A stretch of 64,000 nucleotides of DNA from an uncultured Lachnospiraceae bacterium (GTDB taxonomy: Bacteria > Bacillota > Clostridia > Lachnospirales > Lachnospiraceae). The translations under genes were made by a program, and so were the position numbers. The DNA is taken from contig CAMUYQ010000010.1 of assembly GCA_947165025.1 (NCBI GenBank), positions 1 through 64,000 of the forward strand, written 5' to 3'. Shown here piece after piece: positions 1 to 64,000 of the stretch (position 1 is the stretch's first letter; the number at the start of each line of letters is the position of its first letter). The notes beneath the pieces were generated by a model. That model made no database searches and was not told where the DNA came from. It saw only the letters and a list, made by a program, of their open reading frames with translations.

Positions 1-23
1 TTTATAGATTTTGCTATATCCAT
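1..23 (-). CDS. Start of an unidentified protein (partial, runs off the left edge)
   Basis: Only the first seven codons plus two bases are in the window; they read MDIAKSI. The ATG at 23-21 is preceded on the minus strand by GAGGT with a 6-nt spacer, a good ribosome binding site. A well-formed promoter lies just upstream and is flanked by two identical-type palindromes, so the gene is probably a regulated, possibly autoregulated, gene such as a small DNA-binding protein. That role is inference from the operator layout; the protein itself cannot be identified. Confidence 0.5.
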
Positions 24-33
24 ATCGTTACCT

Positions 34-88
34 CGCATTGCGTGTTTATGGTTAAAGTATACCACGATCAATAGTTGTTCGCAATGCG
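34..88 (-). promoter_or_regulatory. Promoter with two CGCAWTGCG palindromes
   Basis: On the minus strand a -35 TTGCGA (84-79) and a -10 TATACT (61-56) are separated by 17 bp. Two 9-bp palindromes, CGCATTGCG at 34-42 and CGCAATGCG at 80-88, lie 46 bp apart centre to centre. One overlaps the -35 and the other runs into the ribosome binding site of the edge gene. Two copies of one palindrome bracketing a promoter suggest a dimeric repressor site; the regulator is unknown. Confidence 0.5.
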
Positions 89-114
89 TGGTTGGAATAT
101 AATGGACCTGTTAA

Positions 115-1620
115 TTACTCATCCTGTTTCTTTTCGGAATCCTTGATCCTATAGTAATCCTCAGCATCGATTGTGATTTCAATATGCTCCTTTGCGGATT
201 TTAATTTTTCAAGCAAACAACAGACTTCAACATGAACCGTGCCCGGGAACTGGTCTATCGGACATATCCTTTGAGGGATATAGCCGTTATCAATGAAGCA
301 GACAAGATCCCTGGCAAGGCTTGTCGGCTTGCATGAGATGTATATTATACTGTCCACTCCGTATCCGATTATCTTGGAAAGGGCCTTTGGATTGATACCG
401 TCGCGCGGCGGATCGAGAATGATCAGATCCGGCCTGTCCTTGATATCATCAAGTACCTTCAGTACATCGCCGCATAGAAAATTGCAGTTATGTAAACCAT
501 TAGCTTCTGCGTTCTCATTTGCAGCGATCACCGCTTCTTCAACGATCTCCACACCAATCACCTTGTCTGCAACGGTTGACATAAGTTGTCCTATAGTACC
601 TGTCCCGGAATAAAGATCATACACAACTCCTTTGGGGCAGGCAATATCAACATACTCCCTTACCTTCGAATACAGAACCTCTGCAGAGCGCGTGTTCGTC
701 TGAAAGAACGAAAAAGGCGTGATCTTAAACGTAAGTCCGAGAACCTGTTCGTTGAAATGATCGCATCCGAACAGCACATCCGTATGATCGTTTGCAACAA
801 TGTCAGCCAGCCTGTCATCAACCGTATGCAGTATCCCGACGATCTTACCCGTAAGTTTGAGCGACAGGACAGCTTCTTTCCAGTCATCAAGAAGGCTCAC
901 CTCCGTACAGGGCGTATCACTGGGCATCTGCGAACTCGTTACAAGATCAACGAGTATCTCACCGGTTGCAGCCGCTTTCCTGACAAGAAGAAACCTGAGA
1001 AACCCTTCGTGCGTCCTCTTGTGATAATAAGGTGTCTCCTTCCCCCTGAAGTACGAAAGCGTCTCACAAAGTATACTTCGAAAATCATTGTCGACGATCC
1101 TGCAGTCCTTCACGGTCACTATATCGTAAAAGCTTCCCGATTTATGTAAACCCAATTCAAGCTCTCCCCCGTAGCTTGCATCTCCAAATGAAAACTCCAT
1201 TTTATTGCGGTATTCAAACTGAACGGGGCTGGGAATTATATCTTCATATAATGATTTTATGTCAACTGAATCACCGGACCTGCACAGTCCCGCCTCAAGA
1301 ACCGGATCAAGAAGTGCATGAACCTGCGCCTCCTTAAGTTTCAACTGCTGCTCATACGGAAGCGTCTGATATGAACATCCTCCGCAAACATCAAAATGCC
1401 TGCAAGCGCTTTCGCACTCGGCCGGTGATTTTTGCTGAACTTCAAGGAGCGTTCCCTCACATGATCCGTTTCGCTTTTTGCTGACGCGGAACCTGATCTT
1501 CTGTTGCGGGATCACATTCTTAACAACGCACCTGCCATCTTCGCCATCAACGCTGACGATCCCCTTGTTCGGAAACTTCAAATATTCGACTGTACCTGTG
1601 TATTCCTGGCCTTTTTTCAT
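115..1620 (-). CDS. rlmD: 23S rRNA (uracil-5-)-methyltransferase, RlmD/RumA family
   Basis: A SAM-dependent RNA m5U methyltransferase of 501 aa, close to the usual family length in Firmicutes. An N-terminal TRAM-like beta-barrel (about residues 5-60) precedes a cysteine cluster CRHFDVCGGC (about 72-83), which with a later Cys in VKDCRIV matches the [4Fe-4S] ligands of RlmD. The C-terminal half has the SAM motif DLYSGTGTIG, the DPPRDGI motif and the nucleophile region YISCKPTSLARDL. The gene is preceded by a small membrane-protein gene that ends in its own terminator, so it is probably transcribed separately. Whether it modifies U1939, U747 or both cannot be told from sequence alone; Firmicutes enzymes of this family can be dual-specific. 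Confidence 0.9.
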   Translation of the reverse strand: MKKGQEYTGTVEYLKFPNKGIVSVDGEDGRCVVKNVIPQQKIRFRVSKKRNGSCEGTLLEVQQKSPAECESACRHFDVCGGCSYQTLPYEQQLKLKEAQVHALLDPVLEAGLCRSGDSVDIKSLYEDIIPSPVQFEYRNKMEFSFGDASYGGELELGLHKSGSFYDIVTVKDCRIVDNDFRSILCETLSYFRGKETPYYHKRTHEGFLRFLLVRKAAATGEILVDLVTSSQMPSDTPCTEVSLLDDWKEAVLSLKLTGKIVGILHTVDDRLADIVANDHTDVLFGCDHFNEQVLGLTFKITPFSFFQTNTRSAEVLYSKVREYVDIACPKGVVYDLYSGTGTIGQLMSTVADKVIGVEIVEEAVIAANENAEANGLHNCNFLCGDVLKVLDDIKDRPDLIILDPPRDGINPKALSKIIGYGVDSIIYISCKPTSLARDLVCFIDNGYIPQRICPIDQFPGTVHVEVCCLLEKLKSAKEHIEITIDAEDYYRIKDSEKKQDE

Positions 1621-1638
1621 TTATTCTCCATAAAACAA

Positions 1639-1664
1639 ACGGCACAGGGAAAACCCTGTGCCGT
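1639..1664 (-). terminator. Intrinsic terminator of the 115-aa protein gene
   Basis: A perfect 11-bp stem (ACGGCACAGGG with its complement) closes a 4-nt loop and is followed on the minus strand by TTGTTTTAT. It sits just after the stop of the small membrane-protein gene and before the rlmD start. Confidence 0.85.
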
Positions 1665-1680
1665 CGAAAATCATCTTCGG

Positions 1681-2028
1681 CTATTTATCATCATCTTCAA
1701 AGAAATCGTCGTCATCAAATTCCTCGTCCTCGAAGTCATCTTCGAAATCTTCAAGATAATCCGGTGTGAAGTAGCAGTATAATCCGTAGATAATCGCAGC
1801 AACAACGATCACACCAACGATGACCGCGATCAGAAGTCCCCAGTTGAACTTCTTCTTCTCTTCCACAACAATCTCTTCCTTCTTGAAAAATTCAGGAACC
1901 GGGAAATCAGGAAGCTCCTCACGTTTACGCTTTACATCACCGATAAGGCTCTTCGCCCTGGCGATACCAAGTTCTTCCTGTGCCTTAACAACATCAAGGA
2001 TCCTGTCAAGTTTTTCAATCCTGCTCAT
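1681..2028 (-). CDS. Small membrane protein with very acidic tail
   Basis: I do not recognise a family. The 115-aa protein has a charged, probably helical N-terminal part (residues 1-55), a basic patch EEKKKFNW, one transmembrane helix (about 61-86, GLLIAVIVGVIVVAAIIYG) and a tail of about 28 residues that is almost entirely Asp, Glu and Phe. The positive-inside pattern would place the N-terminus in the cytoplasm and the acidic tail outside. An AAGGAAGGG site precedes the ATG. It lies downstream of pcrA with a 44-bp gap and is followed by a strong terminator, so it is likely the last gene of a pcrA transcript. Function unknown. Confidence 0.75.
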   Translation of the reverse strand: MSRIEKLDRILDVVKAQEELGIARAKSLIGDVKRKREELPDFPVPEFFKKEEIVVEEKKKFNWGLLIAVIVGVIVVAAIIYGLYCYFTPDYLEDFEDDFEDEEFDDDDFFEDDDK

Positions 2029-2072
2029 AAATAACCCTTCCTTTCTTATAAACCCCTATTGGTGATATTTTA

Positions 2073-4331
2073 TCACAGTTTTCTAAGCTTTGCAAAGGCT
2101 GCGAGCATCTTTTTGACACCTGCACCGTCGAAATCGACTTCAACCTCATAATCCCTTGCCCCTTTTTCTATCGAAAGGACAGTCCCTGCTCCGAACTTTA
2201 TATGAGAAACCCTGTCTCCCGGGCCGTAATCCGGTGCCGTGAGCGATCCCATGTCGGAGCCTTTTTTCAGGTCGGTAAATGCTACCGCTTTAGCTATAAA
2301 TGGTTTCTTTGCCTCGGCTCTCTTCTGCGGGCTTACCGCAACGGGTCTGACTCTTGCCGCCGGCTGAGGATCGATCCGCTCGGGTGCTCTTTTATTTGAA
2401 TAAACTCTGGACTCAAACAGTTCTTCCGGTATCTCCTTAACGAAGCGTGACAGTGCGTTGTACTGCGTCTCGCCTCTTGTCATTCTCGACTTTGCCGCAG
2501 ATATCGTCAGTTTGTTCATGGCACGCGTGATACCGACATAACACAGCCTTCTCTCCTCCTCGATCTCGGTCGGATCAAGCGCAGAGATCGACATGAACGA
2601 CGGAAACAGTCCGTCCTCAAGTCCCGCAAGATACACGTTCGGAAACTCCAGTCCCTTTGCCGAGTGAAGAGTCATCAGCATTACCATGTCGGCATCATCA
2701 TCAACTCTGTCTATGTCAGCAACAAGTGCTACCTCTTCAAGGAACTGCGACAGGGTCGGCTTATCATACTGTTCTTCAAACGCTACGACCTTCGTGACAA
2801 GTTCACCGATATTCTGCATCCTCTCCTCGGCATCTTCCGGATCTGATTCTTCGAGCATCTCCTCGTAGCCTGTCCTGTCTATGATATCGTTAACAAGCTG
2901 CTCGAGTGTGATGAATTCAAGCTTTGATTTGAACATCGATATTAGACGCACGAAGTCTTCGATCTTTTCCGTCGCCTTTCCGTGTCCGAGAATTTCTTCC
3001 GCCCTTATACAGCACTCGTAAAAATCAAGGCCGTTAGCTGCACCGTACTCGGTTAACTTTGTGATCGTTGCAGCTCCGATACCGCGCTTCGGAACATTGA
3101 TGATACGCCTTACCGCAAGGTCATCCTTTCCGTTATCGATCGTTTTGAGATACGCAAGAATATCTTTTATCTCTTTACGCGAATAGAAGTTCACACCGCC
3201 GACAACAACATAGGGAATGCCGGCCATGATACATTTTTCTTCGAGCAGACGCGACTGGGCATTTGTCCTGTAGAGCACAGCGTTATCACGATATTCGCAT
3301 TTGCCTTCTCTTTTGTCGCGACATATCCTGTCGACTATAGTCTCTGCTTCCTCATAGGCCGTATCGGTATTGATGAACCTTATCTTCTCACCGTCTCCCC
3401 GATCGGTCCATAGTGCTTTATCCTTACGAGCGCTGTTGTTTGAAATGACAGCATTTGCCGCATCAAGTATCGTCTGTGTCGATCTGTAATTCTGCTCAAG
3501 CTTTACAACCTTCGCATCAGGATACACCTTTTCAAAATCAAGGATATTACGGATGTTGGCACCCCTGAACTTATATATCGACTGGTCATCATCACCGACA
3601 ACACATATGTTCCTGTTCTTTGCGGCAAGAAGTCTTATCAGTTCAAACTGTGCCGTGTTCGTATCCTGATACTCGTCGACCATGATATAAAGAAAACGGT
3701 TCTGATAATTCTCAAGAACATCCGGACACTGTTTGAACAGCTCGACCGTTTTCATGATCAGATCGTCAAAATCAAGCGCGTTGTTTCTTCGAAGTGAGTC
3801 CTGATACTCTTTATAAACCTTGGCAAATAGTTCATCCGCATAATCTCCCTCGGCTTCTGCCGCCTCATCTTCCGGTGTGGACAACTCGTTCTTGCAGTTT
3901 GATATTCGGTTTAAAAATCTTTTTTCCGGATACTGTTTCGGATCGATCTGAAGTCGCTTTAATACTTCCTTCATGACCGACTTGGAATCATCCGTATCGT
4001 ATATCGTAAAGCTGCCGTCATATCCGATAAGATCGATATATCTCCTCAGCATCCTGACGCACGTCGAGTGAAACGTCGAGACCCAGATCGCTTCGCTTCC
4101 GTGCCCGACAAGCCTGTCTATCCTCTCCCTCATCTCCCCGGCGGCCTTGTTCGTGAAGGTGATCGCAAGGATATTGTACGGGTCGATCCCGAGTTCATCG
4201 ATCATGTAAGCGGTACGGTTCGTAAGAACCCTCGTCTTGCCCGAGCCTGCACCTGCCAGTATAAGAAGCGGCCCGTCGATATGGGCGGCGGCTTCCTTCT
4301 GTTTGTCATTAAGAATCTCCAATACGCTCAT
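2073..4331 (-). CDS. pcrA: ATP-dependent DNA helicase PcrA (UvrD/Rep family, SF1A)
   Basis: A 3'-5' DNA helicase for nucleotide excision repair and replication-fork maintenance. Visible motifs are Walker A GAGSGKT near the N-terminus, the Q-motif region LNDKQKEAA, DEYQDTN (motif II), GDDDQSIYKFRGA (motif III), QNYRS (motif IV), TLHSAKGLEF (motif V) and EERRLCYVGITRA (motif VI). The C-terminal 50 residues form the Tudor-like PcrA domain (DRVSHIKFGAGTV) that contacts RNA polymerase in related proteins. I place the start at the ATG at 4331 (752 aa), because GGGAG lies 9 nt upstream; an in-frame ATG at 4361 has no such site. It is divergent from yerC. Confidence 0.95.
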   Translation of the reverse strand: MSVLEILNDKQKEAAAHIDGPLLILAGAGSGKTRVLTNRTAYMIDELGIDPYNILAITFTNKAAGEMRERIDRLVGHGSEAIWVSTFHSTCVRMLRRYIDLIGYDGSFTIYDTDDSKSVMKEVLKRLQIDPKQYPEKRFLNRISNCKNELSTPEDEAAEAEGDYADELFAKVYKEYQDSLRRNNALDFDDLIMKTVELFKQCPDVLENYQNRFLYIMVDEYQDTNTAQFELIRLLAAKNRNICVVGDDDQSIYKFRGANIRNILDFEKVYPDAKVVKLEQNYRSTQTILDAANAVISNNSARKDKALWTDRGDGEKIRFINTDTAYEEAETIVDRICRDKREGKCEYRDNAVLYRTNAQSRLLEEKCIMAGIPYVVVGGVNFYSRKEIKDILAYLKTIDNGKDDLAVRRIINVPKRGIGAATITKLTEYGAANGLDFYECCIRAEEILGHGKATEKIEDFVRLISMFKSKLEFITLEQLVNDIIDRTGYEEMLEESDPEDAEERMQNIGELVTKVVAFEEQYDKPTLSQFLEEVALVADIDRVDDDADMVMLMTLHSAKGLEFPNVYLAGLEDGLFPSFMSISALDPTEIEEERRLCYVGITRAMNKLTISAAKSRMTRGETQYNALSRFVKEIPEELFESRVYSNKRAPERIDPQPAARVRPVAVSPQKRAEAKKPFIAKAVAFTDLKKGSDMGSLTAPDYGPGDRVSHIKFGAGTVLSIEKGARDYEVEVDFDGAGVKKMLAAFAKLRKL

Positions 4332-4351
4332 CTGATAAATCTCCCGGTATA

Positions 4352-4395
4352 TTGCATTCACGACTTTAACGTGTTAAAATGTAAACGCGTTAAAG
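4352..4395 (+). promoter_or_regulatory. yerC promoter with two tandem palindromic boxes
   Basis: The plus strand shows -35 TTGCAT (4352-4357), a 17-bp spacer and -10 TAAAAT (4375-4380). Two boxes of the form TTTAAC-GY-GTTAAA lie at 4365-4378 (perfect) and 4381-4394 (one changed half-site), 16 bp apart, covering the -10 and the start site. They also form a larger 9-bp inverted repeat, ACTTTAACG...CGTTAAAGT (4363-4371 and 4388-4396). The position is ideal for repression, most simply by the TrpR-like product of the downstream gene. The shared spacer with pcrA means pcrA could be affected too. Confidence 0.6.
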
Positions 4396-4417
4396 TTCTA
4401 AATCAAGGGGGCACATT

Positions 4418-4723
4418 ATGAATTCCAAAATCAGAACAGCTGCAGTCGACTATCTGTTTGACGCGATCATGGAACTGAAGAACAAGGAAGAGTGTTACAT
4501 CTTCTTCGAAGACATCTGCACCATCAACGAACTGCTGTCACTTTCACAGCGTTTCGAGGTTGCGAGCATGCTGCGTGAGAAGAAGACCTATCTAGAGATA
4601 GCAGAACATACAGGCGCTTCCACTGCCACCATCAGCCGTGTCAACCGTTCACTAAATTACGGGAACGACGGCTACGATATGGTTCTTAATCGCATGGAGT
4701 CCAGGAAAAAGAAAAAGAAATGA
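4418..4723 (+). CDS. yerC: TrpR-like transcriptional regulator, YerC/YecD family
   Basis: The 101-aa protein is the usual size for the YerC/YecD branch of the TrpR superfamily, all-helical DNA-binding proteins. The helix-turn-helix is clear at about residues 52-80 (YLEIAEHTGASTATISRVNR), followed by a lysine-rich end. An AAGGGGGC site precedes the ATG. In Bacillus the family sits beside pcrA, as here. Whether a ligand such as tryptophan is sensed is not known from the sequence. Autoregulation through the two palindromes upstream is an inference. It converges on cheC with only 8 bp between the genes. Confidence 0.88.
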   Translation: MNSKIRTAAVDYLFDAIMELKNKEECYIFFEDICTINELLSLSQRFEVASMLREKKTYLEIAEHTGASTATISRVNRSLNYGNDGYDMVLNRMESRKKKKK

Positions 4724-4731
4724 ATTATTGA

Positions 4732-5349
4732 TCAAACCTGTACGCCAAGTCTGGCGAACAGTTTCTCAAGCGAATCGTTCTCAAGCGCAAGTATCATATT
4801 GCTGCTTATATGTTCATCATCGATCGTAAACTCTTCATCAACAACAAGCACTCTGTCTCCGGGCTTAACGAACTCCTTGAGCGGAAGCCTTAAGAGTTCC
4901 GATACCTTACCCGGTATCTGTTCGGGTGTTCCTATATTTACGAACAGACTCGTAAGTGTCGCAATGGAATTGGCATATGCGCCGCTTGTGATATTAGCCA
5001 TCTCATTAAGGACGGATGAATCCATCTCATCAAGGTTGGCAATGCTGTCAATCTCTTTTGCATAGAATGTGTTGATGATCCTCTCCGCAAATCTCTTTTC
5101 CACAACGTGAAGCATCATACCGTCAAGATCACCGTTGATCGCGATACGAAGACCTATGACAACGTTATCCTCTCCGCCGAGAAGTTCTGTCGTAGACTCA
5201 AATCCGAGAAGCTGAACACGCGGCACTGACATGTCGATCATTGTTCCGAGAAGGACCGAAAGAGCCGTACACGCATTGCCGGCACCTATATTGCCGATCT
5301 CGCGCATTACATCCAGCTGCAATTCATTAAGATTGCCATATGCGATCAT
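4732..5349 (-). CDS. cheC: Chemotaxis phosphatase CheC
   Basis: A CheY-P phosphatase and adaptation protein. Both CheC active-site signatures (D/S-x3-E-x2-N) are present: DVMREIGN in the N-terminal half and SVLNEMAN in the second half, so both catalytic sites look intact, as in true CheC rather than CheX. The start is taken at the ATG at 5349 (205 aa) because GAGGTG lies 6 nt upstream; a GTG at 5358 falls inside that site. No cheD or other chemotaxis gene is adjacent, so it acts either in a distant chemotaxis system or on receiver proteins encoded in this window. Confidence 0.88.
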   Translation of the reverse strand: MIAYGNLNELQLDVMREIGNIGAGNACTALSVLLGTMIDMSVPRVQLLGFESTTELLGGEDNVVIGLRIAINGDLDGMMLHVVEKRFAERIINTFYAKEIDSIANLDEMDSSVLNEMANITSGAYANSIATLTSLFVNIGTPEQIPGKVSELLRLPLKEFVKPGDRVLVVDEEFTIDDEHISSNMILALENDSLEKLFARLGVQV

Positions 5350-5436
5350 AAAACACACCTCAAAATCATGATTTCATCACATTCATAATTATATGCCAAA
5401 GTATTGTAACATAATTTTGCTGTATCTTCAACTGAT

Positions 5437-5465
5437 TTGACTTTTGACAACGTTTGGTCTAAAGT
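5437..5465 (+). promoter_or_regulatory. Possible promoter very close to the antiporter start
   Basis: TTGACT (5437-5442), a 17-bp spacer and TAAAGT (5460-5465) would start transcription near 5472, at or within a few bases of the ATG at 5475. There is no Shine-Dalgarno sequence in front of either possible start codon, consistent with a leaderless or nearly leaderless mRNA. Confidence 0.35.
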
Positions 5466-5468
5466 AAT

Positions 5469-6668
5469 GTGGTTATGGAAACCTACGACATTTTTAAATC
5501 ACTCGCAATCATAATAATTTTCGCCAAACTGCTCGGTATCGGGGCAAGGCGTATCCACATCCCCCAGGTTGTCGGAGAGATCATCGCCGGCCTTCTTATA
5601 GGCCCTTCTCTGCTCGGCTGGGTGGACAATACACCGTTCATCAGCCAGATGGCCGAGATCGGTGTCATCCTGCTGATGTTCTCCGCAGGGCTGGGTACCG
5701 ACATCAAGGAGCTTCGCAAGACCGGTCCGATCGCATTTGCGATCGCATGCGCCGGAGTTTTTGTTCCGTTAGTATGCGGAACTGTATACTTCATGCTGTT
5801 CTACGGTATCGAATCCCTGTCATCGCCGAAGTTCATAGAGGCTGTATTCGTCGGAACCATAATGACAGCGACAAGCGTCTCTATCACCGTTGAAACGCTG
5901 AAGGAACTCGGCTTCTTAAAGAGCAAAGTCGGAACCACCATTATGGCTGCAGCTATCATAGATGACGTTATCGGCATCATTGTTCTGACATTCGTGATCA
6001 GCTTCAGGGATCCCGAAGTGAAGATAGGAAATGTCTGCTTCCAGACACTGATGTTCTTCATATTCTCGATCGGTATGGGCTTTGTAACATACAAGCTGTT
6101 TCAGATCATTGACAAAAAGTACCCACATACGAGACGTATCCCGATAGCCGGTCTGGCCCTCTGCTTTGCAATGGCATACATCGCCGAAAAACTTTTCGGT
6201 ATCGCCGATATCACAGGTGCATATGTTGCCGGCATAATTCTCTGCTCGATCAGTGACTCTGATTACATCGCCCGCAAGATGGACATCAACTCCTATATGC
6301 TGTTCGGCCCGATCTTCTTTGCTTCGATCGGACTCAAAACGGATCTTGCCGATTTTTCACTTTCAATGCTGTGGTTCTCGATCGGATTTGTTCTTGTTGC
6401 GCTTCTCGCAAAAATCATTGGATGCATGTTAATGGCAAAGATTTGCAGGTTTAATATCCATGAATCTCTCATATGCGGAGTCGGGATGATGACTCGTGGC
6501 GAGGTTGCCCTTATAGTATCACAAAAGGGCCTCTCAGTCGGTCTGATCAGCCCTGTATATTTTAGTGCCGTTATTCTTCTCATACTCGTATCAAGTATAG
6601 CAACTCCGGTCCTTCTGAAATTACTCTTTGCAAAGATCCCGAAAGAAGAAGCTGCGATCGAGGAATGA
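5469..6668 (+). CDS. Kef/CPA2-type cation:proton antiporter
   Basis: A polytopic membrane antiporter of 399 aa that probably exchanges Na+ or K+ for protons. The Na_H_Exchanger fold is indicated by the early motif IPQVVGEIIAGLLIGPSLLG (about residues 29-48), the ion-binding region DDVIGIIVLTF (about 165) and FFASIGLKTDL (about 285), with about 12 predicted membrane segments. The Asp-Asp pair suggests an electrogenic mode. There is no RCK/TrkA_N domain, unlike full KefB or KefC, so the length matches the shorter NapA/GerN-type members. Two start codons are possible: GTG at 5469 and ATG at 5475, neither with a clear ribosome binding site. It converges with the SARP gene, 6 bp away. Confidence 0.88.
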   Translation: MVMETYDIFKSLAIIIIFAKLLGIGARRIHIPQVVGEIIAGLLIGPSLLGWVDNTPFISQMAEIGVILLMFSAGLGTDIKELRKTGPIAFAIACAGVFVPLVCGTVYFMLFYGIESLSSPKFIEAVFVGTIMTATSVSITVETLKELGFLKSKVGTTIMAAAIIDDVIGIIVLTFVISFRDPEVKIGNVCFQTLMFFIFSIGMGFVTYKLFQIIDKKYPHTRRIPIAGLALCFAMAYIAEKLFGIADITGAYVAGIILCSISDSDYIARKMDINSYMLFGPIFFASIGLKTDLADFSLSMLWFSIGFVLVALLAKIIGCMLMAKICRFNIHESLICGVGMMTRGEVALIVSQKGLSVGLISPVYFSAVILLILVSSIATPVLLKLLFAKIPKEEAAIEE

Positions 6669-6674
6669 TTCTTC

Positions 6675-7817
6675 TCAGTCTCTTCCGCTCTTTAAAGGAC
6701 GCACTCTGTAGACGATGACTATCTCATCGTCTTCTCTTTCCTTTACGGCAGTTTTCAGTCTCTCAAGAACTCCAACCGCATCTTCATAACTATCAGCAGG
6801 GAACAGGATAGCTATCTCAGAATCGGCTTTTCTGCATATCGCATCACCGACACGCAGCATTCTCTGACAGCAAGAAACGATATCCGTCATTATCTTCTCT
6901 TCGTAAAGCGGATCACCGCTTTCGGATCCGTCTATCCTGATATGTACAAGGCCAAGGAAGATCGTGGATTTCGTTCTTGACTGCATGCGGCGCTGCAGAT
7001 TGTACAGTTCCTTAAATGTTCTGTAATCGCACAGGAACGCCTGCTGATCTATCACTTCCTCCTGCAGTTCGGCCTGCATCCTGTCTGCTTCATCATGAAG
7101 CTTTACGGACAGATCCCTTACCTCATTGTAATATGCAATAACACTGCTTCTGCTCGATGCATCCGGATTAGCTATCGTAAGTTTTGCGATCTGTGCCTCA
7201 AGCTCGAGTATCTCACTCGTACCTGCAAGCGCGAGTGCTCTCTCGCACACCTGCACGATCTTCGCGGTCTGATTTTCGCTCTTGAGTATCTCGATATATG
7301 CCATCACGGCTTCAACGTACATGTCGCGGTATGAAGCAGACTTGGCGATCAGCCACGGCTCGGATGAGAAATCGGGAAGAAGCGTTCCTTTGTACATCTC
7401 GATAGCCTGAGTGAGGTATTCCTTTCTTCTGGCAGCGGAGATGGTCGGATTGATGCCTGCCTCCGCAAGCGCCTTGAAATCAAGTGCATCGATCGAAACA
7501 TCAAGATCCCTGTTCCACTGATATGTTCCGCGATGCGATATGATAGCGCCGGCAAGCCCGTCTGCACCTTCCTTGTCGATCATTGATCGGAATCTGTACA
7601 GAAGCGTTCGAAGCGCTGTTGCAGGGTTTGCATAGTCTTCGCCCGACCAAAGCAGTTCAAACAGTTCCTGATGCGTTATCGGTCTGTCTGAGTTGACAAG
7701 AAGATACGCAACAAAGAGCTTTGTCTTACGCGTATTTGAAAGGTTTTCAAGTATCGGTTTGTTATCAAGAAGAATCTCAAACCCGTCGAAAATCCTGATG
7801 TTGATCTTTTTGCCCAT
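6675..7817 (-). CDS. SARP/BTAD-type regulator with degenerate GGDEF C-terminus
   Basis: A 380-aa putative transcription regulator. Residues 1-100 form an OmpR-like winged helix as found in SARP proteins (LFELLWSGEDYANPATALRT), and about 110-250 form a bacterial transcriptional activator domain of TPR-like helices. A coiled-coil stretch (about 235-275) leads to a C-terminal domain (about 280-375) whose spacing and motif ADSEIAILFPADSYEDA resemble a GGDEF domain that has lost the GG(D/E)EF active site. It therefore probably binds rather than makes a nucleotide, or serves as a protein-interaction module; this is inference. A strong AAGGAAGG site precedes the ATG. It follows the 449-aa membrane protein gene by 20 bp and may regulate the neighbouring pilus genes. 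Confidence 0.78.
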   Translation of the reverse strand: MGKKINIRIFDGFEILLDNKPILENLSNTRKTKLFVAYLLVNSDRPITHQELFELLWSGEDYANPATALRTLLYRFRSMIDKEGADGLAGAIISHRGTYQWNRDLDVSIDALDFKALAEAGINPTISAARRKEYLTQAIEMYKGTLLPDFSSEPWLIAKSASYRDMYVEAVMAYIEILKSENQTAKIVQVCERALALAGTSEILELEAQIAKLTIANPDASSRSSVIAYYNEVRDLSVKLHDEADRMQAELQEEVIDQQAFLCDYRTFKELYNLQRRMQSRTKSTIFLGLVHIRIDGSESGDPLYEEKIMTDIVSCCQRMLRVGDAICRKADSEIAILFPADSYEDAVGVLERLKTAVKEREDDEIVIVYRVRPLKSGRD

Positions 7818-7837
7818 GTCGTAACCTTCCTTTTCTG

Positions 7838-9187
7838 TTATCTGTACGGAACCACGTAGTATTCGGGATCGCTGAATCCCGCCCTGTTCAGTCCCCTGAT
7901 ATAGTTCGATGCTTTTATGTTGTTATCGTCCGAAAACTCCGATGCGAAGATCGTTCTGATCACGCTCTCATTCGCGACGATGTTGTTGTTGCCCATTATG
8001 TATATCCTGTCACCGCACAGGATCGTTCCTTCAAAGTTGACATCGTTGTGTATTATCACGTTTCCCGGAGTTACCACAAGTCCCGTAAAATCACTTGTGA
8101 TGTCCACATCCGCCTGCGAGATGAGCTTTCTGTATTTACCGGTGTACAGCCCGTCATTGTTTGAATCATAGTAGATCGATATCTCGCCGAGACCGTTCAG
8201 TGAAGTATCGATAAGACTTATCGCATCATGATACTCACCAAACGCATCCTCTTCCATCCTGTATGTCGGGATAAAATCTCCGTCAAGCGAATACATCGTA
8301 TTCTTCGAAAATCCTTTGATCTCATTTATCCTCTGAGCGAAGCAGCTTACCGGCATGTTTAACTGCTCAACGATAACAAAGGATCCGTTTATGTTGATAT
8401 CACCCTGACTGATGATCCTGTCAGCACGTACGCCAAGCTGCGTTGCAAGTATATTGATACCGCCGTATGTCCCGGTCTCGCCGTATTCGATCTCCGCATC
8501 ACGCCTTTCGGCATCAGCGTGCTTACCGGCATATATATCACCTATTACCGACGATGTCTTGCCGGTGATGTAAATGCCTTTCTGCGCAACAAGACTGTAT
8601 CTGAACAGTTCGTCATTGCCCGCATGAAACGCTACATCGGGAAACATTATGTTGTAGCTTATCGTATCAGTCCTGCTGCCGGCTATAGGATCGGAACATT
8701 CGATCGTGACATTTCTGATACGGAGTGATGTGATATTTCCGGAATCATCCGTTTCCTTATCAATACCTGTCACACCGCGATCGCTGATCGAAACATCCGC
8801 CTTGCCGGATCTGTGCACAACCTCCGACAGTGTCTCGCATATCTGAGCGCTGTTTTCGCCGAGCTGTTTGATTATCCTGTTGGCGTATCCCTTCCTGAAA
8901 TAATCATCCAGTTCTTTCTCTGACATCGTTGAGTCATCATCCGCTTTTACTACTTCAAGAAGAGCAAAATACTGTTCTTCGCCTTCCGAGTGCGCCATGC
9001 GCGACAGCTCATCCATTATCGCGGCGGATGCAAAGTTGATGTCCTCAACGCTCCTGACGATGCTTCTCTGTGTTGCGGATTCCTTGTACATGGAAAAAGC
9101 GCTTCGCGATACGAGCAGGATGGTCAATGAAAAAAGGATTATCATCAACAGAAGGGCGAATAACCTGACCCAATGATACCTTTTCAT
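7838..9187 (-). CDS. Membrane-anchored PilX-like beta-helix protein (unrecognised family)
   Basis: No named family recognised. The protein (449 aa) has an N-terminal membrane anchor (about residues 8-31) followed by a predicted extracellular part rich in short beta strands. A block at about 215-275 (GDIYAGKH, YGGINILAT, SQGDININGS) closely parallels a block in the 858-aa PilX-like protein of the T4P operon (GNIYGGVH, YGGINVYAT, SKGDINVGGS), so the two are paralogous in this region. It lacks the G-(F/L)-x-LVE prepilin motif, so it is not processed as a pilin and probably stays anchored. A late block (VVTPGNVIIHNDVNFEGTIL) continues the repeat-like beta pattern. It lies just beyond the T4P terminator and has its own weak promoter. 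Confidence 0.6.
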   Translation of the reverse strand: MKRYHWVRLFALLLMIILFSLTILLVSRSAFSMYKESATQRSIVRSVEDINFASAAIMDELSRMAHSEGEEQYFALLEVVKADDDSTMSEKELDDYFRKGYANRIIKQLGENSAQICETLSEVVHRSGKADVSISDRGVTGIDKETDDSGNITSLRIRNVTIECSDPIAGSRTDTISYNIMFPDVAFHAGNDELFRYSLVAQKGIYITGKTSSVIGDIYAGKHADAERRDAEIEYGETGTYGGINILATQLGVRADRIISQGDININGSFVIVEQLNMPVSCFAQRINEIKGFSKNTMYSLDGDFIPTYRMEEDAFGEYHDAISLIDTSLNGLGEISIYYDSNNDGLYTGKYRKLISQADVDITSDFTGLVVTPGNVIIHNDVNFEGTILCGDRIYIMGNNNIVANESVIRTIFASEFSDDNNIKASNYIRGLNRAGFSDPEYYVVPYR

Positions 9188-9194
9188 AACTGAT

Positions 9195-9235
9195 ATATTA
9201 GCCTATTTGTGACAATAGCGCAAGGAAAATGTCAC
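9195..9235 (-). promoter_or_regulatory. Possible promoter and inverted repeat before the 449-aa gene
   Basis: On the minus strand TTGCGC (9223-9218), 17 bp and TAATAT (9200-9195) would start transcription about at the ATG (9187), which has no Shine-Dalgarno sequence. An inverted repeat GTGACA (9209-9214) / TGTCAC (9230-9235) brackets the -35, as an operator would. The -35 match is weak. Confidence 0.35.
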
Positions 9236-9273
9236 TATGTATCGGAAATATTTTGTTTGGGGAGAAAATCAAA

Positions 9274-9305
9274 GATCACCCGCCGCACTGATTGCGGGGG
9301 TGATC
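9274..9305 (-). terminator. Terminator closing the T4P operon
   Basis: GATCACCC (9274-9281) pairs with GGGTGATC (9298-9305), and CCGCA with TGCGG inside it, giving 13 pairs with one bulged G and a 5-nt loop. On the minus strand it is followed by TTTGATTTTCT. It lies 43 bp after the stop of the large secreted-protein gene. Confidence 0.85.
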
Positions 9306-9348
9306 CGTATAATTTGTATTTTTCTTTAACGTTGTTATAATTCCGGTA

Positions 9349-11850
9349 TTACTCAAGATTAAAGAAGTCACGCTTTACGATGCATATCTCATCTTCAACA
9401 TACTTCTCTTCTCCACCGGGGGTGGCCTGTACAAAGACTCTTAAAACGAACCTGTTGTTGGCACCCGTCTTAAAGTTCGGATCCTTCTTAAGATCACTTG
9501 CGATACTTCCCGAATAGGTATATATCTTCAGGTTATGATGCGTAACATCAACGTCCGGCTCACTCGAATCTTCAGGGCTTAACACCACACCGGATCCGCC
9601 TTTGAATTCAAGTGTTTTTGTGATGTCCGTGATATCGTTCGTATCCGGATTGTTCTTTGGCACATACGTGAGCACATCTGAATACGTCCAAGTTCCGCCC
9701 CTGGATTTTGTTTTCTTAAGCACCTGTATCTTCGAGATGTTCTCACTCGTCCTGACGGAGAAATCGATCGGAACGCTTGTGATCGACGGCATCTCATAAT
9801 CGTTGATATACATTACCTTATTGCCGCCGTCATTTTTGTTGACACCGTCACCGTTCTTGATGTTTACCGACAGGAAGAAATACTTCTTGGCTCCGATCCT
9901 TGATTCGGAATGCTCCTCTTCATATTCGCGCTTCTTCTTGCGGTTTGCTACCGCATTCTTAACAAGATCACCCTTAAACGCACCGTTCTCCTGCGAAAAG
10001 CTCTGGTTCTTGTAGGTGCCCTGCTCGGGATCGTTAATTGCACGGTAAGGTCCCCATCCGTAATACTGGAAATAGATCGGCAGATGGCAGTTCTGGTCAC
10101 ACACGCCCTTTTCAAACCACCACCACTTCAGGCATCCGCCCTCAATATCCCAGGGCCATTCTACGCTGTTGTTTTTTCCCGCAAGCTTGTCACCCTGTCT
10201 GTCCCAGGATACACACCTTCTGGCAAATCCCTTTTGCTGTTGTCCGTTATTGTATATCTCGTAATCAACTTCATACCACTTTCCGGAATTATCAGTACTT
10301 ACCATAAAGTTTCCGGTTGACTGATCAATATAGATATAATCGGTCGTGTTTGATTTCGACTTCTTCAGATAACATGTCTTATCGATCTTGTTTCCGTTGT
10401 TGTCAAAATAGAAGCTTGCCGTGTCATCCCAGGAGTCGGTTTTTTCCACCCACGTTCTCGGAAAATCCTGGAACATGTAGCCGTTCTCTGCAGTAAGTCC
10501 GTTGTATCTGTTACTGATCGCCGTTATTGACAAACTGGGGGCGTTCTTTTCATCAGTAACGTATTTCTTCAGGAAATCCATGAACACGCATCTTCCCGAA
10601 CCATACCTTGTACCGTCGGGATCATCGTTTTTATTAACAAGAAACAGCATTGCGATAAGCTTCATGTAGTTCGTGCTTATCTTTCCACCCGTAAACGAAT
10701 CCTTACCGTCGACTATGATCGCACAGTCTTCTTTGACCGCTATTCTGTCATAGATGTCAAGTGTCATCTTAAACGTGGGAAGATCAAGATGAGGCAGATT
10801 ATTCCTGTCAGGAAGCGAGCTCCCCAGTGCCTCCTGGTACAGTGTATAAGCAGCCTGTGCATATGTTCCGTTACCATTGGTCAGATAGATTATATCCGCC
10901 CATTGTATATCGTCATCAGTAACCACCTGATCACTGTTCTTGCTCTTTGCACAGACTCTTGTGCGAAGCGATATCTTGTGATTGTTCTTCCATTCATCAA
11001 GTGTGACTCCGCTTTCCGGCGAGTAAAAGTTCTTAAAGAAAATGTCGTTGTTTGTATATTTTATCTTTCGGTGGCCGCTGACAATGATATCCGTATCCTT
11101 GTCTATTCCGGATGTTTCTTCTTCCATCTGTGCAACGGTCAGATTTGTATCGACCCAGATATAATCATTCTTACGATCGCTGTATAAAGGAGTGTAGTTG
11201 ATATTCTGATTACCCTTAAAAAACTTTGATACCATCCTTGCCTTATGATTGGAACGATCCGTATATGTCGATGAATTCCCCGGTCCGGTCTTTACTTCGG
11301 AATAATACCCATTACCATCTCCGACATATTTATAATACCCGGTGCACGGACCGAATGAAGTTGAAAACGGTACCTTTTCCCCGTCCGAAAACTGTGTCAT
11401 GAAATTTCTGACAGACTGAGGCAGCTCATTCTTGGTGATATTATCATCCGGACCTCCGGTAACCCTGTTGATAAGGGCATCCATCATCGCATGCTTCATC
11501 TCGGGTGTATCGGCGGGAACAGGCTCGTATCCGGAAAGAGAATATCCGAATGTTCCGAGTCCTTCACCGCGTGTGATCTCAAGAATATTAAAGTGATACA
11601 GTCTGTCTGCTGTTTCTATCTCAGCGTCCTCATCGCTCGGTATCTCATAAGATGAATCCGTTCTGCCGCCGTAAATACCGTCGGCAAGGTACTCCTCCAT
11701 CTCATGGTCTTCGTATACTACGTTCATATCACCGCCGGCGTTTGCGATCCACACCGACATGTCAACGGCAGCCATGATAACGACCATCATGCCTGCTACC
11801 GTGTTCTTTATGTACTTTTTTGAAAAGAGTTTTTTAATCATAAGCATCAC
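9349..11850 (-). CDS. Large secreted/anchored protein of the pilus operon, unknown function
   Basis: I cannot assign a family with confidence; it resembles DUF5057-type proteins, which I recall from clostridial surface loci, but that needs a profile search. The 833-aa protein starts with a basic stretch and one membrane segment or signal peptide (about residues 18-38). The mature part is outside the cell: an N-terminal conserved-looking stretch FNILEITRGEGLGTFGY, a long region rich in Asn, Asp, Tyr and Trp with several Cys, and a C-terminal part (about 690-830) with beta-sandwich-like strands. It is the last gene before the T4P terminator and starts 4 bp after the PilW-like gene, so it is translationally close to the minor pilins. 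A tip-associated or accessory adhesin is a reasonable guess only. Confidence 0.6.
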   Translation of the reverse strand: MMLMIKKLFSKKYIKNTVAGMMVVIMAAVDMSVWIANAGGDMNVVYEDHEMEEYLADGIYGGRTDSSYEIPSDEDAEIETADRLYHFNILEITRGEGLGTFGYSLSGYEPVPADTPEMKHAMMDALINRVTGGPDDNITKNELPQSVRNFMTQFSDGEKVPFSTSFGPCTGYYKYVGDGNGYYSEVKTGPGNSSTYTDRSNHKARMVSKFFKGNQNINYTPLYSDRKNDYIWVDTNLTVAQMEEETSGIDKDTDIIVSGHRKIKYTNNDIFFKNFYSPESGVTLDEWKNNHKISLRTRVCAKSKNSDQVVTDDDIQWADIIYLTNGNGTYAQAAYTLYQEALGSSLPDRNNLPHLDLPTFKMTLDIYDRIAVKEDCAIIVDGKDSFTGGKISTNYMKLIAMLFLVNKNDDPDGTRYGSGRCVFMDFLKKYVTDEKNAPSLSITAISNRYNGLTAENGYMFQDFPRTWVEKTDSWDDTASFYFDNNGNKIDKTCYLKKSKSNTTDYIYIDQSTGNFMVSTDNSGKWYEVDYEIYNNGQQQKGFARRCVSWDRQGDKLAGKNNSVEWPWDIEGGCLKWWWFEKGVCDQNCHLPIYFQYYGWGPYRAINDPEQGTYKNQSFSQENGAFKGDLVKNAVANRKKKREYEEEHSESRIGAKKYFFLSVNIKNGDGVNKNDGGNKVMYINDYEMPSITSVPIDFSVRTSENISKIQVLKKTKSRGGTWTYSDVLTYVPKNNPDTNDITDITKTLEFKGGSGVVLSPEDSSEPDVDVTHHNLKIYTYSGSIASDLKKDPNFKTGANNRFVLRVFVQATPGGEEKYVEDEICIVKRDFFNLE

Positions 11851-11853
11851 CCG

Positions 11854-12588
11854 TCACTTCTTAAGCACGTATCTCTTGCCGTCTATCCAGATATCTGCGG
11901 TCACCTGGTTTCTCATGATCGCATTGTCACTTACCTTTTTATTTATCGTTTTACCGGTGCCGTCCTTTTCAAACTCAAGCGATACCTTGACAAGAAGCGG
12001 ATTGATGTATTTGCCCGGTTTCGTTTCGTCGGTATATCCTTCCACTATGCAACTTGATGTTGCAGGTGTTGTATCGATCGTGATATCAAATGCCTTGGCA
12101 TTCTGTCCGAGAAGATACGGTCTCTTGTCACCGGCAGGTGATATGAGCGGCTTAGCCGCTTCTGCCACGGCAAGCGAAGCATCGGTTCCCTCCTGCGTTG
12201 TTCTTCGAAGGTAAATATCAAACTTCCCCGTTTCCGGATCCTTTGTGCCTGACGCAAGCACAACACCCGTAAATACTACCTTGGTGACTGCCCCGGTTGT
12301 TACATTCCTCGTCTCCTCAAACTTCCCGAATCCGGCATACTGCGTCTTGCCGGACTCCTGCTTTATTACAACCCCCGACGATGACATGATCGCATCGAGA
12401 GCCTGATTGACGTTTGTCTGTATCTCATACTGCATGGCTGTATTGACGCTCTCATTATGATAGACTCTGATCGAGTAAGTGATGAGCGCCGCGATCGATG
12501 CGGCAACTATCGCACCGATCGATACGGCAACGATCAGCTCTACAAGCGACAGGCCTTTATTTGATTGTTCACGCCACATCTTCTTCAT
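11854..12588 (-). CDS. PilW-like minor prepilin
   Basis: A type IV prepilin of 244 aa. After a basic leader (about 12 residues) the prepilin peptidase site is KG-LSLVELIVAV, with Glu at +5 of the mature protein, followed by the hydrophobic helix typical of pilins. The rest is a globular beta-rich domain with DIWIDGKRYVLKK at its end. Size and position, after the GspH- and PilX-like genes, match PilW/GspJ-class minor pilins that help prime assembly or form the tip. It begins 6 bp after the preceding gene. Confidence 0.82.
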   Translation of the reverse strand: MKKMWREQSNKGLSLVELIVAVSIGAIVAASIAALITYSIRVYHNESVNTAMQYEIQTNVNQALDAIMSSSGVVIKQESGKTQYAGFGKFEETRNVTTGAVTKVVFTGVVLASGTKDPETGKFDIYLRRTTQEGTDASLAVAEAAKPLISPAGDKRPYLLGQNAKAFDITIDTTPATSSCIVEGYTDETKPGKYINPLLVKVSLEFEKDGTGKTINKKVSDNAIMRNQVTADIWIDGKRYVLKK

Positions 12589-12594
12589 ATAAGA

Positions 12595-13128
12595 TCACTT
12601 TTCCGTGTAATGTCTTCCTGTATTTGCAACAAGAGTAACTACAGCCGTCTTTTCCTGACCGCGCTTTGCCACGGCCTCTATCTCATACAGTCCGTCCGCG
12701 GCAGGCGCACCACCGTATATCTTTTCCAGGCTTCCGTTTGACTTGTTAAACACTATCTCAATATCAGATCCCGCCGAAGCAACTGTAGTTCCGGCAAGTT
12801 TAAGACTGATGAGGACATTTGTGTCTATCGGAACGGTCTTCAGCGTTGTCGAATCCTGTTTGATCTCGATCGTGTTCTGAGAAGAGTCCGTCTTGGTATG
12901 GATGATCATTGTGATAAGTCCGGATTTAGACATAGAAAGCATCCTTGCTTCCGTAAGCTCATCATCTATAAGCACAGCCGCACGCTGAGCATCACGGCTG
13001 AACATCATAGAGACAGAAAGTGCGGCAACGCCAAGCACCACCATCATTATTGCCAGAACGCTGATCAGTTCGACAAGCGTAAAGCCTCTGTTTTTTTTAT
13101 CACGCAGTCCGTCTGTCATATCTGTCAA
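12595..13128 (-). CDS. FimT/GspH-like minor prepilin
   Basis: A 177-aa prepilin with leader and cleavage site NRG-FTLVELISVLAI, Glu at +5, and a hydrophobic N-terminal helix. The region after it (EARMLSMSKSGLITMII) matches the GspH/FimT pattern of a helix followed by a beta sandwich. The gene overlaps the stop of the 858-aa PilX-like gene by 4 bp (ATGA arrangement), implying translational coupling. It is a likely member of the minor-pilin initiation complex. Confidence 0.82.
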   Translation of the reverse strand: MTDMTDGLRDKKNRGFTLVELISVLAIMMVVLGVAALSVSMMFSRDAQRAAVLIDDELTEARMLSMSKSGLITMIIHTKTDSSQNTIEIKQDSTTLKTVPIDTNVLISLKLAGTTVASAGSDIEIVFNKSNGSLEKIYGGAPAADGLYEIEAVAKRGQEKTAVVTLVANTGRHYTEK

Positions 13129-15701
13129 TTACCTTTTGTCCAGTTCTCATAATGCATGAACGAATTGTAGTCAGGATCTATCCGATCTTCCTCCTTGCGG
13201 CTTCCGGGTGTCACGTTATACATTTTAGCACCGTTTTTTGCAAGATATGTGATCAGGAAATTATCCTTGTAAACACTTCCCTTTTCAACAAGTTCCAGCT
13301 CCTTGTCAACCCTGCTCTGGATCAGACCTTTGTTGGATCTGATCTTCGTGGGGTTGCCGGATGTCCCGCCATTTACCGTGATCTTACCCGTTGCCATAAG
13401 TATGCCGTCAACTTCGGCTCCGCCCTGTATCGTGACATTACCGTTAATGAAAGCCGCCCCAGAAAATTTGCCGGTGATCGTATAGGAAGGTGCCACAACA
13501 CACGCACCGTATGGCGCATTTGCAATGTTATCGTCAATATACATCAGATTTCCGGTACTCGTGTTCTTTGACGCAAGCTGATCGACAAGAACAAAGTTAT
13601 CCATCGGAGATTTTATCGGAGCGGCAACAGTTCCGATCTTCCAGTCGGATGCGATCTTAGTCGCCTGAAGGGCGCTTATATCATTGATCTCATCTCTTAG
13701 GGCAAACTTCTCTTTACCGTCAAGAAATACACACAGCATCTGATAACGCGTGAACAGATTTTTCGGATAGGATGCAAATCTCTCAAGTCCGTCGGTGTTA
13801 CTCTTAATACCATAGGTTCCGTTGCTGATATCGTAATTTACTATCGCATTCCTGCCGTAGATCACAGCCGAACTGCCGGTATTTATAACGGCATTCTGAA
13901 GATCAAAATTACCGCTGTATTTGATCGAATCCAGGACCTTACCCCTGAGTCTGTAGGCAGACGGCTGAAGGCCTGTGTCATTAAGATTGGTGGCCGATAT
14001 CACTTCATCAAAGAACGCTGCCTTTGATGATATACACCCATGTGATCCCAGAGTTAATGTTGCGTGGTAGTATTCATCTGCATCTATGTATTTTCCGGAT
14101 CCTCCGGGATCCTTGATCCATTTTTTGTCATTAAATTTCAGATATGCATAATACACATCCTCGCCTTCAACATTTACTTTGTAAGTATCAAATATGTCAT
14201 CAACAACCTGCGTATCTCCCCATGTTTTTGTCGTTTTTACATACGGATATCCGAACCACGTATCAAGCTCCGCACGTGTCTTATTCATCTCCAGCTTCCC
14301 CGACGGCGGAAGGTTGTCTGTAATACAGGGATTTGGACTGTTCATGAAATCGATCGGCACAAGATACAACTGCTGGTTCGGCTGCAGCGCAAGGCTCTCG
14401 GCGCTTGCCGCAACCTTCGGATATCCCGTCGGAACGGTTCCCTTTGACGAAAAGTCAACAAATGCTTTTCCCATAAGGACAAGTGAATTGGCACTTGAAA
14501 GGTCGAGCGTACATTTATTTCCGTTAATGATGATAGCACTGCTGTCGTTATCTATACGGTCAGCCGAATAGTTAAGCGAATTGTTGTCATAAGTATCATT
14601 TCCGGCAAGCGATTTTTCGCTTGAGATAGTCTTATCATTGTATCCGTAATAGTCGCCCTTTATCATCTTAACGGTGCTGTTATTTGCATTAAGTTCCAGA
14701 TCGTTAAGAGCAAAAACATTCGCATTATTTATCGTAATCTTGGGACTGCCGCTTCCCTTCACGGTACGCATCGAATCAAACCATACCGCAGGTATACCGG
14801 ATGATGTGTTCGGGCTTTTGATCGTAAGTGCCGATCCGCTCCCGCCAACATTGATGTCACCCTTTGATACAACATAGTTGCTCAAAAGAGTTACATCGGT
14901 TGCATAAACATTGATACCGCCATACAGGGGAGTATGACCAGCATCGACTGAAGGGTATATTTGATTGTCTTCCGCAAACGGAGTCGGGTGAACGCCACCG
15001 TATATGTTTCCGGTAACCTCAACATGATTGTCTGTATCCGTATCAGTAAAGTACACACCCTGACAGCCTATGATCGCATAGTCCGTCACTTCCGCATTCG
15101 TACCGAGAAAATCAACCGTCGGACAGTCTATGACAATATCGGTTGTGATCGTTGACTGGTATCCTTTTTCATCCGTGGCGGCTACCTTTACGGAAGGAAT
15201 GACAAGCGCATCGTCATAATTTGCAAAATTCATCGTCGTGATCTTATCCGATGTAAGAACACCGGTCTTCAGCCTGTATTGGATCGCACCGGCAGACAGG
15301 ACCTTAACCGAATTGATCCTGTTTGAAACAAGCTTTGTAACGATATATCCGTCGTATGTACTCGCAGTTGCAGTCTTATATTTGTCATAGACACCGTTCA
15401 GGAAATTAATCTGGAATTCCTTTGCGGCTTCATCGGGAGTTGCAAAGGTCGTACCGATCTGTTTGAACGCATCTTCATACTTCTTTCCGGCGATCTTTGC
15501 GGACTCCTGTCCGACGACCGTGAACACATCGGACAGTCCGCGCTCGGCGTAATAGAAATCATCCTTAACCTTTCTGTCTATTCCTTTCATCGACATGTTC
15601 ACCATCGTGGTGCCGAGCAGTATCGATGTAAGTATAGTCACAAAGGCTATGGCAACTATAACAGTTATGAGTGTTGATCCTTTGTTGTTCTTCTTACACA
15701 T
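13125..15701 (-). CDS. Very large PilX-like pilus protein with beta-helix-type body
   Basis: The N-terminus (KKNNKG-STLITVIVAIAF) has a prepilin-type leader and hydrophobic helix but lacks Glu at +5, which is the usual feature of PilX/GspK-class minor pilins. At 858 aa it is roughly four times the normal PilX size. After an N-terminal domain (about 35-200) the chain becomes a series of short Asn/Gly-rich strands (VTGNIYGGVH, GGINVYATDV, SKGDINVGGS, NNANVFALND, ITGKFSGAAFINGNVTIQGG), consistent with a right-handed beta-helix or polymer-forming fold. A block around residues 220-280 is shared with the 449-aa membrane protein nearby. A tip adhesin is a plausible inference. Confidence 0.7.
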   Translation of the reverse strand: MCKKNNKGSTLITVIVAIAFVTILTSILLGTTMVNMSMKGIDRKVKDDFYYAERGLSDVFTVVGQESAKIAGKKYEDAFKQIGTTFATPDEAAKEFQINFLNGVYDKYKTATASTYDGYIVTKLVSNRINSVKVLSAGAIQYRLKTGVLTSDKITTMNFANYDDALVIPSVKVAATDEKGYQSTITTDIVIDCPTVDFLGTNAEVTDYAIIGCQGVYFTDTDTDNHVEVTGNIYGGVHPTPFAEDNQIYPSVDAGHTPLYGGINVYATDVTLLSNYVVSKGDINVGGSGSALTIKSPNTSSGIPAVWFDSMRTVKGSGSPKITINNANVFALNDLELNANNSTVKMIKGDYYGYNDKTISSEKSLAGNDTYDNNSLNYSADRIDNDSSAIIINGNKCTLDLSSANSLVLMGKAFVDFSSKGTVPTGYPKVAASAESLALQPNQQLYLVPIDFMNSPNPCITDNLPPSGKLEMNKTRAELDTWFGYPYVKTTKTWGDTQVVDDIFDTYKVNVEGEDVYYAYLKFNDKKWIKDPGGSGKYIDADEYYHATLTLGSHGCISSKAAFFDEVISATNLNDTGLQPSAYRLRGKVLDSIKYSGNFDLQNAVINTGSSAVIYGRNAIVNYDISNGTYGIKSNTDGLERFASYPKNLFTRYQMLCVFLDGKEKFALRDEINDISALQATKIASDWKIGTVAAPIKSPMDNFVLVDQLASKNTSTGNLMYIDDNIANAPYGACVVAPSYTITGKFSGAAFINGNVTIQGGAEVDGILMATGKITVNGGTSGNPTKIRSNKGLIQSRVDKELELVEKGSVYKDNFLITYLAKNGAKMYNVTPGSRKEEDRIDPDYNSFMHYENWTKGN

Positions 15702-15707
15702 ATCCGT

Positions 15708-17000
15708 TTATTCCCTGACAGCATCTGTTGATGTGATATTGGCATATGACTGTCCGTCTTCGGCTCTTGTCACATCAACCGTGATATCAAATATCCTGTT
15801 CTTACTCTTATTCTCAAGCATCGACCCTTCAGTTGCAGAATCCTTCCCGAGGTTTGTGATCAGCCAGCAGTCTGATGCCGTTACTCTGCCAAATACTTCA
15901 GGAGTCGACGAATCCATATCATCATCGTACTTAATGGCGGAGTTTGCTGTAACATGTATCACACGCGTTCCGGCCTTGTATATATCAACCGTTGTACCGG
16001 ATATATCCTTAAGTTCCGATCCGTCCGCATCATTCTGGCATATCAGGTAAACCCTGTGGGAATCGTCGGTTGAACTGTCATTGACGGTTATTGTCTCGCC
16101 GCTGCTGATACCCCTGTTGTAGAAGATGTAAATGTCATTATCGACCTTCATATAGTTTCCGCTCTTATCCTTCTTGGAAAGATAAGTACCTTTGAAAACT
16201 TCCTTTGAATATTTTGCGGTGTTTCCGGACGAATCCTGGGCTGTATACGTTACCGTACATTTGACTTTTATCTCAGATGTTTCCGCAGCAGCTCCGCTTC
16301 CCTCTTTATCGATGGCTATATCCTTTGACTTGATCGTAAACCTTGCCTCATCAACATCGTGTTCCCTGAAATAGTCAACGGCAGCTACATCGTATTTATT
16401 GATCTCCTTATTCGTCAGAACCGTTTTGGTGTGAGTGTCTATCTCCTCGATGACGGGAAGCTTTATACTGTTCGCATTTGATGCGTTTGTTATCGGTGTA
16501 GACTCATCAGCAGGTACCGCACTGTACGTCGATGTGCGAAGTGTTGCAGTGACATCATATACTTCACCGCTTGTAGCGGTGACTCCGGTCTTAACAAGAA
16601 CATAATACGGAGTCTTTGCCGTACCGCCCTTAAGAAAGATCGGAAGAGACTTGCCGGCCGTAGAAGCCGCACTTTGTGCCGTTGTAAACTTATCGCGCGA
16701 AGTCAGTGCCGCAAACTGTTCATCACTCTTCGATGTTATGGCAACTTCCGTAGTCTCCCCTCCGTTATACTTCTTCTGGAGCTGTTTGATGCCCGAGCTT
16801 TTTATCTCCTCCATAACGGACTCTGCAAGTGAAGTCGCATTCTGGATACGCTGGGCTTTTCCGTTTGTCACAGCCGCAACCGAAAAAGACTTGATAAGAA
16901 CAACGGATGCAAGCGCAAGTATCGCAACAACGATAACGAGTTCCACAAGCGTGAAACCCTTATCATCTACTATGCGCTTTTGTTCTCTGTTATCACTCAT
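15708..17000 (-). CDS. PilV-like minor prepilin, enlarged
   Basis: A 430-aa prepilin with site DKG-FTLVELVIVVAIL, Glu at +5 and a hydrophobic helix (about residues 17-40). The following pattern ATSLAESVMEEIKSSG is typical of PilV/GspI proteins. The globular part (about 120-430) is beta-rich and more than twice the normal length, with a large Ser/Thr/Asp-rich insertion. It begins 17 bp after pilO and ends 6 bp before the PilX-like gene, so it belongs to the minor-pilin set. Confidence 0.8.
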   Translation of the reverse strand: MSDNREQKRIVDDKGFTLVELVIVVAILALASVVLIKSFSVAAVTNGKAQRIQNATSLAESVMEEIKSSGIKQLQKKYNGGETTEVAITSKSDEQFAALTSRDKFTTAQSAASTAGKSLPIFLKGGTAKTPYYVLVKTGVTATSGEVYDVTATLRTSTYSAVPADESTPITNASNANSIKLPVIEEIDTHTKTVLTNKEINKYDVAAVDYFREHDVDEARFTIKSKDIAIDKEGSGAAAETSEIKVKCTVTYTAQDSSGNTAKYSKEVFKGTYLSKKDKSGNYMKVDNDIYIFYNRGISSGETITVNDSSTDDSHRVYLICQNDADGSELKDISGTTVDIYKAGTRVIHVTANSAIKYDDDMDSSTPEVFGRVTASDCWLITNLGKDSATEGSMLENKSKNRIFDITVDVTRAEDGQSYANITSTDAVRE

Positions 17001-17017
17001 CTGCCATCAGGCTCCGT

Positions 17018-18250
17018 TTAATTGTTGACGGTCACATCTCCGTCTTTACTTGCTATCTCAACTCTCGGACTTGCCGCATCATCGTTTTCAACATTTACTA
17101 TGAGTGGAATGTCCGCTGTATTGTGAATATGAAGAGATATCGCCGATTTGTCGTCCTTGCCGTTTCGTGAAGATGAAATGACACGAAGGACAACATTACC
17201 CGTTATATCCGTTTTGAATTCATCATCGGTAACCTTATATCCGCCAAGCTCATATTCGGCTGTGTAGTTTCCGTTTGCTCCCTTGAGCGTGAAGCTGACG
17301 CTTTCCTTTTCATTACTGTTGCTCGTCAGATATGTCGTTCCGGACGGATCCTTCGCCCGTCCTATAGTCTTTGCATTCGTGTTGTCTGTCGGTGTCGTAA
17401 CGTTTATGAAGTATCTCTCATTTGACTCGGAAATACTTCCGTTTGCTTCACCGATTATCGCATCGATAAGATCCTTTGCAACCTCACCTATCAGGTCGAT
17501 AAGTCCGGGCTTGTGACCTTCGGAAACAAACACATTCTCTTTACCGATATCCTCAACACCTGTCTCTACCGGAGGGAGCTGTCTGTCACCTCCGACGATC
17601 GCGTACTGCGACAGTACCATAGTTCCGACAACAAGTTCCGTCATAGGCTCGAACACGATGTCCATATCCTTGATAACGATACGGTCCTCGTAATCGTTCA
17701 GGTATTTAAGCCAATTTTTGAAGCCGTCATATTTTGCCGAGAACTTGATCCCAAGTTCGGTGTCGCGCGAAACAAGACCGTTTATCATCGATATACTCTC
17801 GCCTTCTGCCGCAGCCGCATCCCCTTCGGGAACTGCTTCTCCCTCAGCGGCAGCAACCGCAGCCTGCTCGGCAGCCGCTTCCTCGTCTGATGCGCTCTGG
17901 GAATCAAGTCCGTTTTCCGTCATATCAGCAAACTTGATCTGCGAAACCCACTCAGGGACAGCCTTTTCGGCATTTACAACGAACATTATCGATTTCTCAT
18001 CGGTATTATCAGCAGGAAACTTTGCCATGATCTTATCGATCTTTGCTTTTGCATCAGCTATTCCCGCTTCATAAGTTCCTTTGTTGTCGTATGCTTCCTG
18101 TTTTGTCGCAAACTCACTCTGAAGTTCACGTTTTTCTGCCGCAAGCTGATCGAGTTTGTCAAGGAACGGCTTCCCGACAAGAAAGTACGCTGCCGCAAGA
18201 ATAACAAGTGCCCCGAGGTATACAAGTAATTTCTTATCACGATCGCTCAT
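17018..18250 (-). CDS. pilO: Type IV pilus inner-membrane assembly protein PilO, extended
   Basis: Bitopic PilO-like protein: a short cytoplasmic start, one membrane helix (about residues 9-28, LLVYLGALVILAAAYFLVG), a coiled coil (about 30-80) and a ferredoxin-like extracytoplasmic domain (about 85-215) interrupted by an Ala/Glu-rich low-complexity insert (about 118-150). PilO normally ends near 200-220 residues. Here another 190 residues follow, with beta-rich sequence and no recognised family. In a monoderm with no PilP or PilQ, this extension may do a different structural job at the cell wall; that is inference. It overlaps the pilM-N stop by one base. Confidence 0.8.
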   Translation of the reverse strand: MSDRDKKLLVYLGALVILAAAYFLVGKPFLDKLDQLAAEKRELQSEFATKQEAYDNKGTYEAGIADAKAKIDKIMAKFPADNTDEKSIMFVVNAEKAVPEWVSQIKFADMTENGLDSQSASDEEAAAEQAAVAAAEGEAVPEGDAAAAEGESISMINGLVSRDTELGIKFSAKYDGFKNWLKYLNDYEDRIVIKDMDIVFEPMTELVVGTMVLSQYAIVGGDRQLPPVETGVEDIGKENVFVSEGHKPGLIDLIGEVAKDLIDAIIGEANGSISESNERYFINVTTPTDNTNAKTIGRAKDPSGTTYLTSNSNEKESVSFTLKGANGNYTAEYELGGYKVTDDEFKTDITGNVVLRVISSSRNGKDDKSAISLHIHNTADIPLIVNVENDDAASPRVEIASKDGDVTVNN

Positions 18251-19944
18251 TACTCAACACCTCCTTCCACGAGCTCACCCGGTGGTGTCTCATCGGTAAA
18301 CTCTATCGGCGGCTCCGCAGGTGCCTGATCCGCTGCCTCCTCCGATGAAGATTCCGTTTCCTCTTCTGTCACTTCTTCAGACCGGTCTTTATGCGGATCA
18401 TCATACAGCAGGTTGAAGTTTACGGTGAACGTATCTTTCGGTCCAAGATCCTCAACAGATTCGTTGATTATATCCATCTTAACGTCGGAAATATACGAAA
18501 GCTTCTTCAGCTGTATTACAAACTCCGCTATTGAAGACTTTCCGTACGATACACCTTCTATTGATGCCGCACCTTCATTTGATACAAACTTCGTTATCGC
18601 CATATCCTTCGGCATCATCTTCTCAAGGTCATTGAAAAATCGCTCAGCCGATTCATTAGCTCCTTTTGTCGAATCATACCAGTTTTCCATCGCCGTAAGG
18701 TCATTCTGTGCCGCATCATATCTCTGCTTCAGCAGTTCAACATCTTCTATCGCGGCGATCTGGGCCCGCAGCCTGTCGTTATCGGATTTGTTCATAAAAT
18801 ATGCGAAAAGGACGCCGCCGCATAATGCAAAAGCGACCGCACCGGCAAATATAAGTATCCACCACGGAAGTTTTTCGCCGGATGCTTTTTCACCTTTCTT
18901 CTCGGACGCAAGCGCTATCCTCATCGGTTCGATAACGGCACCGATATTGGACAGATAGTTTGCAACTATCTCATCGCTCAATACGTTATGGTTCTTTACT
19001 TCAACGCCGCGAAGCGCCTCAACGACCTCGACATCCTGATCAAATTCGCTGTTGATAAGTTCAGGAAGTCCGTTGATCGATGTGACATCGCCGATAATAT
19101 AGATTCGCTCTATCGGATTCTCGGCATTTCTCGCGCGGTAAAACTCAAGTATCCTTCCGACGCTTGAGAGCAGCATCTTAACGGCATCCGCAACATCGGG
19201 ATACTGTGCAGTCAGTCTTGAAAGATCCTCTTCAATGAGGACCATATCAGCCTCATCATCCGAAATATCTCTTGCAGACTTGACCGCATCGGCAATGGCA
19301 AGACGTCCGTAAGGAACGCTTCGCTGCATGACCATCGTCGATCCGTTCATTATGTTCACGACAGTATTCTCAGCACCCACCTGGAGTACGGCATCAACGC
19401 CTTCTCCCGCGGTCTGAAGCTTCAGGAGCTGAAGTATCGAATTACCGGAATAATCGATCGCTTCAACAGTCATTCCCATAGCTCTTGCAAGCTCGTAATA
19501 CTGTTCGATAAGTTCGTTCGGAGTTGCGGTTACAGACAGGCGATAGTTCTTTACGCTTTCCGTCTGTATCACTTCAATGATCGAATAATTGAATGTGTAA
19601 TTATCAAGATTGGTTATGGGGAAATACTCGGATGCATTGATCTCAACGATCTCTTTAATGCGGTTTTCCTTACAGAAAGGAATGACTGCCTCTTTGTTGG
19701 CAATCCTCTTTGATGTGATCGTAAATACGATCCTCTTTGCGGTAAATCCTTCTCCGGCCAGGCCCTGTTTTATCGCATTTGCCAGAGCTTCGGCGTCAAG
19801 TATGACACCGTCTTCGCATAATCCCTCCGGGATTATCAGGTCTATCGCATTGAATACCTGAACTTTCTTCTTGCCCGCAAGTGCAACCTCACAGACCTTT
19901 ACGATCTCACTCCCCAGTGAGACCGACAGAACTTTTCCTGCCAT
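18250..19944 (-). CDS. PilM-PilN fusion protein
   Basis: Residues 1 to about 345 are a PilM actin-like ATP-binding protein (GKVLSVSLGSEIVKV at the start, the phosphate-loop region, and the conserved VEAIDYSGNSILQLL stretch). After a linker, a membrane helix (about 358-380, ILIFAGAVAFALCGGVLFAYF) and a coiled coil lead to a PilN periplasmic-type domain (about 410-510, DLEKMMPKDMAITKF, ISDVKMDIINES). PilM and PilN are normally separate proteins, with PilM binding the cytoplasmic tail of PilN. Here they are one chain with the helix in the expected place. The last 50 residues are Glu/Pro-rich. It would anchor the assembly ATPases to the alignment complex. Confidence 0.85.
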   Translation of the reverse strand: MAGKVLSVSLGSEIVKVCEVALAGKKKVQVFNAIDLIIPEGLCEDGVILDAEALANAIKQGLAGEGFTAKRIVFTITSKRIANKEAVIPFCKENRIKEIVEINASEYFPITNLDNYTFNYSIIEVIQTESVKNYRLSVTATPNELIEQYYELARAMGMTVEAIDYSGNSILQLLKLQTAGEGVDAVLQVGAENTVVNIMNGSTMVMQRSVPYGRLAIADAVKSARDISDDEADMVLIEEDLSRLTAQYPDVADAVKMLLSSVGRILEFYRARNAENPIERIYIIGDVTSINGLPELINSEFDQDVEVVEALRGVEVKNHNVLSDEIVANYLSNIGAVIEPMRIALASEKKGEKASGEKLPWWILIFAGAVAFALCGGVLFAYFMNKSDNDRLRAQIAAIEDVELLKQRYDAAQNDLTAMENWYDSTKGANESAERFFNDLEKMMPKDMAITKFVSNEGAASIEGVSYGKSSIAEFVIQLKKLSYISDVKMDIINESVEDLGPKDTFTVNFNLLYDDPHKDRSEEVTEEETESSSEEAADQAPAEPPIEFTDETPPGELVEGGVE

Positions 19945-19978
19945 ATGTCTCTCCTATTTTCCCCGTTGTGAACCCTGC

Positions 19979-20722
19979 CTACACTGTAAAGCTTGAAATG
20001 TAAGCGTTAACTATCATATCTCCCCAGATACCCGCTATGAATATCCCGGCCGCAAGATACGGCCCGAAAGCAAGTACATGGTCCTGTTTGGACACCTTCA
20101 TGCGTATCAGGTGAATGACTGATCCGAGTACGCATCCGATAATAAATGCAAGAATACAGTTCTTCCACCCGAGAAACAGTCCGGCCGCAGCCATGAGCTT
20201 TATGTCTCCTCCACCTATCCCGCGTCCCTTTGTCGCAGCATACAGGATGAGCAGGAAACCGCTGACGCAAACGGCTCCGACCACATAAAGGAGCCAGTTT
20301 GTGCGGTCAAAAAACAGGTTTATCAAACCAAGTACCGTAATAAACACATTAAGACCGAACGGTATTTCGTATGTCCGCCAGTCTATAACAGCTATCACTA
20401 TGAGCGCTGATGTAAGTGCCATCATCAGAACGCTTTTTATATTGATCCCCATTACACCGGCGATCAGAAGATACAGTGATCCGTTCAGAATTTCGATAAG
20501 CGGATACTGTACCGATATCTTCGACTTGCAGTTTCGGCATTTGCCCCCGAGCAGAAGGTAGCTTATGACCGGAACCAGGTCGTACCACTTTATCACGTTC
20601 CCACAGCTTGTGCAGTGGGAACGTGTTGTGGTTATGTTTTCCTTCCTCGGGATCCTGAATATGCAGACATTTAAAAAACTGCCGATCAGAAGCCCGAAGA
20701 GAAAGGCAAAGGTGTTATACAT
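19979..20722 (-). CDS. pilD: Prepilin peptidase/N-methyltransferase PilD
   Basis: An aspartyl membrane protease (247 aa) that cleaves and N-methylates prepilins. It has the N-terminal domain with paired Cys motifs (CTSCGNV and CRNCKSK) expected for the zinc-binding, methylating form, and both catalytic aspartates: VIDWRTYEIP and the GGGDIKL motif. About 8 membrane segments are predicted. It overlaps the pilA stop by one base (TAATG), so peptidase and major pilin are co-translated. It should process PilA and the PilV-, GspH- and PilW-like proteins here. Confidence 0.93.
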   Translation of the reverse strand: MYNTFAFLFGLLIGSFLNVCIFRIPRKENITTTRSHCTSCGNVIKWYDLVPVISYLLLGGKCRNCKSKISVQYPLIEILNGSLYLLIAGVMGINIKSVLMMALTSALIVIAVIDWRTYEIPFGLNVFITVLGLINLFFDRTNWLLYVVGAVCVSGFLLILYAATKGRGIGGGDIKLMAAAGLFLGWKNCILAFIIGCVLGSVIHLIRMKVSKQDHVLAFGPYLAAGIFIAGIWGDMIVNAYISSFTV

Positions 20723-21171
20723 TAGTCAACGTATGTACCCTTAACCAGGCTGTTACCGGTTGTAAGTCCTGTTCCATCCGTGAATGCAGGAACACCGTTT
20801 GTAACCGTAACATTCAGCGTATATGAGGTTGTACCCCAGTTGCTTGATTTCAGGACAAGATTATTGATTCCCGCAGCTTTAAGAGCCTTTTCGGCATTAC
20901 CTGTTGCATTTGTTCCGGAGACAGCGGTTTCTGTCGTGGTAATTGTAACTGCTCCGGTTGTAAGCTTATCAGTAACATTAGGATCTGCTGCATAAACCTG
21001 AATTGCCGTCATGATTGCTGCAACGTTCTGAACGTCTGTAGACTTCCTGCTTCGCTCAACATACTTCATGAACTGCGGTGCAAGAACACCTACAAGGATT
21101 GCCATGATGGCAATGACGATGATCAGCTCGACAAGCGAGAAACCTTTGTTATTCTGTTCTTTCTTATTCAT
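20722..21171 (-). CDS. pilA: Major type IV pilin PilA
   Basis: A compact prepilin (149 aa) with a 9-10 residue basic leader, cleavage site NKG-FSLVELIIVIAIMAIL, Glu at +5, and the classic continuation LAPQFMKYVERSRKSTDVQN. The small globular domain has no Cys pair, unlike Gram-negative pilins. The start is set at the ATG at 21171, which has AAGGAG 8 nt upstream; an earlier in-frame ATG at 21189 precedes that site. It is preceded by a promoter and a leader of about 100 nt, giving it independent expression within the operon, as expected for the most abundant subunit. Confidence 0.92.
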   Translation of the reverse strand: MNKKEQNNKGFSLVELIIVIAIMAILVGVLAPQFMKYVERSRKSTDVQNVAAIMTAIQVYAADPNVTDKLTTGAVTITTTETAVSGTNATGNAEKALKAAGINNLVLKSSNWGTTSYTLNVTVTNGVPAFTDGTGLTTGNSLVKGTYVD

Positions 21172-21277
21172 ACTCTTTCTCCTTTGCATATGAATTGTTC
21201 TGGATCTATATATATCCGAGGCGTCTGCTCATCGCCACGGCCATATATACTTTATATCGGCATGATATCCGTTATCT

Positions 21278-21307
21278 ATTATATCACGTTTTGTGCGTAT
21301 GTGACAA
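21278..21307 (-). promoter_or_regulatory. pilA promoter
   Basis: On the minus strand TTGTCA (21307-21302), an 18-bp spacer and a perfect TATAAT (21283-21278). Transcription would start about 100 nt before the pilA ATG. The leader has AT-rich self-complementary stretches but matches no riboswitch I recognise. Confidence 0.65.
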
Positions 21308-21396
21308 ATTTTTAACGATCGTGTTACCGTTTCTATATTATATGACGGAAATTGTCTGCAAAATGGTCCACTCTCCCGACTTACTGCGACACATGA

Positions 21397-22608
21397 TCAC
21401 ATATTTCCGATCGAATCATACAGCGTGAGCATCGGCTGAAGTATCGCCATGATAATAACTCCGACTATTACTGCAAGTACAACTATGATCATCGGCTCCA
21501 TTACGGCCATCATCTGCTCTGTTGCTTCCGCAACTTCCTCTTCATAGTATTCGGCTATGTTCTCAAGCATATCCTCAAGTTCACCGGTCTCTTCACCGAT
21601 CGAAACCATATGAACTACCATGGGCGGGAACAGCCCGCACATCTTGATCGGTTTCGACAGTGACACACCGTTACTGACCTGATCTCTTGCCTGATATACA
21701 GCGCGCTGGAACAGTATGTTTGCATCCATTGAGTTACCTGTTATCTCAAGCGCTTCCATCATCGGAACACCGGCACGCAGAAGTGTTGAAAGCGTTCTTG
21801 AAAACGTCGCGCAGTTTGTCTTCGTCTGCAGCTGTCCCATTCCGGGAAGTTTAAGTTTCATCGTTCCGAACAGAACTCTTCCGCTTATCGTCTGTGAATA
21901 GATTTTGATGAATACAGTCAGTACGACTACTATGATCAGAAGCAGCCACCAGTAATCGACGAAGAAATCCGACATTGCTATGACGGCTCTTGTCATCGCA
22001 GGCATCTCAACATCCATATCTGCGAACATCGCCATGAAATTCGGGATAACGAACGTCATCATCGCGACGATAACGCCGACTGCAACTATAAGGACAATGA
22101 TCGGATATATAGTAGCCTTCTTGATGATCGCCTTAAGTTTTGCTTCCTTCTCAAACTGAAGCGCCATTCTCTCAAATGCGGTCTCAAGAGAACCGGTTGC
22201 TTCACCGGCTTCAACAAGGTTTACAAATATCGAAGGGAACACCTTCTGCTTGCGCATTGCCGATGAGAGTGTCTCACCTTTTCCGAGATCGTCAACGAGT
22301 GAGACCGTTGCTGCCTTAAGGGCCTTGTTCTCGGTCTGCTCGCTCATCATCTGAAGGGCATTGATAACGCTGACACCTGCCTTTATTATCGCAACGAACT
22401 GACGGCAGTATACGGCATAGTCCCTTGCCTTTACCTTGGGAGCACCGAATGTGATATCCTTGTTCAGCGCACTCTGCGGCTCGATCTTTGTGACGATCAG
22501 GCCGTCGGCCTTAAGCTTGCTCGCAGCCTGTTCCTGGTTGGTCGCTGTGATATTTCCTTTTTTCTCTTTTCCGTCAGGCCCTATGGCCCTGTACATATAA
22601 GCCGGCAT
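21397..22608 (-). CDS. pilC: T4P platform protein PilC (GspF family)
   Basis: The polytopic inner-membrane platform of the pilus motor, 403 aa, normal length. After an N-terminal domain with the conserved start YMYRAIGPDGKEKKG, two GspF repeats are visible: KVKARDYAVYCRQFVAIIKAGV with FVNLVEAGEATGSLE, and KTNCATFSRTLSTLLRAGVP with VHMVSIGEETGELE. Three or four membrane segments follow the usual pattern. It ends before the pilA promoter and follows pilT by 20 bp. Confidence 0.93.
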   Translation of the reverse strand: MPAYMYRAIGPDGKEKKGNITATNQEQAASKLKADGLIVTKIEPQSALNKDITFGAPKVKARDYAVYCRQFVAIIKAGVSVINALQMMSEQTENKALKAATVSLVDDLGKGETLSSAMRKQKVFPSIFVNLVEAGEATGSLETAFERMALQFEKEAKLKAIIKKATIYPIIVLIVAVGVIVAMMTFVIPNFMAMFADMDVEMPAMTRAVIAMSDFFVDYWWLLLIIVVVLTVFIKIYSQTISGRVLFGTMKLKLPGMGQLQTKTNCATFSRTLSTLLRAGVPMMEALEITGNSMDANILFQRAVYQARDQVSNGVSLSKPIKMCGLFPPMVVHMVSIGEETGELEDMLENIAEYYEEEVAEATEQMMAVMEPMIIVVLAVIVGVIIMAILQPMLTLYDSIGNM

Positions 22609-22628
22609 ATGATTTTCGCCCTTTCAGT

Positions 22629-23702
22629 TTAGATACGGTTAGCCATTGTTGTCTTATCCTGTGCGAAGAGAAGTGCATCCTCACGGTCTATCTCGCCGCG
22701 CATGTAAAGATCTGTTATGGCGTCATCCATCGTTATCATTCCCATTTTCCTGTTAGTCTGGATCGTGGATGTGATCTGATGCGATTTGTTCTCACGTATA
22801 AGGTTTCTGATCGCGGAATTGGCATGCATTACCTCGAATGCGGCACACCTTCCGCCACCCACTCTCGGGATCAGCTGCTGAGATACAACGGCTTCAAGAA
22901 CGTTCGCAAGCTGGGTCCTGATCTGCTGCTGCTGATGCGGCGGGAACACGTCAATGATACGGTCGACCGTCGATGCGGCACCGATCGTGTGCAGCGTCGA
23001 GAACACAAGGTGTCCTGTCTCGGCTGCGGTTATCGCCGTACTTATCGTCTCAAGGTCACGCATCTCTCCGACGAGGATAACATCGGGGTCTTCACGGAGC
23101 GCCGACCTTAATGCTATCGAATAATCATCCGTATCGATCCCGACCTCACGCTGGTTGACGATCGACTTGTCGTGACGGTGAAGGTACTCGATAGGATCCT
23201 CAAGTGTTATGATGTGTGCATCAAGCTCACGGTTGATCTTTCCGATTATCGAAGCAAGTGTAGTTGATTTACCGGATCCCGTCGGACCTGTGACAAGAAC
23301 GAGTCCGCGCTTTTTATCAAACAGATTGACGACCGATTCGGGAACGGAAAGCTCCTCGGGAAGCGGTATCTTGTTACCGACAAGTCTGAATACCATCGCG
23401 CACGTGCCGCGCTGTCTGAACGCATTGACACGGTAACGTCCGAGCTGGGATATCGAATAGGAGAAGTCCCACTCGCCCTTGTCATCAAACGCCTTCGTCT
23501 GCTTTTCGTTCATGATCCCGTAGAGAAGCCTGTTTGTGTCTTCAGGCATCAGTCTCGGGAAGTTCATCTCCTTAAGGTGTCCGGACACACGCATTTTCGG
23601 CGGTATGCCGACCGTGATATGCACGTCGCTCGCACCCGCCTGATTGGCTACCGTAAGTATCTGTTCGATCGTAACTGTTGCTGCTGCGCTTTGTAATTCC
23701 AT
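22629..23702 (-). CDS. pilT: Twitching/retraction ATPase PilT
   Basis: A hexameric AAA-type ATPase (357 aa) that drives pilus retraction. Walker A GPTGSGKSTT (about residue 140), the Asp box (ITLEDPIEYLH), Walker B region DPDVILVGEMRD (about 205) and the His box (HLVFSTLHT) are all intact, as is the C-terminal retraction motif SAIRNLIRE. The retraction motif distinguishes it from PilB. Its presence implies twitching or retraction-dependent behaviour, not only adhesion. An AAGGGTG site precedes the ATG. Confidence 0.94.
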   Translation of the reverse strand: MELQSAAATVTIEQILTVANQAGASDVHITVGIPPKMRVSGHLKEMNFPRLMPEDTNRLLYGIMNEKQTKAFDDKGEWDFSYSISQLGRYRVNAFRQRGTCAMVFRLVGNKIPLPEELSVPESVVNLFDKKRGLVLVTGPTGSGKSTTLASIIGKINRELDAHIITLEDPIEYLHRHDKSIVNQREVGIDTDDYSIALRSALREDPDVILVGEMRDLETISTAITAAETGHLVFSTLHTIGAASTVDRIIDVFPPHQQQQIRTQLANVLEAVVSQQLIPRVGGGRCAAFEVMHANSAIRNLIRENKSHQITSTIQTNRKMGMITMDDAITDLYMRGEIDREDALLFAQDKTTMANRI

Positions 23703-23754
23703 AATTGTTTCACCCTTATTACCGTAACAGGTTGCACTTTTTTATCGGTCGCTC

Positions 23755-23834
23755 GGGCAATCAGAATCGACTCCGTCGATGGCCCTCGCGGTGTAGTAAG
23801 GAATCTTCCCACTTCGTGGGCCCCTCCTTCCTAC
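23755..23834 (-). other. Structured spacer between pilB and pilT
   Basis: The spacer carries two hairpins. One (23793-23834) has a 9-bp outer stem (GTAG, AAGGA with complements, one mismatch) and an inner CCCAC/GTGGG stem, and includes the pilB stop. The other (23755-23785) has GGGC/GCCC enclosing ATCGAC/GTCGAT. Neither is followed by a T run on the minus strand, so a simple intrinsic terminator is unlikely. An mRNA processing or stability element setting different PilB and PilT levels is possible. Confidence 0.5.
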
Positions 23835-25537
23835 AATTCCTCCTCATATGCTACCTTGCGCATCTCACTTATCGTCGTGATGCCCTGAAGCACGTATTCC
23901 GCTGCGGCGCGGCGAAGTGTTGTCATGCCTTCGGCCACTGCCTGCTCTTCTATCTCATCGGCATTGCATCCGCGTGATATCATTCCTGAGATCTTATGCG
24001 ATATCGGCATTATCTCATAAACACCGATCCTGCCCTTGTAGCCCTTGGAACACTCGCGGCATCCGACCGGCTCATATATGATGCACTGCTGATCCTCCGG
24101 AACCCTGAGTGCTCTCTTCTCATCCGAATCAGCCTCTTTCTGTCTGCGGCATTTCGGACAGAGCTTTCTGACAAGTCTCTGTGCGATGATACCTACGACC
24201 GAATCACCGATAAGGTACGGCTCAACACCCATATCAAGAAGACGCGTGATAGAACTTGCGGTTGAGTTCGTATGAAGGGTTGATATAACAAGGTGACCCG
24301 TGATCGATGCCTTGACAGCTATCTCAGCTGTCTCGGTATCTCTTATCTCACCGATCATGATGATATCCGGGTCCTGACGAAGGATGGATCTTAAGGCCGA
24401 GGCAAATGTCAGGTCTGCTTTGACGTTTACCTGCACCTGGTTGATGCCGTTAACGTTTGCCTCGACAGGATCTTCTACCGTAATTATGTTAACCTCGTCG
24501 GAATTAAGTTCCGAGAGAACCGTATAACATGTTGTTGATTTTCCCGAACCGGTAGGTCCCGTAACGAGGATGATACCGTGCGGGTTGGACATGATCGCAT
24601 CGAACCTCGGAAGCTCTCTTTCATTAAGTCCGAGATACTTCTTGTCACGCGTCAGGCCGTCCTTTGATGTCAGTCGCATAACGACCTTCTCGCCGAACAC
24701 CGTCGGAAGTATGGATACACGGACATCGTACTCCTTGCTGTCGACAACTACTGTCAGACGTCCGTCCTGAGGTTTTCTCTTCTCTGAGATATCGAGATTT
24801 GAAATGATCTTGATACGCGCAACGAGCGCGGGAAGAAGCGACTTGTCGTAATCCATGTTCTCGACAAGAACGCCGTCGATCCTGAAGCGCACCCTGACTT
24901 CCCTGTCGAGTGCTTCGATATGTATATCCGATGCGCCCTGGCGGACCGCTGTCTCGAGCATCGTTTTAACGAGCTTAACGATCGGAGCGTCATCGATGTT
25001 CTCGTATTCAATGTCGGAAGTTGTGGTATCAAACGCGATCTCGGCCGCATGCTCTTCCTGGAACTGTGCGGCAGCCGCCCTTGCCTGTTCTTTACCATAT
25101 CTTCTGTCAAGCTGCAGCGAGATCTGCGCGCTCGGGCAGAAGAACGGGATGACTTCCATATTCGTCATGATGGTGACATCGTCGATCGCCATGATGTTCA
25201 TGGGATCTGCCATCGCCACCTTAAGTATGTTGGGATTCTTTTCGTCGAAGCCGAACGGGATGAGCTGGTTCTTCTTCATCAGGTCTTCGGACACAAGCCT
25301 TACGGCATTGTCATCAAGACCGACTTTGCGAAGATCGACCGTATCTATACCGAGCTGTGAAGAGAGGATGTTCGAGAAATCCTCCTGGGAAACATAACCG
25401 AGCGCGATGAGTGTCTCACCGAGCTTTGTACCCCTGATCTTCTGCTCTTTTAATGCAGTTTCAAGTTGTGCCGCCGTGATCAGCCCCTCACTGATCATAA
25501 GATCGCCGATACGGACTTTTTTACGAATCATTGCCAT
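23831..25537 (-). CDS. pilB: T4P extension ATPase PilB with MshEN-type N-terminus
   Basis: The assembly ATPase (568 aa). Residues about 5-70 carry two tandem motifs of the MshEN/T2SSE_N type (RIGDLMISEGLITAAQLETA and KLGETLIALGYVSQEDF), a fold that binds cyclic di-GMP in several PilB/MshE proteins. The motor has Walker A GPTGSGKSTT (about 325), ITVEDPVE, Walker B RQDPDIIMIGEIRD (about 385), a His box HLVISTLHT and zinc ligands CPKC...CREC (about 465-500). The start is at 25537 or 25531; both are ATG. It has its own consensus promoter and heads the T4P operon. Confidence 0.94.
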   Translation of the reverse strand: MAMIRKKVRIGDLMISEGLITAAQLETALKEQKIRGTKLGETLIALGYVSQEDFSNILSSQLGIDTVDLRKVGLDDNAVRLVSEDLMKKNQLIPFGFDEKNPNILKVAMADPMNIMAIDDVTIMTNMEVIPFFCPSAQISLQLDRRYGKEQARAAAAQFQEEHAAEIAFDTTTSDIEYENIDDAPIVKLVKTMLETAVRQGASDIHIEALDREVRVRFRIDGVLVENMDYDKSLLPALVARIKIISNLDISEKRKPQDGRLTVVVDSKEYDVRVSILPTVFGEKVVMRLTSKDGLTRDKKYLGLNERELPRFDAIMSNPHGIILVTGPTGSGKSTTCYTVLSELNSDEVNIITVEDPVEANVNGINQVQVNVKADLTFASALRSILRQDPDIIMIGEIRDTETAEIAVKASITGHLVISTLHTNSTASSITRLLDMGVEPYLIGDSVVGIIAQRLVRKLCPKCRRQKEADSDEKRALRVPEDQQCIIYEPVGCRECSKGYKGRIGVYEIMPISHKISGMISRGCNADEIEEQAVAEGMTTLRRAAAEYVLQGITTISEMRKVAYEEEL

Positions 25538-25557
25538 AACCTTACCCCAACTTCTCC

Positions 25558-25586
25558 ATTATAACGTAGTTAACATAAGTTTTCAA
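25558..25586 (-). promoter_or_regulatory. pilB (T4P operon) promoter
   Basis: TTGAAA (25586-25581), exactly 17 bp, then TATAAT (25563-25558) on the minus strand, about 20 nt before the pilB ATG. It lies in the short gap after the GH25 gene, so the T4P operon can be expressed separately from the upstream signalling block, although no terminator divides them. Confidence 0.75.
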
Positions 25587-25589
25587 TAA

Positions 25590-26633
25590 TTATTCGGTCG
25601 TGACGACTTCGTCTTCATGCTCACCTTCAGCTATCTCGCCTCCGCTCAGATAGGCTTCGCGCATCTGCGGAACAAATGATGCATAATCGACCATCGAGAT
25701 ATCAAGATCGACATCGCCTTTGATACCCGGGATGCTGCCTTTATCAGTGTACTGCCAGATGGTGAAATCAAAGAGAAAATCATTCTCATCAAGATACTGA
25801 GGCGCCCAGAAATCGTACTCGCGAAGAGACTCAAGCTCCAAGTATCTTCTCATCCAGTTTTCCGACGCGTAGATCATCGGATAGTATCCCTTTTCTTTGA
25901 TCTTCTCACAGAATGCCCGGCATATGTCAGACCTGAGCTCATCTGAAATCTCGGTCGTGTTCGTCCTTGCGCTCTCGTCATCGATGTATTCGGTATCTAT
26001 CGCAACAGGATAGGAAATATTGTAATCCTCGATCAGATCAAGAACGTATTTCGCCTCTTCCTCGGCCTCTTCAACCGTAAGCGCCTGAGTAAAGAAATAC
26101 ACACCGATCTTAATGCCGACGCGCTGTGCCTCGGATGCAAACTGATCAAACTTTTCATCCTTTGCAAGACCGCCTTCCGAATATCCGCGGTATCCGGCCC
26201 TCAGCATTACAAACTCGCATCCCGATGCAGCGAGTTCATCCCAGTTGACGTACTTGTTGTGATACGACAGATCGCATCCGAGATGACTGATCTTCTCACC
26301 TTCATCATTAAAGTAAGCCATGAACCCGTTGTCGATCCTGAAATTCTCAGGATTGTACGAGCTCAGCGACAACTTGCCCTCGGTGATCTTACGCTTCGGA
26401 ACATATACATTTGTAACGTTTATGTGGCTCTGTTCTTCGATAACGGTCGCAAGCTCATCCTGTACCGCTGCGATCTCTTTTGAACTTTTGATATGAACGA
26501 TGACCATACCCGCCATCAGCCCGAACACAAAACTTGTCAGAATGATCAGAAAGATCAGTCCTCCGTTCCTTCGTTTTCGTCTTCTCGGTGGCGGTGTCAC
26601 CGTATTCTGATTTGGTCTTCTTCCCTCGTCCAA
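25590..26633 (-). CDS. Membrane-anchored GH25 lysozyme-like protein
   Basis: A 347-aa protein with a proline/arginine-rich cytoplasmic start, one membrane anchor (about residues 25-48), a short coiled coil, and a glycoside hydrolase family 25 domain (about 118-325). The GH25 strands are visible: HLGCDLSYHNKYVNWDELAA with the first Asp, FVMLRAGYRG, VGIKIGVYFFTQA, YPVAIDTEY with the DxE catalytic pair, and FTIWQYTDKGSIPGI. Both acidic positions are kept, so it may be an active N-acetylmuramidase. It lies immediately upstream of pilB; local opening of peptidoglycan for the pilus is a reasonable inference. Confidence 0.88.
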   Translation of the reverse strand: MDEGRRPNQNTVTPPPRRRKRRNGGLIFLIILTSFVFGLMAGMVIVHIKSSKEIAAVQDELATVIEEQSHINVTNVYVPKRKITEGKLSLSSYNPENFRIDNGFMAYFNDEGEKISHLGCDLSYHNKYVNWDELAASGCEFVMLRAGYRGYSEGGLAKDEKFDQFASEAQRVGIKIGVYFFTQALTVEEAEEEAKYVLDLIEDYNISYPVAIDTEYIDDESARTNTTEISDELRSDICRAFCEKIKEKGYYPMIYASENWMRRYLELESLREYDFWAPQYLDENDFLFDFTIWQYTDKGSIPGIKGDVDLDISMVDYASFVPQMREAYLSGGEIAEGEHEDEVVTTE

Positions 26634-26657
26634 TACTTACTCTCCCCTTAAGAGCAT

Positions 26658-27341
26658 TTATTTACCAAGCGCTGCTTTTACTCTCTCGACAAGCTCCGTC
26701 GAAAAGAAGTTTTCCTGCATAACAAGAGGTATGACACGCTCGTCGCGAAGAAACGATGAGAGCGACTCGTAAACATCCTCCGGTGATACGCCGGATGAAT
26801 CCTTCCCGATTATAAAAAGGTCGGGGTGATGATTTTTGATGTAATCGACAGCCTCCATCGAAGAGCGCACGACCTTGACCCGGTAGTTGTTTGCCGACAG
26901 GTTGTTTCGCATCTCTTTGAGCTGCTCTATATCGTTATCCAGTATCAGTATCTCGTCCGCCTTTTTCACGCCTGCGCCTTCGGCGAAAACCTTCTCGATC
27001 CTCTTGAGAAGTTCACCCTTCGGTATCGTCTTGACGAGATAGCCTGCTGCACCCTTTGCCATCAGTTCCCTGACGAGATTCGGGTTTGCAACTCCCGACA
27101 GAAATACGACAGGAGTATCGCTAAGTTCCGGATTGCTGATCAGTTTGTCAAATGCCTCAAGTCCGTTTACGACCGGCATCTCGATATCCAGAAGTATAAG
27201 ATCGGCATCGTATGATCCCATCTTCTCAACGAATCTGTAGCCTGCGTTTTCAGTGACAACATCGTATGTATCCTCGAGATACTTCTTCAGTATCTTGAGT
27301 GTCATGATATCATCGTCTACGATCAGGATTCTCTTTTTCAT
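26658..27341 (-). CDS. Double receiver protein (REC plus degenerate REC)
   Basis: The 227-aa protein has an N-terminal CheY-like receiver (residues 1-120) with acidic pocket DDD near position 9, phosphoacceptor in LILLDIEMPVVNG, FLSG and a late Lys, so it should be phosphorylatable. The second half (about 130-225) has the same fold pattern (ILILDNDIEQLKEM) but its acceptor region reads LFIIGKDSSG, without an Asp at the expected place. No output domain is present, so it acts by binding partners. It is encoded between a hybrid kinase block and GH25/T4P genes and is the natural phosphate target of that kinase. Confidence 0.82.
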   Translation of the reverse strand: MKKRILIVDDDIMTLKILKKYLEDTYDVVTENAGYRFVEKMGSYDADLILLDIEMPVVNGLEAFDKLISNPELSDTPVVFLSGVANPNLVRELMAKGAAGYLVKTIPKGELLKRIEKVFAEGAGVKKADEILILDNDIEQLKEMRNNLSANNYRVKVVRSSMEAVDYIKNHHPDLFIIGKDSSGVSPEDVYESLSSFLRDERVIPLVMQENFFSTELVERVKAALGK

Positions 27342-27356
27342 GATTTTCCCCCGGTG

Positions 27357-28619
27357 TTACTGTAAATTTCCGAAATGACCCTCTACGGCCCGGGCAATGA
27401 GTTCACGCTTTATGGGTTTGTTAAGTATCCCTACAACTCCCGGTCCGAGAAGATGGGACCTTGACTCCTTGTAATCGTCCCCGACAAGGTACATGACCGG
27501 AATGTTTGAGCCACCCGGCTGCATGCGTACCGAATTGACCGTCATCATTCCGTTCATTCCCGGAAGAGCGGGATTGATTATGAGAAGGTCGGCACGGTTC
27601 TTGACGAAATAATCAACGGTTTTGATTCCCGAATCAAGTGCCACAACATTGTAGTTCTGCGTCAGGAAAAGCGCGCAGAGCTTTCTTGCCTTAACGTCGT
27701 GATCAACGATCACGACAGTCTTCTTCTCGTATGTTCTTTCAGGGTCCGAAGCTTTTCTTCTCGCCGTGGCATCAAGCATGATCGTACCCTGTGCACCCAT
27801 GGCGCTCATGGGATTGTTCATGGCTTTTGTCTTAAGCTTCTGTACCGGATCATTGTGCAGGTACTCCTGCTCCAGACGGTCAAATTCCTCGGCCTCTTTT
27901 AACTCCTGCTCTCTCTTCGCTTTTCTGTCGCGCTGCCTCTCAAAAGCCTCGGCTCTTCTCTTTTTATACTCGGCATATCCGTTGTCGATATCACTGTCAC
28001 TGTTTTTGCTGTCTTTGACCTTTGCGGCAGCATCCAGAAGGATCTGTATATCCTTGGCGCGCTGCTTTCCGCGCTCAAGCGCGGCCATTAGATTGGCCAT
28101 CTGCGTCTCTTTGTCAAGAACGACCGCACGCTGCATTCCGTCTCCCGGTGCCTTGACAGACAGCCCCATCAGCCTGTCGATGTTCTTTGTCTCCTCGTAG
28201 CCTGTGATGAGCGGTTCAGGTGCGAATTCCGCTTCTTCTATCGCTTCGGTAATGACTGAGAAGAACTCGCTTTCATCAAGTTCGCCCTCGTAAAAAACCA
28301 CGTCACCTATCTCAAGGAATTCCATCGCCCTGTCGGAAAATTCATCATCGGTAAGTATGACGACAGGGATCGAGGCGATATCGGTACTGCCGGATTTATT
28401 GATCATCCAGTCATACGTATATAGCCCCAGGCTCTTTTTGTCATCTCCGTACATGATGACAAGATCCGGAACAGCTCCTTCGGCATCGGGCTTAAGATAG
28501 TCAAGCGCACCGTCGCCGTATCCGAGCGCAACGCTGTCAATATAGTCGGGAAGGATCGCCTTAACGCTTTCGCGGCGCGTCCTGTCCTCGTCGATTATGA
28601 TAGCACGCAACTGACCCAT
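27357..28619 (-). CDS. Double pseudo-receiver protein with coiled-coil middle
   Basis: About 420 aa. An N-terminal receiver-like domain (1-130) begins RAIIIDEDRTRRE but its acceptor region is LVIMYGDDKKS, without the usual Asp. A central charged, Lys/Arg/Glu-rich stretch (about 165-265) is predicted coiled coil. The C-terminal receiver (about 300-415) begins VVIVDHDVKAR, and the acceptor position reads LLIINPALPGMNG, Asn for Asp. Both domains therefore look unable to take phosphate in the normal way. The start is taken at the ATG at 28619; the kinase stop overlaps it as TGATG. A scaffold or adaptor for the neighbouring phosphorelay is an inference. Confidence 0.78.
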   Translation of the reverse strand: MGQLRAIIIDEDRTRRESVKAILPDYIDSVALGYGDGALDYLKPDAEGAVPDLVIMYGDDKKSLGLYTYDWMINKSGSTDIASIPVVILTDDEFSDRAMEFLEIGDVVFYEGELDESEFFSVITEAIEEAEFAPEPLITGYEETKNIDRLMGLSVKAPGDGMQRAVVLDKETQMANLMAALERGKQRAKDIQILLDAAAKVKDSKNSDSDIDNGYAEYKKRRAEAFERQRDRKAKREQELKEAEEFDRLEQEYLHNDPVQKLKTKAMNNPMSAMGAQGTIMLDATARRKASDPERTYEKKTVVIVDHDVKARKLCALFLTQNYNVVALDSGIKTVDYFVKNRADLLIINPALPGMNGMMTVNSVRMQPGGSNIPVMYLVGDDYKESRSHLLGPGVVGILNKPIKRELIARAVEGHFGNLQ

Positions 28620-30271
28620 CACTCTTTATCCTTCTCTTTTATCTCCTTAAGTGCGGATTCGATATTACCGATGATCGTCCTGTACAGCATAACGAGCTTT
28701 TCATAGTTACTCTCGATGAAGCCGATATTGCCGCCCTTTCCGGCAAACTCATGTACCTTTGCCATCGTGAACAGCTGATGTGCACCGATGTTGGCTGCAA
28801 CGCTTTTGAGTGAATGGACTGCGATCACATAGTTCTCGTAGTCTTTGGCCTTTGCAAAGTTCTCGATATCGGCAGCTTTATCCGGTCCGTACTCAACAAA
28901 TATATCCAGAATGTCAATGTAATCCCTGCTGTTGTTGTCGACCTTTGCAAGACCGGCATCAACATCGACACCCTTTATCTCAACATCAAACTCTTCCTGC
29001 TCTTTATTCTCTTCCTCTTCCATCGAAACAATGAGATTGGATGCAAGATATTCCTTCAGTATGTTCTCGATCTTATCGGTCTCGACAGGCTTTGAGAGAT
29101 AGTCGGTAAAGCCTTTTCTGATATACTCATCTCTCATTCCCCTGATCGCATTTGCCGTGACAGCTATGACAGGAACATTGGCTCTGTCCTGATCATCAAG
29201 TGCCCTTATCTCATTAAGTGCTTCCTCGCCGTTCATCTCCGGCATCATATGATCCATGAAGATGATGTCGTAAGTGTTCTCCGAAGCCTTCGTGACGGAT
29301 TCCCTTCCGCTCTCTGCCGTATCGGCATCTATCTCGTAGTGAAGCAGCAGTCCGCGGAGGATCTTGATGTTGACCGGATTGTCATCAACAACAAGCACCT
29401 TTGCCGAAGGAGCATAAAGCACCGATTTCTTCTTCTCTTCCTGTTTGTGATAAACAAGATAATTGGACAGCTTGTTACGGTTGAGCACCTTCTGCGGTAT
29501 ACGGACCGTAAACGTAGTTCCCTCTCCGTATACACTTGATACCTCGAGTGTTCCGTTCATCAGCTCCGTCAGCTGTTTACAGATTGACAGCCCCAGTCCG
29601 CTCCCCTCAACGTTCCTGTTAAGGCGCATGTCGACCTGGCGGAACTTGTCGAAGATGAGTTCAAGATCATCTTTTCTGATACCGATCCCGGTATCCTTAA
29701 CGCAAAACTCGAGCCATATCGAGTCAGCGTCCTCACCTTCGGAATATGTCGCATCAAGTTCAACGTATCCTTCGTTTGTGAACTTGACTGCATTGTTGCA
29801 TATGTTTGTAAGGATCTGTCTGATCCTGACGATATCACCGTAAAGCTGCGACGGTAACTCCGGATTCGCATTGATGCGAAAATCGATACCTTTGTTCTTC
29901 GCCGCAAGCGATATAACCGATTCTATATCGGTAAACAGATAATGAAGATAGTAGGGTACCGGAACAAGTTCCATCCTGCCGCTCTCTATCTTCGAGATAT
30001 CAAGAAGATCGTTGATGATCGACAGAAGGTTTGCCGATGCACTCTTTATCTCCGATGCATACTCATTGACCTTATCCGATTCTCCGAGCTGCAGGAGAAG
30101 TTCCGCGAATCCTATGATCGCGTTCATGGGTGTACGGATCTCGTGCGAGATGTTTGCTATGAATGCGTTCTTGGAAACATTAGCCGCGGTGAGCTCTTCT
30201 ATCTTCTTAAGAAGATCTTCATTCTTTTGATTTTTCCGGTTCGGGTTCGGGTTTGGATTCTGATCTGGCAT
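28619..30271 (-). CDS. Cytoplasmic hybrid histidine kinase (HisKA-HATPase-REC-HPt)
   Basis: A 550-aa phosphorelay protein with no membrane segment and no recognisable sensor domain: only about 38 residues (a short coiled coil) precede the H-box SHEIRTPMNA. Then come the N-box NICNNAVKF, G1 DTGIGI and G2 GSGLGL of the ATPase, a receiver (about 290-410) with acceptor Asp in IIFMDHMMPEMNG, and a C-terminal HPt domain (about 440-545) with the phospho-His in VHSLKSVAANIG. All phosphotransfer residues are present. The start is supported by GGAG 10 nt upstream and lies inside the bactofilin gene, giving a 53-bp out-of-frame overlap. Input must come from a partner protein. Confidence 0.92.
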   Translation of the reverse strand: MPDQNPNPNPNRKNQKNEDLLKKIEELTAANVSKNAFIANISHEIRTPMNAIIGFAELLLQLGESDKVNEYASEIKSASANLLSIINDLLDISKIESGRMELVPVPYYLHYLFTDIESVISLAAKNKGIDFRINANPELPSQLYGDIVRIRQILTNICNNAVKFTNEGYVELDATYSEGEDADSIWLEFCVKDTGIGIRKDDLELIFDKFRQVDMRLNRNVEGSGLGLSICKQLTELMNGTLEVSSVYGEGTTFTVRIPQKVLNRNKLSNYLVYHKQEEKKKSVLYAPSAKVLVVDDNPVNIKILRGLLLHYEIDADTAESGRESVTKASENTYDIIFMDHMMPEMNGEEALNEIRALDDQDRANVPVIAVTANAIRGMRDEYIRKGFTDYLSKPVETDKIENILKEYLASNLIVSMEEEENKEQEEFDVEIKGVDVDAGLAKVDNNSRDYIDILDIFVEYGPDKAADIENFAKAKDYENYVIAVHSLKSVAANIGAHQLFTMAKVHEFAGKGGNIGFIESNYEKLVMLYRTIIGNIESALKEIKEKDKE

Positions 30272-30719
30272 CTGCTGTTATCTCCGCCTGTTCCTTGGCG
30301 ACTTCCTGTTTCTTCTCGACGGCCTCCTTGATCCTGAAACGGCCCTTCTTGTTCTTGGTCCTGTCGATATTCATATTGCACTTGCCCTGGAATACCGACT
30401 GCTCATCTATCAGGATCCTTGCGGTGTTAACATCTCCGTATACTTCACCGGTAGGTTCGATGTTTGTCTTGTCCCTTATGTTGAGGTTTCCGTCAACGAC
30501 ACCGGCGACAACGATGTTTTCCGCCATGACATTACCCTGTATCTCTCCGTCCGCCGACAGCACGACCGTTCCGTCCGCAACGACACCGCCTGCGATCTTA
30601 CCGTCTATCCTTACCGACGAGTGTGTGATGAGCGTTCCTTCTATCGTTGTATCGGCACCGATAAATGTCGTTATCGAAGTCTGGCTGACTCTTATCTTAT
30701 TGTCATCCTTAAAAAACAT
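30219..30719 (-). CDS. Bactofilin (polymer-forming cytoskeletal protein)
   Basis: A 166-aa protein whose residues about 15-115 are the bactofilin beta-helix, seen in the regular repeat TTIEGTLITHSSVRIDGKIA, VVLSADGEIQGNVMAENIV, VDGNLNIRD, GEVYGDVNTARILI. Short charged tails lie on each side; the C-terminal one is Lys/Glu/Pro-rich. Bactofilins polymerise at the membrane without nucleotide and localise envelope enzymes or motility machines, including T4P proteins in Myxococcus. It follows a degenerate M23 gene, a common pairing. Its 3' end overlaps the start of the kinase gene in another frame. Confidence 0.9.
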   Translation of the reverse strand: MFFKDDNKIRVSQTSITTFIGADTTIEGTLITHSSVRIDGKIAGGVVADGTVVLSADGEIQGNVMAENIVVAGVVDGNLNIRDKTNIEPTGEVYGDVNTARILIDEQSVFQGKCNMNIDRTKNKKGRFRIKEAVEKKQEVAKEQAEITADARSESKPEPEPEKSKE

Positions 30720-30740
30720 CCCATACCTCCGCGCTTAACC

Positions 30741-31517
30741 TCAGTTCTTTATTATCGTTTTCGGATCGATGAACTCTCCGTCCTTTTTGATCTCATATGC
30801 AACATATCCGTCATCGGTAAGGATCGCCAGAACATCGTTTGCAACGACATTCATTCCTTCCTCAGTCGAAACGTCACCGTTCAGTCTGTAATAAGTGATG
30901 TATCCGTTCCCGTGATCGATAACTATGCCGCGTGTATAGAACGGATTGTTCTCGTCGGAATCAACGTGCATCACAACACCGTCAGCAGTCGCCGTGACAA
31001 CGGCTCCCTTCGTAGTTGCGAACACGATCCCGTTCGTGGCGCCTCCGTTTGAATCCGCATACGGATCTTCAACAAGGATCGCCTTGGCATTCTTGATAGG
31101 AACCTCATTCGGAACAGCCGCCTCTTCGGCTGTTGCGGCTTCCTCTTCTTCCTTCCTTGATATCGTATCCTCTATCTTGGAAAATATCTCTTTGTCTGCA
31201 GCAACCTGATCGTTGAGCTCAGTAACGGTATTCTCAAGTCTTGCATTGTTTTCCGACAGATCAGCGACCGATCTCTGAGCATCCTCAAGAGAGTTCTTGA
31301 GCTTGTGGTTATGGACCATCATCGAGATGATAAGCCCGATCACGATAACAGCTGTGGCAACGGCCCCGGTAAAAAGCTGAAGCAGTCTGTCGTATGTTAT
31401 CTCGACAGTCTTTGCCGAATCCGAGGAATTCGGGATCAGCAGCATCGTAAATCCGGTCGGCTGCTTTTTCGTATCCGCTCTTTTTGTCTTTACGCTTTTG
31501 TTCCTATTCCAGATCAA
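30741..31517 (-). CDS. Membrane-anchored degenerate M23 (LytM-like) protein
   Basis: The 258-aa protein has one membrane helix (about residues 50-72), a coiled coil (about 75-115) and a C-terminal LytM-like domain (about 155-258: GIVFATTKGAVVTATADGVV, GIVIDHGNGYITYYRLNG, YVAYEIKKDGEFIDP). The fold pattern of M23 is kept but the metal ligands are not: the HxxxD motif is absent, the YxHL position reads YYRL, and the final HxH region is YVAYEI. It is probably not a peptidase but a regulator of one, like EnvC/NlpD-type LytM proteins, or a structural partner of bactofilin. It overlaps the EIIC-like gene by 14 bp. Confidence 0.82.
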   Translation of the reverse strand: MIWNRNKSVKTKRADTKKQPTGFTMLLIPNSSDSAKTVEITYDRLLQLFTGAVATAVIVIGLIISMMVHNHKLKNSLEDAQRSVADLSENNARLENTVTELNDQVAADKEIFSKIEDTISRKEEEEAATAEEAAVPNEVPIKNAKAILVEDPYADSNGGATNGIVFATTKGAVVTATADGVVMHVDSDENNPFYTRGIVIDHGNGYITYYRLNGDVSTEEGMNVVANDVLAILTDDGYVAYEIKKDGEFIDPKTIIKN

Positions 31518-32562
31518 GCTTCATGTCTCCCTGTTTGATCATACCGCGCTTTCTCATGAACTCGGAAATACCGAGAGAAAGTATGGCGGGAAGTATGAAA
31601 TGCAGCACTATGATTTTCGCGATGACTATCGCGCCACTCTCTGATGCGCTCATATCCTGGTATGTCATGAGCTGTCCGACAAGCCCGCTCGTTCCCATTC
31701 CAGATCCGGTCGCATTGTTTGTCATACCGAGTACGAGTGTCGAGACCGGGCCGAGTATTGCCGATGAGATTATGGCCGGCAGCCAGATTATCGGTTTCTT
31801 CATTATGTTCGGAACCTGAAGCATGCTCGTTCCGATACCCTGTGCAAAAAATCCTCCCCAGCCGTTTTCACGAAACGATGCAACGGCAAATCCTATCATG
31901 TTCGCGCAGCATCCGACCGTGGCAGCACCCGCTGCAAGGCCGGACAGATTGAGTATGAGCCCAAGTGCGGCGGAACTGATCGGAAGTGTCAGCACCATTC
32001 CCATGATAACTGAAACGAGTACTCCCATGAGAAGAGGCTGTCTTCCCGTTGCCCAGTTAACGATCTCTCCGAGCCATGTCATGAATCCGGAGATCGGCGG
32101 TCCCAAAAGTATTCCCGCAGTAGCACCCGACAGTATCGTAACGGACGGGGTCACTATGATATCAAGCTTTGTACGGCCCGCAACAAGACGTCCGACAGTG
32201 ATGCCGACAAGCGCGGCGATATAAGCTCCGAGCGGTTCCCCCGGACCTTTGTAATTGATCACACCTTCAACGACGATGCTGCCCGTGATGATGTTACTCG
32301 CAAAAGCACCGATCATACCGCACACTGCTGCCGAGAAGATGACAAGCGGTTTTTCCCTGAACTTGACTGCAACACCGCAACCGATACCCGCTCCGGTAAC
32401 GCTGCTGGCTATCTGTCCGATGAAGATCAGGTATGCGCCGATAAAACCGGGGATGTACGATCCGATCTGTTTGATTATCGTTCCGATGATAAGAGTTGCG
32501 AACAGACCGAGCGCCATGCCCGACAGTCCGTCGATAAAAATGTAGTTAAGTGTTTTCTTCAT
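31504..32562 (-). CDS. PTS EIIC-like membrane protein (EIIC_2 type), orphan
   Basis: A 352-aa polytopic protein with 8-10 predicted helices. Repeated Gly-rich stretches such as SVTGAGIGCGVAVKF, LGAYIAALVGITVGRLVAG and SGLAAGAATVGCCANMIGFA fit the phosphotransferase system EIIC_2-type family found in Firmicutes. No EIIA or EIIB domain or neighbouring PTS gene is present, so sugar phosphorylation cannot be assumed; these orphans are poorly understood. It heads the co-directional block leading to the T4P genes. There is no ribosome binding site before the ATG, and a promoter -10 lies only 8 nt upstream. Confidence 0.78.
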   Translation of the reverse strand: MKKTLNYIFIDGLSGMALGLFATLIIGTIIKQIGSYIPGFIGAYLIFIGQIASSVTGAGIGCGVAVKFREKPLVIFSAAVCGMIGAFASNIITGSIVVEGVINYKGPGEPLGAYIAALVGITVGRLVAGRTKLDIIVTPSVTILSGATAGILLGPPISGFMTWLGEIVNWATGRQPLLMGVLVSVIMGMVLTLPISSAALGLILNLSGLAAGAATVGCCANMIGFAVASFRENGWGGFFAQGIGTSMLQVPNIMKKPIIWLPAIISSAILGPVSTLVLGMTNNATGSGMGTSGLVGQLMTYQDMSASESGAIVIAKIIVLHFILPAILSLGISEFMRKRGMIKQGDMKLDLE

Positions 32563-32599
32563 AATAGTTAAGTTTACTATTAAAGTGCCGATTTTTCAA
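32562..32599 (-). promoter_or_regulatory. Promoter and palindromic operator at the head of the signalling block
   Basis: TTGAAA (32599-32594), 17 bp, TAAACT (32576-32571) on the minus strand. A perfect 7-bp inverted repeat TAATAGT (32562-32568) / ACTATTA (32576-32582) with a 7-bp spacer covers the -10 through the first base of the EIIC-like start codon. Binding there would block both transcription and, if the mRNA is leaderless, translation. Confidence 0.5.
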
Positions 32600-32608
32600 A
32601 CTTTTTTA

Positions 32609-32637
32609 TTTACAATTGATTATCGATGTGCTAGTAT
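32609..32637 (+). promoter_or_regulatory. Cold-shock gene promoter
   Basis: TTTACA (32609-32614), 17 bp, TAGTAT (32632-32637), giving a leader of about 45 nt that contains the direct repeat TGCTAGT and ends in a strong GGAGG site. Confidence 0.55.
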
Positions 32638-32688
32638 TTTGCTAGTGTGTATGCACTTGTGGTAATTTATTTTTTTGGAGGTACTGAA

Positions 32689-32886
32689 ATGAAAGGTACA
32701 GTTAAATGGTTTAACAACCAGAAAGGTTACGGATTCATTTGCGACGAGCAGGGAAATGATGTATTCGTACACTACTCGGGACTTAACATGGAAGGTTTCA
32801 AGTCTCTTGACGAAGGAGCTTCAGTTGAGTTTGATGTGGTTAACGGCGAGAAAGGCCCTCAGGCAACAAACGTAACAAAGTTATAA
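32689..32886 (+). CDS. Cold-shock protein (CspA family)
   Basis: A 65-aa single-domain OB-fold nucleic-acid-binding protein. The two RNA-binding motifs are intact: KGYGFI (RNP1) and DVFVHYSGL (RNP2), after the canonical start [16 protein letters not shown] precedes the ATG at 32689 by 8 nt; an upstream in-frame ATG at 32651 has no such site. It is one of three plus-strand genes here and is followed by a strong terminator. It is likely an RNA chaperone expressed constitutively or on cold shock. Confidence 0.95.
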
Positions 32887-32966
32887 TCTCCAATACATGT
32901 GCCTTTTTAACTTATATTTTTAACTTAGAGAAGATAGAATTAAAAAGTAACAGATCCAGGGATTAT

Positions 32967-32996
32967 AAAAAAGGAACCGCTTCCGGTTCCTTTTTT
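32967..32996. terminator. Bidirectional terminator between csp and the HD-GYP gene
   Basis: A-rich stem AAAAAAGGAACCG pairs with CGGTTCCTTTTTT around a CTTC loop. It has a T run in both directions and serves the convergent csp and REC-HD-GYP genes. Confidence 0.88.
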
Positions 32997-33007
32997 ATTG
33001 TCTGCTG

Positions 33008-34153
33008 TTATAATCTGTTCTGAGGCTGCTGTATCTGTTGCTGGTTCATGACCTGCTGCGACATCGCCATGTTCTGCTGTACCTGAGCCTCTATCGTATG
33101 GGCCGCATCGCGGATGTCCATATGGACTCTCTGGAAGGCAGCCACGACCTGCGGATCGAACTGTATGCCTGCACCCTGAGTGATTATGTTGTAAGCCTCT
33201 TCGTGTGTCTTGGCCTTTTTGTAACTTCTCTCCGCAACAAGTCCGTCGTAAACGTCGGCAACTGCAAGTATCCTTGCAAGGATCGGGATATTCGCGCCGG
33301 ACAGTCTGTCGGGATATCCGTTACCGTCCACTCTCTCGTGATGATACTTTGCCATCTGGAAAGTGTAATACAGGAACTTGTTGTTAGGCAGAAGATATGC
33401 ATACTTCTGAATAGCATTCGCTGCCATCGTCGTATGCGATTTCATCTTCGCAAACTCTTCGTCCGTATACTTACCGACCTTTGAAAGTACCGCATCGGGA
33501 ACTCCGATCTTACCCATGTCATGAAGTCGGGAACTGAGCAGTATAAGTTCAAAATCATTGGGATCTATTCCGTAGTTGATACCGGACAGAAGCATCTCTT
33601 TGAGAAGTATCTCCATGTATTTGGAAACACATATACAGTGCATTCCGGTATAAGGATCCTTCTGCGATATAAGGTCAGTGATTATACCGATGATGAAATA
33701 CTCCAGGTTCATCGCATTTCTTGCCTGGAAGTTCGCGGCCTGCTGCAGCTGCGAATTATATGTATTCATCTGGGATTTGAATTCGAGGTTGTTTGCCTGA
33801 AGCTCCATACGTTTGCGCAACAGGTCGGGAATGATGGGCTTTCTGATAAAATCAACGCCGCCGAGTCTGTAAGCTTCCATCTCGGTCGTGTTCTCTTTGT
33901 CGCCCGACAGGAAAAGAACGGGGATGTTCTTTGTCTTCTCACTTGTCTTCAGACGCATGATGAAATCGAAGCCGTTAATACCCGGCATCGCAACATCAAG
34001 CAGGATGAAATCCGGCATTATCGTCGACTTGGCAAGTCGCTGCAATGCCGCCTTCGGATTACTGATGTCGATTATACGATACTGCTTCTCAAGTGCTTTC
34101 TTGGCAACAAGAAGTTCGGTATCATTGTCGTCAACGATCATTATCGTGTACAT
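33008..34153 (-). CDS. REC-HD-GYP response regulator (c-di-GMP phosphodiesterase, RpfG-like)
   Basis: A 381-aa protein. Residues 1-120 are a receiver with DD pair (MIVDDND) and acceptor Asp in FILLDVAMPGINGFD. A short coiled coil leads to an HD-GYP domain (about 150-350) with HTGMHC-like opening (YTGMHCICVSKYM), the metal motif RLHDMGKIGVPD, HHERVDGNGYPDRLSG with the GYP signature intact, and ADVYDGL. The last 25 residues are Gln-rich. It should hydrolyse c-di-GMP under phosphorylation control. GGAGGAG precedes the ATG. It overlaps hisA by 13 bp. Its kinase is not adjacent; the hybrid kinase at about 29 kb is a candidate. Confidence 0.93.
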   Translation of the reverse strand: MYTIMIVDDNDTELLVAKKALEKQYRIIDISNPKAALQRLAKSTIMPDFILLDVAMPGINGFDFIMRLKTSEKTKNIPVLFLSGDKENTTEMEAYRLGGVDFIRKPIIPDLLRKRMELQANNLEFKSQMNTYNSQLQQAANFQARNAMNLEYFIIGIITDLISQKDPYTGMHCICVSKYMEILLKEMLLSGINYGIDPNDFELILLSSRLHDMGKIGVPDAVLSKVGKYTDEEFAKMKSHTTMAANAIQKYAYLLPNNKFLYYTFQMAKYHHERVDGNGYPDRLSGANIPILARILAVADVYDGLVAERSYKKAKTHEEAYNIITQGAGIQFDPQVVAAFQRVHMDIRDAAHTIEAQVQQNMAMSQQVMNQQQIQQPQNRL

Positions 34154-34911
34154 TTGATGATCTCCTCCAATTTCAGATCTCCCCCGAACAGATCAAGCTT
34201 CGATCCGACCGTGAAATTGACGCGTCCTTCTCCGATCAGGTTTAAACGTTGTATATCGTCATATGTACTGATACCTCCCGCATAGCATACGCTCTTTGGC
34301 GCACGGGCAAGTATCGTTATCAGTCTTTCATCAATGCCTGCGGCTTTGCCTTCCGAATCAACCGCATGAACCAGAAATTCATCGCACGAATCCGAAAGCC
34401 TCACAAACAGTTCTTCATCAACCGTGACATCCGTAAGCGTCTGCCATCTGTCGGTAACTACGCGGTATGATCCGTCAACATATCTGCACGACAGATCCAG
34501 CACTGTCCTGTCTGCTCCGACGGCATCGACAAGCTTTTTAAGATTCCCGGTGTTGATAGCACCGTTTGCAAACACATAGCTTGTCACTATCACGTGACTT
34601 GCCCCGGCATCGATATACTCTCGGGCATTGTCTGCGTTTATTCCGCCCCCGGCCATAAGTCCATCGGGAAATGCTTTCAGCGCATCAAGCGCCTGCGCTT
34701 TTGTAGCCGCATGGTATTCGCTTCCGGGTGCATTGAGCATTATCACATGTCCGCCGCAAAGACCGTGGTCTTTGTACAACCTGGCATAGTACGCGGCATT
34801 TTCTTCGGAAACGAAGTTTTCCTTCGCATAGTTCCCTGTATCTTTCAGCGTGGAACCCACGATCTGTTTGACCTTACCGTTATGTATATCGATACAGGGA
34901 CGAAACTCCAT
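34141..34911 (-). CDS. hisA: HisA isomerase, eukaryotic (His6-like) type
   Basis: Phosphoribosylformimino-AICAR isomerase of histidine synthesis: a 256-aa TIM barrel. It starts FRPCIDIHNGKVKQIVGSTL and contains KDHGLCGGHVIMLN, MAGGGINADNAREYI, VLDLSCRYVDG and the final CYAGGISTYDDIQ phosphate-binding loop. The opening and the LCGGHVIMLN stretch are those of the His6 branch known from fungi and plants and some bacteria, not of E. coli HisA. No other his gene is nearby; it lies downstream of dapB with a 1-bp gap and GAGGG before its ATG. Confidence 0.85.
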   Translation of the reverse strand: MEFRPCIDIHNGKVKQIVGSTLKDTGNYAKENFVSEENAAYYARLYKDHGLCGGHVIMLNAPGSEYHAATKAQALDALKAFPDGLMAGGGINADNAREYIDAGASHVIVTSYVFANGAINTGNLKKLVDAVGADRTVLDLSCRYVDGSYRVVTDRWQTLTDVTVDEELFVRLSDSCDEFLVHAVDSEGKAAGIDERLITILARAPKSVCYAGGISTYDDIQRLNLIGEGRVNFTVGSKLDLFGGDLKLEEIIKCTR

Positions 34912-34912
34912 A

Positions 34913-35671
34913 TTAATCCCTCAAAACATCCGACATATCATATCTTCCGGCCGGCTTGCCCGCAACATACTTCGCAGCCTCAACGGCTCCCTTTGCGAAC
35001 ACCGCTCTGGAATATGCGGTATGTGAAAATGTTATGACTTCATCACGCCCCGCAAATATGACATCATGATCACCGACTATCGTACCGCCTCTGACAGCTG
35101 ATATTCCGATCTCGTTATCAGGTCTTACCATTCTTCTGCCGGACCTGTCAAATACATAATCCTTCTTCTTTGATAGTCCTTCATTGACCGAATCCGCAAG
35201 AGCAAGTGCCGTTCCCGAAGGTGCATCGAGCTTTGTCCTGTGATGTTTCTCGACTATCTCAATATCGAAGCCTGCCTCGGCAAGCTTTGCTGCATTCTCT
35301 TTGAGTATCTTCTGTATGATGTTGATGCCGAGAGACATGTTAGCCGATTTGAACATCGGTATTGAAGATGAAGCCGCTTCGATTTTGGAAAGAGTCTCAT
35401 CATTCAATCCCGTCGTACACTCAACAAGCGGTATCTTCCTGGAAATGCACCAGTCGATAACCTTATCTACCGCAGCGGCATTACCGAAATCAACGACCGC
35501 ATCCGCAGACTGTGTTACCTTCTCTATACTGTCAACTACCGGAAAAGATCCGTCCGACTCGGTGTTAAGATCTACACCTGCAACTATCTCTATGTCGGGA
35601 TCATCGTTTACTATCTGGGCTATCATCTTACCCATACGGCCGTTACAGCCGTGCATGATCATTCTGGTCAT
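34913..35671 (-). CDS. dapB: 4-hydroxy-tetrahydrodipicolinate reductase DapB
   Basis: A 252-aa NAD(P)H-dependent reductase of lysine/diaminopimelate synthesis. It has the Rossmann start MIMHGCNGRMGKMI, the VDFGNAAAVD region, ECTTGLNDETL, the catalytic signature VEKHHRTKLDAPSGTAL (about residues 140-157) and SFSHTAYSRAVFAKGA at the end. It is coupled to dapA: the dapA stop and the dapB start overlap by one base. Together they make the mDAP branch intermediate for cell wall and lysine. Confidence 0.95.
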   Translation of the reverse strand: MTRMIMHGCNGRMGKMIAQIVNDDPDIEIVAGVDLNTESDGSFPVVDSIEKVTQSADAVVDFGNAAAVDKVIDWCISRKIPLVECTTGLNDETLSKIEAASSSIPMFKSANMSLGINIIQKILKENAAKLAEAGFDIEIVEKHHRTKLDAPSGTALALADSVNEGLSKKKDYVFDRSGRRMVRPDNEIGISAVRGGTIVGDHDVIFAGRDEVITFSHTAYSRAVFAKGAVEAAKYVAGKPAGRYDMSDVLRD

Positions 35672-36555
35672 TACAGCACCCCGTATTCTTCCATCGCTTT
35701 TTTGAGGATGGTCACATTATCAGGCTCCATCTCACAGAGCGGGCGGCGGAGTACTCCGCGGTCTCTTCCCTGAAGCTCCATAGCCTTCTTGACGGGGATC
35801 GGATTGACTTCACAGAACAGTGTATTGCAGAGCGGGATCGCATCGATCTGTCTCTTTGCGGCAAGCTTCGGATCGTTGTCAAAGAATGCCTGGCATATGT
35901 CATGTGTCTTGCGCGGTGCAACATTTGAAAGCACCGAGATAACACCGAGTCCGCCGAGTGCAAGTATCGGAACGATCTGATCGTCATTGCCCGAATACAG
36001 TTCGATCTCGTCACCGCAAAGGCTCATGAGCTTAGCGATCTGAGAGATGTTTCCGCTTGCCTCCTTGATACCTACGATATTCTTAACATTCTTAACAAGT
36101 GTTGCTGCCGTCTGGGGCTGGATGTTGCATCCTGTCCTTCCGGGCACGTTATACATGATGATCGGAAGCTTAACGCTTTCAGCCACCATCGTGAAATGCT
36201 CCACAAGACCCTTCTGGGTTGATTTGTTGTAATAAGGCGTAACTACGAGAAGCGCATCAACTCCGTACTTCTCCGCCTCCTGCGACAGATAGATCGCAGT
36301 TTCCGTACAATTGGAACCTGTTCCCGCGATGACCGGGATCCTGTGATCCACAACTTCGGTACAGAATCTGATGCATTCAAGATGCTCCTCGTGCGACAGA
36401 CATGATGCCTCACCCGTTGTTCCGCATACTACGATCGCATCGGTCCCGTTCTCGATCTGGTACTCTATCTGCTCTCTGAACTTATCGTAATCAACATCCC
36501 CGTTTGCAAGAAACGGTGTGCATATTGCTACTGCTGCTCCTTTAAAAACCGACAT
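35671..36555 (-). CDS. dapA: 4-hydroxy-tetrahydrodipicolinate synthase DapA
   Basis: A 294-aa class I aldolase, TIM-barrel. Visible are the substrate-binding GTTGEA (VVCGTTGEASCLS), the catalytic Tyr (VTPYYNKSTQKG), YNVPGRTGCNI, and the Schiff-base Lys in VGIKEASGNI (about residue 160). Start and length are normal. It precedes dapB in a two-gene lysine/mDAP unit, with hisA following. No lysine riboswitch is visible in the short gap upstream. Confidence 0.95.
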   Translation of the reverse strand: MSVFKGAAVAICTPFLANGDVDYDKFREQIEYQIENGTDAIVVCGTTGEASCLSHEEHLECIRFCTEVVDHRIPVIAGTGSNCTETAIYLSQEAEKYGVDALLVVTPYYNKSTQKGLVEHFTMVAESVKLPIIMYNVPGRTGCNIQPQTAATLVKNVKNIVGIKEASGNISQIAKLMSLCGDEIELYSGNDDQIVPILALGGLGVISVLSNVAPRKTHDICQAFFDNDPKLAAKRQIDAIPLCNTLFCEVNPIPVKKAMELQGRDRGVLRRPLCEMEPDNVTILKKAMEEYGVL

Positions 36556-36578
36556 TTTTCATAACCTCCGTTTTGTGA

Positions 36579-37451
36579 TCATCCGAGACTGATTATCCAG
36601 TCAAGCGGCTGCTGATTGATGAAGATCGGGATAACGATCACGAGGGATCCGTTTATCTCGATCGGGTCTTTTGATAATCTGGTAGGCATAAGATTAAGAT
36701 CCATGCCCTCATTGCTCATCGCTGTTGCGAACAGTCCGTCCGAGATGTTGATGAACTCACCGACGGAATCAAGTGCATTTACATTTACGGTATCAAAGAA
36801 TTCCTTGGCAAAAGCTTCGGCTATCGCAAGTATTCCCTTGTCATCTCCCGAGAAAGCGTTTATAACGTTGTAGTCACCGACTATCTCCTGCATCGCGACC
36901 GCACCTGTCTGGTAGTTTGATGTGGTGTATCCGCGCTTTAACGATATATCATCCGATGCAAGACGATTGATACATCTGAATGTTATCGCAAGAAGTTCCT
37001 TGTAAGGGCCGTCCGGTATATCAGGAAGGAAAAGCGGTAATATCCTGTCGACATCACCTGACTTGATCGATTCCATGTCGGCAAAAGTAAAGCCGTTCTC
37101 TTTCTTGAAATAATCAAGTGCTCCCTCGATCTGATCAAGTGTCATTATATTCCGGTCAATGGCACTCTGGCAGAATCTCATATACTGATTGCCCTGCATT
37201 GCAAGAAGCCGCTCGACCTGCACTTCGGTAAGATAGCCGAGGGATACGGCGATATCTCCGAACTTTCTGTCCATGAGCTGCTGCTTCTGATTAACCTCAT
37301 CGGCCTGCTCTTCCGTCATAAGTCTCTCGGAAACGGCGATGAGCCCCAGCTTGACTCTTGTCTTGTCGAGCTGCATCTTGATCGTCAGGAACTCATCCTC
37401 CGTCAGTATCCTCTTTCTGATCAGATAATTACCGAAAATGTTTGCAAACAT
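36579..37451 (-). CDS. MshEN-like repeats fused to a CheX-like domain
   Basis: A 290-aa protein. Residues 1-90 contain three imperfect copies of a motif like that of PilB/MshE N-termini (FGNYLIRKRILTEDEF; LGLIAVSERLMTEEQADEV; FGDIAVSLGYLTEVQVERLL). Residues about 150-290 resemble a CheC/CheX/FliN-type phosphatase (AMQEIVGDYNVINAFSGDDK; DSVGEFINISDGLFATAMS, with an E-x2-N pattern; VIPIFINQQPLDWI). CheX dephosphorylates receivers; MshEN-like motifs bind c-di-GMP in several ATPases. A c-di-GMP-responsive phosphatase or adaptor is a plausible inference. It has a good promoter and GGGGG site. Relevant residues should be checked by modelling. Confidence 0.7.
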   Translation of the reverse strand: MFANIFGNYLIRKRILTEDEFLTIKMQLDKTRVKLGLIAVSERLMTEEQADEVNQKQQLMDRKFGDIAVSLGYLTEVQVERLLAMQGNQYMRFCQSAIDRNIMTLDQIEGALDYFKKENGFTFADMESIKSGDVDRILPLFLPDIPDGPYKELLAITFRCINRLASDDISLKRGYTTSNYQTGAVAMQEIVGDYNVINAFSGDDKGILAIAEAFAKEFFDTVNVNALDSVGEFINISDGLFATAMSNEGMDLNLMPTRLSKDPIEINGSLVIVIPIFINQQPLDWIISLG

Positions 37452-37491
37452 ACCTTACCCCCTGTATGACGCGAAACTGCCTTTTCCTAAT

Positions 37492-37520
37492 ATTATACAA
37501 AAAACAATTTGAATTGTCTT
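37492..37520 (-). promoter_or_regulatory. Promoter for the MshEN/CheX-like gene
   Basis: AAGACA (37520-37515), 17 bp, TATAAT (37497-37492) on the minus strand. The short AT-rich hairpin ACAATT/AATTGT at 37504-37517 lies within the spacer and, followed by a T run, might also weakly terminate typA transcription. Confidence 0.5.
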
Positions 37521-37525
37521 TATAT

Positions 37526-39367
37526 TTATTGATTATTCTTCTGCGCGAAAGCGGCACGCTTTCTGAGTGTCGGATCGAGGATCTTCTTTCGGATCCTGAG
37601 CTTTTCGGGAGTTATCTCGAGAAGTTCGTCGGTATCAATGAACTCAAGCGCCTGTTCAAGCGAGAGAACTCTCGGCGGTGACAGCCTGAGTGCATCATCC
37701 GATCCCGATGCTCTCGTGTTTGTCAGGTGCTTGCTCTTGCATACATTGATCTCGACATCTTCAGTCTTTCCCGTCTGGCCTATGACCATTCCGGCGTACA
37801 CCTTTTCGCCGGGTCCTATGAACAGAACACCTCTCTCCTGTGCCTGGAACAGTCCGTATGTTACCGACTCTCCGGTCTCAAACGCGATGATGCTGCCCTG
37901 TTTCCTGAACTGTATATCGCCCTTGTAAGGAGCGTATTCATCAAATATCGTATTGATGATACCCTCACCCTTTGTATCGGTCAGAAACTCTCCGCGATAC
38001 CCGATAAGTCCTCTTGCGGGTATCGAAAATTCCAGTCTCTGGTATCCGCCGGTGATCGGTGTCATGTTCTGCAGCTCGCCTTTTCTCGATCCGAGCTTTT
38101 CTATAACGTTTCCGGCAAGGCTCTCGGGAACATCGATATACGCGATCTCCATCGGTTCGGTCCTGCGTCCCTTGGAGTCTTCCCTGAACAGGACTTCAGC
38201 TTTGCTTACCGCAAATTCGTATCCCTCGCGGCGCATGTTCTCGATGAGTACGGACAGATGAAGTTCTCCTCTTCCGGACACCTTGAACGAATCGGTTGAA
38301 TCGGTTTCCTCAACACGAAGCGATACATCCGTATTAAGCTCTTTGAACAGTCTCTCCCTTATGTGGCGGGACGTAACAAACTTTCCTTCCTGTCCTGCAA
38401 GCGGAGAATCGTTGACCATAAAGTTCATCGAGATCGTAGGCTCCGAGATCTTCTGGAACGGGATCGGAACAACGCTCTCCGGATCGCAGATCGTATCACC
38501 TATATGAATATCCGCGATACCCGATACGGCAACTATAGATCCGACTGTCGCTTCCTTGACGTTCGTCTTGTTAAGGCCGTCGTATTCGTACAGGGCGGAT
38601 ACCTTAACCTTCTGCTGTTTGTCGGGTTCATGATGATTGACGATCACAACGTCCTGATTGATCTTTATCGTTCCGTTGCTGACCTTTCCTACACCTATAC
38701 GGCCAACATACTCGTTGTAGTCTATCGTGCTTATAAGGACCTGCGCGGGCGCGTCAAAATCACCTTCTGGCGCGGGTATGTAATCAACGATCGCCTCGAA
38801 AAGCGGGACCATTGATTTTTCCAGTTTATCGGGTTTGGTTCCGCTCATACCGTTCTTGGCGGAAGCATATATGAACGGACAGTCGAGCTGCTCGTCACTT
38901 GCATCAAGATCCATGAACAGTTCAAGGACCTCATCTACGACCTCTTCGCATCTTGCCTCCGGTCTGTCGACTTTGTTGACGCATACAAGCACGGGAAGCC
39001 GTAAGCTCATTGCCTTCTTGAGAACAAACTTTGTCTGCGGCATTACACCTTCGAACGCATCAACGACAAGGACCGCACCGTCGACCATCTTGAGTACACG
39101 CTCAACCTCACCGCCGAAGTCCGCATGTCCCGGTGTATCAACGATATTGATCTTGACGTTCTTGTATGATACGGCAGTGTTCTTTGAGAGGATCGTGATA
39201 CCTCTCTCCCTTTCGATATCGTTCGAGTCCATCACGCGCTCGGCAACTTCCTGGTTTTCCCTGAATACGCCGCTCTGCTTTAAGAGCTCGTCGACGAGTG
39301 TTGTCTTGCCGTGATCGACATGGGCGATGATGGCTATGTTTCTGATGTCTTCTCTTTTCTTAATCAT
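37526..39367 (-). CDS. typA: Ribosome-associated GTPase TypA/BipA
   Basis: A 613-aa translational GTPase of normal length. G1 AHVDHGKTTL, switch regions RGITILSKNTAV, G3 DTPGHADFGG, G4 NKVDRPEA, then domains II and III and the BipA-specific C-terminus (GYRGEFLTDTKGEGI, LRIRKKILDP). It assists 50S assembly at low temperature and under stress. AAGGAAAT precedes the ATG. A shortened repeat element lies between it and the upstream mgtE. Confidence 0.95.
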   Translation of the reverse strand: MIKKREDIRNIAIIAHVDHGKTTLVDELLKQSGVFRENQEVAERVMDSNDIERERGITILSKNTAVSYKNVKINIVDTPGHADFGGEVERVLKMVDGAVLVVDAFEGVMPQTKFVLKKAMSLRLPVLVCVNKVDRPEARCEEVVDEVLELFMDLDASDEQLDCPFIYASAKNGMSGTKPDKLEKSMVPLFEAIVDYIPAPEGDFDAPAQVLISTIDYNEYVGRIGVGKVSNGTIKINQDVVIVNHHEPDKQQKVKVSALYEYDGLNKTNVKEATVGSIVAVSGIADIHIGDTICDPESVVPIPFQKISEPTISMNFMVNDSPLAGQEGKFVTSRHIRERLFKELNTDVSLRVEETDSTDSFKVSGRGELHLSVLIENMRREGYEFAVSKAEVLFREDSKGRRTEPMEIAYIDVPESLAGNVIEKLGSRKGELQNMTPITGGYQRLEFSIPARGLIGYRGEFLTDTKGEGIINTIFDEYAPYKGDIQFRKQGSIIAFETGESVTYGLFQAQERGVLFIGPGEKVYAGMVIGQTGKTEDVEINVCKSKHLTNTRASGSDDALRLSPPRVLSLEQALEFIDTDELLEITPEKLRIRKKILDPTLRKRAAFAQKNNQ

Positions 39368-39386
39368 ATTTTATTTCCTTAATTTT

Positions 39387-39443
39387 GCACCTTGAATGTT
39401 TTATCCATTTGCTCGAAAAGGCGCTTCCGCTCCTTTTCGGTGC
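39387..39443 (-). repeat. Structured intergenic element, copy D (internally deleted)
   Basis: A 57-bp relative of the larger elements at 41.5, 45.5 and 55.0 kb. It keeps the terminal GCACC...GGTGC pair, the ATTTGCTCGAAAAGGCGC junction and the third hairpin: CGAAAAGG pairs with CCTTTTCG (8 bp) and GC with GC. On the minus strand the loop is GGAA, a GNRA tetraloop. The second hairpin and the right arm are missing. It starts 4 bp beyond the mgtE stop and ends 19 bp before the typA ATG. Confidence 0.7.
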
Positions 39444-39447
39444 TGTT

Positions 39448-40797
39448 TTATATCCCAAGTATCCTCGTCGCAAACTGGAAGTATATCAAAAGCGACAGCG
39501 CATCGACGATCGTCGTGATGAACGGCGAGGCCATGACGGCCGGGTCAAAACCGATCTTCTGTGCGATCATCGGCAGAGTGCATCCGACGATCTTTGCGAA
39601 AAATACCGTGACCACAAGTGTCAGGCACACAACGAGCGCAACGACCGCGGACACATGATCGAAGATCATTATCTTTGCAAAACCCGCGACCGCGAGCGTC
39701 AGTCCGCATACGACCGATACCCTGATCTCCTTCCATATTACCTTAAAAATATCCGACCACTCAATCTCATCAAGAGACAGCCCACGGATGATCGTAACGC
39801 TTGCCTGTCCTCCCGCGTTACCGCCCGTGTCCATGAGCATCGGGATAAAGCTTGTCAGAACAACGTATGCACCAAGTGCTTCCTCGTAATGCGTGATGAT
39901 CTTGCCCGTTACCGTTGCACTGATCATGAGCAGGAGCAGCCAGGGGATACGTTTCTTCCACGTTTCAAACGTGTTGGTCTTCATGTACGGCTTGTCCGTA
40001 GGAAGGATAGCCGCCATCTTTTCGATATCCTCCGTAACCTCTTCCTGCAGGATATCGACAACGTCATCGATGGTGATGATACCGACAAGACGGCCCTCGT
40101 TATCAACGACCGGCATCGTCGTAAGGTCATATTTCTGGAACATTCTGGCGACCTCTTCCTGGTCGGTCATCGTGTTCGTGCTGATCACGTTATCATTCAT
40201 GAATTCGGAAACGTGCTCATCCGGCGGGTTCAGAAGAAGGTCCCTGAGAGACACGGTGCCGCGAAGATGGCGTCCCAGATCGAGAACGTAACATGTATCT
40301 ATCGTTTCCTTGTCAACACCGACTCTCCTGATCCTGTCGATACATTCCTGAACGGTGAGATTTTCCTTGAGGTCTACAAACTCGACCGTCATCAGACTTC
40401 CGGCCGAATCCTCCGGGTATCTGAGAAGGTGGTTGATGTCGCGCCTTGCCTCGGGATCTGCGTTTGCCAGAAGTTTTTTAACAAGTCCGGCAGGCATCTC
40501 CTCCATAAGGTCGGCAGCATCGTCGGCCATCAGGTTGTTGATGATGTTGGCCGCCTCACGGTCGGTAAGAGTAGTGATGATCTCCTGCTCTATCTCGACA
40601 GGCAGAAATGCGAACACGTCGGCAGCGATACTCTTCGGAAGTATCCTGAACACCTTGACCTGTTCCTCATGCGACAGCTCCTCGAGAACCGATGCGATAT
40701 CCGCTTCATTCCATTCGGCAAGCTCACTTCGGAGTCGGGTATACTGCTTCTCTTCAACAAGCTGAAGTATTTCTTCCATCGTCATTTTTTCTTCCAT
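39448..40797 (-). CDS. mgtE: Magnesium transporter MgtE
   Basis: A 449-aa Mg2+ channel/transporter. It has the N-terminal superhelical domain (residues 1-130, LRSELAEWNEADIASVLEEL, MADDAADLMEEMP), two CBS domains (about 135-260, LLNPPDEHVSEFM, GRLVGIITIDDVVDI) and five membrane helices with the pore motif PMLMDTGGNAGGQAS (about 320). Lengths and spacing are standard. I see no Mg2+ riboswitch in the 35 bp between it and the upstream gene. Confidence 0.95.
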   Translation of the reverse strand: MEEKMTMEEILQLVEEKQYTRLRSELAEWNEADIASVLEELSHEEQVKVFRILPKSIAADVFAFLPVEIEQEIITTLTDREAANIINNLMADDAADLMEEMPAGLVKKLLANADPEARRDINHLLRYPEDSAGSLMTVEFVDLKENLTVQECIDRIRRVGVDKETIDTCYVLDLGRHLRGTVSLRDLLLNPPDEHVSEFMNDNVISTNTMTDQEEVARMFQKYDLTTMPVVDNEGRLVGIITIDDVVDILQEEVTEDIEKMAAILPTDKPYMKTNTFETWKKRIPWLLLLMISATVTGKIITHYEEALGAYVVLTSFIPMLMDTGGNAGGQASVTIIRGLSLDEIEWSDIFKVIWKEIRVSVVCGLTLAVAGFAKIMIFDHVSAVVALVVCLTLVVTVFFAKIVGCTLPMIAQKIGFDPAVMASPFITTIVDALSLLIYFQFATRILGI

Positions 40798-40832
40798 ACC
40801 CGTGTCTCCTTTCCGTTTCTATTATCATCCGC

Positions 40833-41477
40833 CTATCCGGCGAAAATCATTGCTTTGTCATTTACGAGCGCATATAAGGTCGGCTCCGGCTCGAGGATCT
40901 TTGCTCTTGCCGATGTAAGATCGGTGATGTCAGCCGTTATCCTGTCAGGATCTTCCGTGAGGATAGAAATGGTCACGTTCTCGCCGTAATCCTTTTCGTG
41001 TATCACATAACCCTTCTGCATGGCCTCGCGCTCAATCTTTGTAAGATCGTTATAATCGCACACGGTCTTTATAAGAAACCCGTTTATCTTTCTGATGATC
41101 TCGCAGTTTGCAAGACCTTCTTTGACCGCAGCAGAATACGCTCGCACCAGTCCGCCGGTACCCAGAAGAGTCCCCCCGAAGTATCTCGTTACTACAACGC
41201 ATGCATTCGTGACATGCTCTCCCGCAAGTACATCCAGCATCGGGCGGCCCGCCGTTCCGGACGGCTCTCCGTCATCGGAGCACCTCGTCTTCTCGCCGTT
41301 GTCTCCGACGATAAAAGCGCTGCAGTTATGCCGCGCATCCCAGTACTTCTTCTTCATTGCCGCAACAAACTGCACGGCCTCCTCCTCGGAAGAGACCGGC
41401 TCTATCGTAGCTATGAAGCGGGATTTCTTTTCCTCAATCTCGCCTGTTGCGCCCTTATACAGTGTGTACCATTCCAT
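40833..41477 (-). CDS. YigZ/IMPACT family protein
   Basis: A 214-aa protein of the UPF0029/YigZ family. The N-terminal IMPACT domain (1-125) shows EEKKSRFIATIEPV, DARHNCSAFIVGDNG, CSDDGEPSGTAGRPML and VTRYFGGTLLGTGGLVRAYS, the family signature. A small C-terminal ferredoxin-like domain follows. Eukaryotic IMPACT affects translation control, but the bacterial role is unsettled. Its leader contains an extra copy of the arm of the structured repeat just upstream. Confidence 0.9.
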   Translation of the reverse strand: MEWYTLYKGATGEIEEKKSRFIATIEPVSSEEEAVQFVAAMKKKYWDARHNCSAFIVGDNGEKTRCSDDGEPSGTAGRPMLDVLAGEHVTNACVVVTRYFGGTLLGTGGLVRAYSAAVKEGLANCEIIRKINGFLIKTVCDYNDLTKIEREAMQKGYVIHEKDYGENVTISILTEDPDRITADITDLTSARAKILEPEPTLYALVNDKAMIFAG

Positions 41478-41489
41478 GAATATTACTCA

Positions 41490-41510
41490 GGTGCGTGTCA
41501 AATGTTTTGA
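41490..41510. repeat. Extra copy of the arm of structured element A
   Basis: GGTGCGTGTCAAATGTTTTGA matches the arms of the adjacent element (GGTGTGCATCAAATG on the left at 41514, and GGTGTGTATCAAATGTTTTT read from the right on the other strand). It lies 24 bp outside the element in direct orientation, as if an arm had been duplicated or an older insertion had left a partial copy. Confidence 0.6.
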
Positions 41511-41513
41511 TCC

Positions 41514-41645
41514 GGTGTGCATCAAATGATTTCTCGAAAACGCGCTCCCGCTCCTGTTCAGCCGCAGCTGACGCTAGGCTCGAAAACACCTCGCCAAGCG
41601 CAGGCGACTTCACAAGGTTTTCTCGAAAAACATTTGATACACACC
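41514..41645 (-). repeat. Structured intergenic element, copy A (132 bp)
   Basis: The ends form a long stem: on the minus strand GGTGTGTATCAAATG pairs with CATTTGATGCACACC (one wobble). Inside, GCGCTtGGC pairs with GCCtAGCGT, around the loop GAGGTGTTTTCGA. The third hairpin has GC-GGGA-GC, a GNRA loop. The core is about 80 percent identical to copy B by eye, but the arms are a different sequence. It fills the gap between the PBP gene and yigZ. No ORF or transposase is inside. Confidence 0.8.
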
Positions 41646-41657
41646 TGGTACCTTTCT

Positions 41658-44363
41658 CTATTGTGCGGGCGCTCCCTGGAGTGCGTTGAGAAGCGCCTGC
41701 TGCTGCAGTGCCTGTGCCGCTGCCGCCTGCTGCTGCAGAAGAGCAGCCTGTGCTGCTGCCGCGTTAGGATCAGCTGCCGCATTCGGATCAAGTCCGAGTG
41801 ATGCCGCTGCAGGATCGACTATCGGAACGAGGCCCGCTGCCTGTGCCTGAAGCAGGTTGTAGTAATCCTGCGCATTAACTCCGTTGATCTGACTGTGTTC
41901 ACAGAATCCTTCGGCAGTCGGCTCGCCCTCATATGCATACGGACATGTGCTCGTTGCTTTCTGTCCGGTCATGGCACATACAAGTCCCGTATCAAATACG
42001 CTGCCGTAATGATTCGTACAAGGTTCCGTAGGAACCGTACCCGTTGCAAAGTATTCGGTTATCGCGCTTCCGTCAGCGCGGCAGATATCCGTTACAAGTC
42101 CGCCCGTTCTCTTACATACGGTCGCGGTCGTGATCCCTTCGGGCATCGTGAACGACTTGTATTCCTTACCCTCGTGCACGCGGCTCATGACTGCCTTCCA
42201 AAGAGTCTTTGCGGTATTCGTCTCACCGCTTCCGTTCATGTGAACGTTGTTGTCATATCCGCTCCATGTACAGCATGTATAGTACGGAGTGAATCCCGAG
42301 AACCATACGTCGACGTTACTTGTTGTCGTACCTGTCTTACCTGCGATCGCCATTCCGTCAAATCTGACTCTCGCACCGGTACCTTTTGTGACAACGTCTT
42401 CCATCGCATCGGTCAGCAGGAATGCCGTCGTCTCCTTGAGCACGCGTCTGGTCTTCGGAACGTTATCGATCAGAACGTTTCCGTCATGATCGAGTATCTT
42501 CGTATAGAACATCGGCTTGATATATGTACCGCCGTTTGCGATAGTAGCAAATGCGGCCGTCATCTCCAGGTTCTTGATACCGTCGGTAAGTCCGCCGAGT
42601 GCAAGCGCCTGGGTAACATCAGATGAGATCGATCCGTCACGCTCCGTCCTTCTGTCGACAAGTGTCGTGAATCCGAAATTTAACAGATAATCGAATCCGA
42701 GCTGCGGTGTTATCTCTGTAAGAGTCTTAACCGCGACGATATTGAGCGACTGCTCGATACCGTATCTGTATGTACATATTCCTTTATATCCGCTGTACCA
42801 GTTCTTGACCGGTCTTCCGTTTGCGTAGCTGTACGGCTCGTCGACCTGAGTAGAGGCAAGTGATTTTCCGGCAGCGTCAAGCGCCGGGGCATATGCAGCC
42901 AAGACCTTGAAACACGATCCGGGCTGACGCTTTGTATCGGTAGCACGGTTAAGTGTAAGTGAAGCTTTCTTCGCACCGCGTCCACCGACAACCGCCTTGA
43001 CCTGACCCGTTGACTGCTCGATGATAGTGATCGATGCCTGGGGCTGAGGCGTGAGCGAAACGGTCTCGGTCACAAACTTCATGCCGGGTCTTTCCGCTTC
43101 AACATCGGCCTTGAACTCATCGATCGCCTCCTGAGCTTCCTCTTCCGTGTCAAATATACTGTTGAAGCCTTTTCCTCTCTTCTCCTTGAAATGCTTTTCG
43201 AAATACTGCGTGGAGAAATTGACGGCATCGTTTTCCGAATCCGTGTATGATGCTTCGTACTTCAGGTAGTATCTTGTCTTGGGCGGATAGTTGTCCTCGT
43301 TTGCAAACTCCTCATCACATATTTTCTGGATAGTCGGATCCTGCGTGGTGAATATGGACAGACCGCCGCTGTACAGCGCATTGTATGCCTGCGTATATGA
43401 ATAGCCGAGATTTTCCTGAAGGTCATTGATGACCTGCTCGGTAAGCTCATCGACAAAGTATGTGTAGATCGTCTTCTTTTCTACCTTCTCGTTTACGACC
43501 TGGATCCTTGAATAAACGTCGTCGGCCATAGCCTCGGCAAACTGCGCTTCGTTAATGTATCCCTGGTCGCGCATCTTGGTAAGTACTTCCTCGCGTCTCT
43601 TTGCGTTGTTATCGGGATGCGAGATCGGGTTCCACTTTGAAGGATTCTGCGTGATACATGCAATTACCGCACTCTCGGAAATGTTAAGGTCGGATACGTT
43701 CTTTCCGAAGTATCTCTGCGATGCTGCCTGAACACCGAGCGTTCCCTGTCCTAAGTTGATCGTGTTCAGATAGTTCTCGAGTATCTGGTCCTTGCTCATC
43801 TGCTTCTCGAGCTGAACCGCACAGTACTGTTCCTGGAACTTACGCTTGAACTTGTCGACCATACTGCTCTCTTCGGTCCATGAAGTAAAGACGTTGTTCT
43901 TCAGAAGCTGCTGTGTGATGGTCGAAGCACCCTGATGCAGGTTTCCGCTCAGGGCCTTAACACCAGCACGCATGATACCTTTTATATCGATACCGTTATG
44001 TGTGTAAAATCGCTCATCCTCTATCGCAACGAAAGCATGCTGCATGTCGAGCGGTATCTTATCAAGCTTTACATACACACGGTTTGAATTCTCGGCAATA
44101 AGCTTTGTCAGCTGGTTTCCTTCGCTGTCGTAAACCGTCGTCGAATATCCGGCAGGTGAGACGTCAACGTTTGAAATGTCGGGAGCCGTATCGACAACAC
44201 CCATGAACAGGCCTATCCCCGCGCACAGTCCTGCCACGCCGACAACGACAACGCCAAATGTGAGAAGTTCAAACAGGCTTACGCCGAAGAACTTCCCGAC
44301 CTTTGTCGAAGGCGAATTCATCGCTTTCTGTCTTCTTTTTATCCCTCTTCTTCCGTAGTTCAT
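41658..44363 (-). CDS. Class A penicillin-binding protein (PBP1A type)
   Basis: A bifunctional peptidoglycan glycosyltransferase/transpeptidase, 901 aa. After a basic tail and one membrane helix (about residues 28-52), the GT51 domain shows EDERFYTHNGIDIKGIMRA, QGASTITQQLLKN and NYLNTINLGQGTLGVQAASQ. The transpeptidase domain has SxxK as PGSCFKVLA, SxN as EQSLNIVA and KTGT as AGKTGTTTS. The last 80 residues are Ala/Gln/Pro-rich low complexity, presumably exported linker. AAAGGA precedes the ATG. Structured element A lies 12 bp downstream of its stop. Confidence 0.95.
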   Translation of the reverse strand: MNYGRRGIKRRQKAMNSPSTKVGKFFGVSLFELLTFGVVVVGVAGLCAGIGLFMGVVDTAPDISNVDVSPAGYSTTVYDSEGNQLTKLIAENSNRVYVKLDKIPLDMQHAFVAIEDERFYTHNGIDIKGIMRAGVKALSGNLHQGASTITQQLLKNNVFTSWTEESSMVDKFKRKFQEQYCAVQLEKQMSKDQILENYLNTINLGQGTLGVQAASQRYFGKNVSDLNISESAVIACITQNPSKWNPISHPDNNAKRREEVLTKMRDQGYINEAQFAEAMADDVYSRIQVVNEKVEKKTIYTYFVDELTEQVINDLQENLGYSYTQAYNALYSGGLSIFTTQDPTIQKICDEEFANEDNYPPKTRYYLKYEASYTDSENDAVNFSTQYFEKHFKEKRGKGFNSIFDTEEEAQEAIDEFKADVEAERPGMKFVTETVSLTPQPQASITIIEQSTGQVKAVVGGRGAKKASLTLNRATDTKRQPGSCFKVLAAYAPALDAAGKSLASTQVDEPYSYANGRPVKNWYSGYKGICTYRYGIEQSLNIVAVKTLTEITPQLGFDYLLNFGFTTLVDRRTERDGSISSDVTQALALGGLTDGIKNLEMTAAFATIANGGTYIKPMFYTKILDHDGNVLIDNVPKTRRVLKETTAFLLTDAMEDVVTKGTGARVRFDGMAIAGKTGTTTSNVDVWFSGFTPYYTCCTWSGYDNNVHMNGSGETNTAKTLWKAVMSRVHEGKEYKSFTMPEGITTATVCKRTGGLVTDICRADGSAITEYFATGTVPTEPCTNHYGSVFDTGLVCAMTGQKATSTCPYAYEGEPTAEGFCEHSQINGVNAQDYYNLLQAQAAGLVPIVDPAAASLGLDPNAAADPNAAAAQAALLQQQAAAAQALQQQALLNALQGAPAQ

Positions 44364-44429
44364 ATATATCCTTTGTTACAAAACCAATACTAAAATTATA
44401 TTTTAACAAATTATCGCTTCATCCGCAAT

Positions 44430-45422
44430 TCACAGCGTGATCCGAAGCTCATACGTCCATCCGCCGGAAGTATCATATTTCTCGTACTCATCGATGATGT
44501 TTCCAAGAATGTTCGCTATGAACACCTGTATATCAACCGATACATCCTCCCTCTTCGTTCCGGTAACGGTGAGCTTGTATTCGCACTTTCTCGATGTCAC
44601 ATATCTGCTGTCAACATCAAGCACGGCATTGTCGCACTTAAGTCCTTCAACAAGCGCCAGTATCCAGAGCGAGAATGTAAGATCCGCCATTGCAAACCTC
44701 GGAACATCACCGTACAGGCAGCTCTTGACCTCGCCGACAGTAACATCTTTGTTATTCTTCAGCGCATCATTCATGTTGTCGGTAATTATGTTCTTAAGTT
44801 CACCCGTCTTGAACACGGCAGTCGTCTGAAGACGCAGCATTTTGTCGCAGGCTTTTTTTACAAAAGCGATATAAGAATCATCAAGCTGCCTGCGCTTTAA
44901 AAATGCGTCAAGCACTCTGTTGAAGAACGGGGAAATCTTGTTGTAACTGTACTGCTGGCGAAGCAGTGAAACCTTCAGGCGCTCAAGTGTCTCGGCAAAT
45001 ACCTTTTCATCGTTCTTGAGCTCATTGATCCTGCGGACAAGGTCGCGATAGATGAGTGCCTCATCCATGGATGCCTGTACACCGTCAACTATATCCTCGA
45101 TATTCCACGGAGGCAGGAACACCTTGCGGACGCAGTCCTCGTTCACGATCATCGGCACATACTTCGGATCGGTAAGATCCATGCAGACATTCAGTATAAC
45201 ATCCGGATACTCCCTCGCGCATTTCTGCACAAAATCATGCACCCTCATATCCGGTATGAAGCCGTCGGTCAGTATGAGAAGGAATTCCCTTTCGCCCAGC
45301 AGTTCAAACACCTGCGCAGCCGAAGCGGCGTGGATGAACTCGATCCCTTCGTCACTGAACCTGCCCTTGAGGTTGTTCGCAATTCTCTCGTTTGCCTGGA
45401 GGTATAAGATACTTTTATCCAT
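44430..45422 (-). CDS. Pseudo-receiver protein of unknown output
   Basis: Not assigned to a named family. Residues 1-120 of the 330-aa protein have a receiver-like pattern: start ILYLQANERIANNL instead of the acidic pair, acceptor region LLILTDGFIPDMRVHDFV with a possible Asp, and a late Lys (VRKVFLPPW). The middle (about 125-200) is helical and resembles a dimerisation region. The C-terminus (about 225-330) has mixed alpha/beta sequence that could be a degenerate ATPase-like domain (ADLTFSLWILALVEGLKCDNA; IIDEYEKYDTSG). No conserved kinase boxes are visible. It is monocistronic between PBP and htpG. Confidence 0.6.
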   Translation of the reverse strand: MDKSILYLQANERIANNLKGRFSDEGIEFIHAASAAQVFELLGEREFLLILTDGFIPDMRVHDFVQKCAREYPDVILNVCMDLTDPKYVPMIVNEDCVRKVFLPPWNIEDIVDGVQASMDEALIYRDLVRRINELKNDEKVFAETLERLKVSLLRQQYSYNKISPFFNRVLDAFLKRRQLDDSYIAFVKKACDKMLRLQTTAVFKTGELKNIITDNMNDALKNNKDVTVGEVKSCLYGDVPRFAMADLTFSLWILALVEGLKCDNAVLDVDSRYVTSRKCEYKLTVTGTKREDVSVDIQVFIANILGNIIDEYEKYDTSGGWTYELRITL

Positions 45423-45480
45423 AATGTAGTTATTTTAACACATTTTTAGATATAATTACACGATATGTTGTGTTTGGTCC

Positions 45481-45613
45481 GGTGTGCAAAACAGTATTTC
45501 CTCGAAAACGCGCTTTCGCTCTTGTTCAGGCGTAGCCGGCGCTAGACTCGAAAAAACCTCGTCAAGCGCAGACGCCCTCACGAGGTTTTCTCAGAAAAAC
45601 TGTTTTTCACACC
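45481..45613 (-). repeat. Structured intergenic element, copy B (133 bp)
   Basis: Ends GGTGTG...CACACC, with AAAACAGT and ACTGTTTT completing a long arm stem. On the minus strand the second hairpin is GGCGT, GCGCTtGAC and GTCtAGCGC, ACGCC around the loop GAGGTTTTTTCGA, and the third hairpin carries GC-GAAA-GC. AAAACCTCG just inside the arm is exactly complementary to CGAGGTTTT at the loop, a possible pseudoknot. It occupies the gap between htpG and the 330-aa protein gene. Confidence 0.8.
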
Positions 45614-45633
45614 TATATAATGATACTCAATAA

Positions 45634-47763
45634 TTACTTGGTCAGTTTCATCATGATCTCATTGCTCCTTGCCACAAACTTGGTCATGGCCTCAGCCGAG
45701 AGCGGCCTGTTTGCAAGGACCGCAAGATCGTAGAGCTGGGATGCGAACATCTCCGCATCATCACCCTTTTTGTTCTCAAGCAGGAACTTTACAAGATCGT
45801 TGTTACTGTTGAGCACGAGCGTCTCGCCTTCGGAACCGAACATGCTCATATCCATCGCACCGCCCATCGAATACATCTTCATCATATCCTGCATCCTTCT
45901 GGATTCCTCGGATACAGTAAGTACCGATGATATATTTGCATTTTTGAGCGCTTCGAGCTTTATCGTAAGCTTGTCGTTCGAAAGAGCCTTATGGAAGAGC
46001 TTTGTCAGTGTCTTCTCATCCTTCTCTGTCTTCTTTCTGTCATCTTCAGATGCTTCCACCTTTGATGAATCCGTGATATCTGCATCGATTCGCATGAACT
46101 TCACGTCTTCCATCTTCGACTCGAGCTGGTTGATGAACGGCTGATCAATGTTATGTGTCAGAACTACCGCATCAAGTCCTTCCTCACGGAACATGTTGAT
46201 GTACTGCGACTGCTGCTGGACATCGGTGACGTAATAAACCGTCTTTCTGATCTTGTCCTTTTCATCCTTTGCATCCTTTGCATCCTTTGCATCGTCTGCG
46301 GTATCGCCGTCGGATGATTTTTCCTCCTCAACAACCTCAGCCTCGACCTTGTCACCGTTTTCATCCGTGGCCTCTTCCATCTTCCTGTCGGGAAGTTCCA
46401 GGCACTCGGGAAGTGTCATGTATTTTCCGTCAATATCCTTGAACAGGATGTAATCTGTCATCTTCTCGCAGAACTTGTCGTCCTTGAGGCAGCCGTACTT
46501 TATGAAAGGCGAGATGTCATCCCAGTACTTCTCGTATTCCTCTTTCTCGGTCTTGCACATTCCGGCAAGCTTGTCGGCAACCTTTTTGGAGATGTAATCG
46601 CTTATCTTGTTGACGAATCCGTCGTTCTGAAGTGCGCTTCTGGATACGTTGAGCGGAAGGTCAGGACAGTCGATGACACCCTTTAAGAGCATCAGGAATT
46701 CCGGGATGACTTCCTTAATATTGTCCGCGATGAACACCTGGTTGTTGTACAGTTTGATCACGCCCTCGATCGATTCGTATTCCATGTTGATCTTCGGGAA
46801 ATACAGGATGCCCTTCAGGTTGAACGGATAATCCATGTTCAGATGGATCCAGAACAGCGGCTCCTTGTAGTCCATGAACACCTTACGGTAAAAATCAAGG
46901 TATTCCTCTTTCGTACAGTCCCCTGGGTGCTTTGCCCAAAGCGGGTTGGGATCGTTGATCGGGATCTCGCGCTTTACGATCTTGGCCATTTCCTTTGCGG
47001 GGCTGATCTCAACCTTTTCCTTCTTGCCATCCTTTTCCTGCTCCTCGTACTTTGCCTCTTCGGTAAACTTTTCGATGACTGTATCCTTCTCGGTAACCTC
47101 GTCAACAGGCACGTTCTCGTACTGTGTCTCGGCTCCTTCCTTTACGAGGAAGATAGGTGTCGGCATGAACGAGCAGTACTTCTTCAGCACTTCTCTCATC
47201 CTGTATTCGTTGCAGAATTCAAGTGAATCATCATTAAGGAAAAGGGTGATCGTTGTTCCGACGCTGTCGCGGTCACCGTCTTCCATTGAATACTCTGTAC
47301 CGCCGTCGCATTCCCAGTGAACGGCCTTTGCGCCTTCCTTGTATGAAAGCGTGTCGATATGTACCTCATCGGCAACCATGAATGCCGAATAGAATCCGAG
47401 ACCGAAATGACCGATTATCTGGTCATCGTTCGTCTTGTCCTTGTACTTCTCAAGAAATGCCGTAGCTCCCGAAAATGCTATCTGCGTGATGTACTCTTCG
47501 ACCTCATCGGCATCCATTCCGAGTCCGGTATCCGAGAACGAAACCTTCTTTCCCTCGGGATCAACGGTTATCCTGATCTCCATGTCCTTTCCGTCGGGAA
47601 TGCTGTACTGGCCGATCACATCAAGTTTTTTAAGCTTCGTGATTGCGTCGCAGCCGTTGCTGACAAGTTCGCGCGCAAAGATATCGTGATCGGAATACAT
47701 CCACTTCTTGATGATCGGGAAGATATTCTCGCTGTTGATCGTTAAACTGCCTTTCTTAGCCAT
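45634..47763 (-). CDS. htpG: Chaperone HtpG (Hsp90)
   Basis: A 709-aa Hsp90 chaperone. The ATPase domain shows LVSNGCDAITKL, the DTGLGM motif, GHFGLGFYSAF, and a conserved SRSALQNDGF in the middle domain. The start is set at the ATG at 47763, which has AGAGGTAG upstream; extending to 47838 would read through the leader hairpin. An unusual charged insert (about residues 475-510, DAK repeats) is encoded by 9-bp DNA repeats. It is transcribed from a consensus promoter with a CIRCE operator just upstream, so HrcA control is likely. Confidence 0.95.
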   Translation of the reverse strand: MAKKGSLTINSENIFPIIKKWMYSDHDIFARELVSNGCDAITKLKKLDVIGQYSIPDGKDMEIRITVDPEGKKVSFSDTGLGMDADEVEEYITQIAFSGATAFLEKYKDKTNDDQIIGHFGLGFYSAFMVADEVHIDTLSYKEGAKAVHWECDGGTEYSMEDGDRDSVGTTITLFLNDDSLEFCNEYRMREVLKKYCSFMPTPIFLVKEGAETQYENVPVDEVTEKDTVIEKFTEEAKYEEQEKDGKKEKVEISPAKEMAKIVKREIPINDPNPLWAKHPGDCTKEEYLDFYRKVFMDYKEPLFWIHLNMDYPFNLKGILYFPKINMEYESIEGVIKLYNNQVFIADNIKEVIPEFLMLLKGVIDCPDLPLNVSRSALQNDGFVNKISDYISKKVADKLAGMCKTEKEEYEKYWDDISPFIKYGCLKDDKFCEKMTDYILFKDIDGKYMTLPECLELPDRKMEEATDENGDKVEAEVVEEEKSSDGDTADDAKDAKDAKDEKDKIRKTVYYVTDVQQQSQYINMFREEGLDAVVLTHNIDQPFINQLESKMEDVKFMRIDADITDSSKVEASEDDRKKTEKDEKTLTKLFHKALSNDKLTIKLEALKNANISSVLTVSEESRRMQDMMKMYSMGGAMDMSMFGSEGETLVLNSNNDLVKFLLENKKGDDAEMFASQLYDLAVLANRPLSAEAMTKFVARSNEIMMKLTK
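46263..46298. repeat. 9-bp tandem repeat within htpG
   Basis: Three perfect copies of CATCCTTTG plus one changed copy (CATCGTCTG). On the coding strand they give repeated Asp-Ala-Lys in a charged linker. Because the unit is three codons, copy-number change by slippage would stay in frame. Confidence 0.85.
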
Positions 47764-47806
47764 TTTTACTACCTCTTTTCCATATTTATTATTCCTTACG
47801 GTCAGC

Positions 47807-47836
47807 GGAGAAGTAATTCCTCGAAAATACTTCTCC
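47807..47836 (-). repeat. Hairpin in the htpG leader, possible remnant (E) of the structured element family
   Basis: A perfect 9-bp stem, GGAGAAGTA (47807-47815) and TACTTCTCC (47828-47836), encloses a 12-nt loop that on the minus strand reads TTTTCGAGGAAT. The same TTTTCGAGGAA string follows the third hairpin in element B, so this looks like a derivative with only arms and junction left. It lies in the 5' leader of htpG, about 45 nt before the ATG, and so could also affect translation with temperature. Confidence 0.5.
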
Positions 47837-47861
47837 ACTTCCCTTATTCATGTTCAAAAAA

Positions 47862-47890
47862 ATGATAACGCGGCCCGGAAACCATGTCAA
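47862..47890 (-). promoter_or_regulatory. htpG promoter
   Basis: TTGACA (47890-47885), 17 bp, TATCAT (47867-47862) on the minus strand: a near-consensus sigma-A promoter giving a leader of roughly 90 nt. Confidence 0.8.
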
Positions 47891-47897
47891 GAAAAAT

Positions 47898-47924
47898 TTA
47901 GCACTCAGCTGGGCTGAGTGCTAA
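47898..47924. promoter_or_regulatory. CIRCE operator (HrcA binding site)
   Basis: TTAGCACTC and GAGTGCTAA separated by exactly 9 bp: a perfect CIRCE. It ends 7 bp upstream of the htpG -35 and also contains the last codons and stop of the PrsA-like gene (stop at 47905-47907). CIRCE usually controls groES/groEL and the hrcA-dnaK operon, so its use at htpG places Hsp90 in the HrcA regulon here. Confidence 0.9.
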
Positions 47925-49032
47925 CAACAGTAAAATACTTATCATAAATCTCGAAAAAGCTCGTAGTTTCAACGACTCCGCCGGAATCGAAGTGTATGCT
48001 GTCAAACAGCGGCTTGTTCAGATTGGAGGTGAGTGTCGGCACAAAACTGTTATAGACCTCATCGAACGCCTCCTGCTTGCGCTTCTCGACGATCTTCAAC
48101 TTGTTTGTGTCCGTCTCTTCCGGATTGAACGTCGTCACGCAGTATATCAAGTGATAACCGTACTCGGTCTCGACTATGTCACTGACCTCCCCGGCTCCGA
48201 GATTGAACGCAGCCTCTTCAAATTCCTTCGGCATGATACCGCGGCCGAAGCTGTATTCGCTTTTCGTGTCCTCATTGTAATCGGCAGCCAGCACTTCAAA
48301 TGCCACACCGTCGTTAAGCTGCTGCCTTATCTGTGCGATCTTGGCAAGCGCCGCCTTTTTCTCTTCATCGGAATACTCGTGCCTTATCCCGTTTGAATCA
48401 ACATACGACGTCTTGATCAGTATCGTTCTGACAGTTATCGTCCTTGCCTCGTCATCGCTTATCTCAGGATTGATGTCGGCCGTCACCGTTTCGTAAAGCT
48501 TGTTTGCTATCGCAAACTCCCTGTACAGTTTTGCGATCACGTCCATGTTGACGTCAAGATAGTTCCTCTCTCCTTCCGTCAGCGAATCGAAGTACTCTCT
48601 TGCCGCGGCATTGCACTTTGCTTCCTCATCCTCGTCAAGAGATACTCCCTGCTCGACGGCAAGGATGTTCATCGTCTTGATCTGTGCGACCCTTGCAAGG
48701 ATGTTTTCCTTGTACGAATCCTCAAGTGTTCCCTCACCGACCGGCACAGACCAGATGCGGTCTCCGAAAACGCTGCTGTATTGATTTTCGGAGTTGGCAA
48801 GGTACACCATTATCTCGTTCTTCATGCACGGGTGGCCTTCAAGGCGGAACACCTCATCTTCGAGAAAATCACTTGTCAGCACGACTTCTGTCGGAAGCGT
48901 ATCCTTTCCGCAGCCCGAAAGCATTACCGGTGCAAGTATCACAGGTATCAAAAAAAGTGGCAGGAGCCCTGCCACTTTCGGCTTGTTATCTGATTGTTTC
49001 TTACTGTATGTCAATGTGCGATGCGACTTCAT
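47905..49032 (-). CDS. PrsA-like lipoprotein foldase (parvulin PPIase)
   Basis: An extracytoplasmic peptidyl-prolyl isomerase of about 375 aa. A basic start and hydrophobic segment end in the lipobox LSGC, so the mature protein begins at a lipid-modified Cys. A helical SurA_N-like chaperone region (about 60-200) precedes a parvulin domain (about 205-320; VRTILIKTSYVD, EYSFGRGIMPKEFEEAAFNL, VETEYGYHLIYCV). The start is the ATG at 49032, with AAGGA 8 nt upstream, inside the end of the preceding gene; an earlier in-frame ATG at 49080 lacks such a site. Its final codons are part of a CIRCE operator. Confidence 0.87.
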   Translation of the reverse strand: MKSHRTLTYSKKQSDNKPKVAGLLPLFLIPVILAPVMLSGCGKDTLPTEVVLTSDFLEDEVFRLEGHPCMKNEIMVYLANSENQYSSVFGDRIWSVPVGEGTLEDSYKENILARVAQIKTMNILAVEQGVSLDEDEEAKCNAAAREYFDSLTEGERNYLDVNMDVIAKLYREFAIANKLYETVTADINPEISDDEARTITVRTILIKTSYVDSNGIRHEYSDEEKKAALAKIAQIRQQLNDGVAFEVLAADYNEDTKSEYSFGRGIMPKEFEEAAFNLGAGEVSDIVETEYGYHLIYCVTTFNPEETDTNKLKIVEKRKQEAFDEVYNSFVPTLTSNLNKPLFDSIHFDSGGVVETTSFFEIYDKYFTVVSTQPS

Positions 49033-49426
49033 CAACCGCATCCTTTGCAGCCTTCTTGACCTTCTTGGCGGTCTTGTCAAAATCCTCGAACTCGAACTCG
49101 CTCGTCTTCTTATCGTCCTTCACAAGACCTACGCCCTTTGCTGCATTCTCGGCCTTTGCCATGATATCCTGGGCAGCTGATTTAACAGCCTTCTTAAGTG
49201 TATCCTTTGCATCGCCTGCAGCTTCCCTGATGTCTTCAGCGGCATCCTTGAGTTCGGGATCAAGCGAAACATACGATCTCTCGCCTGCCTTCTCTTCAGC
49301 AGAATCCGAATCGCCGTCACAGCTGCATGAACACTTCTTGTTGTTCATCTCACAAAAATACCACAATCCGGCAAGAGCAGCTCCGGTAACACCTACAAAT
49401 GTAATAAACTTTCCAAAACCTTTCAT
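49001..49426 (-). CDS. Small membrane protein with amphipathic helical repeats (YtxH-like)
   Basis: A 141-aa protein with an N-terminal membrane helix (about residues 7-25), a Cys-containing stretch KKCSCSCDGDSD, and a Lys/Ala/Glu/Asp-rich helical tail (AAEDIREAAGDAKDTLKKAV, AKKVKKAAKDAVDEV) with an 11-residue-type periodicity, similar to YtxH or LEA-like stress proteins. No enzymatic motif. It overlaps the PrsA-like gene by 32 bp and begins directly after the DUF2225 gene, so the three are probably co-transcribed. Confidence 0.7.
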   Translation of the reverse strand: MKGFGKFITFVGVTGAALAGLWYFCEMNNKKCSCSCDGDSDSAEEKAGERSYVSLDPELKDAAEDIREAAGDAKDTLKKAVKSAAQDIMAKAENAAKGVGLVKDDKKTSEFEFEDFDKTAKKVKKAAKDAVDEVASHIDIQ

Positions 49427-50280
49427 CAGACTTCTCCTTTCATCTTCATTTCCATAAGAACCTGATCTTTGAGATCTCTTGCACGATCCTTGATCCTGTT
49501 GTTTGCTGTTTTGCTCATCAGGATCGAAGCGATCATCTTCTGTGCGACATCATATTTCTCAAACCTTGCGGACAATACCGCAAGCAGGTAATCGATCGTT
49601 ATCTCATCCATTCCCGCTATCGGGAAGTTCTCCTTCTGGCGTGCATTGACGAATCCCTCGTATGCACTCTGAAGCGCCTCATTTTCGTCATCGCGAAGCT
49701 GCGCCATAACACTGTCATAATCAGGCGTATCATCGGGAAGTGTTTCCTTCTTGCCTCTGATGATCCACGCAAGCTTAAGGCATACATATGCTTTCTCGCT
49801 GTCCTTTGCACGCTTTACGATAGATGACGCAAGCGCGAGCTGATACCTCTGGATGGCATCATCATATGACAGTATCGGATTGTTGGCAACTCCGTGAACT
49901 TTTCCGCCAATGCCCTCTCTGAGCAGCTTGACCTGGGCCGCAGGGAGCGATGTGAAATACCTTGTAAGCGTTGCATATCCGCAGTACGGGCACACAACAA
50001 CATCGTACTTCGCGGGATCGAACTTTTCGTACTTAGGGCGAAGATCCGGATCCTGTCCGAGAAGCCTTGCCTTTCCGGTCCTTACCGCTCTGAACGAAAA
50101 TCCCTTGCCGCATACCGGACATTCCGCCGACTTGTCAAACAGCACGTCATTCTCGTCAAAAGGCGCTTCCTCCTTCGGCTTTTCAACCGGCTTGGGAGCT
50201 TCCTTCTTTTCCTCCTGGTAGATATCGGCCCCTTCAAGCTTTCCGAGACCGAGGTTTGACAATCCATCCAATAACCCCAT
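49426..50280 (-). CDS. DUF2225 family protein
   Basis: A 284-aa protein of the DUF2225 family. After a Pro/Glu/Lys-rich start there is a zinc-ribbon-like pair CPVCGKGFSF and CPYCGYATLTRYF, separated by the family signature RTGKARLLGQDPDLRPKYEK and DPAKYDVVV. The rest is helical with TPR-like character. Function unknown across the family; the paired CxxC motifs suggest zinc binding. GGAGG precedes the ATG; the following gene begins at the last base of its stop. Confidence 0.87.
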   Translation of the reverse strand: MGLLDGLSNLGLGKLEGADIYQEEKKEAPKPVEKPKEEAPFDENDVLFDKSAECPVCGKGFSFRAVRTGKARLLGQDPDLRPKYEKFDPAKYDVVVCPYCGYATLTRYFTSLPAAQVKLLREGIGGKVHGVANNPILSYDDAIQRYQLALASSIVKRAKDSEKAYVCLKLAWIIRGKKETLPDDTPDYDSVMAQLRDDENEALQSAYEGFVNARQKENFPIAGMDEITIDYLLAVLSARFEKYDVAQKMIASILMSKTANNRIKDRARDLKDQVLMEMKMKGEV

Positions 50281-50309
50281 ATGTAACCTCCTGAACCTTT
50301 ACGGCTTTA

Positions 50310-52007
50310 TTATTTCTGATCCGGCAGTTTGAAACTGCTCTTTAATGAAACTACTCTGTTAAACACGGGTGCACCTTCCACCGAATCCTTGTAATCGACG
50401 CAGAAGAATCCGTTTCGCACAAACTGGAAAGATTCGTATGCTTTTGCATCCTTAAGCGAAGGCTCGAGCATACAGCCTTCAACGACCTTCAGTGAATCGG
50501 GATTGAGGTTGAGGCTTCCGTCCTCATTATACACTCCCTTTTCTTCGTCGATAAGGTTTTCGTACAGTCTTACCGTAGCAGGGAATGCGGTTGCTGCATT
50601 TACCCAGTGGATCGTACCCTTAACCTTACGGCCCACTTCCCTTCCGTCCTGACGCGTCTCAGGATCGTATGTGCAGTGGACACATGTAACATTTCCTTCG
50701 CTGTCTGTCTCATACGAAGTACACTTTACGAAATACGCGTTCATGAGGCGTACCTCATTGTCCGGGAAAAGCCTGAAATATTTCTTAACCGGCTCCGCCA
50801 TAAAATCATCCCGTTCAATATACAGTTCCCTTGAGAAAGGAACCTTTCTCGAACCGAGAGATTCGTTCTCGAGATTATTCGGGATCTCGAAATATTCCGT
50901 CTCACCTTCAGGGTAATTGTCTATAACAAGCTTTACCGGATCAAGGATAGCCATCACTCTCGGACGTGAGAGCTTAAGATCTTCCCTGATGCAGTACTCC
51001 AGCATCGCATAGTCCGCAGAAGACTGGCTCTTTGACACACCGCACAGATCCACGAATTTTCTTATCGATTCCGGTGTAAAGCCGCGGCGTCTCAGAGCAG
51101 CTATGCTGACAAGTCTCGGATCATCCCATCCGTCAACTATGCCGTCTTCAACAAGCTTCTTGATGTATCTCTTTCCGGTAACGACATTTGTCAGATACAT
51201 CTTTGCAAACTCGATCTGTCTGGGCGGATGCGGATACTCAAGTTCTCTTACGACCCAGTCGTAAAGAGGTCTGTGATCTTCAAATTCAAGCGTACAGCAT
51301 GAATGTGTAACGCCTTCTATCGCATCCTCGATCGGATGCGCAAAATCATACATCGGGTATATGCACCATTTGTCACCGGTGTTGTGATGCGACATATGAG
51401 CCACCCTGTATATGACCGGATCTCTCATGTTGATGTTGGGACTCGCCATGTCTATCTTTGCGCGAAGAACCTTTTCACCGTCAGCATACATTCCGTTCTT
51501 CATGTTCTCGAACAGTTCAAGGTTTTCCTCAACGCTCCTGTTCCTGTACGGTGAGTCTTTACCGGGTGTGTCAAACGTTCCGCGGTATTCTTTGATCTCA
51601 TCGGCAGACAGGTCACACACGAATGCCTTGCCCTTTTTGATAAGCTTTACAGCGGCCTCGTACATGCTCTCAAAATAATCCGATGCGAAGAACAGTCTGT
51701 CCTCCCAGTTTGCACCGAGCCACTTTACATCCTCTTTTATCGATTCGACAAACTCGATCTTTTCCTTTGTCGGATTGGTATCGTCAAATCTCAGATTGAA
51801 CTTACCGCCGTATTCCTTTGCAAGTCCGTAGTTGAGAAGTATGGCCTTGGCATGTCCTATATGCAGATATCCGTTCGGCTCAGGCGGAAAACGTGTATGA
51901 ACAGTCTCGTAGTTTCCTTCCTCGAGATCCTTGTCTATCATCACCTCGATAAAGTTTCTCGAGACGGTTTCCTCATTTTCGATTGTTTCTGTCTGTATGT
52001 CGCTCAT
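50310..52007 (-). CDS. glnS: Glutaminyl-tRNA synthetase
   Basis: A class I tRNA synthetase of 565 aa, normal length. The HIGH motif is [12 protein letters not shown], preceded by RFPPE, then [12 protein letters not shown], and the tRNA-contacting [14 protein letters not shown], followed by a two-barrel anticodon-binding region. No GlnRS-specific extra domain is present. Having GlnRS does not exclude a GatCAB route for Asn. It follows the 456-aa unknown gene by 15 bp. Confidence 0.95.
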
Positions 52008-52022
52008 ATTACTATTCCTTTA

Positions 52023-53393
52023 TCATGATGTCAGGAAATTCCTGTGTGTTACAAGCTCGTCCGGCAGGGCATTGCCGGCCTTTTCAACACGGCCGCATGC
52101 TATGTCAAACAGATGAAGATCATGTGCGATCTTGTGGTTGTAACGTTCTATCAGCTGCGTATACTGCGGGTTGGTAGCAATAGCACCCTCGCGTATGACT
52201 TTCGAGAACGGGCAGTAGTTGAACAGGATAAAACGAACGACCTTGTTGTGCCTAAGAGCTCCCGAACTCTCAAACTGGATGTATGTCGCATAGTCCGCAA
52301 CAAACATTTCCTTGTAGCTGTTACGATGCTTCAGCATCGCGGCCTTGATACGCTCTTTGGCCTCCTGGGAAAGGTCGTGATTCTTCTTGTATGTATCAAT
52401 ATAATCGACGTAATCACTCGTCAGACTTCTCTCTGACAGATCGTTCCATCTCGCACCCTGGATCCTCTTGCAAAGTTCCCATCTGAACTCCGCGCATATG
52501 TTGATGAACACTTTCGAGAGTTCCTCTTCCTGTGCGATCGGAAGAATGAACCTTCCGGGTGTCGTACGCTTTGCGCCTGTGATCTCCTGCCACATGGCAG
52601 CTCTCGTTCCGACAACAGGCATCAGGATGATGTCAGGAAGTACCTCGACCTGGATGAACGCCTTGTCAAGGCCAAGTTCCGGTGCCGTGAACACCGTCTG
52701 TCTGAAGAACAGCGAATAATCAATGGCCTTTACAACGTTAAGAGTCTTGTTGACTGCCTCGAAACTGACAAGCGATTTATCGAGCGGCTTCGTCAGCGTC
52801 TGCTCAGAGAAGAACGGAACAAATGTCGTGATCCTCGCACTCATCATACGGTTGGCACTTTTGAACATGTTGTCTATCTCAAACGTTACCCTTGCCTTGC
52901 CGTCCTGAAGCGCTTCCTTCTCCTGCTGCTCGGTGATCGAGCCTTCTTTTCTCTGCTTTCTGAGAGTCGTGATGTAATCGGTGGAAAAATCATTGACCGA
53001 CGGATCCTTCTTGCAGCTGTAAACAAGTCTCAGCCACTGGTAAAATGTGAACACGCGCATCTCAGGGTCAAACCCTATATTCGTGGATGCTTCATAGAGC
53101 ATCTGCGTGTTCTCTTTTCCCGCAAGCTTCTCGTCGATATATCCGAAATAGAAGAACATCATCAGTTCATCCGGGATGTTCGTATCCTGCAATGACTTGA
53201 AAAATGCAAACTTGTAAATGTCGTAATAATATGAGGTGAGCTCCTTACGCAGTCTTCTTGTCGCATCATCGGACGCTCCCTGATCGGACATCGCCGCAAA
53301 AGTGTTTATCTTCTGACATATCTTCGCTTTGTCGGCATCTCCGAGCCCCGCATATGTCAGTATGTTCATACAAGAATTAGAAAAATCAGGCAT
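52023..53393 (-). CDS. Unknown 456-aa cytoplasmic protein
   Basis: No family recognised. No signal peptide or membrane segment. The sequence is soluble and mostly helical, rich in aromatic residues and Lys/Arg, with repeated patterns such as YYYDIYKFAFFKSL, FYFGYIDEKL, FTFYQWLRLVYS, and a mixed central part (IQVEVLPDIILMPVVGTRAAM). It has a good promoter and a GGGGG ribosome site, and sits upstream of glnS with 15 bp between. It may be a lineage-restricted protein of anaerobic Firmicutes, but that is a guess. Confidence 0.7.
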   Translation of the reverse strand: MPDFSNSCMNILTYAGLGDADKAKICQKINTFAAMSDQGASDDATRRLRKELTSYYYDIYKFAFFKSLQDTNIPDELMMFFYFGYIDEKLAGKENTQMLYEASTNIGFDPEMRVFTFYQWLRLVYSCKKDPSVNDFSTDYITTLRKQRKEGSITEQQEKEALQDGKARVTFEIDNMFKSANRMMSARITTFVPFFSEQTLTKPLDKSLVSFEAVNKTLNVVKAIDYSLFFRQTVFTAPELGLDKAFIQVEVLPDIILMPVVGTRAAMWQEITGAKRTTPGRFILPIAQEEELSKVFINICAEFRWELCKRIQGARWNDLSERSLTSDYVDYIDTYKKNHDLSQEAKERIKAAMLKHRNSYKEMFVADYATYIQFESSGALRHNKVVRFILFNYCPFSKVIREGAIATNPQYTQLIERYNHKIAHDLHLFDIACGRVEKAGNALPDELVTHRNFLTS

Positions 53394-53430
53394 CTGCCAT
53401 CCCCCGTTTTGGTCGCAAAATCACCAATAC

Positions 53431-53459
53431 ATTATAATGTAAAAGGGCGTTAATTACAA
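53431..53459 (-). promoter_or_regulatory. Promoter of the 456-aa gene
   Basis: TTGTAA (53459-53454), 17 bp, TATAAT (53436-53431) on the minus strand. The -10 is at the centre of a 14-bp palindrome TACATTATAATGTA. Confidence 0.6.
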
Positions 53460-53465
53460 CAAAAA

Positions 53466-54899
53466 TCATCCGCCGCATTTACCGCAGGAACTGCAGTCAC
53501 CCTGCCTGTCCCAGCAGTATGTACAGAGTTTGGATTTGTCTATGCCGACTGACTTGACCATGTCGTCAAGGCGGTGGAAACGAAGGGATGTAAAGCCAAG
53601 CTGCTTTCTGATCTCTTCGAGCATCTCTTTGTAATTCGTGCTGTCCGGATCGGCGTAATCGGCAAGCACCTTCTCCGGAACATCCTCACCTTCTCTTTCT
53701 CTTATCACACGTCTCGTGATAAGGTCATATTCGGAGTTGGATCTTGAGAAGTTCAGGAACTTACATCCGTACAGAAGAGGCGGACACGCGGGACGGACAT
53801 GAACTTCCTTGGCACCGCTCGAGTACAGGAATTCCGTAGTCTCACGAAGCTGTGTTCCGCGAACTATCGAGTCATCAATAAGGATCATTGATTTTCCCCT
53901 GATAAGAGTATCAACGGGAATGAGCTTCATATGTGCTATAAGGTTACGCATGCTCTGATCGGTCGGCATGAACGATCTCGGCCATGTTGGTGTGTACTTG
54001 ATGAACGGTCTTGCAAACGGGATGCCTGATTTGTTGGCATATCCTATCGCATGCGCGATACCGGAATCGGGAACGCCCGCAACGATATCGGGATGAACGT
54101 CGTCACGTCCCGCGAGCATGGCACCGCAGCTGTACCTCATATCCTCAACGTTCACTCCCTCGTATGTTGAGTTCGGATATCCGTAATATATCCACAGGAA
54201 CGTACATATCTTCATAACATCCTTCGCGGGACTGACCGTCTCGTATCCGTCCGGAGTTATGTAAACTATTTCTGCAGGCCCGAGTTCTTTCTCATCGCTG
54301 TATCCGAGATTTATATATGCAAAGCTTTCAAACGAAACGCAGTAGCTGTCTTCCTTCTTACCGATCATGACAGGGGTTCTTCCGTACAGATCCCTTGCGG
54401 CATATATTCCCTCGGGTGTCATTATCATGAGTGTCAGGGATCCGCGTACTCTTTCCTGAACGTACTTTATTCCCTCAACAAACGAATCCTTCTGATTGAC
54501 AAGTCCCGCTGCCAGTTCCGTAGGATTGATGTTACTGCCGCTCATCGCAAGAAACTGGGAATTGCCTTCCAGCACTTCATCAACAAGCTCGTCAAGATTG
54601 TCTATGCGTCCGACCGTCGTGATGGCATAAGTTCCAAGATGAGACCTGATGAGAAGCGGCTGGGGTTCATAATCGGATATGCAGCCGATACCGAGATTAC
54701 CTTTGAGTTCGGTAACATCCCTGTCAAACTTCGTCCTGAACGGTGAGTTCGTGATGTTATGGATCGCACGGTCAAATCCGTTCTCGCCGTACACGGTCAT
54801 GCCGGCACGTCTTGTTCCGAGATGCGAATGATAATCGGTTCCGAAGAACAGATCCCAGACACAGTCTTTTTTTGATGCTACTCCGAAAAATCCACCCAT
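53466..54899 (-). CDS. PurF-like amidophosphoribosyltransferase lacking the glutaminase Cys
   Basis: The C-terminal phosphoribosyltransferase half is intact, with the PRPP loop MILIDDSIVRGTQLRET and the spacing of PurF. The N-terminal glutaminase-like half starts MGGFFGVAS, not MCGI/VFG, so the catalytic Cys is replaced by Gly. The HNGNL-type glutamine pocket reads TTVGRIDN. The end, CTYCWDRQGDCSSCGKCGG, is a Cys cluster that could bind metal. It is therefore probably not a normal glutamine-dependent PurF: it may use ammonia or do something else. AAGGAG precedes the ATG. Confidence 0.8.
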   Translation of the reverse strand: MGGFFGVASKKDCVWDLFFGTDYHSHLGTRRAGMTVYGENGFDRAIHNITNSPFRTKFDRDVTELKGNLGIGCISDYEPQPLLIRSHLGTYAITTVGRIDNLDELVDEVLEGNSQFLAMSGSNINPTELAAGLVNQKDSFVEGIKYVQERVRGSLTLMIMTPEGIYAARDLYGRTPVMIGKKEDSYCVSFESFAYINLGYSDEKELGPAEIVYITPDGYETVSPAKDVMKICTFLWIYYGYPNSTYEGVNVEDMRYSCGAMLAGRDDVHPDIVAGVPDSGIAHAIGYANKSGIPFARPFIKYTPTWPRSFMPTDQSMRNLIAHMKLIPVDTLIRGKSMILIDDSIVRGTQLRETTEFLYSSGAKEVHVRPACPPLLYGCKFLNFSRSNSEYDLITRRVIREREGEDVPEKVLADYADPDSTNYKEMLEEIRKQLGFTSLRFHRLDDMVKSVGIDKSKLCTYCWDRQGDCSSCGKCGG

Positions 54900-54932
54900 G
54901 TTTTTGCTCCTTCTTATTTTTTATTTGTATCA

Positions 54933-55074
54933 GCACCGCAGAAGTATTTACCGTTTGTGAGAAAAGCTTTGGAGGACGTTGTTACTTGACGAGGTTTTTT
55001 CGAGTCTAGTAACGTGACGTCCGGAAAGGAGCGAAAGCGCCTTTTCGAGCAAATGTGTAAATGCTTCAAGGTGC
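54933..55074 (+). repeat. Structured intergenic element, copy C (142 bp, inverted relative to A and B)
   Basis: The plus strand corresponds to the minus strand of A, B and D. The arm stem is GCACC/GGTGC, GAAG/CTTC, ATTTAC/GTAAAT and TTG/CAA, again a different sequence from the other copies. The second hairpin pairs GGACGT/ACGTCC, GTTACT/AGTAAC, GAC/GTC around the same loop GAGGTTTTTTCGA. The third hairpin carries GC-GAAA-GC. It lies between the GT-C gene and the PurF-like gene; the stop codon of the GT-C gene is inside its right arm. Confidence 0.82.
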
Positions 55075-56553
55075 AAAAACTCCAACCATAATATATACAA
55101 CAGCAGCTGCAGCCGCGAAGGCAACCGATGTGCCCATCACGACGATCCGCGTTTTGTTCTTTCCGGTAAGCGACAGCCTGTCATACCAAAGCCCGAGAAA
55201 TACGGCGAGCATCGATACGGATGCGGCCGCATAACGGTAGTCCATCGCGGAAAGGTTGGCGCCTTTAAGCGCAAACCATATATATCCGGCAACAAATGTC
55301 AGGACCGAAACACCGAGCAGTATCTTGATCCCGTTATCGGGTCCAGCTTCTTTTGAAAAGCATGTTCGTATCAAAGCCGCAAATGACAGGACAATAATGA
55401 TGACGCAGAGCGCCAGGAGTATCCATGCGGCTATCGTAAGGACAGGCGAGATGTTCTCAAATGCGCCCTCACCGAAAAGCGATGATTTTATCGTAGCAAG
55501 AATGAGGTTATATTCATTATACTGATACCCGTTTGACTTCATGTACAGAAACGGTGATGCGGTCCTGACATCAAACAGTCTGTACAGCATACTGATACCG
55601 CCCACGTCTTCGCCGACTGCAGGAATATATCCGACAGGCATGTCAAACATGAGCTTGTTCCTTACCGGCCACCATAGTCCGAGCGGGAATACGATCAGTG
55701 CAAACGGAATAAGTTCGAGAATATATGATATCACCTTAGGCTTTTCCTTCAGGCCGTTCGTATCCTTTACCATCTTATAGATCATCATCGCGCCTATACC
55801 CGGTGCGACAAGTGCGGACGAAAGCTTTGCCATCATCGCAGATCCGATCGCAGCGGCAAGCATGATGATCTTTCCGGTTGTCGGATACATGTACCAAAGT
55901 ATCGCAAAATAAACAGCCATCACCGTAAGCAGCACCGACAGCGCGTCATTGTTAAGGCTTCCCGACATAAGAATACAGACAGGATGAAACGAAGTAAGAA
56001 GCATCGTCACAAGCACCGCTTCCTTTCGCATGTTCAGCTCTCTTGTGATCAGGTAAACGAAGATCATGAGCGCACACATATAAAACAGCGGAAGGATCTG
56101 GACGTTCTTGCGCATATGATTTTCGGCAACGCCGAGGCGTATGTTGATCCACATCCAGCACGCACTGATGATATGATGAAGCGGCGGCTGGAAGAAAGCC
56201 CACACTTCTCTCGGGTCAAAATCCGGCAGCGCCTTGTGAGACAGGATATACTCCATATATGCGGCGTGTCCTTCGGTCGCACCGAAGTCGATAAAATCAT
56301 GTTGCCTGCACCACACGGGAGTGTAAAGCACGTATGCAAGTTTTAAGAACATGCCGGATATGACCGTATAAAATACCGGTGTTGACGGAAGGTTTTTTCT
56401 GAATGCGATAAGTATGATCACAGTCGTGATCACAAGAAATGCAAATGAATATGATCTTATGCTTTCGACGGTAAGATCAAAACAGAATGCGAGAAACAGT
56501 GCCATACATATGAGCGCTATGAAAGGTTTAATAACACTGTTATTTTTCATCAA
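55066..56553 (-). CDS. GT-C family glycosyltransferase (PMT/ArnT-like)
   Basis: A 495-aa integral membrane protein with about 11-12 helices. The first extracytoplasmic loop has the acidic motif and FFQPPLHHIISACW typical of PMT_2/ArnT-type (GT39/GT83-like) enzymes, which use lipid-linked sugars. Acceptor unknown. Its last codons (GVFAP and TGA) are read from the end of structured element C, which suggests that the insertion set the present C-terminus. It is the last gene of a four-gene operon (DUF342, 49-aa protein, TPR protein, this one); a protein or wall-polymer glycosylation role is possible. Confidence 0.82.
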   Translation of the reverse strand: MMKNNSVIKPFIALICMALFLAFCFDLTVESIRSYSFAFLVITTVIILIAFRKNLPSTPVFYTVISGMFLKLAYVLYTPVWCRQHDFIDFGATEGHAAYMEYILSHKALPDFDPREVWAFFQPPLHHIISACWMWINIRLGVAENHMRKNVQILPLFYMCALMIFVYLITRELNMRKEAVLVTMLLTSFHPVCILMSGSLNNDALSVLLTVMAVYFAILWYMYPTTGKIIMLAAAIGSAMMAKLSSALVAPGIGAMMIYKMVKDTNGLKEKPKVISYILELIPFALIVFPLGLWWPVRNKLMFDMPVGYIPAVGEDVGGISMLYRLFDVRTASPFLYMKSNGYQYNEYNLILATIKSSLFGEGAFENISPVLTIAAWILLALCVIIIVLSFAALIRTCFSKEAGPDNGIKILLGVSVLTFVAGYIWFALKGANLSAMDYRYAAASVSMLAVFLGLWYDRLSLTGKNKTRIVVMGTSVAFAAAAAVVYIMVGVFAP

Positions 56554-56570
56554 AGTCTCCTGTTTCTGAT

Positions 56571-57974
56571 CTACCTGTTTGACAGATACTCGGACGCATC
56601 CATCGCGTTCTGGGTTCCCGCAAACTCATCGATGACCTTTCTGTATGTCTCGACTGCCTTGTCTGTATCGCCGGATTCGCGATACGCATACGCAAGGTCC
56701 ATCAGATAATCCGAATTGTCGGGAGCAAGTGCGCATGCTTTTGTATAATACTCGATCGCGTTTTTGTAATCTTTTGTCTTGAGTGCTTCCTTCGCGGAAT
56801 CAAGATAATCCTTCAGCGCATCTCCGGCCGCAGTCTCTTTCATCTTCGCATAAAGTGTCCTGAACGATTCGGACGCATCTGACAGATAATCGGGTGCGAT
56901 GCTGTCGAGCTCTTCCATAACCGAATCGGACTGCGCAGGATCCTCAAGGTATGTCGTTACCGCGCGGAGAAGTCTGTCGTTATCCGTTGCGGCACCGTTC
57001 GTACCGGTAAGCTCTTCTATCTGCCGCGTCAGCTCGGCATTTTGTGATTCAAGCGTTTCCGCCTGTTTGATCGATTCCTGATGCGACGCCTTCTCACCTG
57101 CAAGCTCTTCACTTACCGCGACGAACTTCTCGTCGTTTTCCTTTGTCGCCATTGTGATCTTCTGCGGAAGTATGAGGTACCAGCTTATCGCGATACCAAT
57201 GACAAGACCGATCGCGATGTTGATGATCGACGAAAAACCTCTCTTCTCTTTCGTGCCTACAGGCTGGATTATCGTATCGTTTCCGTTCTGGTATGTAATG
57301 ATGTCCTGTGCAAGCAGCTGCGGGGCGCCGTCCTTTGTCTCGCCGTTTTCCGCCTGCTGCGTGATAAGGTTGTTGATCTCTTTGAGATACCGCTGTGTCG
57401 TAATATCGTTACGGTCGATCCTTATCGCGCGAAGAAGTGTTCGTCTTGCTTTCTCGTAGTCCTTGATCTCGATGTATAAAAGTGCGAGAAGCTGGTATCC
57501 GATGATCAGGTTCTCGTTGATCGAGAGTACTTTTTTGAGCTGAACGATCGCAAGGTCCTGGCTGTTCTGATAACAGAAGTTCAGTGCCTGGTTATACTTC
57601 TTGATAGTCTGGTTGAGAGTATCAAGTCTTGCCGGATTGCTCTGAAGAAAATTGATATACTCGTCGGCGATGTTCTTCTTGCTCTCGTAATTCTTGCTTA
57701 TTATCCACTCAGAAAGAGCCGGAACCACCTCACCTCTTTCGAAGTAACACAGTCCCAGCAGGTTTCTCGCATCAATATTTCTCTTGTTGTATTTAAGGCT
57801 TCTGTTAAGGGAGATGATCGCTCCCGAAATATCACGCACGTTTGCCTTTTGAAGACCGTCATTGTAATACCGGTTCGACGTACTGATAATACGCCGGTAT
57901 ACCCTGACATCGGCTCCGCACGCTGCGCAGAAATCCTCACGGCCTAAACGGTTCCCGCATGCATAGCATTTCAT
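56571..57974 (-). CDS. Zinc-ribbon, TPR and transmembrane protein
   Basis: A 467-aa protein. It starts with a zinc ribbon MKCYACGNRL...CAACGAD, then TPR-like helices (about 30-210; AIISLNRSLKYNKRNIDARN, AIVQLKKVLSINENLIIGYQ), one membrane helix (about 245-265), a coiled coil (about 280-325), and extracytoplasmic TPRs (about 375-465; AIEYYTKACALAPDNSDYL). So helical repeats lie on both sides of the membrane. The start ATG overlaps the stop of the 49-aa gene (ATGA). It may link a cytoplasmic partner to something outside; function unknown. Confidence 0.75.
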   Translation of the reverse strand: MKCYACGNRLGREDFCAACGADVRVYRRIISTSNRYYNDGLQKANVRDISGAIISLNRSLKYNKRNIDARNLLGLCYFERGEVVPALSEWIISKNYESKKNIADEYINFLQSNPARLDTLNQTIKKYNQALNFCYQNSQDLAIVQLKKVLSINENLIIGYQLLALLYIEIKDYEKARRTLLRAIRIDRNDITTQRYLKEINNLITQQAENGETKDGAPQLLAQDIITYQNGNDTIIQPVGTKEKRGFSSIINIAIGLVIGIAISWYLILPQKITMATKENDEKFVAVSEELAGEKASHQESIKQAETLESQNAELTRQIEELTGTNGAATDNDRLLRAVTTYLEDPAQSDSVMEELDSIAPDYLSDASESFRTLYAKMKETAAGDALKDYLDSAKEALKTKDYKNAIEYYTKACALAPDNSDYLMDLAYAYRESGDTDKAVETYRKVIDEFAGTQNAMDASEYLSNR

Positions 57975-58120
57975 AATTCTTTGTTCTCTTTTTCCCTTCG
58001 GAGCATCTCGATCATGATATCCGTCATGTCGGTAAGCTCATGTTCCCTGACCGCACTTTCGACCTCTTCGATCTCCATGCTCTCATGAAACTTTTTTAAC
58101 TCTTCTTCAAAATTGATCAT
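57971..58120 (-). CDS. Small 49-aa acidic helical protein
   Basis: A short gene between DUF342 and the TPR gene. It has GAGG about 10 nt before the ATG, and it overlaps both neighbours with ATGA junctions (58117-58120 and 57971-57974), a strong sign of real coupled translation. The product begins MINFEEELKKFHESMEIEEV and ends in MLRREKENKEL; it is all charged and amphipathic, likely a helix or coiled coil. No family recognised. Confidence 0.72.
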   Translation of the reverse strand: MINFEEELKKFHESMEIEEVESAVREHELTDMTDIMIEMLRREKENKEL

Positions 58121-59502
58121 AGCGTTTTAACCTCTATCTCGCTCGATCCTTCCGGCCTGTAGAACCGGACATGGTTCATCGCATTTTTGATGACAAGTTC
58201 CTTGTTGTCTATCATTACCGTGACGCCGGGATTGACTGTATCTTCAACGGATATCGCTGCTTCCGTTCCGACGTTCATCGTGTCTTCTATCTCCTTGAGC
58301 TCGTGCTCAACATGCTCCAGCAGTCGCTGGTCTCTTTTCAGTCTTCTCGTGAGCTGGCTGATCTTCGCATCCTTGACTTCTTTAGGATCGTTTGACAGAC
58401 GTACATCCCTTATCTGTTCGATCTCAAACTTCGTCTTGCGGATACTCTCTTTTGCACTTTCCGCTTTGCTCGCAAGAAGGTGATGACGCTTGTCGTACTC
58501 ATCGCTTATTCCCGATGCGACAACAGTCTTGATCTCCGCACGGTTTCCCGCATGCGCGGTATACATCTCACCCACACAGTAATTGATGCCTCCGATTATG
58601 GCGCCGCGTTTACCTTTGACACTGACTGATTTGCCTGCCGAAATAGTTGAGTTCAGGATTATGTTTGCCTCAACATTTCCTTTCGCCTTGACATCGGTGA
58701 ACTCTATGAACTGGGCATATATGTTACCGCCCGAAACAAGCTTAGCCTTACCGCCGCCCTGCATGCCCTTCTTGAGCACGATATCGCCCTCTGCGATTAT
58801 CGTTGCGGCCTCGACCGACCCGTCAACCGTAACCGACTTGGTCGCCCTGATAAACGTTCCGGTGCGCACGTTTCCGTGAACGACCACGTCACCGCGAAAA
58901 TCAATCCTGCCGATAACAAGATCAAGATCCTTACGCAGTTCGTAAAGATCACGTACATGGAGCTTGAAGTTGTCGTACTCGACTCTGCCTTCCATGTTGG
59001 CGGTATATGTGTTTCCGTCAAACGAAACATCAAATCCGGACCCTTTGATGGCAGGAAGTTCCTTGGCTGGTTTGCACCTTATCTCACGATTTTTGACGTC
59101 AAGTCCCGAACTGCCTGGAACAGCCGGATGATATATCGCAAGAACATCACCGGGACTAACGCTCTGGATGACGCTCATGCTCTGATAGTCGACCGATCCG
59201 TCGGATCTGATAGTCGGATGCTTTATCTCTCCCGTTGAGAACAGGAACTCATAGTGCCCGGGCTGCGTCTCTATGAGCGGCTTACCCTTTGCAACAACGA
59301 TATCCTTAAGATATATACGTTCCTTGATGAGCCTCTCGATCTCGGAATAGATGTACCCGCTCGTTACCCCGTTGCCGCGCAGAAACATCGCCACATCCTC
59401 GGAGGTTATGAATTCTCCCTCCTGCGGCTGTGTGACGAAAACGGTTGCGCTCATCGAGTCGTCCGATATATGGCATCTCCATCCTTCGGTCTTAACGGGC
59501 AT
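58117..59502 (-). CDS. DUF342/FapA family polymer-forming protein
   Basis: A 461-aa protein of the FapA/DUF342 family. The N-terminal domain (about 20-170) shows PGDVLAIYHPAVPGSSG in the FAPA signature. A beta-helix part (about 190-330; VVVHGNVRTGTFIRATKSVT, KGKRGAIIGGINYCVGEMYT) resembles the polymer-forming fold, followed by a coiled coil (about 340-405). In other bacteria the family is linked to flagellar or pilus assembly and cell polarity (as in Vibrio FapA), but the biochemical role is unclear. It is the first gene of the four-gene operon. Confidence 0.87.
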   Translation of the reverse strand: MPVKTEGWRCHISDDSMSATVFVTQPQEGEFITSEDVAMFLRGNGVTSGYIYSEIERLIKERIYLKDIVVAKGKPLIETQPGHYEFLFSTGEIKHPTIRSDGSVDYQSMSVIQSVSPGDVLAIYHPAVPGSSGLDVKNREIRCKPAKELPAIKGSGFDVSFDGNTYTANMEGRVEYDNFKLHVRDLYELRKDLDLVIGRIDFRGDVVVHGNVRTGTFIRATKSVTVDGSVEAATIIAEGDIVLKKGMQGGGKAKLVSGGNIYAQFIEFTDVKAKGNVEANIILNSTISAGKSVSVKGKRGAIIGGINYCVGEMYTAHAGNRAEIKTVVASGISDEYDKRHHLLASKAESAKESIRKTKFEIEQIRDVRLSNDPKEVKDAKISQLTRRLKRDQRLLEHVEHELKEIEDTMNVGTEAAISVEDTVNPGVTVMIDNKELVIKNAMNHVRFYRPEGSSEIEVKTL

Positions 59503-59521
59503 CTTCTACCTGCTTTCGTTA

Positions 59522-62194
59522 TCAGGAAAGTGTGGCGAGGCGTTCCTCTACCTGCTTATAAAGTAACGTGTACTTCCCGAGCTTTTCTTTTTCCTCGTTG
59601 ATCTTTGCCTCGGGAGCCTTGCTGATGAACTTCTCGTTCGAGAGCATTCCCTCGCATCGCTTTATCTCTCCCTCAAGTCTCTTCTTTTCCTTCGTAAGTC
59701 TCTCTATCTCGTCCTTGATATCAACGAGTTCTTCAAACGGGATATAGATGACTGCATTGGCGATCATTATCGATACCGCATCGTCGGCAATGCCGGTCTT
59801 GTCCTTCTGTATGTCAAGGCTTGAAGCGTTTGCAAGACTCTCAAAGAATACGCGGCCCTTTTCAAACGCGGAAGAAACCTTTTCATCTTCGGTTACGACA
59901 AACACCTTTGCCTTTTTGCTCGGTGCAACGTTCATCTCGCTTCTGATATTTCTGATACCGCGTACCGCATCCTTGATCAGTTCGATCTCGGCCTCATCAT
60001 CTTCAAATTCCCTGTCCTTTGTGTAAACGGGCCACGATGATATCATGATCGACTCATCGGCATCCGCATCACCCTCGGTAAGGGTCAGATAGATCTCCTC
60101 AGTGATGAACGGCATGTAAGGATGAAGCAGCTTGAGGGAATCGATGAGAACGGTCTTTACCGTGTAAAGCGCAGCGTTGGCGCTCTTTACATCATCGGTA
60201 TTGTAAAGCCTCGGCTTGACCATCTCGATGTACCAGTCACACAGAACATCGTAGATAAAATCATACACTTTCTGAACTGCGATACCGAGTTCAAACTTCT
60301 CCATATTGTCGGTAACTTCGCGAATGACCTTGTTGAGCTTTGAGAGCACCCAGCGGTCAACCGGCCACAGATCATCATCGGAAGGCTTTGTGATCGATTT
60401 TCCTTCCACGTTCATCATGATGAAACGCGATGCGTTCCATACTTTATTTGCAAAGTTTCTCGATGCTTCAACTCTCTCATCGGTAAAGCGCATATCGTTT
60501 CCGGGTGCGTTTCCTGTAACGAGCGTAAAGCGAAGTGCATCGGCACCGTACTTCTCGATGACCTCAAGAGGGTCGATTCCGTTTCCGAGGGATTTGCTCA
60601 TCTTCCTGCCGAGTCCGTCCCTGACAAGTCCGTGGAACAGTACTGTCGAGAACGGTTTCTTGCCCATATGCTCAAATCCCGAAAAGATCATCCTGATGAC
60701 CCAGAAGAAGATGATGTCATATCCGGTAACAAGAACATCGGTCGGATAGAAGTAATCAAGTTCTTCGGTCTTATCAGGCCAGCCGAGTGTCGAGAATGGC
60801 CAGAGTGCCGATGAAAACCATGTATCAAGTGTATCCTCATCCCGGGTTATGTTTGTGCTCTTACATTTCGGGCACTCATGTACCGTATCCTTTGACACGA
60901 TCATCTCGCCGCAGTCGCTGCAGTAATATGCAGGGATCCGGTGTCCCCACCAGAGCTGGCGGCTGATGCACCAGTCGCGGATGTTGTCGGTCCAGTTGTA
61001 ATATGTTCTGTCCATCCTCTCGGGAACAAGCCTGATATCACCCGTTTTAACAGCTTCTACTGCAGGCTTGATAAGCTCGTCCATCTTAACAAACCACTGC
61101 TGTTTAACAAGAGGCTGAATTGTCGCTCCGCACCTGTCGTGTGTTCCGACGTTGTGTGAATAGTCTTCGATCTTGACAAGAAGTCCTTCATCCTGAAGCT
61201 GTTTTACGATCGCATCCCTTGCTTCAAGATCGGTCATGCCCTCATACTTACCGCCGTTTTCATTGATCGTTCCGTCATCGTTCATGACGTTTACGATCGG
61301 AAGATCATGACGCTTACCTACTTCAAAGTCGTTAGGGTCATGTCCCGGCGTGATCTTAACAACACCCGTTCCGAACTCCATGTCAACGTACGTATCCTCA
61401 ACAACCGGGATCGCTTTGTTAACGATCGGGAGCCAGACGTTTTTGCCATGAAGATGTTTGTATCTGTCATCGTCGGGATGAACAGCAACTGCCGTATCAC
61501 CGAGCATCGTCTCGGGACGTGTTGTCGCAAATGTCAGAAAATCATTTGCGGAAGGTTTTCCGTCATCACCGACTATCGGATACTTGATATGCCACAGATG
61601 CGACGGCTGCTCAACATACTCAACCTCCGCATCGGATATCGACGTATTACAGATCGGGCACCAGTTGATTATCCTGGAGCCTTTATAGATAAGTCCTTTG
61701 TTATACAGATTTACAAAGACTTCTGTTACAGCCTTGTTACAGCCTTCATCCATTGTGAAGCGCTCGCGTTGCCAGTCACATGAGCTTCCCATCTTGCGAA
61801 GCTGTTTCGTGATCCTGCCGCCGTATTCTTCTCTCCACTCCCAGACTTTGTCGACGAACTTCTCCCGTCCGAGATCATGCTTGTCGATGCCCTGTTTCTT
61901 AAGTTCGGACATAACGCGGACTTCGGTCGCGATACTCGCGTGATCGGTACCGGGTTGCCAAAGTGCATTGTATCCCTGCATCCTCTTAAAGCGGATAAGA
62001 ATATCCTGCATCGTATTGTCAAGGGCATGGCCCATGTGAAGCTGACCGGTTATATTGGGAGGCGGCATCACGATTGTGAACGGCTTCTTCGAACGGTCAA
62101 CCTCGGCATGAAAATACCCGCTCTTCTCCCATTTTTCATACAGTCTTCCTTCCATTCCGGAAGGATCGTAAGTCTTTGCAAGTTCCCTGCTCAT
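59522..62194 (-). CDS. valS: Valyl-tRNA synthetase
   Basis: A class I synthetase, 890 aa from the ATG at 62194. GAGGAG lies 9-10 nt upstream; the further ATG at 62212 overlaps that site and is not the start. The HIGH motif is PPPNITGQLHMGHAL and the KMSKS motif GRKMSKSLGN. Editing domain (about 190-350), anticodon domain and a C-terminal coiled coil (last 70 residues) are in order. No T-box leader is visible in the 85-bp gap upstream. Confidence 0.95.
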   Translation of the reverse strand: MSRELAKTYDPSGMEGRLYEKWEKSGYFHAEVDRSKKPFTIVMPPPNITGQLHMGHALDNTMQDILIRFKRMQGYNALWQPGTDHASIATEVRVMSELKKQGIDKHDLGREKFVDKVWEWREEYGGRITKQLRKMGSSCDWQRERFTMDEGCNKAVTEVFVNLYNKGLIYKGSRIINWCPICNTSISDAEVEYVEQPSHLWHIKYPIVGDDGKPSANDFLTFATTRPETMLGDTAVAVHPDDDRYKHLHGKNVWLPIVNKAIPVVEDTYVDMEFGTGVVKITPGHDPNDFEVGKRHDLPIVNVMNDDGTINENGGKYEGMTDLEARDAIVKQLQDEGLLVKIEDYSHNVGTHDRCGATIQPLVKQQWFVKMDELIKPAVEAVKTGDIRLVPERMDRTYYNWTDNIRDWCISRQLWWGHRIPAYYCSDCGEMIVSKDTVHECPKCKSTNITRDEDTLDTWFSSALWPFSTLGWPDKTEELDYFYPTDVLVTGYDIIFFWVIRMIFSGFEHMGKKPFSTVLFHGLVRDGLGRKMSKSLGNGIDPLEVIEKYGADALRFTLVTGNAPGNDMRFTDERVEASRNFANKVWNASRFIMMNVEGKSITKPSDDDLWPVDRWVLSKLNKVIREVTDNMEKFELGIAVQKVYDFIYDVLCDWYIEMVKPRLYNTDDVKSANAALYTVKTVLIDSLKLLHPYMPFITEEIYLTLTEGDADADESIMISSWPVYTKDREFEDDEAEIELIKDAVRGIRNIRSEMNVAPSKKAKVFVVTEDEKVSSAFEKGRVFFESLANASSLDIQKDKTGIADDAVSIMIANAVIYIPFEELVDIKDEIERLTKEKKRLEGEIKRCEGMLSNEKFISKAPEAKINEEKEKLGKYTLLYKQVEERLATLS

Positions 62195-62297
62195 AATATA
62201 TCTGCTCCTCATTAATGATACGGATCAAAGACTGCGCTCAGACCCATCATATTATTATATCATACAATCTTCGAATTGGCGATTTTACAAGGAAAAA

Positions 62298-63605
62298 TCA
62301 GATTATGACACGATCTCTGCCGCCCTGTTTTCCTTCGTACAGTTTGTCATCCGCGGCACGGATCAGATGATTGATGGCAACACCGTCCGTCTTCTCGGCA
62401 GCTCCGAACGTCATCGTAACCTTATGTATATGGCCGTCGTATTCCACCTCTTTATCGTGAAGTGCCTGGCGGATGAGCATCAGTCCGTCATATGCCTCAT
62501 CTATGCCTGCGTTGACAAAAACAAGCAGAAATTCCTCTCCGCCCCATCTTGCGACAAATCCCTCGCGCTTATTCATTCCGTCATTAAGAAGATGCGCAAC
62601 TTCCCTCAGCACCACGTCACCGCATTCATGACCGAATGTGTCGTTGAACTTCTTGAAGTGGTCTATATCGCCTATCGCAACACAGTATCTGACTCCCGAA
62701 TCCTCTATTGCATCAATCTTCTTCTCGGCGCTTCTCCTGTTAAACAGTCCCGTCAGAACATCACGCTCGATAAGTCGTCGAAGTGCTATCTGCAGACTGT
62801 TAAGATTCCTTCCCATCTCACCGAGTTCATCCTCGCGCTGTACAACGCTCGGATTGAGCTTTGAGTCAAGCTTGTTGTCAGCAAGATTCTTCATGAAATC
62901 GAGCATATGCTTGACGACCGTTACAAGACTGTTTGCAAATCTCAGGATGAAAAATGAAGTGATCAGTATAGCCAGCAACATGACGATTATGTTGCGGTTT
63001 ACCGAACTGTTGATCCTTGATTTTAACTCAGTTGCAGGCTTTGCGACTCCGATCATTCCAAGGCATGTACTGCCGTCATCCGACATGACCGGCTCATAGT
63101 AAGCATAGTATTCGACACCGTCGATCGAGACGTTGTCGTAGAACATGGATTTATGATCGTGGTAAACGTCCTGAACGATCCTGTCACTTGCGACTCTCGT
63201 CTCCATCGAGATATCTGTCAGTCTTGTTCCGCTCTTGTCCTTAAGGGTCGTGAGCATTCTCGTATCCATCGAGAATATCGATATCTCGAGACGGCTCTTC
63301 TGCTCGATCCCGTCGATCAGATCGTACTTGTCGGAGATGAGCGTCTCGCCCTTGTAAAGCGCAATACCGCCGTTTTCGGCAACAGCTTTGAACTCTCCCG
63401 GATATGCCTCATCAAATGCCATCCTGACCGCGAGCGCGACGTTCTTCAGATCTTCCTCGGCTTCCACTGTCATACCGTTTCTGACCGAGTTCGAGCACAC
63501 CATGATCATAACGATGCCGCACACGATAAGCGGTACGAGCGTCATCATCAGAAACTCGATATAAAAAGATCTGTTTCCCTTTTTTGTCACTCTGGCAAGC
63601 TTCAT
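62298..63605 (-). CDS. Membrane diguanylate cyclase with extracellular Cache-like sensor
   Basis: A 435-aa protein. Membrane helices at about 19-40 and 205-225 flank an extracellular sensor (about 45-200) with a single-Cache-like pattern (ETRVASDRIVQDVYHDHK, VEYYAYYEPVMSDDGSTC, GVAKPATEL). A HAMP-like linker leads to a GGDEF domain (about 280-435) with DVLTGLFNRRS, GDIDHFKKFND and the intact active site RWGGEEF. The product inhibition site RxxD is not found at its usual place (it reads REGF). It should make c-di-GMP in response to an external signal. GGAGG precedes the ATG; ATGA overlap with the PHP gene. Confidence 0.92.
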   Translation of the reverse strand: MKLARVTKKGNRSFYIEFLMMTLVPLIVCGIVMIMVCSNSVRNGMTVEAEEDLKNVALAVRMAFDEAYPGEFKAVAENGGIALYKGETLISDKYDLIDGIEQKSRLEISIFSMDTRMLTTLKDKSGTRLTDISMETRVASDRIVQDVYHDHKSMFYDNVSIDGVEYYAYYEPVMSDDGSTCLGMIGVAKPATELKSRINSSVNRNIIVMLLAILITSFFILRFANSLVTVVKHMLDFMKNLADNKLDSKLNPSVVQREDELGEMGRNLNSLQIALRRLIERDVLTGLFNRRSAEKKIDAIEDSGVRYCVAIGDIDHFKKFNDTFGHECGDVVLREVAHLLNDGMNKREGFVARWGGEEFLLVFVNAGIDEAYDGLMLIRQALHDKEVEYDGHIHKVTMTFGAAEKTDGVAINHLIRAADDKLYEGKQGGRDRVII

Positions 63606-64000
63606 ATAATACCTCCGAAAGCGTCATATACCCTTTCACCGTCAGTGACACGGTAGTCATCCTTCTTTGCATTAAGAAGACGCATCGCAAGATCGGCCCC
63701 ATCCGACAGTCTTGTCGAAAATGCCGTTCCTCCGCCGAACAGATCCGTCGAATGCGTGTCACTTCCGCCTGTAATAAACATACCAAGTTCACGTGCATAT
63801 TTCAAAGCTTTTTCATTGAATTCCATGTTGTCTGAAGGTGAATAAGGCGAAGAGTGTGTTGCGTTGACCGCCTCGATCCCGTCAACGTATTGCGGAAACA
63901 GCCTTATCTCCTTTATATAGAACGCCTCCCTGAAAGGATGCGCATGAACAACTATCCCGCCGCCCGAATGGATGATATCAAACTGTTCTTCAACAGTCGC
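63602..64000 (-). CDS. PHP-domain phosphoesterase (partial, runs off the right edge)
   Basis: The reading frame is open from 63602 to the window edge; 132 codons are visible. Motifs are GGGIVVHAHPFRE, GIEAVNATHS and GMFITGGSDTHSTDLFGGG, matching the metal-binding His and Asp positions of PHP-family phosphoesterases (PolC/HisPPase/YciV-like). An internal ATG at 63826 is not the start. Its stop overlaps the start of the cyclase gene, so the two are coupled. Substrate unknown. Confidence 0.8.
   Translation of the reverse strand, partial: ATVEEQFDIIHSGGGIVVHAHPFREAFYIKEIRLFPQYVDGIEAVNATHSSPYSPSDNMEFNEKALKYARELGMFITGGSDTHSTDLFGGGTAFSTRLSDGADLAMRLLNAKKDDYRVTDGERVYDAFGGII

Follow-up and report, generated by a model that had tools for sequence, protein, structure and literature searches.

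The window, meaning the whole stretch of 64,000 nucleotides that was analyzed, contains three elements of 132-142 bp with closely similar cores and with terminal arms that differ from copy to copy and pair with each other within each copy. This raises the question of what kind of element keeps its shape while its letters change, and whether the paired change reflects selection on a folded molecule. The best reading is a new REP/BIME-like family of structured repeats with a branched core. More specifically, we consider it probable that these are non-coding interspersed repeats of Lachnospiraceae chromosomes, about 130-150 nt long and REP/REPIN-like, that spread or are retained by means of a folded strand.

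Copies in the window and their predicted fold

An earlier note had placed elements A, B, and C in the window, and all three were found where it put them, together with the arm and helix pairs it quoted (Table 1). For A and B, the core match combined with the paired arms leads to the limits given in that note, while the full limits of C are reached via the outer GCACC/GGUGC pairs of its predicted fold. The three core intervals are matches to covariance model R1 with E values of 6.7e-33 to 5.5e-31, which are so by construction because all three copies are among its 29 training sequences. A fourth copy, D, lacks about 50 middle model positions, with 15 other bases in their place, and its 3' end, TTCAAGGTGC, is that of copy C.

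Table 1. Copies of the element in the window and their parts
Feature	Position	Strand	Description
Copy A, complete	41514..41645	minus (GNRA)	model match, paired arms, fold
A, 3' arm	41514..41526	minus
A, core	41527..41630	minus	R1 match
A, 5' arm	41631..41645	minus
A, apical hairpin module	41574..41598	minus	CTTGGCGAGG..TCGAGCCTAG; GGC/GCC pair; tandem GA
A, short hairpin	41542..41551	minus	GCG/CGC enclosing GGAG; GNRA string GGGA inside
Copy B, complete	45481..45613	minus	model match, paired arms, fold
B, 3' arm	45481..45494	minus
B, core	45495..45598	minus	R1 match
B, 5' arm	45599..45613	minus
B, apical hairpin module	45542..45566	minus	GAC/GTC pair
B, short hairpin	45510..45519	minus	GCG/CGC enclosing AAAG; GNRA string GAAA inside
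Copy C, complete	54933..55074	plus	second subfamily; model match, fold
C, 5' arm	54933..54952	plus
C, core	54953..55055	plus	R1 match
C, 3' arm	55056..55074	plus
C, apical hairpin module	54985..55009	plus	GAC/GTC pair
C, short hairpin	55031..55040	plus	GCG/CGC enclosing AAAG; GNRA string GAAA inside
Copy D, remnant	39387..39475	minus	internally deleted fourth copy
D, model match	39406..39475	minus	R1, E 5.7e-5

In the predicted fold of the GNRA strand, a long basal stem that includes a tandem-GA step leads to a junction, from which a short hairpin branches off along with a long arm tipped by a CTTRNSGAGG..TCGASNYTAG hairpin. The "GNRA loop" described previously serves here as a label only; the string is present either way, but folding programs pair GCG/CGC around an NRAG loop. 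Folding z-scores were -8.2 (A), -5.3 (B), and -6.7 (C) for the GNRA strand and -4.3, -5.4, and -5.0, respectively, for the complement, and in all six cases none of 200 shuffles folded as well. Inspection of subfamily 1 by eye also revealed AAAACCU/AGGUUUU segments that could switch between two alternative folds.

Distribution among Lachnospiraceae

Searching the genome of origin and its relatives with a covariance model, as the earlier note had suggested, returned further homologues and established a real family. The own genome holds 46 good copies at E<1e-8, including A, B, and C. Among 37 genomes of the genus, 28 have a match at E<=0.01 and 20 at E<=1e-5, with 48 matches in G000, 25 in G023, and none in nine genomes at the former threshold. 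All positives outside the genus at E<=1e-5 belong to the same family, Lachnospiraceae. Movement is deduced from copy number and from the comparison of sites in species that are mostly about 79% identical. By eye, of the ten relatives shown for site A, seven have no copy and the remaining three carry a copy of their own, a remnant, and another palindromic repeat, respectively; the copy is absent from all eight relatives at site B and all nine at the L153 site.

Searches of viral contigs, plasmids, and phages gave no match to the element. The earlier note knew of no named RNA of this form, and Rfam gave none: the window had no match, one element searched with E up to 10 scored no higher than 22 bits where the gathering score is 50, and 18 Lachnospiraceae loci yielded one tRNA and nothing else. 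A relation of one arm (L019) to tRNA was rejected, as no tRNA was found in 30 loci. A literature search, mostly of main texts in journals open without subscription, returned no prior report naming the family.

Covariation and strand preference

Across 111 cores, 95.2% of cells are paired compared with 69.9% after shuffling, 30 of the 32 core pairs are altered on both sides, and the covariation score is 0.716 versus 0.233 for shuffled and at most 0.117 for slid alignments. The apical triplets are fully complementary in 128 of 137 and 52 of 54 places. Core covariation is thus overwhelming.

For the remaining counts, 110 matches from the own genome and the genus were reduced by nine overlapping-locus duplicates and two fragments of 27 nt to 99 copies, used for arm consensus, arm mismatches, and flanks; omitting the nested fragment L021_1590 left 98 for loop, donor, gene-context, and energy counts. 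In other genera, 42 matches were complete, uncut, and above 50 bits; 40 of them were used, L245 and L304 being excluded for lying at locus edges.

In the 99 copies, GU, GA, and UU arm mismatches on the GNRA strand total 99 against 32 for their complements (GU 40 vs AC 18; GA 44 vs CU 11; UU 15 vs AA 3), with GG and CC at 6 each. GA/GA accounts for 12 of 31 two-by-two loops (98 copies), and the GNRA strand has the lower energy in 96 of the 98 own and genus copies under RNA parameters; its advantage in other genera is weak under DNA parameters. The asymmetric mismatches, tandem GA loops, and lower GNRA-strand energy are evidence of a separate kind that one strand is under selection. The elements show both covariation beyond chance and a strand preference, the features of a structured single-strand fold, and it is on the strand bearing the GNRA-like loop that the ability to fold is preserved, whether as RNA or as single-stranded DNA. 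The earlier proposal that paired change signifies selection on folded RNA or single-stranded DNA gains from the conserved fold, the very strong covariation, and the strand asymmetry, but paired change is insufficient proof by itself, as DNA template switching can also yield mirrored arm changes.

Drift and renewal of the arms

Although the arms differ in appearance, the description of them as unrelated does not extend to subfamilies, within which they share a consensus (by eye, 99 copies); among older copies they have diverged faster than the core with pairing kept. Template switching offers a way to such paired divergence. In the available part of PMC8794818, which deals with RNA stems, a single DNA template-switching event is described as producing multibase compensatory change, and the process may also bring in sequence from outside the opposite stem. 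One orthologous copy (G026 versus G031) has a six-base block changed on both arms at once, in mirrored form; in G026 this block is identical to part of the core of the element itself, and 11 nt of the arm match the core hairpin, a pattern pointing to template switching. In other genera, arms of 46-66 bp (L249, L251, and L291) pair perfectly or almost perfectly, which is likewise consistent with arm-to-arm correction.

That the paired change is wholly a by-product of such correction, without selection on a folded molecule, nevertheless seems unlikely to us. Arm mismatches, like the loops, are asymmetric between the strands and belong to types that a folded strand tolerates, the short core helices covary strongly, and the rise of both G-C and U-A predicted from the same portion of PMC8794818 is seen only for G-C (G-C 427, C-G 212, A-U 384, and U-A 294 in 99 copies). 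Sequence near the element was rejected as a general arm donor on the basis of 16 matches of at least 10 nt in 138 copies, some of them tandem arm repeats, compared with 2.7 for shuffled arms.

Gene context

Copies are found mostly outside called reading frames and in either orientation, with median distances of 29-51 nt between core and nearest called frame in the own and genus sets. Sense and antisense copies in tandem contexts number 13:8 in the own genome, 9:27 in the genus, and 8:9 in other genera, with orientation undetermined in 13 of 46, 7 of 52, and 13 of 40 copies, respectively. Thus, there is no consistent orientation to genes, and a sense bias toward the upstream gene (35 of 47 with crude gene calls) was removed by stricter calling.

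A role as a cis-acting RNA of neighboring genes, whether leader, stabilizer, or terminator, would suit the stable fold and the proximity to frames, but is rendered improbable by the inconsistent orientation. Moreover, scanning A and B gave a single terminator-like call, inside the core of A, and the GC stem followed directly by a T run of a Rho-independent terminator was not seen. We give no more credence to a family of trans-acting small RNAs: the single-strand fold is conserved whatever the gene orientation, as such RNAs would have it, but the copies are scattered by the dozen and promoter-like sites around A and B are near chance (6 versus a shuffle mean of 4.6).

Most own-genome copies are singlets. 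Complete neighbors within 1 kb comprise 14 divergent pairs (15 with one weak partner), two on the same strand, and none convergent, the divergent pairs being non-independent in that several come from the same genomes. Beyond 1 kb other orders occur, convergent at 1.9 kb in L109 and same-strand in L125, L140, and L257. The tally takes matches at E<=1e-6 (the second of L313 is partial) plus L301, whose second copy is weak (E 0.0032), and omits weak matches to a single hairpin as well as a nested L021 fragment; one of its inputs was 100 chosen sources, and L340-L347 lay outside the model scan. Genome G061 has a larger repeat carrying two copies. A composite transposon with elements as its ends was not upheld, as the 216-residue minus-strand frame between two copies in L281 looks like an ordinary gene.

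Mobility and the ends of the element

The own genome, which is 99% complete, has no match to PF01797 (Y1, RAYT-type transposase) or PF00078 (reverse transcriptase), and these searches identified no mobility gene for the element there. A RAYT or reverse transcriptase as the mover in this genome was rejected accordingly. Within the genus, PF01797 is present in 18 of 37 genomes and PF00078 in 15, and since Y1 transposases do occur in members where matches to the element are weak or few, the own genome may have lost such a gene later.

Among paralogues, variation is greatest at the ends and conservation strongest in the middle; only in the recent G061 set are the ends conserved. In the flanks of the 99 copies, whose outer limits are uncertain, shared k-mers lie within the shuffled range at k=5-8 and number 47 at k=4 (mean 37.7, 95% level 45), giving no clear target-site duplication. 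Counted by column, the positions outside the arms have A at -1 in 71 of 99 copies and G at +1 and A at +2 in 53 each, which is not GTAG, and GTC follows the stem in some copies from other genera. While an ordinary MITE, with conserved terminal inverted repeats that a mobilizing transposase reads, would also be short, non-coding, and dispersed with paired ends, the variable ends and lack of a clear duplication make this a poor candidate.

The arms are mostly inherited rather than insertion-site sequence. Their origin by insertion into an existing hairpin loop or by inverted target duplication could explain two copies with identical 105-nt cores and arms only 36-50% identical (ungapped, so that a one-base shift lowers the value) and the unrelated 11-12 bp hairpin that G031 has by eye at site L143, where G026 carries the element, but is highly improbable and largely rejected, given the arm sequence common to 29 distinct similar G061 copies (found with an arm-containing query that would miss copies with other arms), the subfamily consensus, the nearly unchanged arms of orthologues L064/L065 and L068/L141, the absence by eye of arm-like hairpins from empty spacers at site A and the L153 site, and the membership of the G031 hairpin in a different repeat that, by eye, is nested in L160 as well.

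Proposed mechanism and implications

If the family is a REP/BIME-like structured repeat, its core would be the sequence-specific recognition part for a putative trans-acting factor, and folding of one strand in the single-stranded state would account for the spread or retention of the element. The arms would act as a clamp in which only pairing counts and which can therefore drift; pairing may be restored by compensatory point changes together with template switching, and drift would continue until the arms of old copies look unrelated. We entertain only tentatively a further version, in which a Lachnospiraceae-wide class is replicated via a folded single strand whose branched core is recognized by a putative mobility or maintenance factor that is neither a Y1 transposase nor a reverse transcriptase, and in which the stem is renewed by copying arm from arm at each event, so that sequence would be free to vary while shape is inherited.

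With shape kept while letters change, and with up to dozens of copies in a genome, the elements are a natural system in which strain data could separate selection on folding from arm-to-arm template switching. They also point to a putative factor by which the repeats are propagated or preserved in a bacterial family dominant in the gut. Both RNA discovery and annotation in Lachnospiraceae should take the repeats into account, by a model or by masking.

Comparison with known systems

Among paralogues, the element does not have the conserved terminal inverted repeats of MITEs, nor does its genome have the reverse transcriptase expected for retroelement-derived repeats. Template switching in RNA stems, treated for rRNA gene histories in the portion of PMC8794818 available, is a mutation mechanism and not an element family. 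Enterobacterial ERIC sequences are similarly repeated and folded at about 127 bp, but the accessible description in PMC2267715 is of a single long stem-loop, which sets them apart from the branched core seen here. Palindromic candidates in a human-microbiome survey of 3161 models (PMC8040213, in part) are alike by description, being structured, from gut bacteria, and in some cases proposed as REP-like, while the palindromic examples given are from Bacteroidetes.

The closest likeness is to REP, REPIN, and BIME repeats, which, from the part of PMC3116915 available, are also short, non-coding, extragenic, and multi-copy, with hairpins carrying compensatory changes and inverted doublets whose spacer is less conserved. 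In contrast to REP repeats, palindromes of 20-40 bp according to the excerpted PMC3733652, the element is several times longer, with a branched core and no fixed end tag in the column counts, and it differs from REP/REPIN systems with RAYT in that the own genome gives no match to a Y1 transposase and its copies there are mostly singlets. Where copies do lie close together, within 1 kb, they are nearly always inverted, as in REPIN/BIME doublets.

Copies in the source genome

The three elements described in an earlier note (copies A, B and C) proved correctly placed when the sequence was re-read, and the arm complementarity quoted for them is exact. To these we add a fourth copy, D, which was absent from that list and carries an internal deletion. 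The 3' end of copy D, TTCAAGGTGC, is identical to that of copy C, a shared end that hints at the boundary of the element. Extra arms were also seen, each a tandem duplication of one arm: a 3' arm adjoining copy A (window 41480-41530) and a 5' arm next to the element at locus L105 (upstream of 940).

Copies in the window, with folding z-scores for the strand carrying the GNRA-like loop (GNRA strand) and for its complement
Copy	Position	Strand	z, GNRA strand	z, complement	Remark
A	41514-41645	-	-8.2	-4.3	
B	45481-45613	-	-5.3	-5.4	
C	54933-55074	+	-6.7	-5.0	
D	39387-39475				internal deletion; model match 39406-39475

A DNA search of the source genome with copy B returned 44 matches at E<=10. 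A covariance model trained on 29 copies from this genome gave at least 50 matches at E<=1, at least 46 of these below 1e-8, among the 150 of 858 candidates scored.

Anatomy of the element

On the GNRA strand, copy-specific arms form the basal stem (median 15 bp, 5-95% range 10-19, in 99 rows including one nested fragment). Inward follow UUUCC/GGAAA, a tandem GA step (CGAG/CGAG), for which some copies such as L030 substitute Watson-Crick pairs, and AAAAC/GUUUU, leading to a junction from which a short hairpin and a long arm emerge. The short hairpin contains GAAA, GCGA, GGGA, GCAA or GAGA and is drawn by programs as GCG/CGC enclosing NRAG, while the long arm ends in the hairpin CUU-NNN-GAGG-U-loop-CGA-NNN-UAG, which contains a second tandem GA. 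Paired change in the second hairpin, as noted earlier, is borne out: the apical triplets, of eleven types overall, are exact reverse complements in 128 of 137 places at loci from other Lachnospiraceae and in 52 of 54 at loci from the source genome and its genus, and 8 of the 11 exceptions pair through GU. Since the search pattern behind the former set required just R..Y and S..S at these positions, the complementarity was built in only partly.

Covariation and strand preference

Two-sided compensated changes occur in 20 of 32 pairs among 29 cores from the source genome, and two-sided changes in 30 of 32 among 111 cores (110 distinct) drawn from this genome, its genus and other Lachnospiraceae in 100 chosen sources. 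In the larger set, tested against shuffled and slid alignments, 95.2% of cells are paired (69.9% when shuffled) and the covariation score is 0.716 (0.233 shuffled, at most 0.117 slid), in an alignment fitted to the model and hence biased towards structure, with shuffles blind to kinship. Even so, the effect is so large that, together with the evidence from the arms, to which the model does not extend, there is little doubt that the covariation is genuine.

Were neither strand important and mutation symmetric, complementary arm mismatches would be equally frequent. On the GNRA strand, GU outnumbers AC (40 to 18), GA/AG outnumbers CU/UC (44 to 11) and UU outnumbers AA (15 to 3), with GG and CC at 6 each; GU, GA/AG and UU together exceed their complements by 99 to 32, the GU excess being absent (112 versus 135) from a looser arm alignment that overruns the stems. 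Two-by-two loops in extended arms are GA/GA in 12 of 31 cases, every other of the 144 types occurring at most once, and A.G is the first pair past the arm in 50 of 98 copies. With RNA parameters the GNRA strand is also the more stable of the two by energy in 96 of 98 copies from the source genome and genus (94 with DNA parameters), and in 35 of 40 from other genera (24 with DNA parameters). The mismatch asymmetry, GA loops and lower energy thus show that this strand is kept foldable, be it as RNA or as single-stranded DNA.

The earlier claim that paired change reflects selection on a folded strand is supported in part by these asymmetries; template switching is visible as well. In the orthologous copy beside frame 40833-41477 (presumably YigZ-like), common to genomes G026 and G031, a mirrored block differs in both arms, which reads AGCGTC/GACGCT in one genome and, with two imperfect pairs, GGCAAA/TTTGAT in the second. 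In G026 the arm also duplicates an 11-nt piece of the core hairpin. At L249, L251 and L291 the arms are 46-66 bp long and perfect or nearly so, and selection on single pairs could hardly have kept them. Probably both processes are at work.

Origin of the arms

The arms were first suggested to be insertion-target sequence, an early reading that came from paralogues whose cores are 92-100% identical while the identity of their arms, compared side by side without gaps, ranges from about 14 to 86% for each side. Against this, one arm sequence is common to 29 distinct copies in genome G061 (fetched with a query containing those arms), arms are nearly unchanged in the orthologous pairs L064/L065 and L068/L141, and an arm consensus per subfamily is discernible by eye. 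Moreover, inspection by eye revealed no such hairpin in spacers lacking the copy, in 7 of 10 relatives at the site of copy A (of the remaining three, one has a copy, one a remnant and one a different repeat) and in all nine at the L153 site. Comparison of these sequences shows that recent copies inherit their arms. Arms are altered at two further orthologous sites. At the L143 site a subfamily-1-like core in G033 (L062) and a subfamily-2 core in G011 (L152) lie between outer arms similar by eye, so cores may have been swapped between subfamilies there.

Distribution

Within the genus, 28 of 37 genomes are positive at E<=0.01 and 20 at E<=1e-5; outside it, 1 of 24 is positive at E<=0.01 (E 0.0044). 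Even samples of the order and class, under stricter filters and with scoring limited to 13 and 10 candidates per genome, gave 24 of 295 and 9 of 391 positives at E<=1e-5; every one of these belongs to the same family. A pattern scan of GTDB genomes found at least 116 matching stretches; those listed carry unspecific labels or titles naming Lachnospiraceae genera (Butyrivibrio, Robinsoniella, Faecalicatena, Mediterraneibacter, Roseburia and others), with one MAG labelled 'Bacteroides', taken at its label. Viral contigs held no match to the exact pattern, and plasmids and phages none to copy B by BLAST. G009 and G036 (L171-L175) each have 11-12 weak model matches, several of them at the ends of contigs, which may represent a distant subfamily.

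Genomic context

Few copies lie within a called frame (2 of 46 in the source genome, 4 of 52 in the genus, 4 of 40 in other genera). By frame calls, no orientation to genes is consistent across these three sets: sense and antisense tandem contexts number 13:8, 9:27 and 8:9, and convergent and divergent ones 7:3, 3:2 and 4:2, with 13, 7 and 13 copies left unassigned. The antisense lean is confined to the genus set (p 0.004), where G023 supplies 23 of 52 copies. Neighbouring complete copies at most 1 kb apart are divergent in 14 cases (15 including L301), same-strand in 2 and convergent in none, a bias whose naive p of 7e-8 is overstated because several pairs share a genome; neighbours farther apart show other orders too (L109, L125, L140, L257).

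In G061 (L348-L377; 67 matching pieces) a larger repeat has many copies with two divergent elements and a variable spacer; a tandem repeat tail, CCAGCTATCCAAGTTGACAAAGCATTAATC, comes after it. The exact apical module falls inside model matches in all 27 cases in the source genome, and in other genera the hairpin is also solitary, paired or tandem (CACTTAGCGAGGTATTTTCGAGCTTAGTG; L252, L262, L271, L294, L296, L308), flanked in several loci by GGTAT..ATACC, resembling a -10 box. A second palindromic repeat, CCAACACCGACTTCGTCGGCGTCGCC adjoining a hairpin with variable arms (e.g. GTCTCGATTG/CAATCGAGAC), occurs at L160 (G031:C11:3000-6069) and L204 (G031:C194 near 26524-26610), in one case nested within a copy of the present element.

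Mechanism and relation to known elements

The element folds, prefers one strand, is dispersed, is present or absent at orthologous sites and has divergent neighbours; we favour a REP/REPIN-like family. The folded single strand would be the target of selection or the vehicle of spread, its core the recognised part and its arms a clamp with letters free to vary. A trans factor may act on the element, spread may proceed via the single strand, and template switching may be a main source of arm change. The source genome has no match to the Pfam Y1 transposase or reverse transcriptase models. The element matches no Rfam family, and none of the article texts searched was seen to name it. It lacks the conserved ends of a MITE, and differs from a REP in size and in the lack of a Y1 transposase match in the source genome. 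It works like a REPIN or BIME, a likeness of behaviour rather than established membership.
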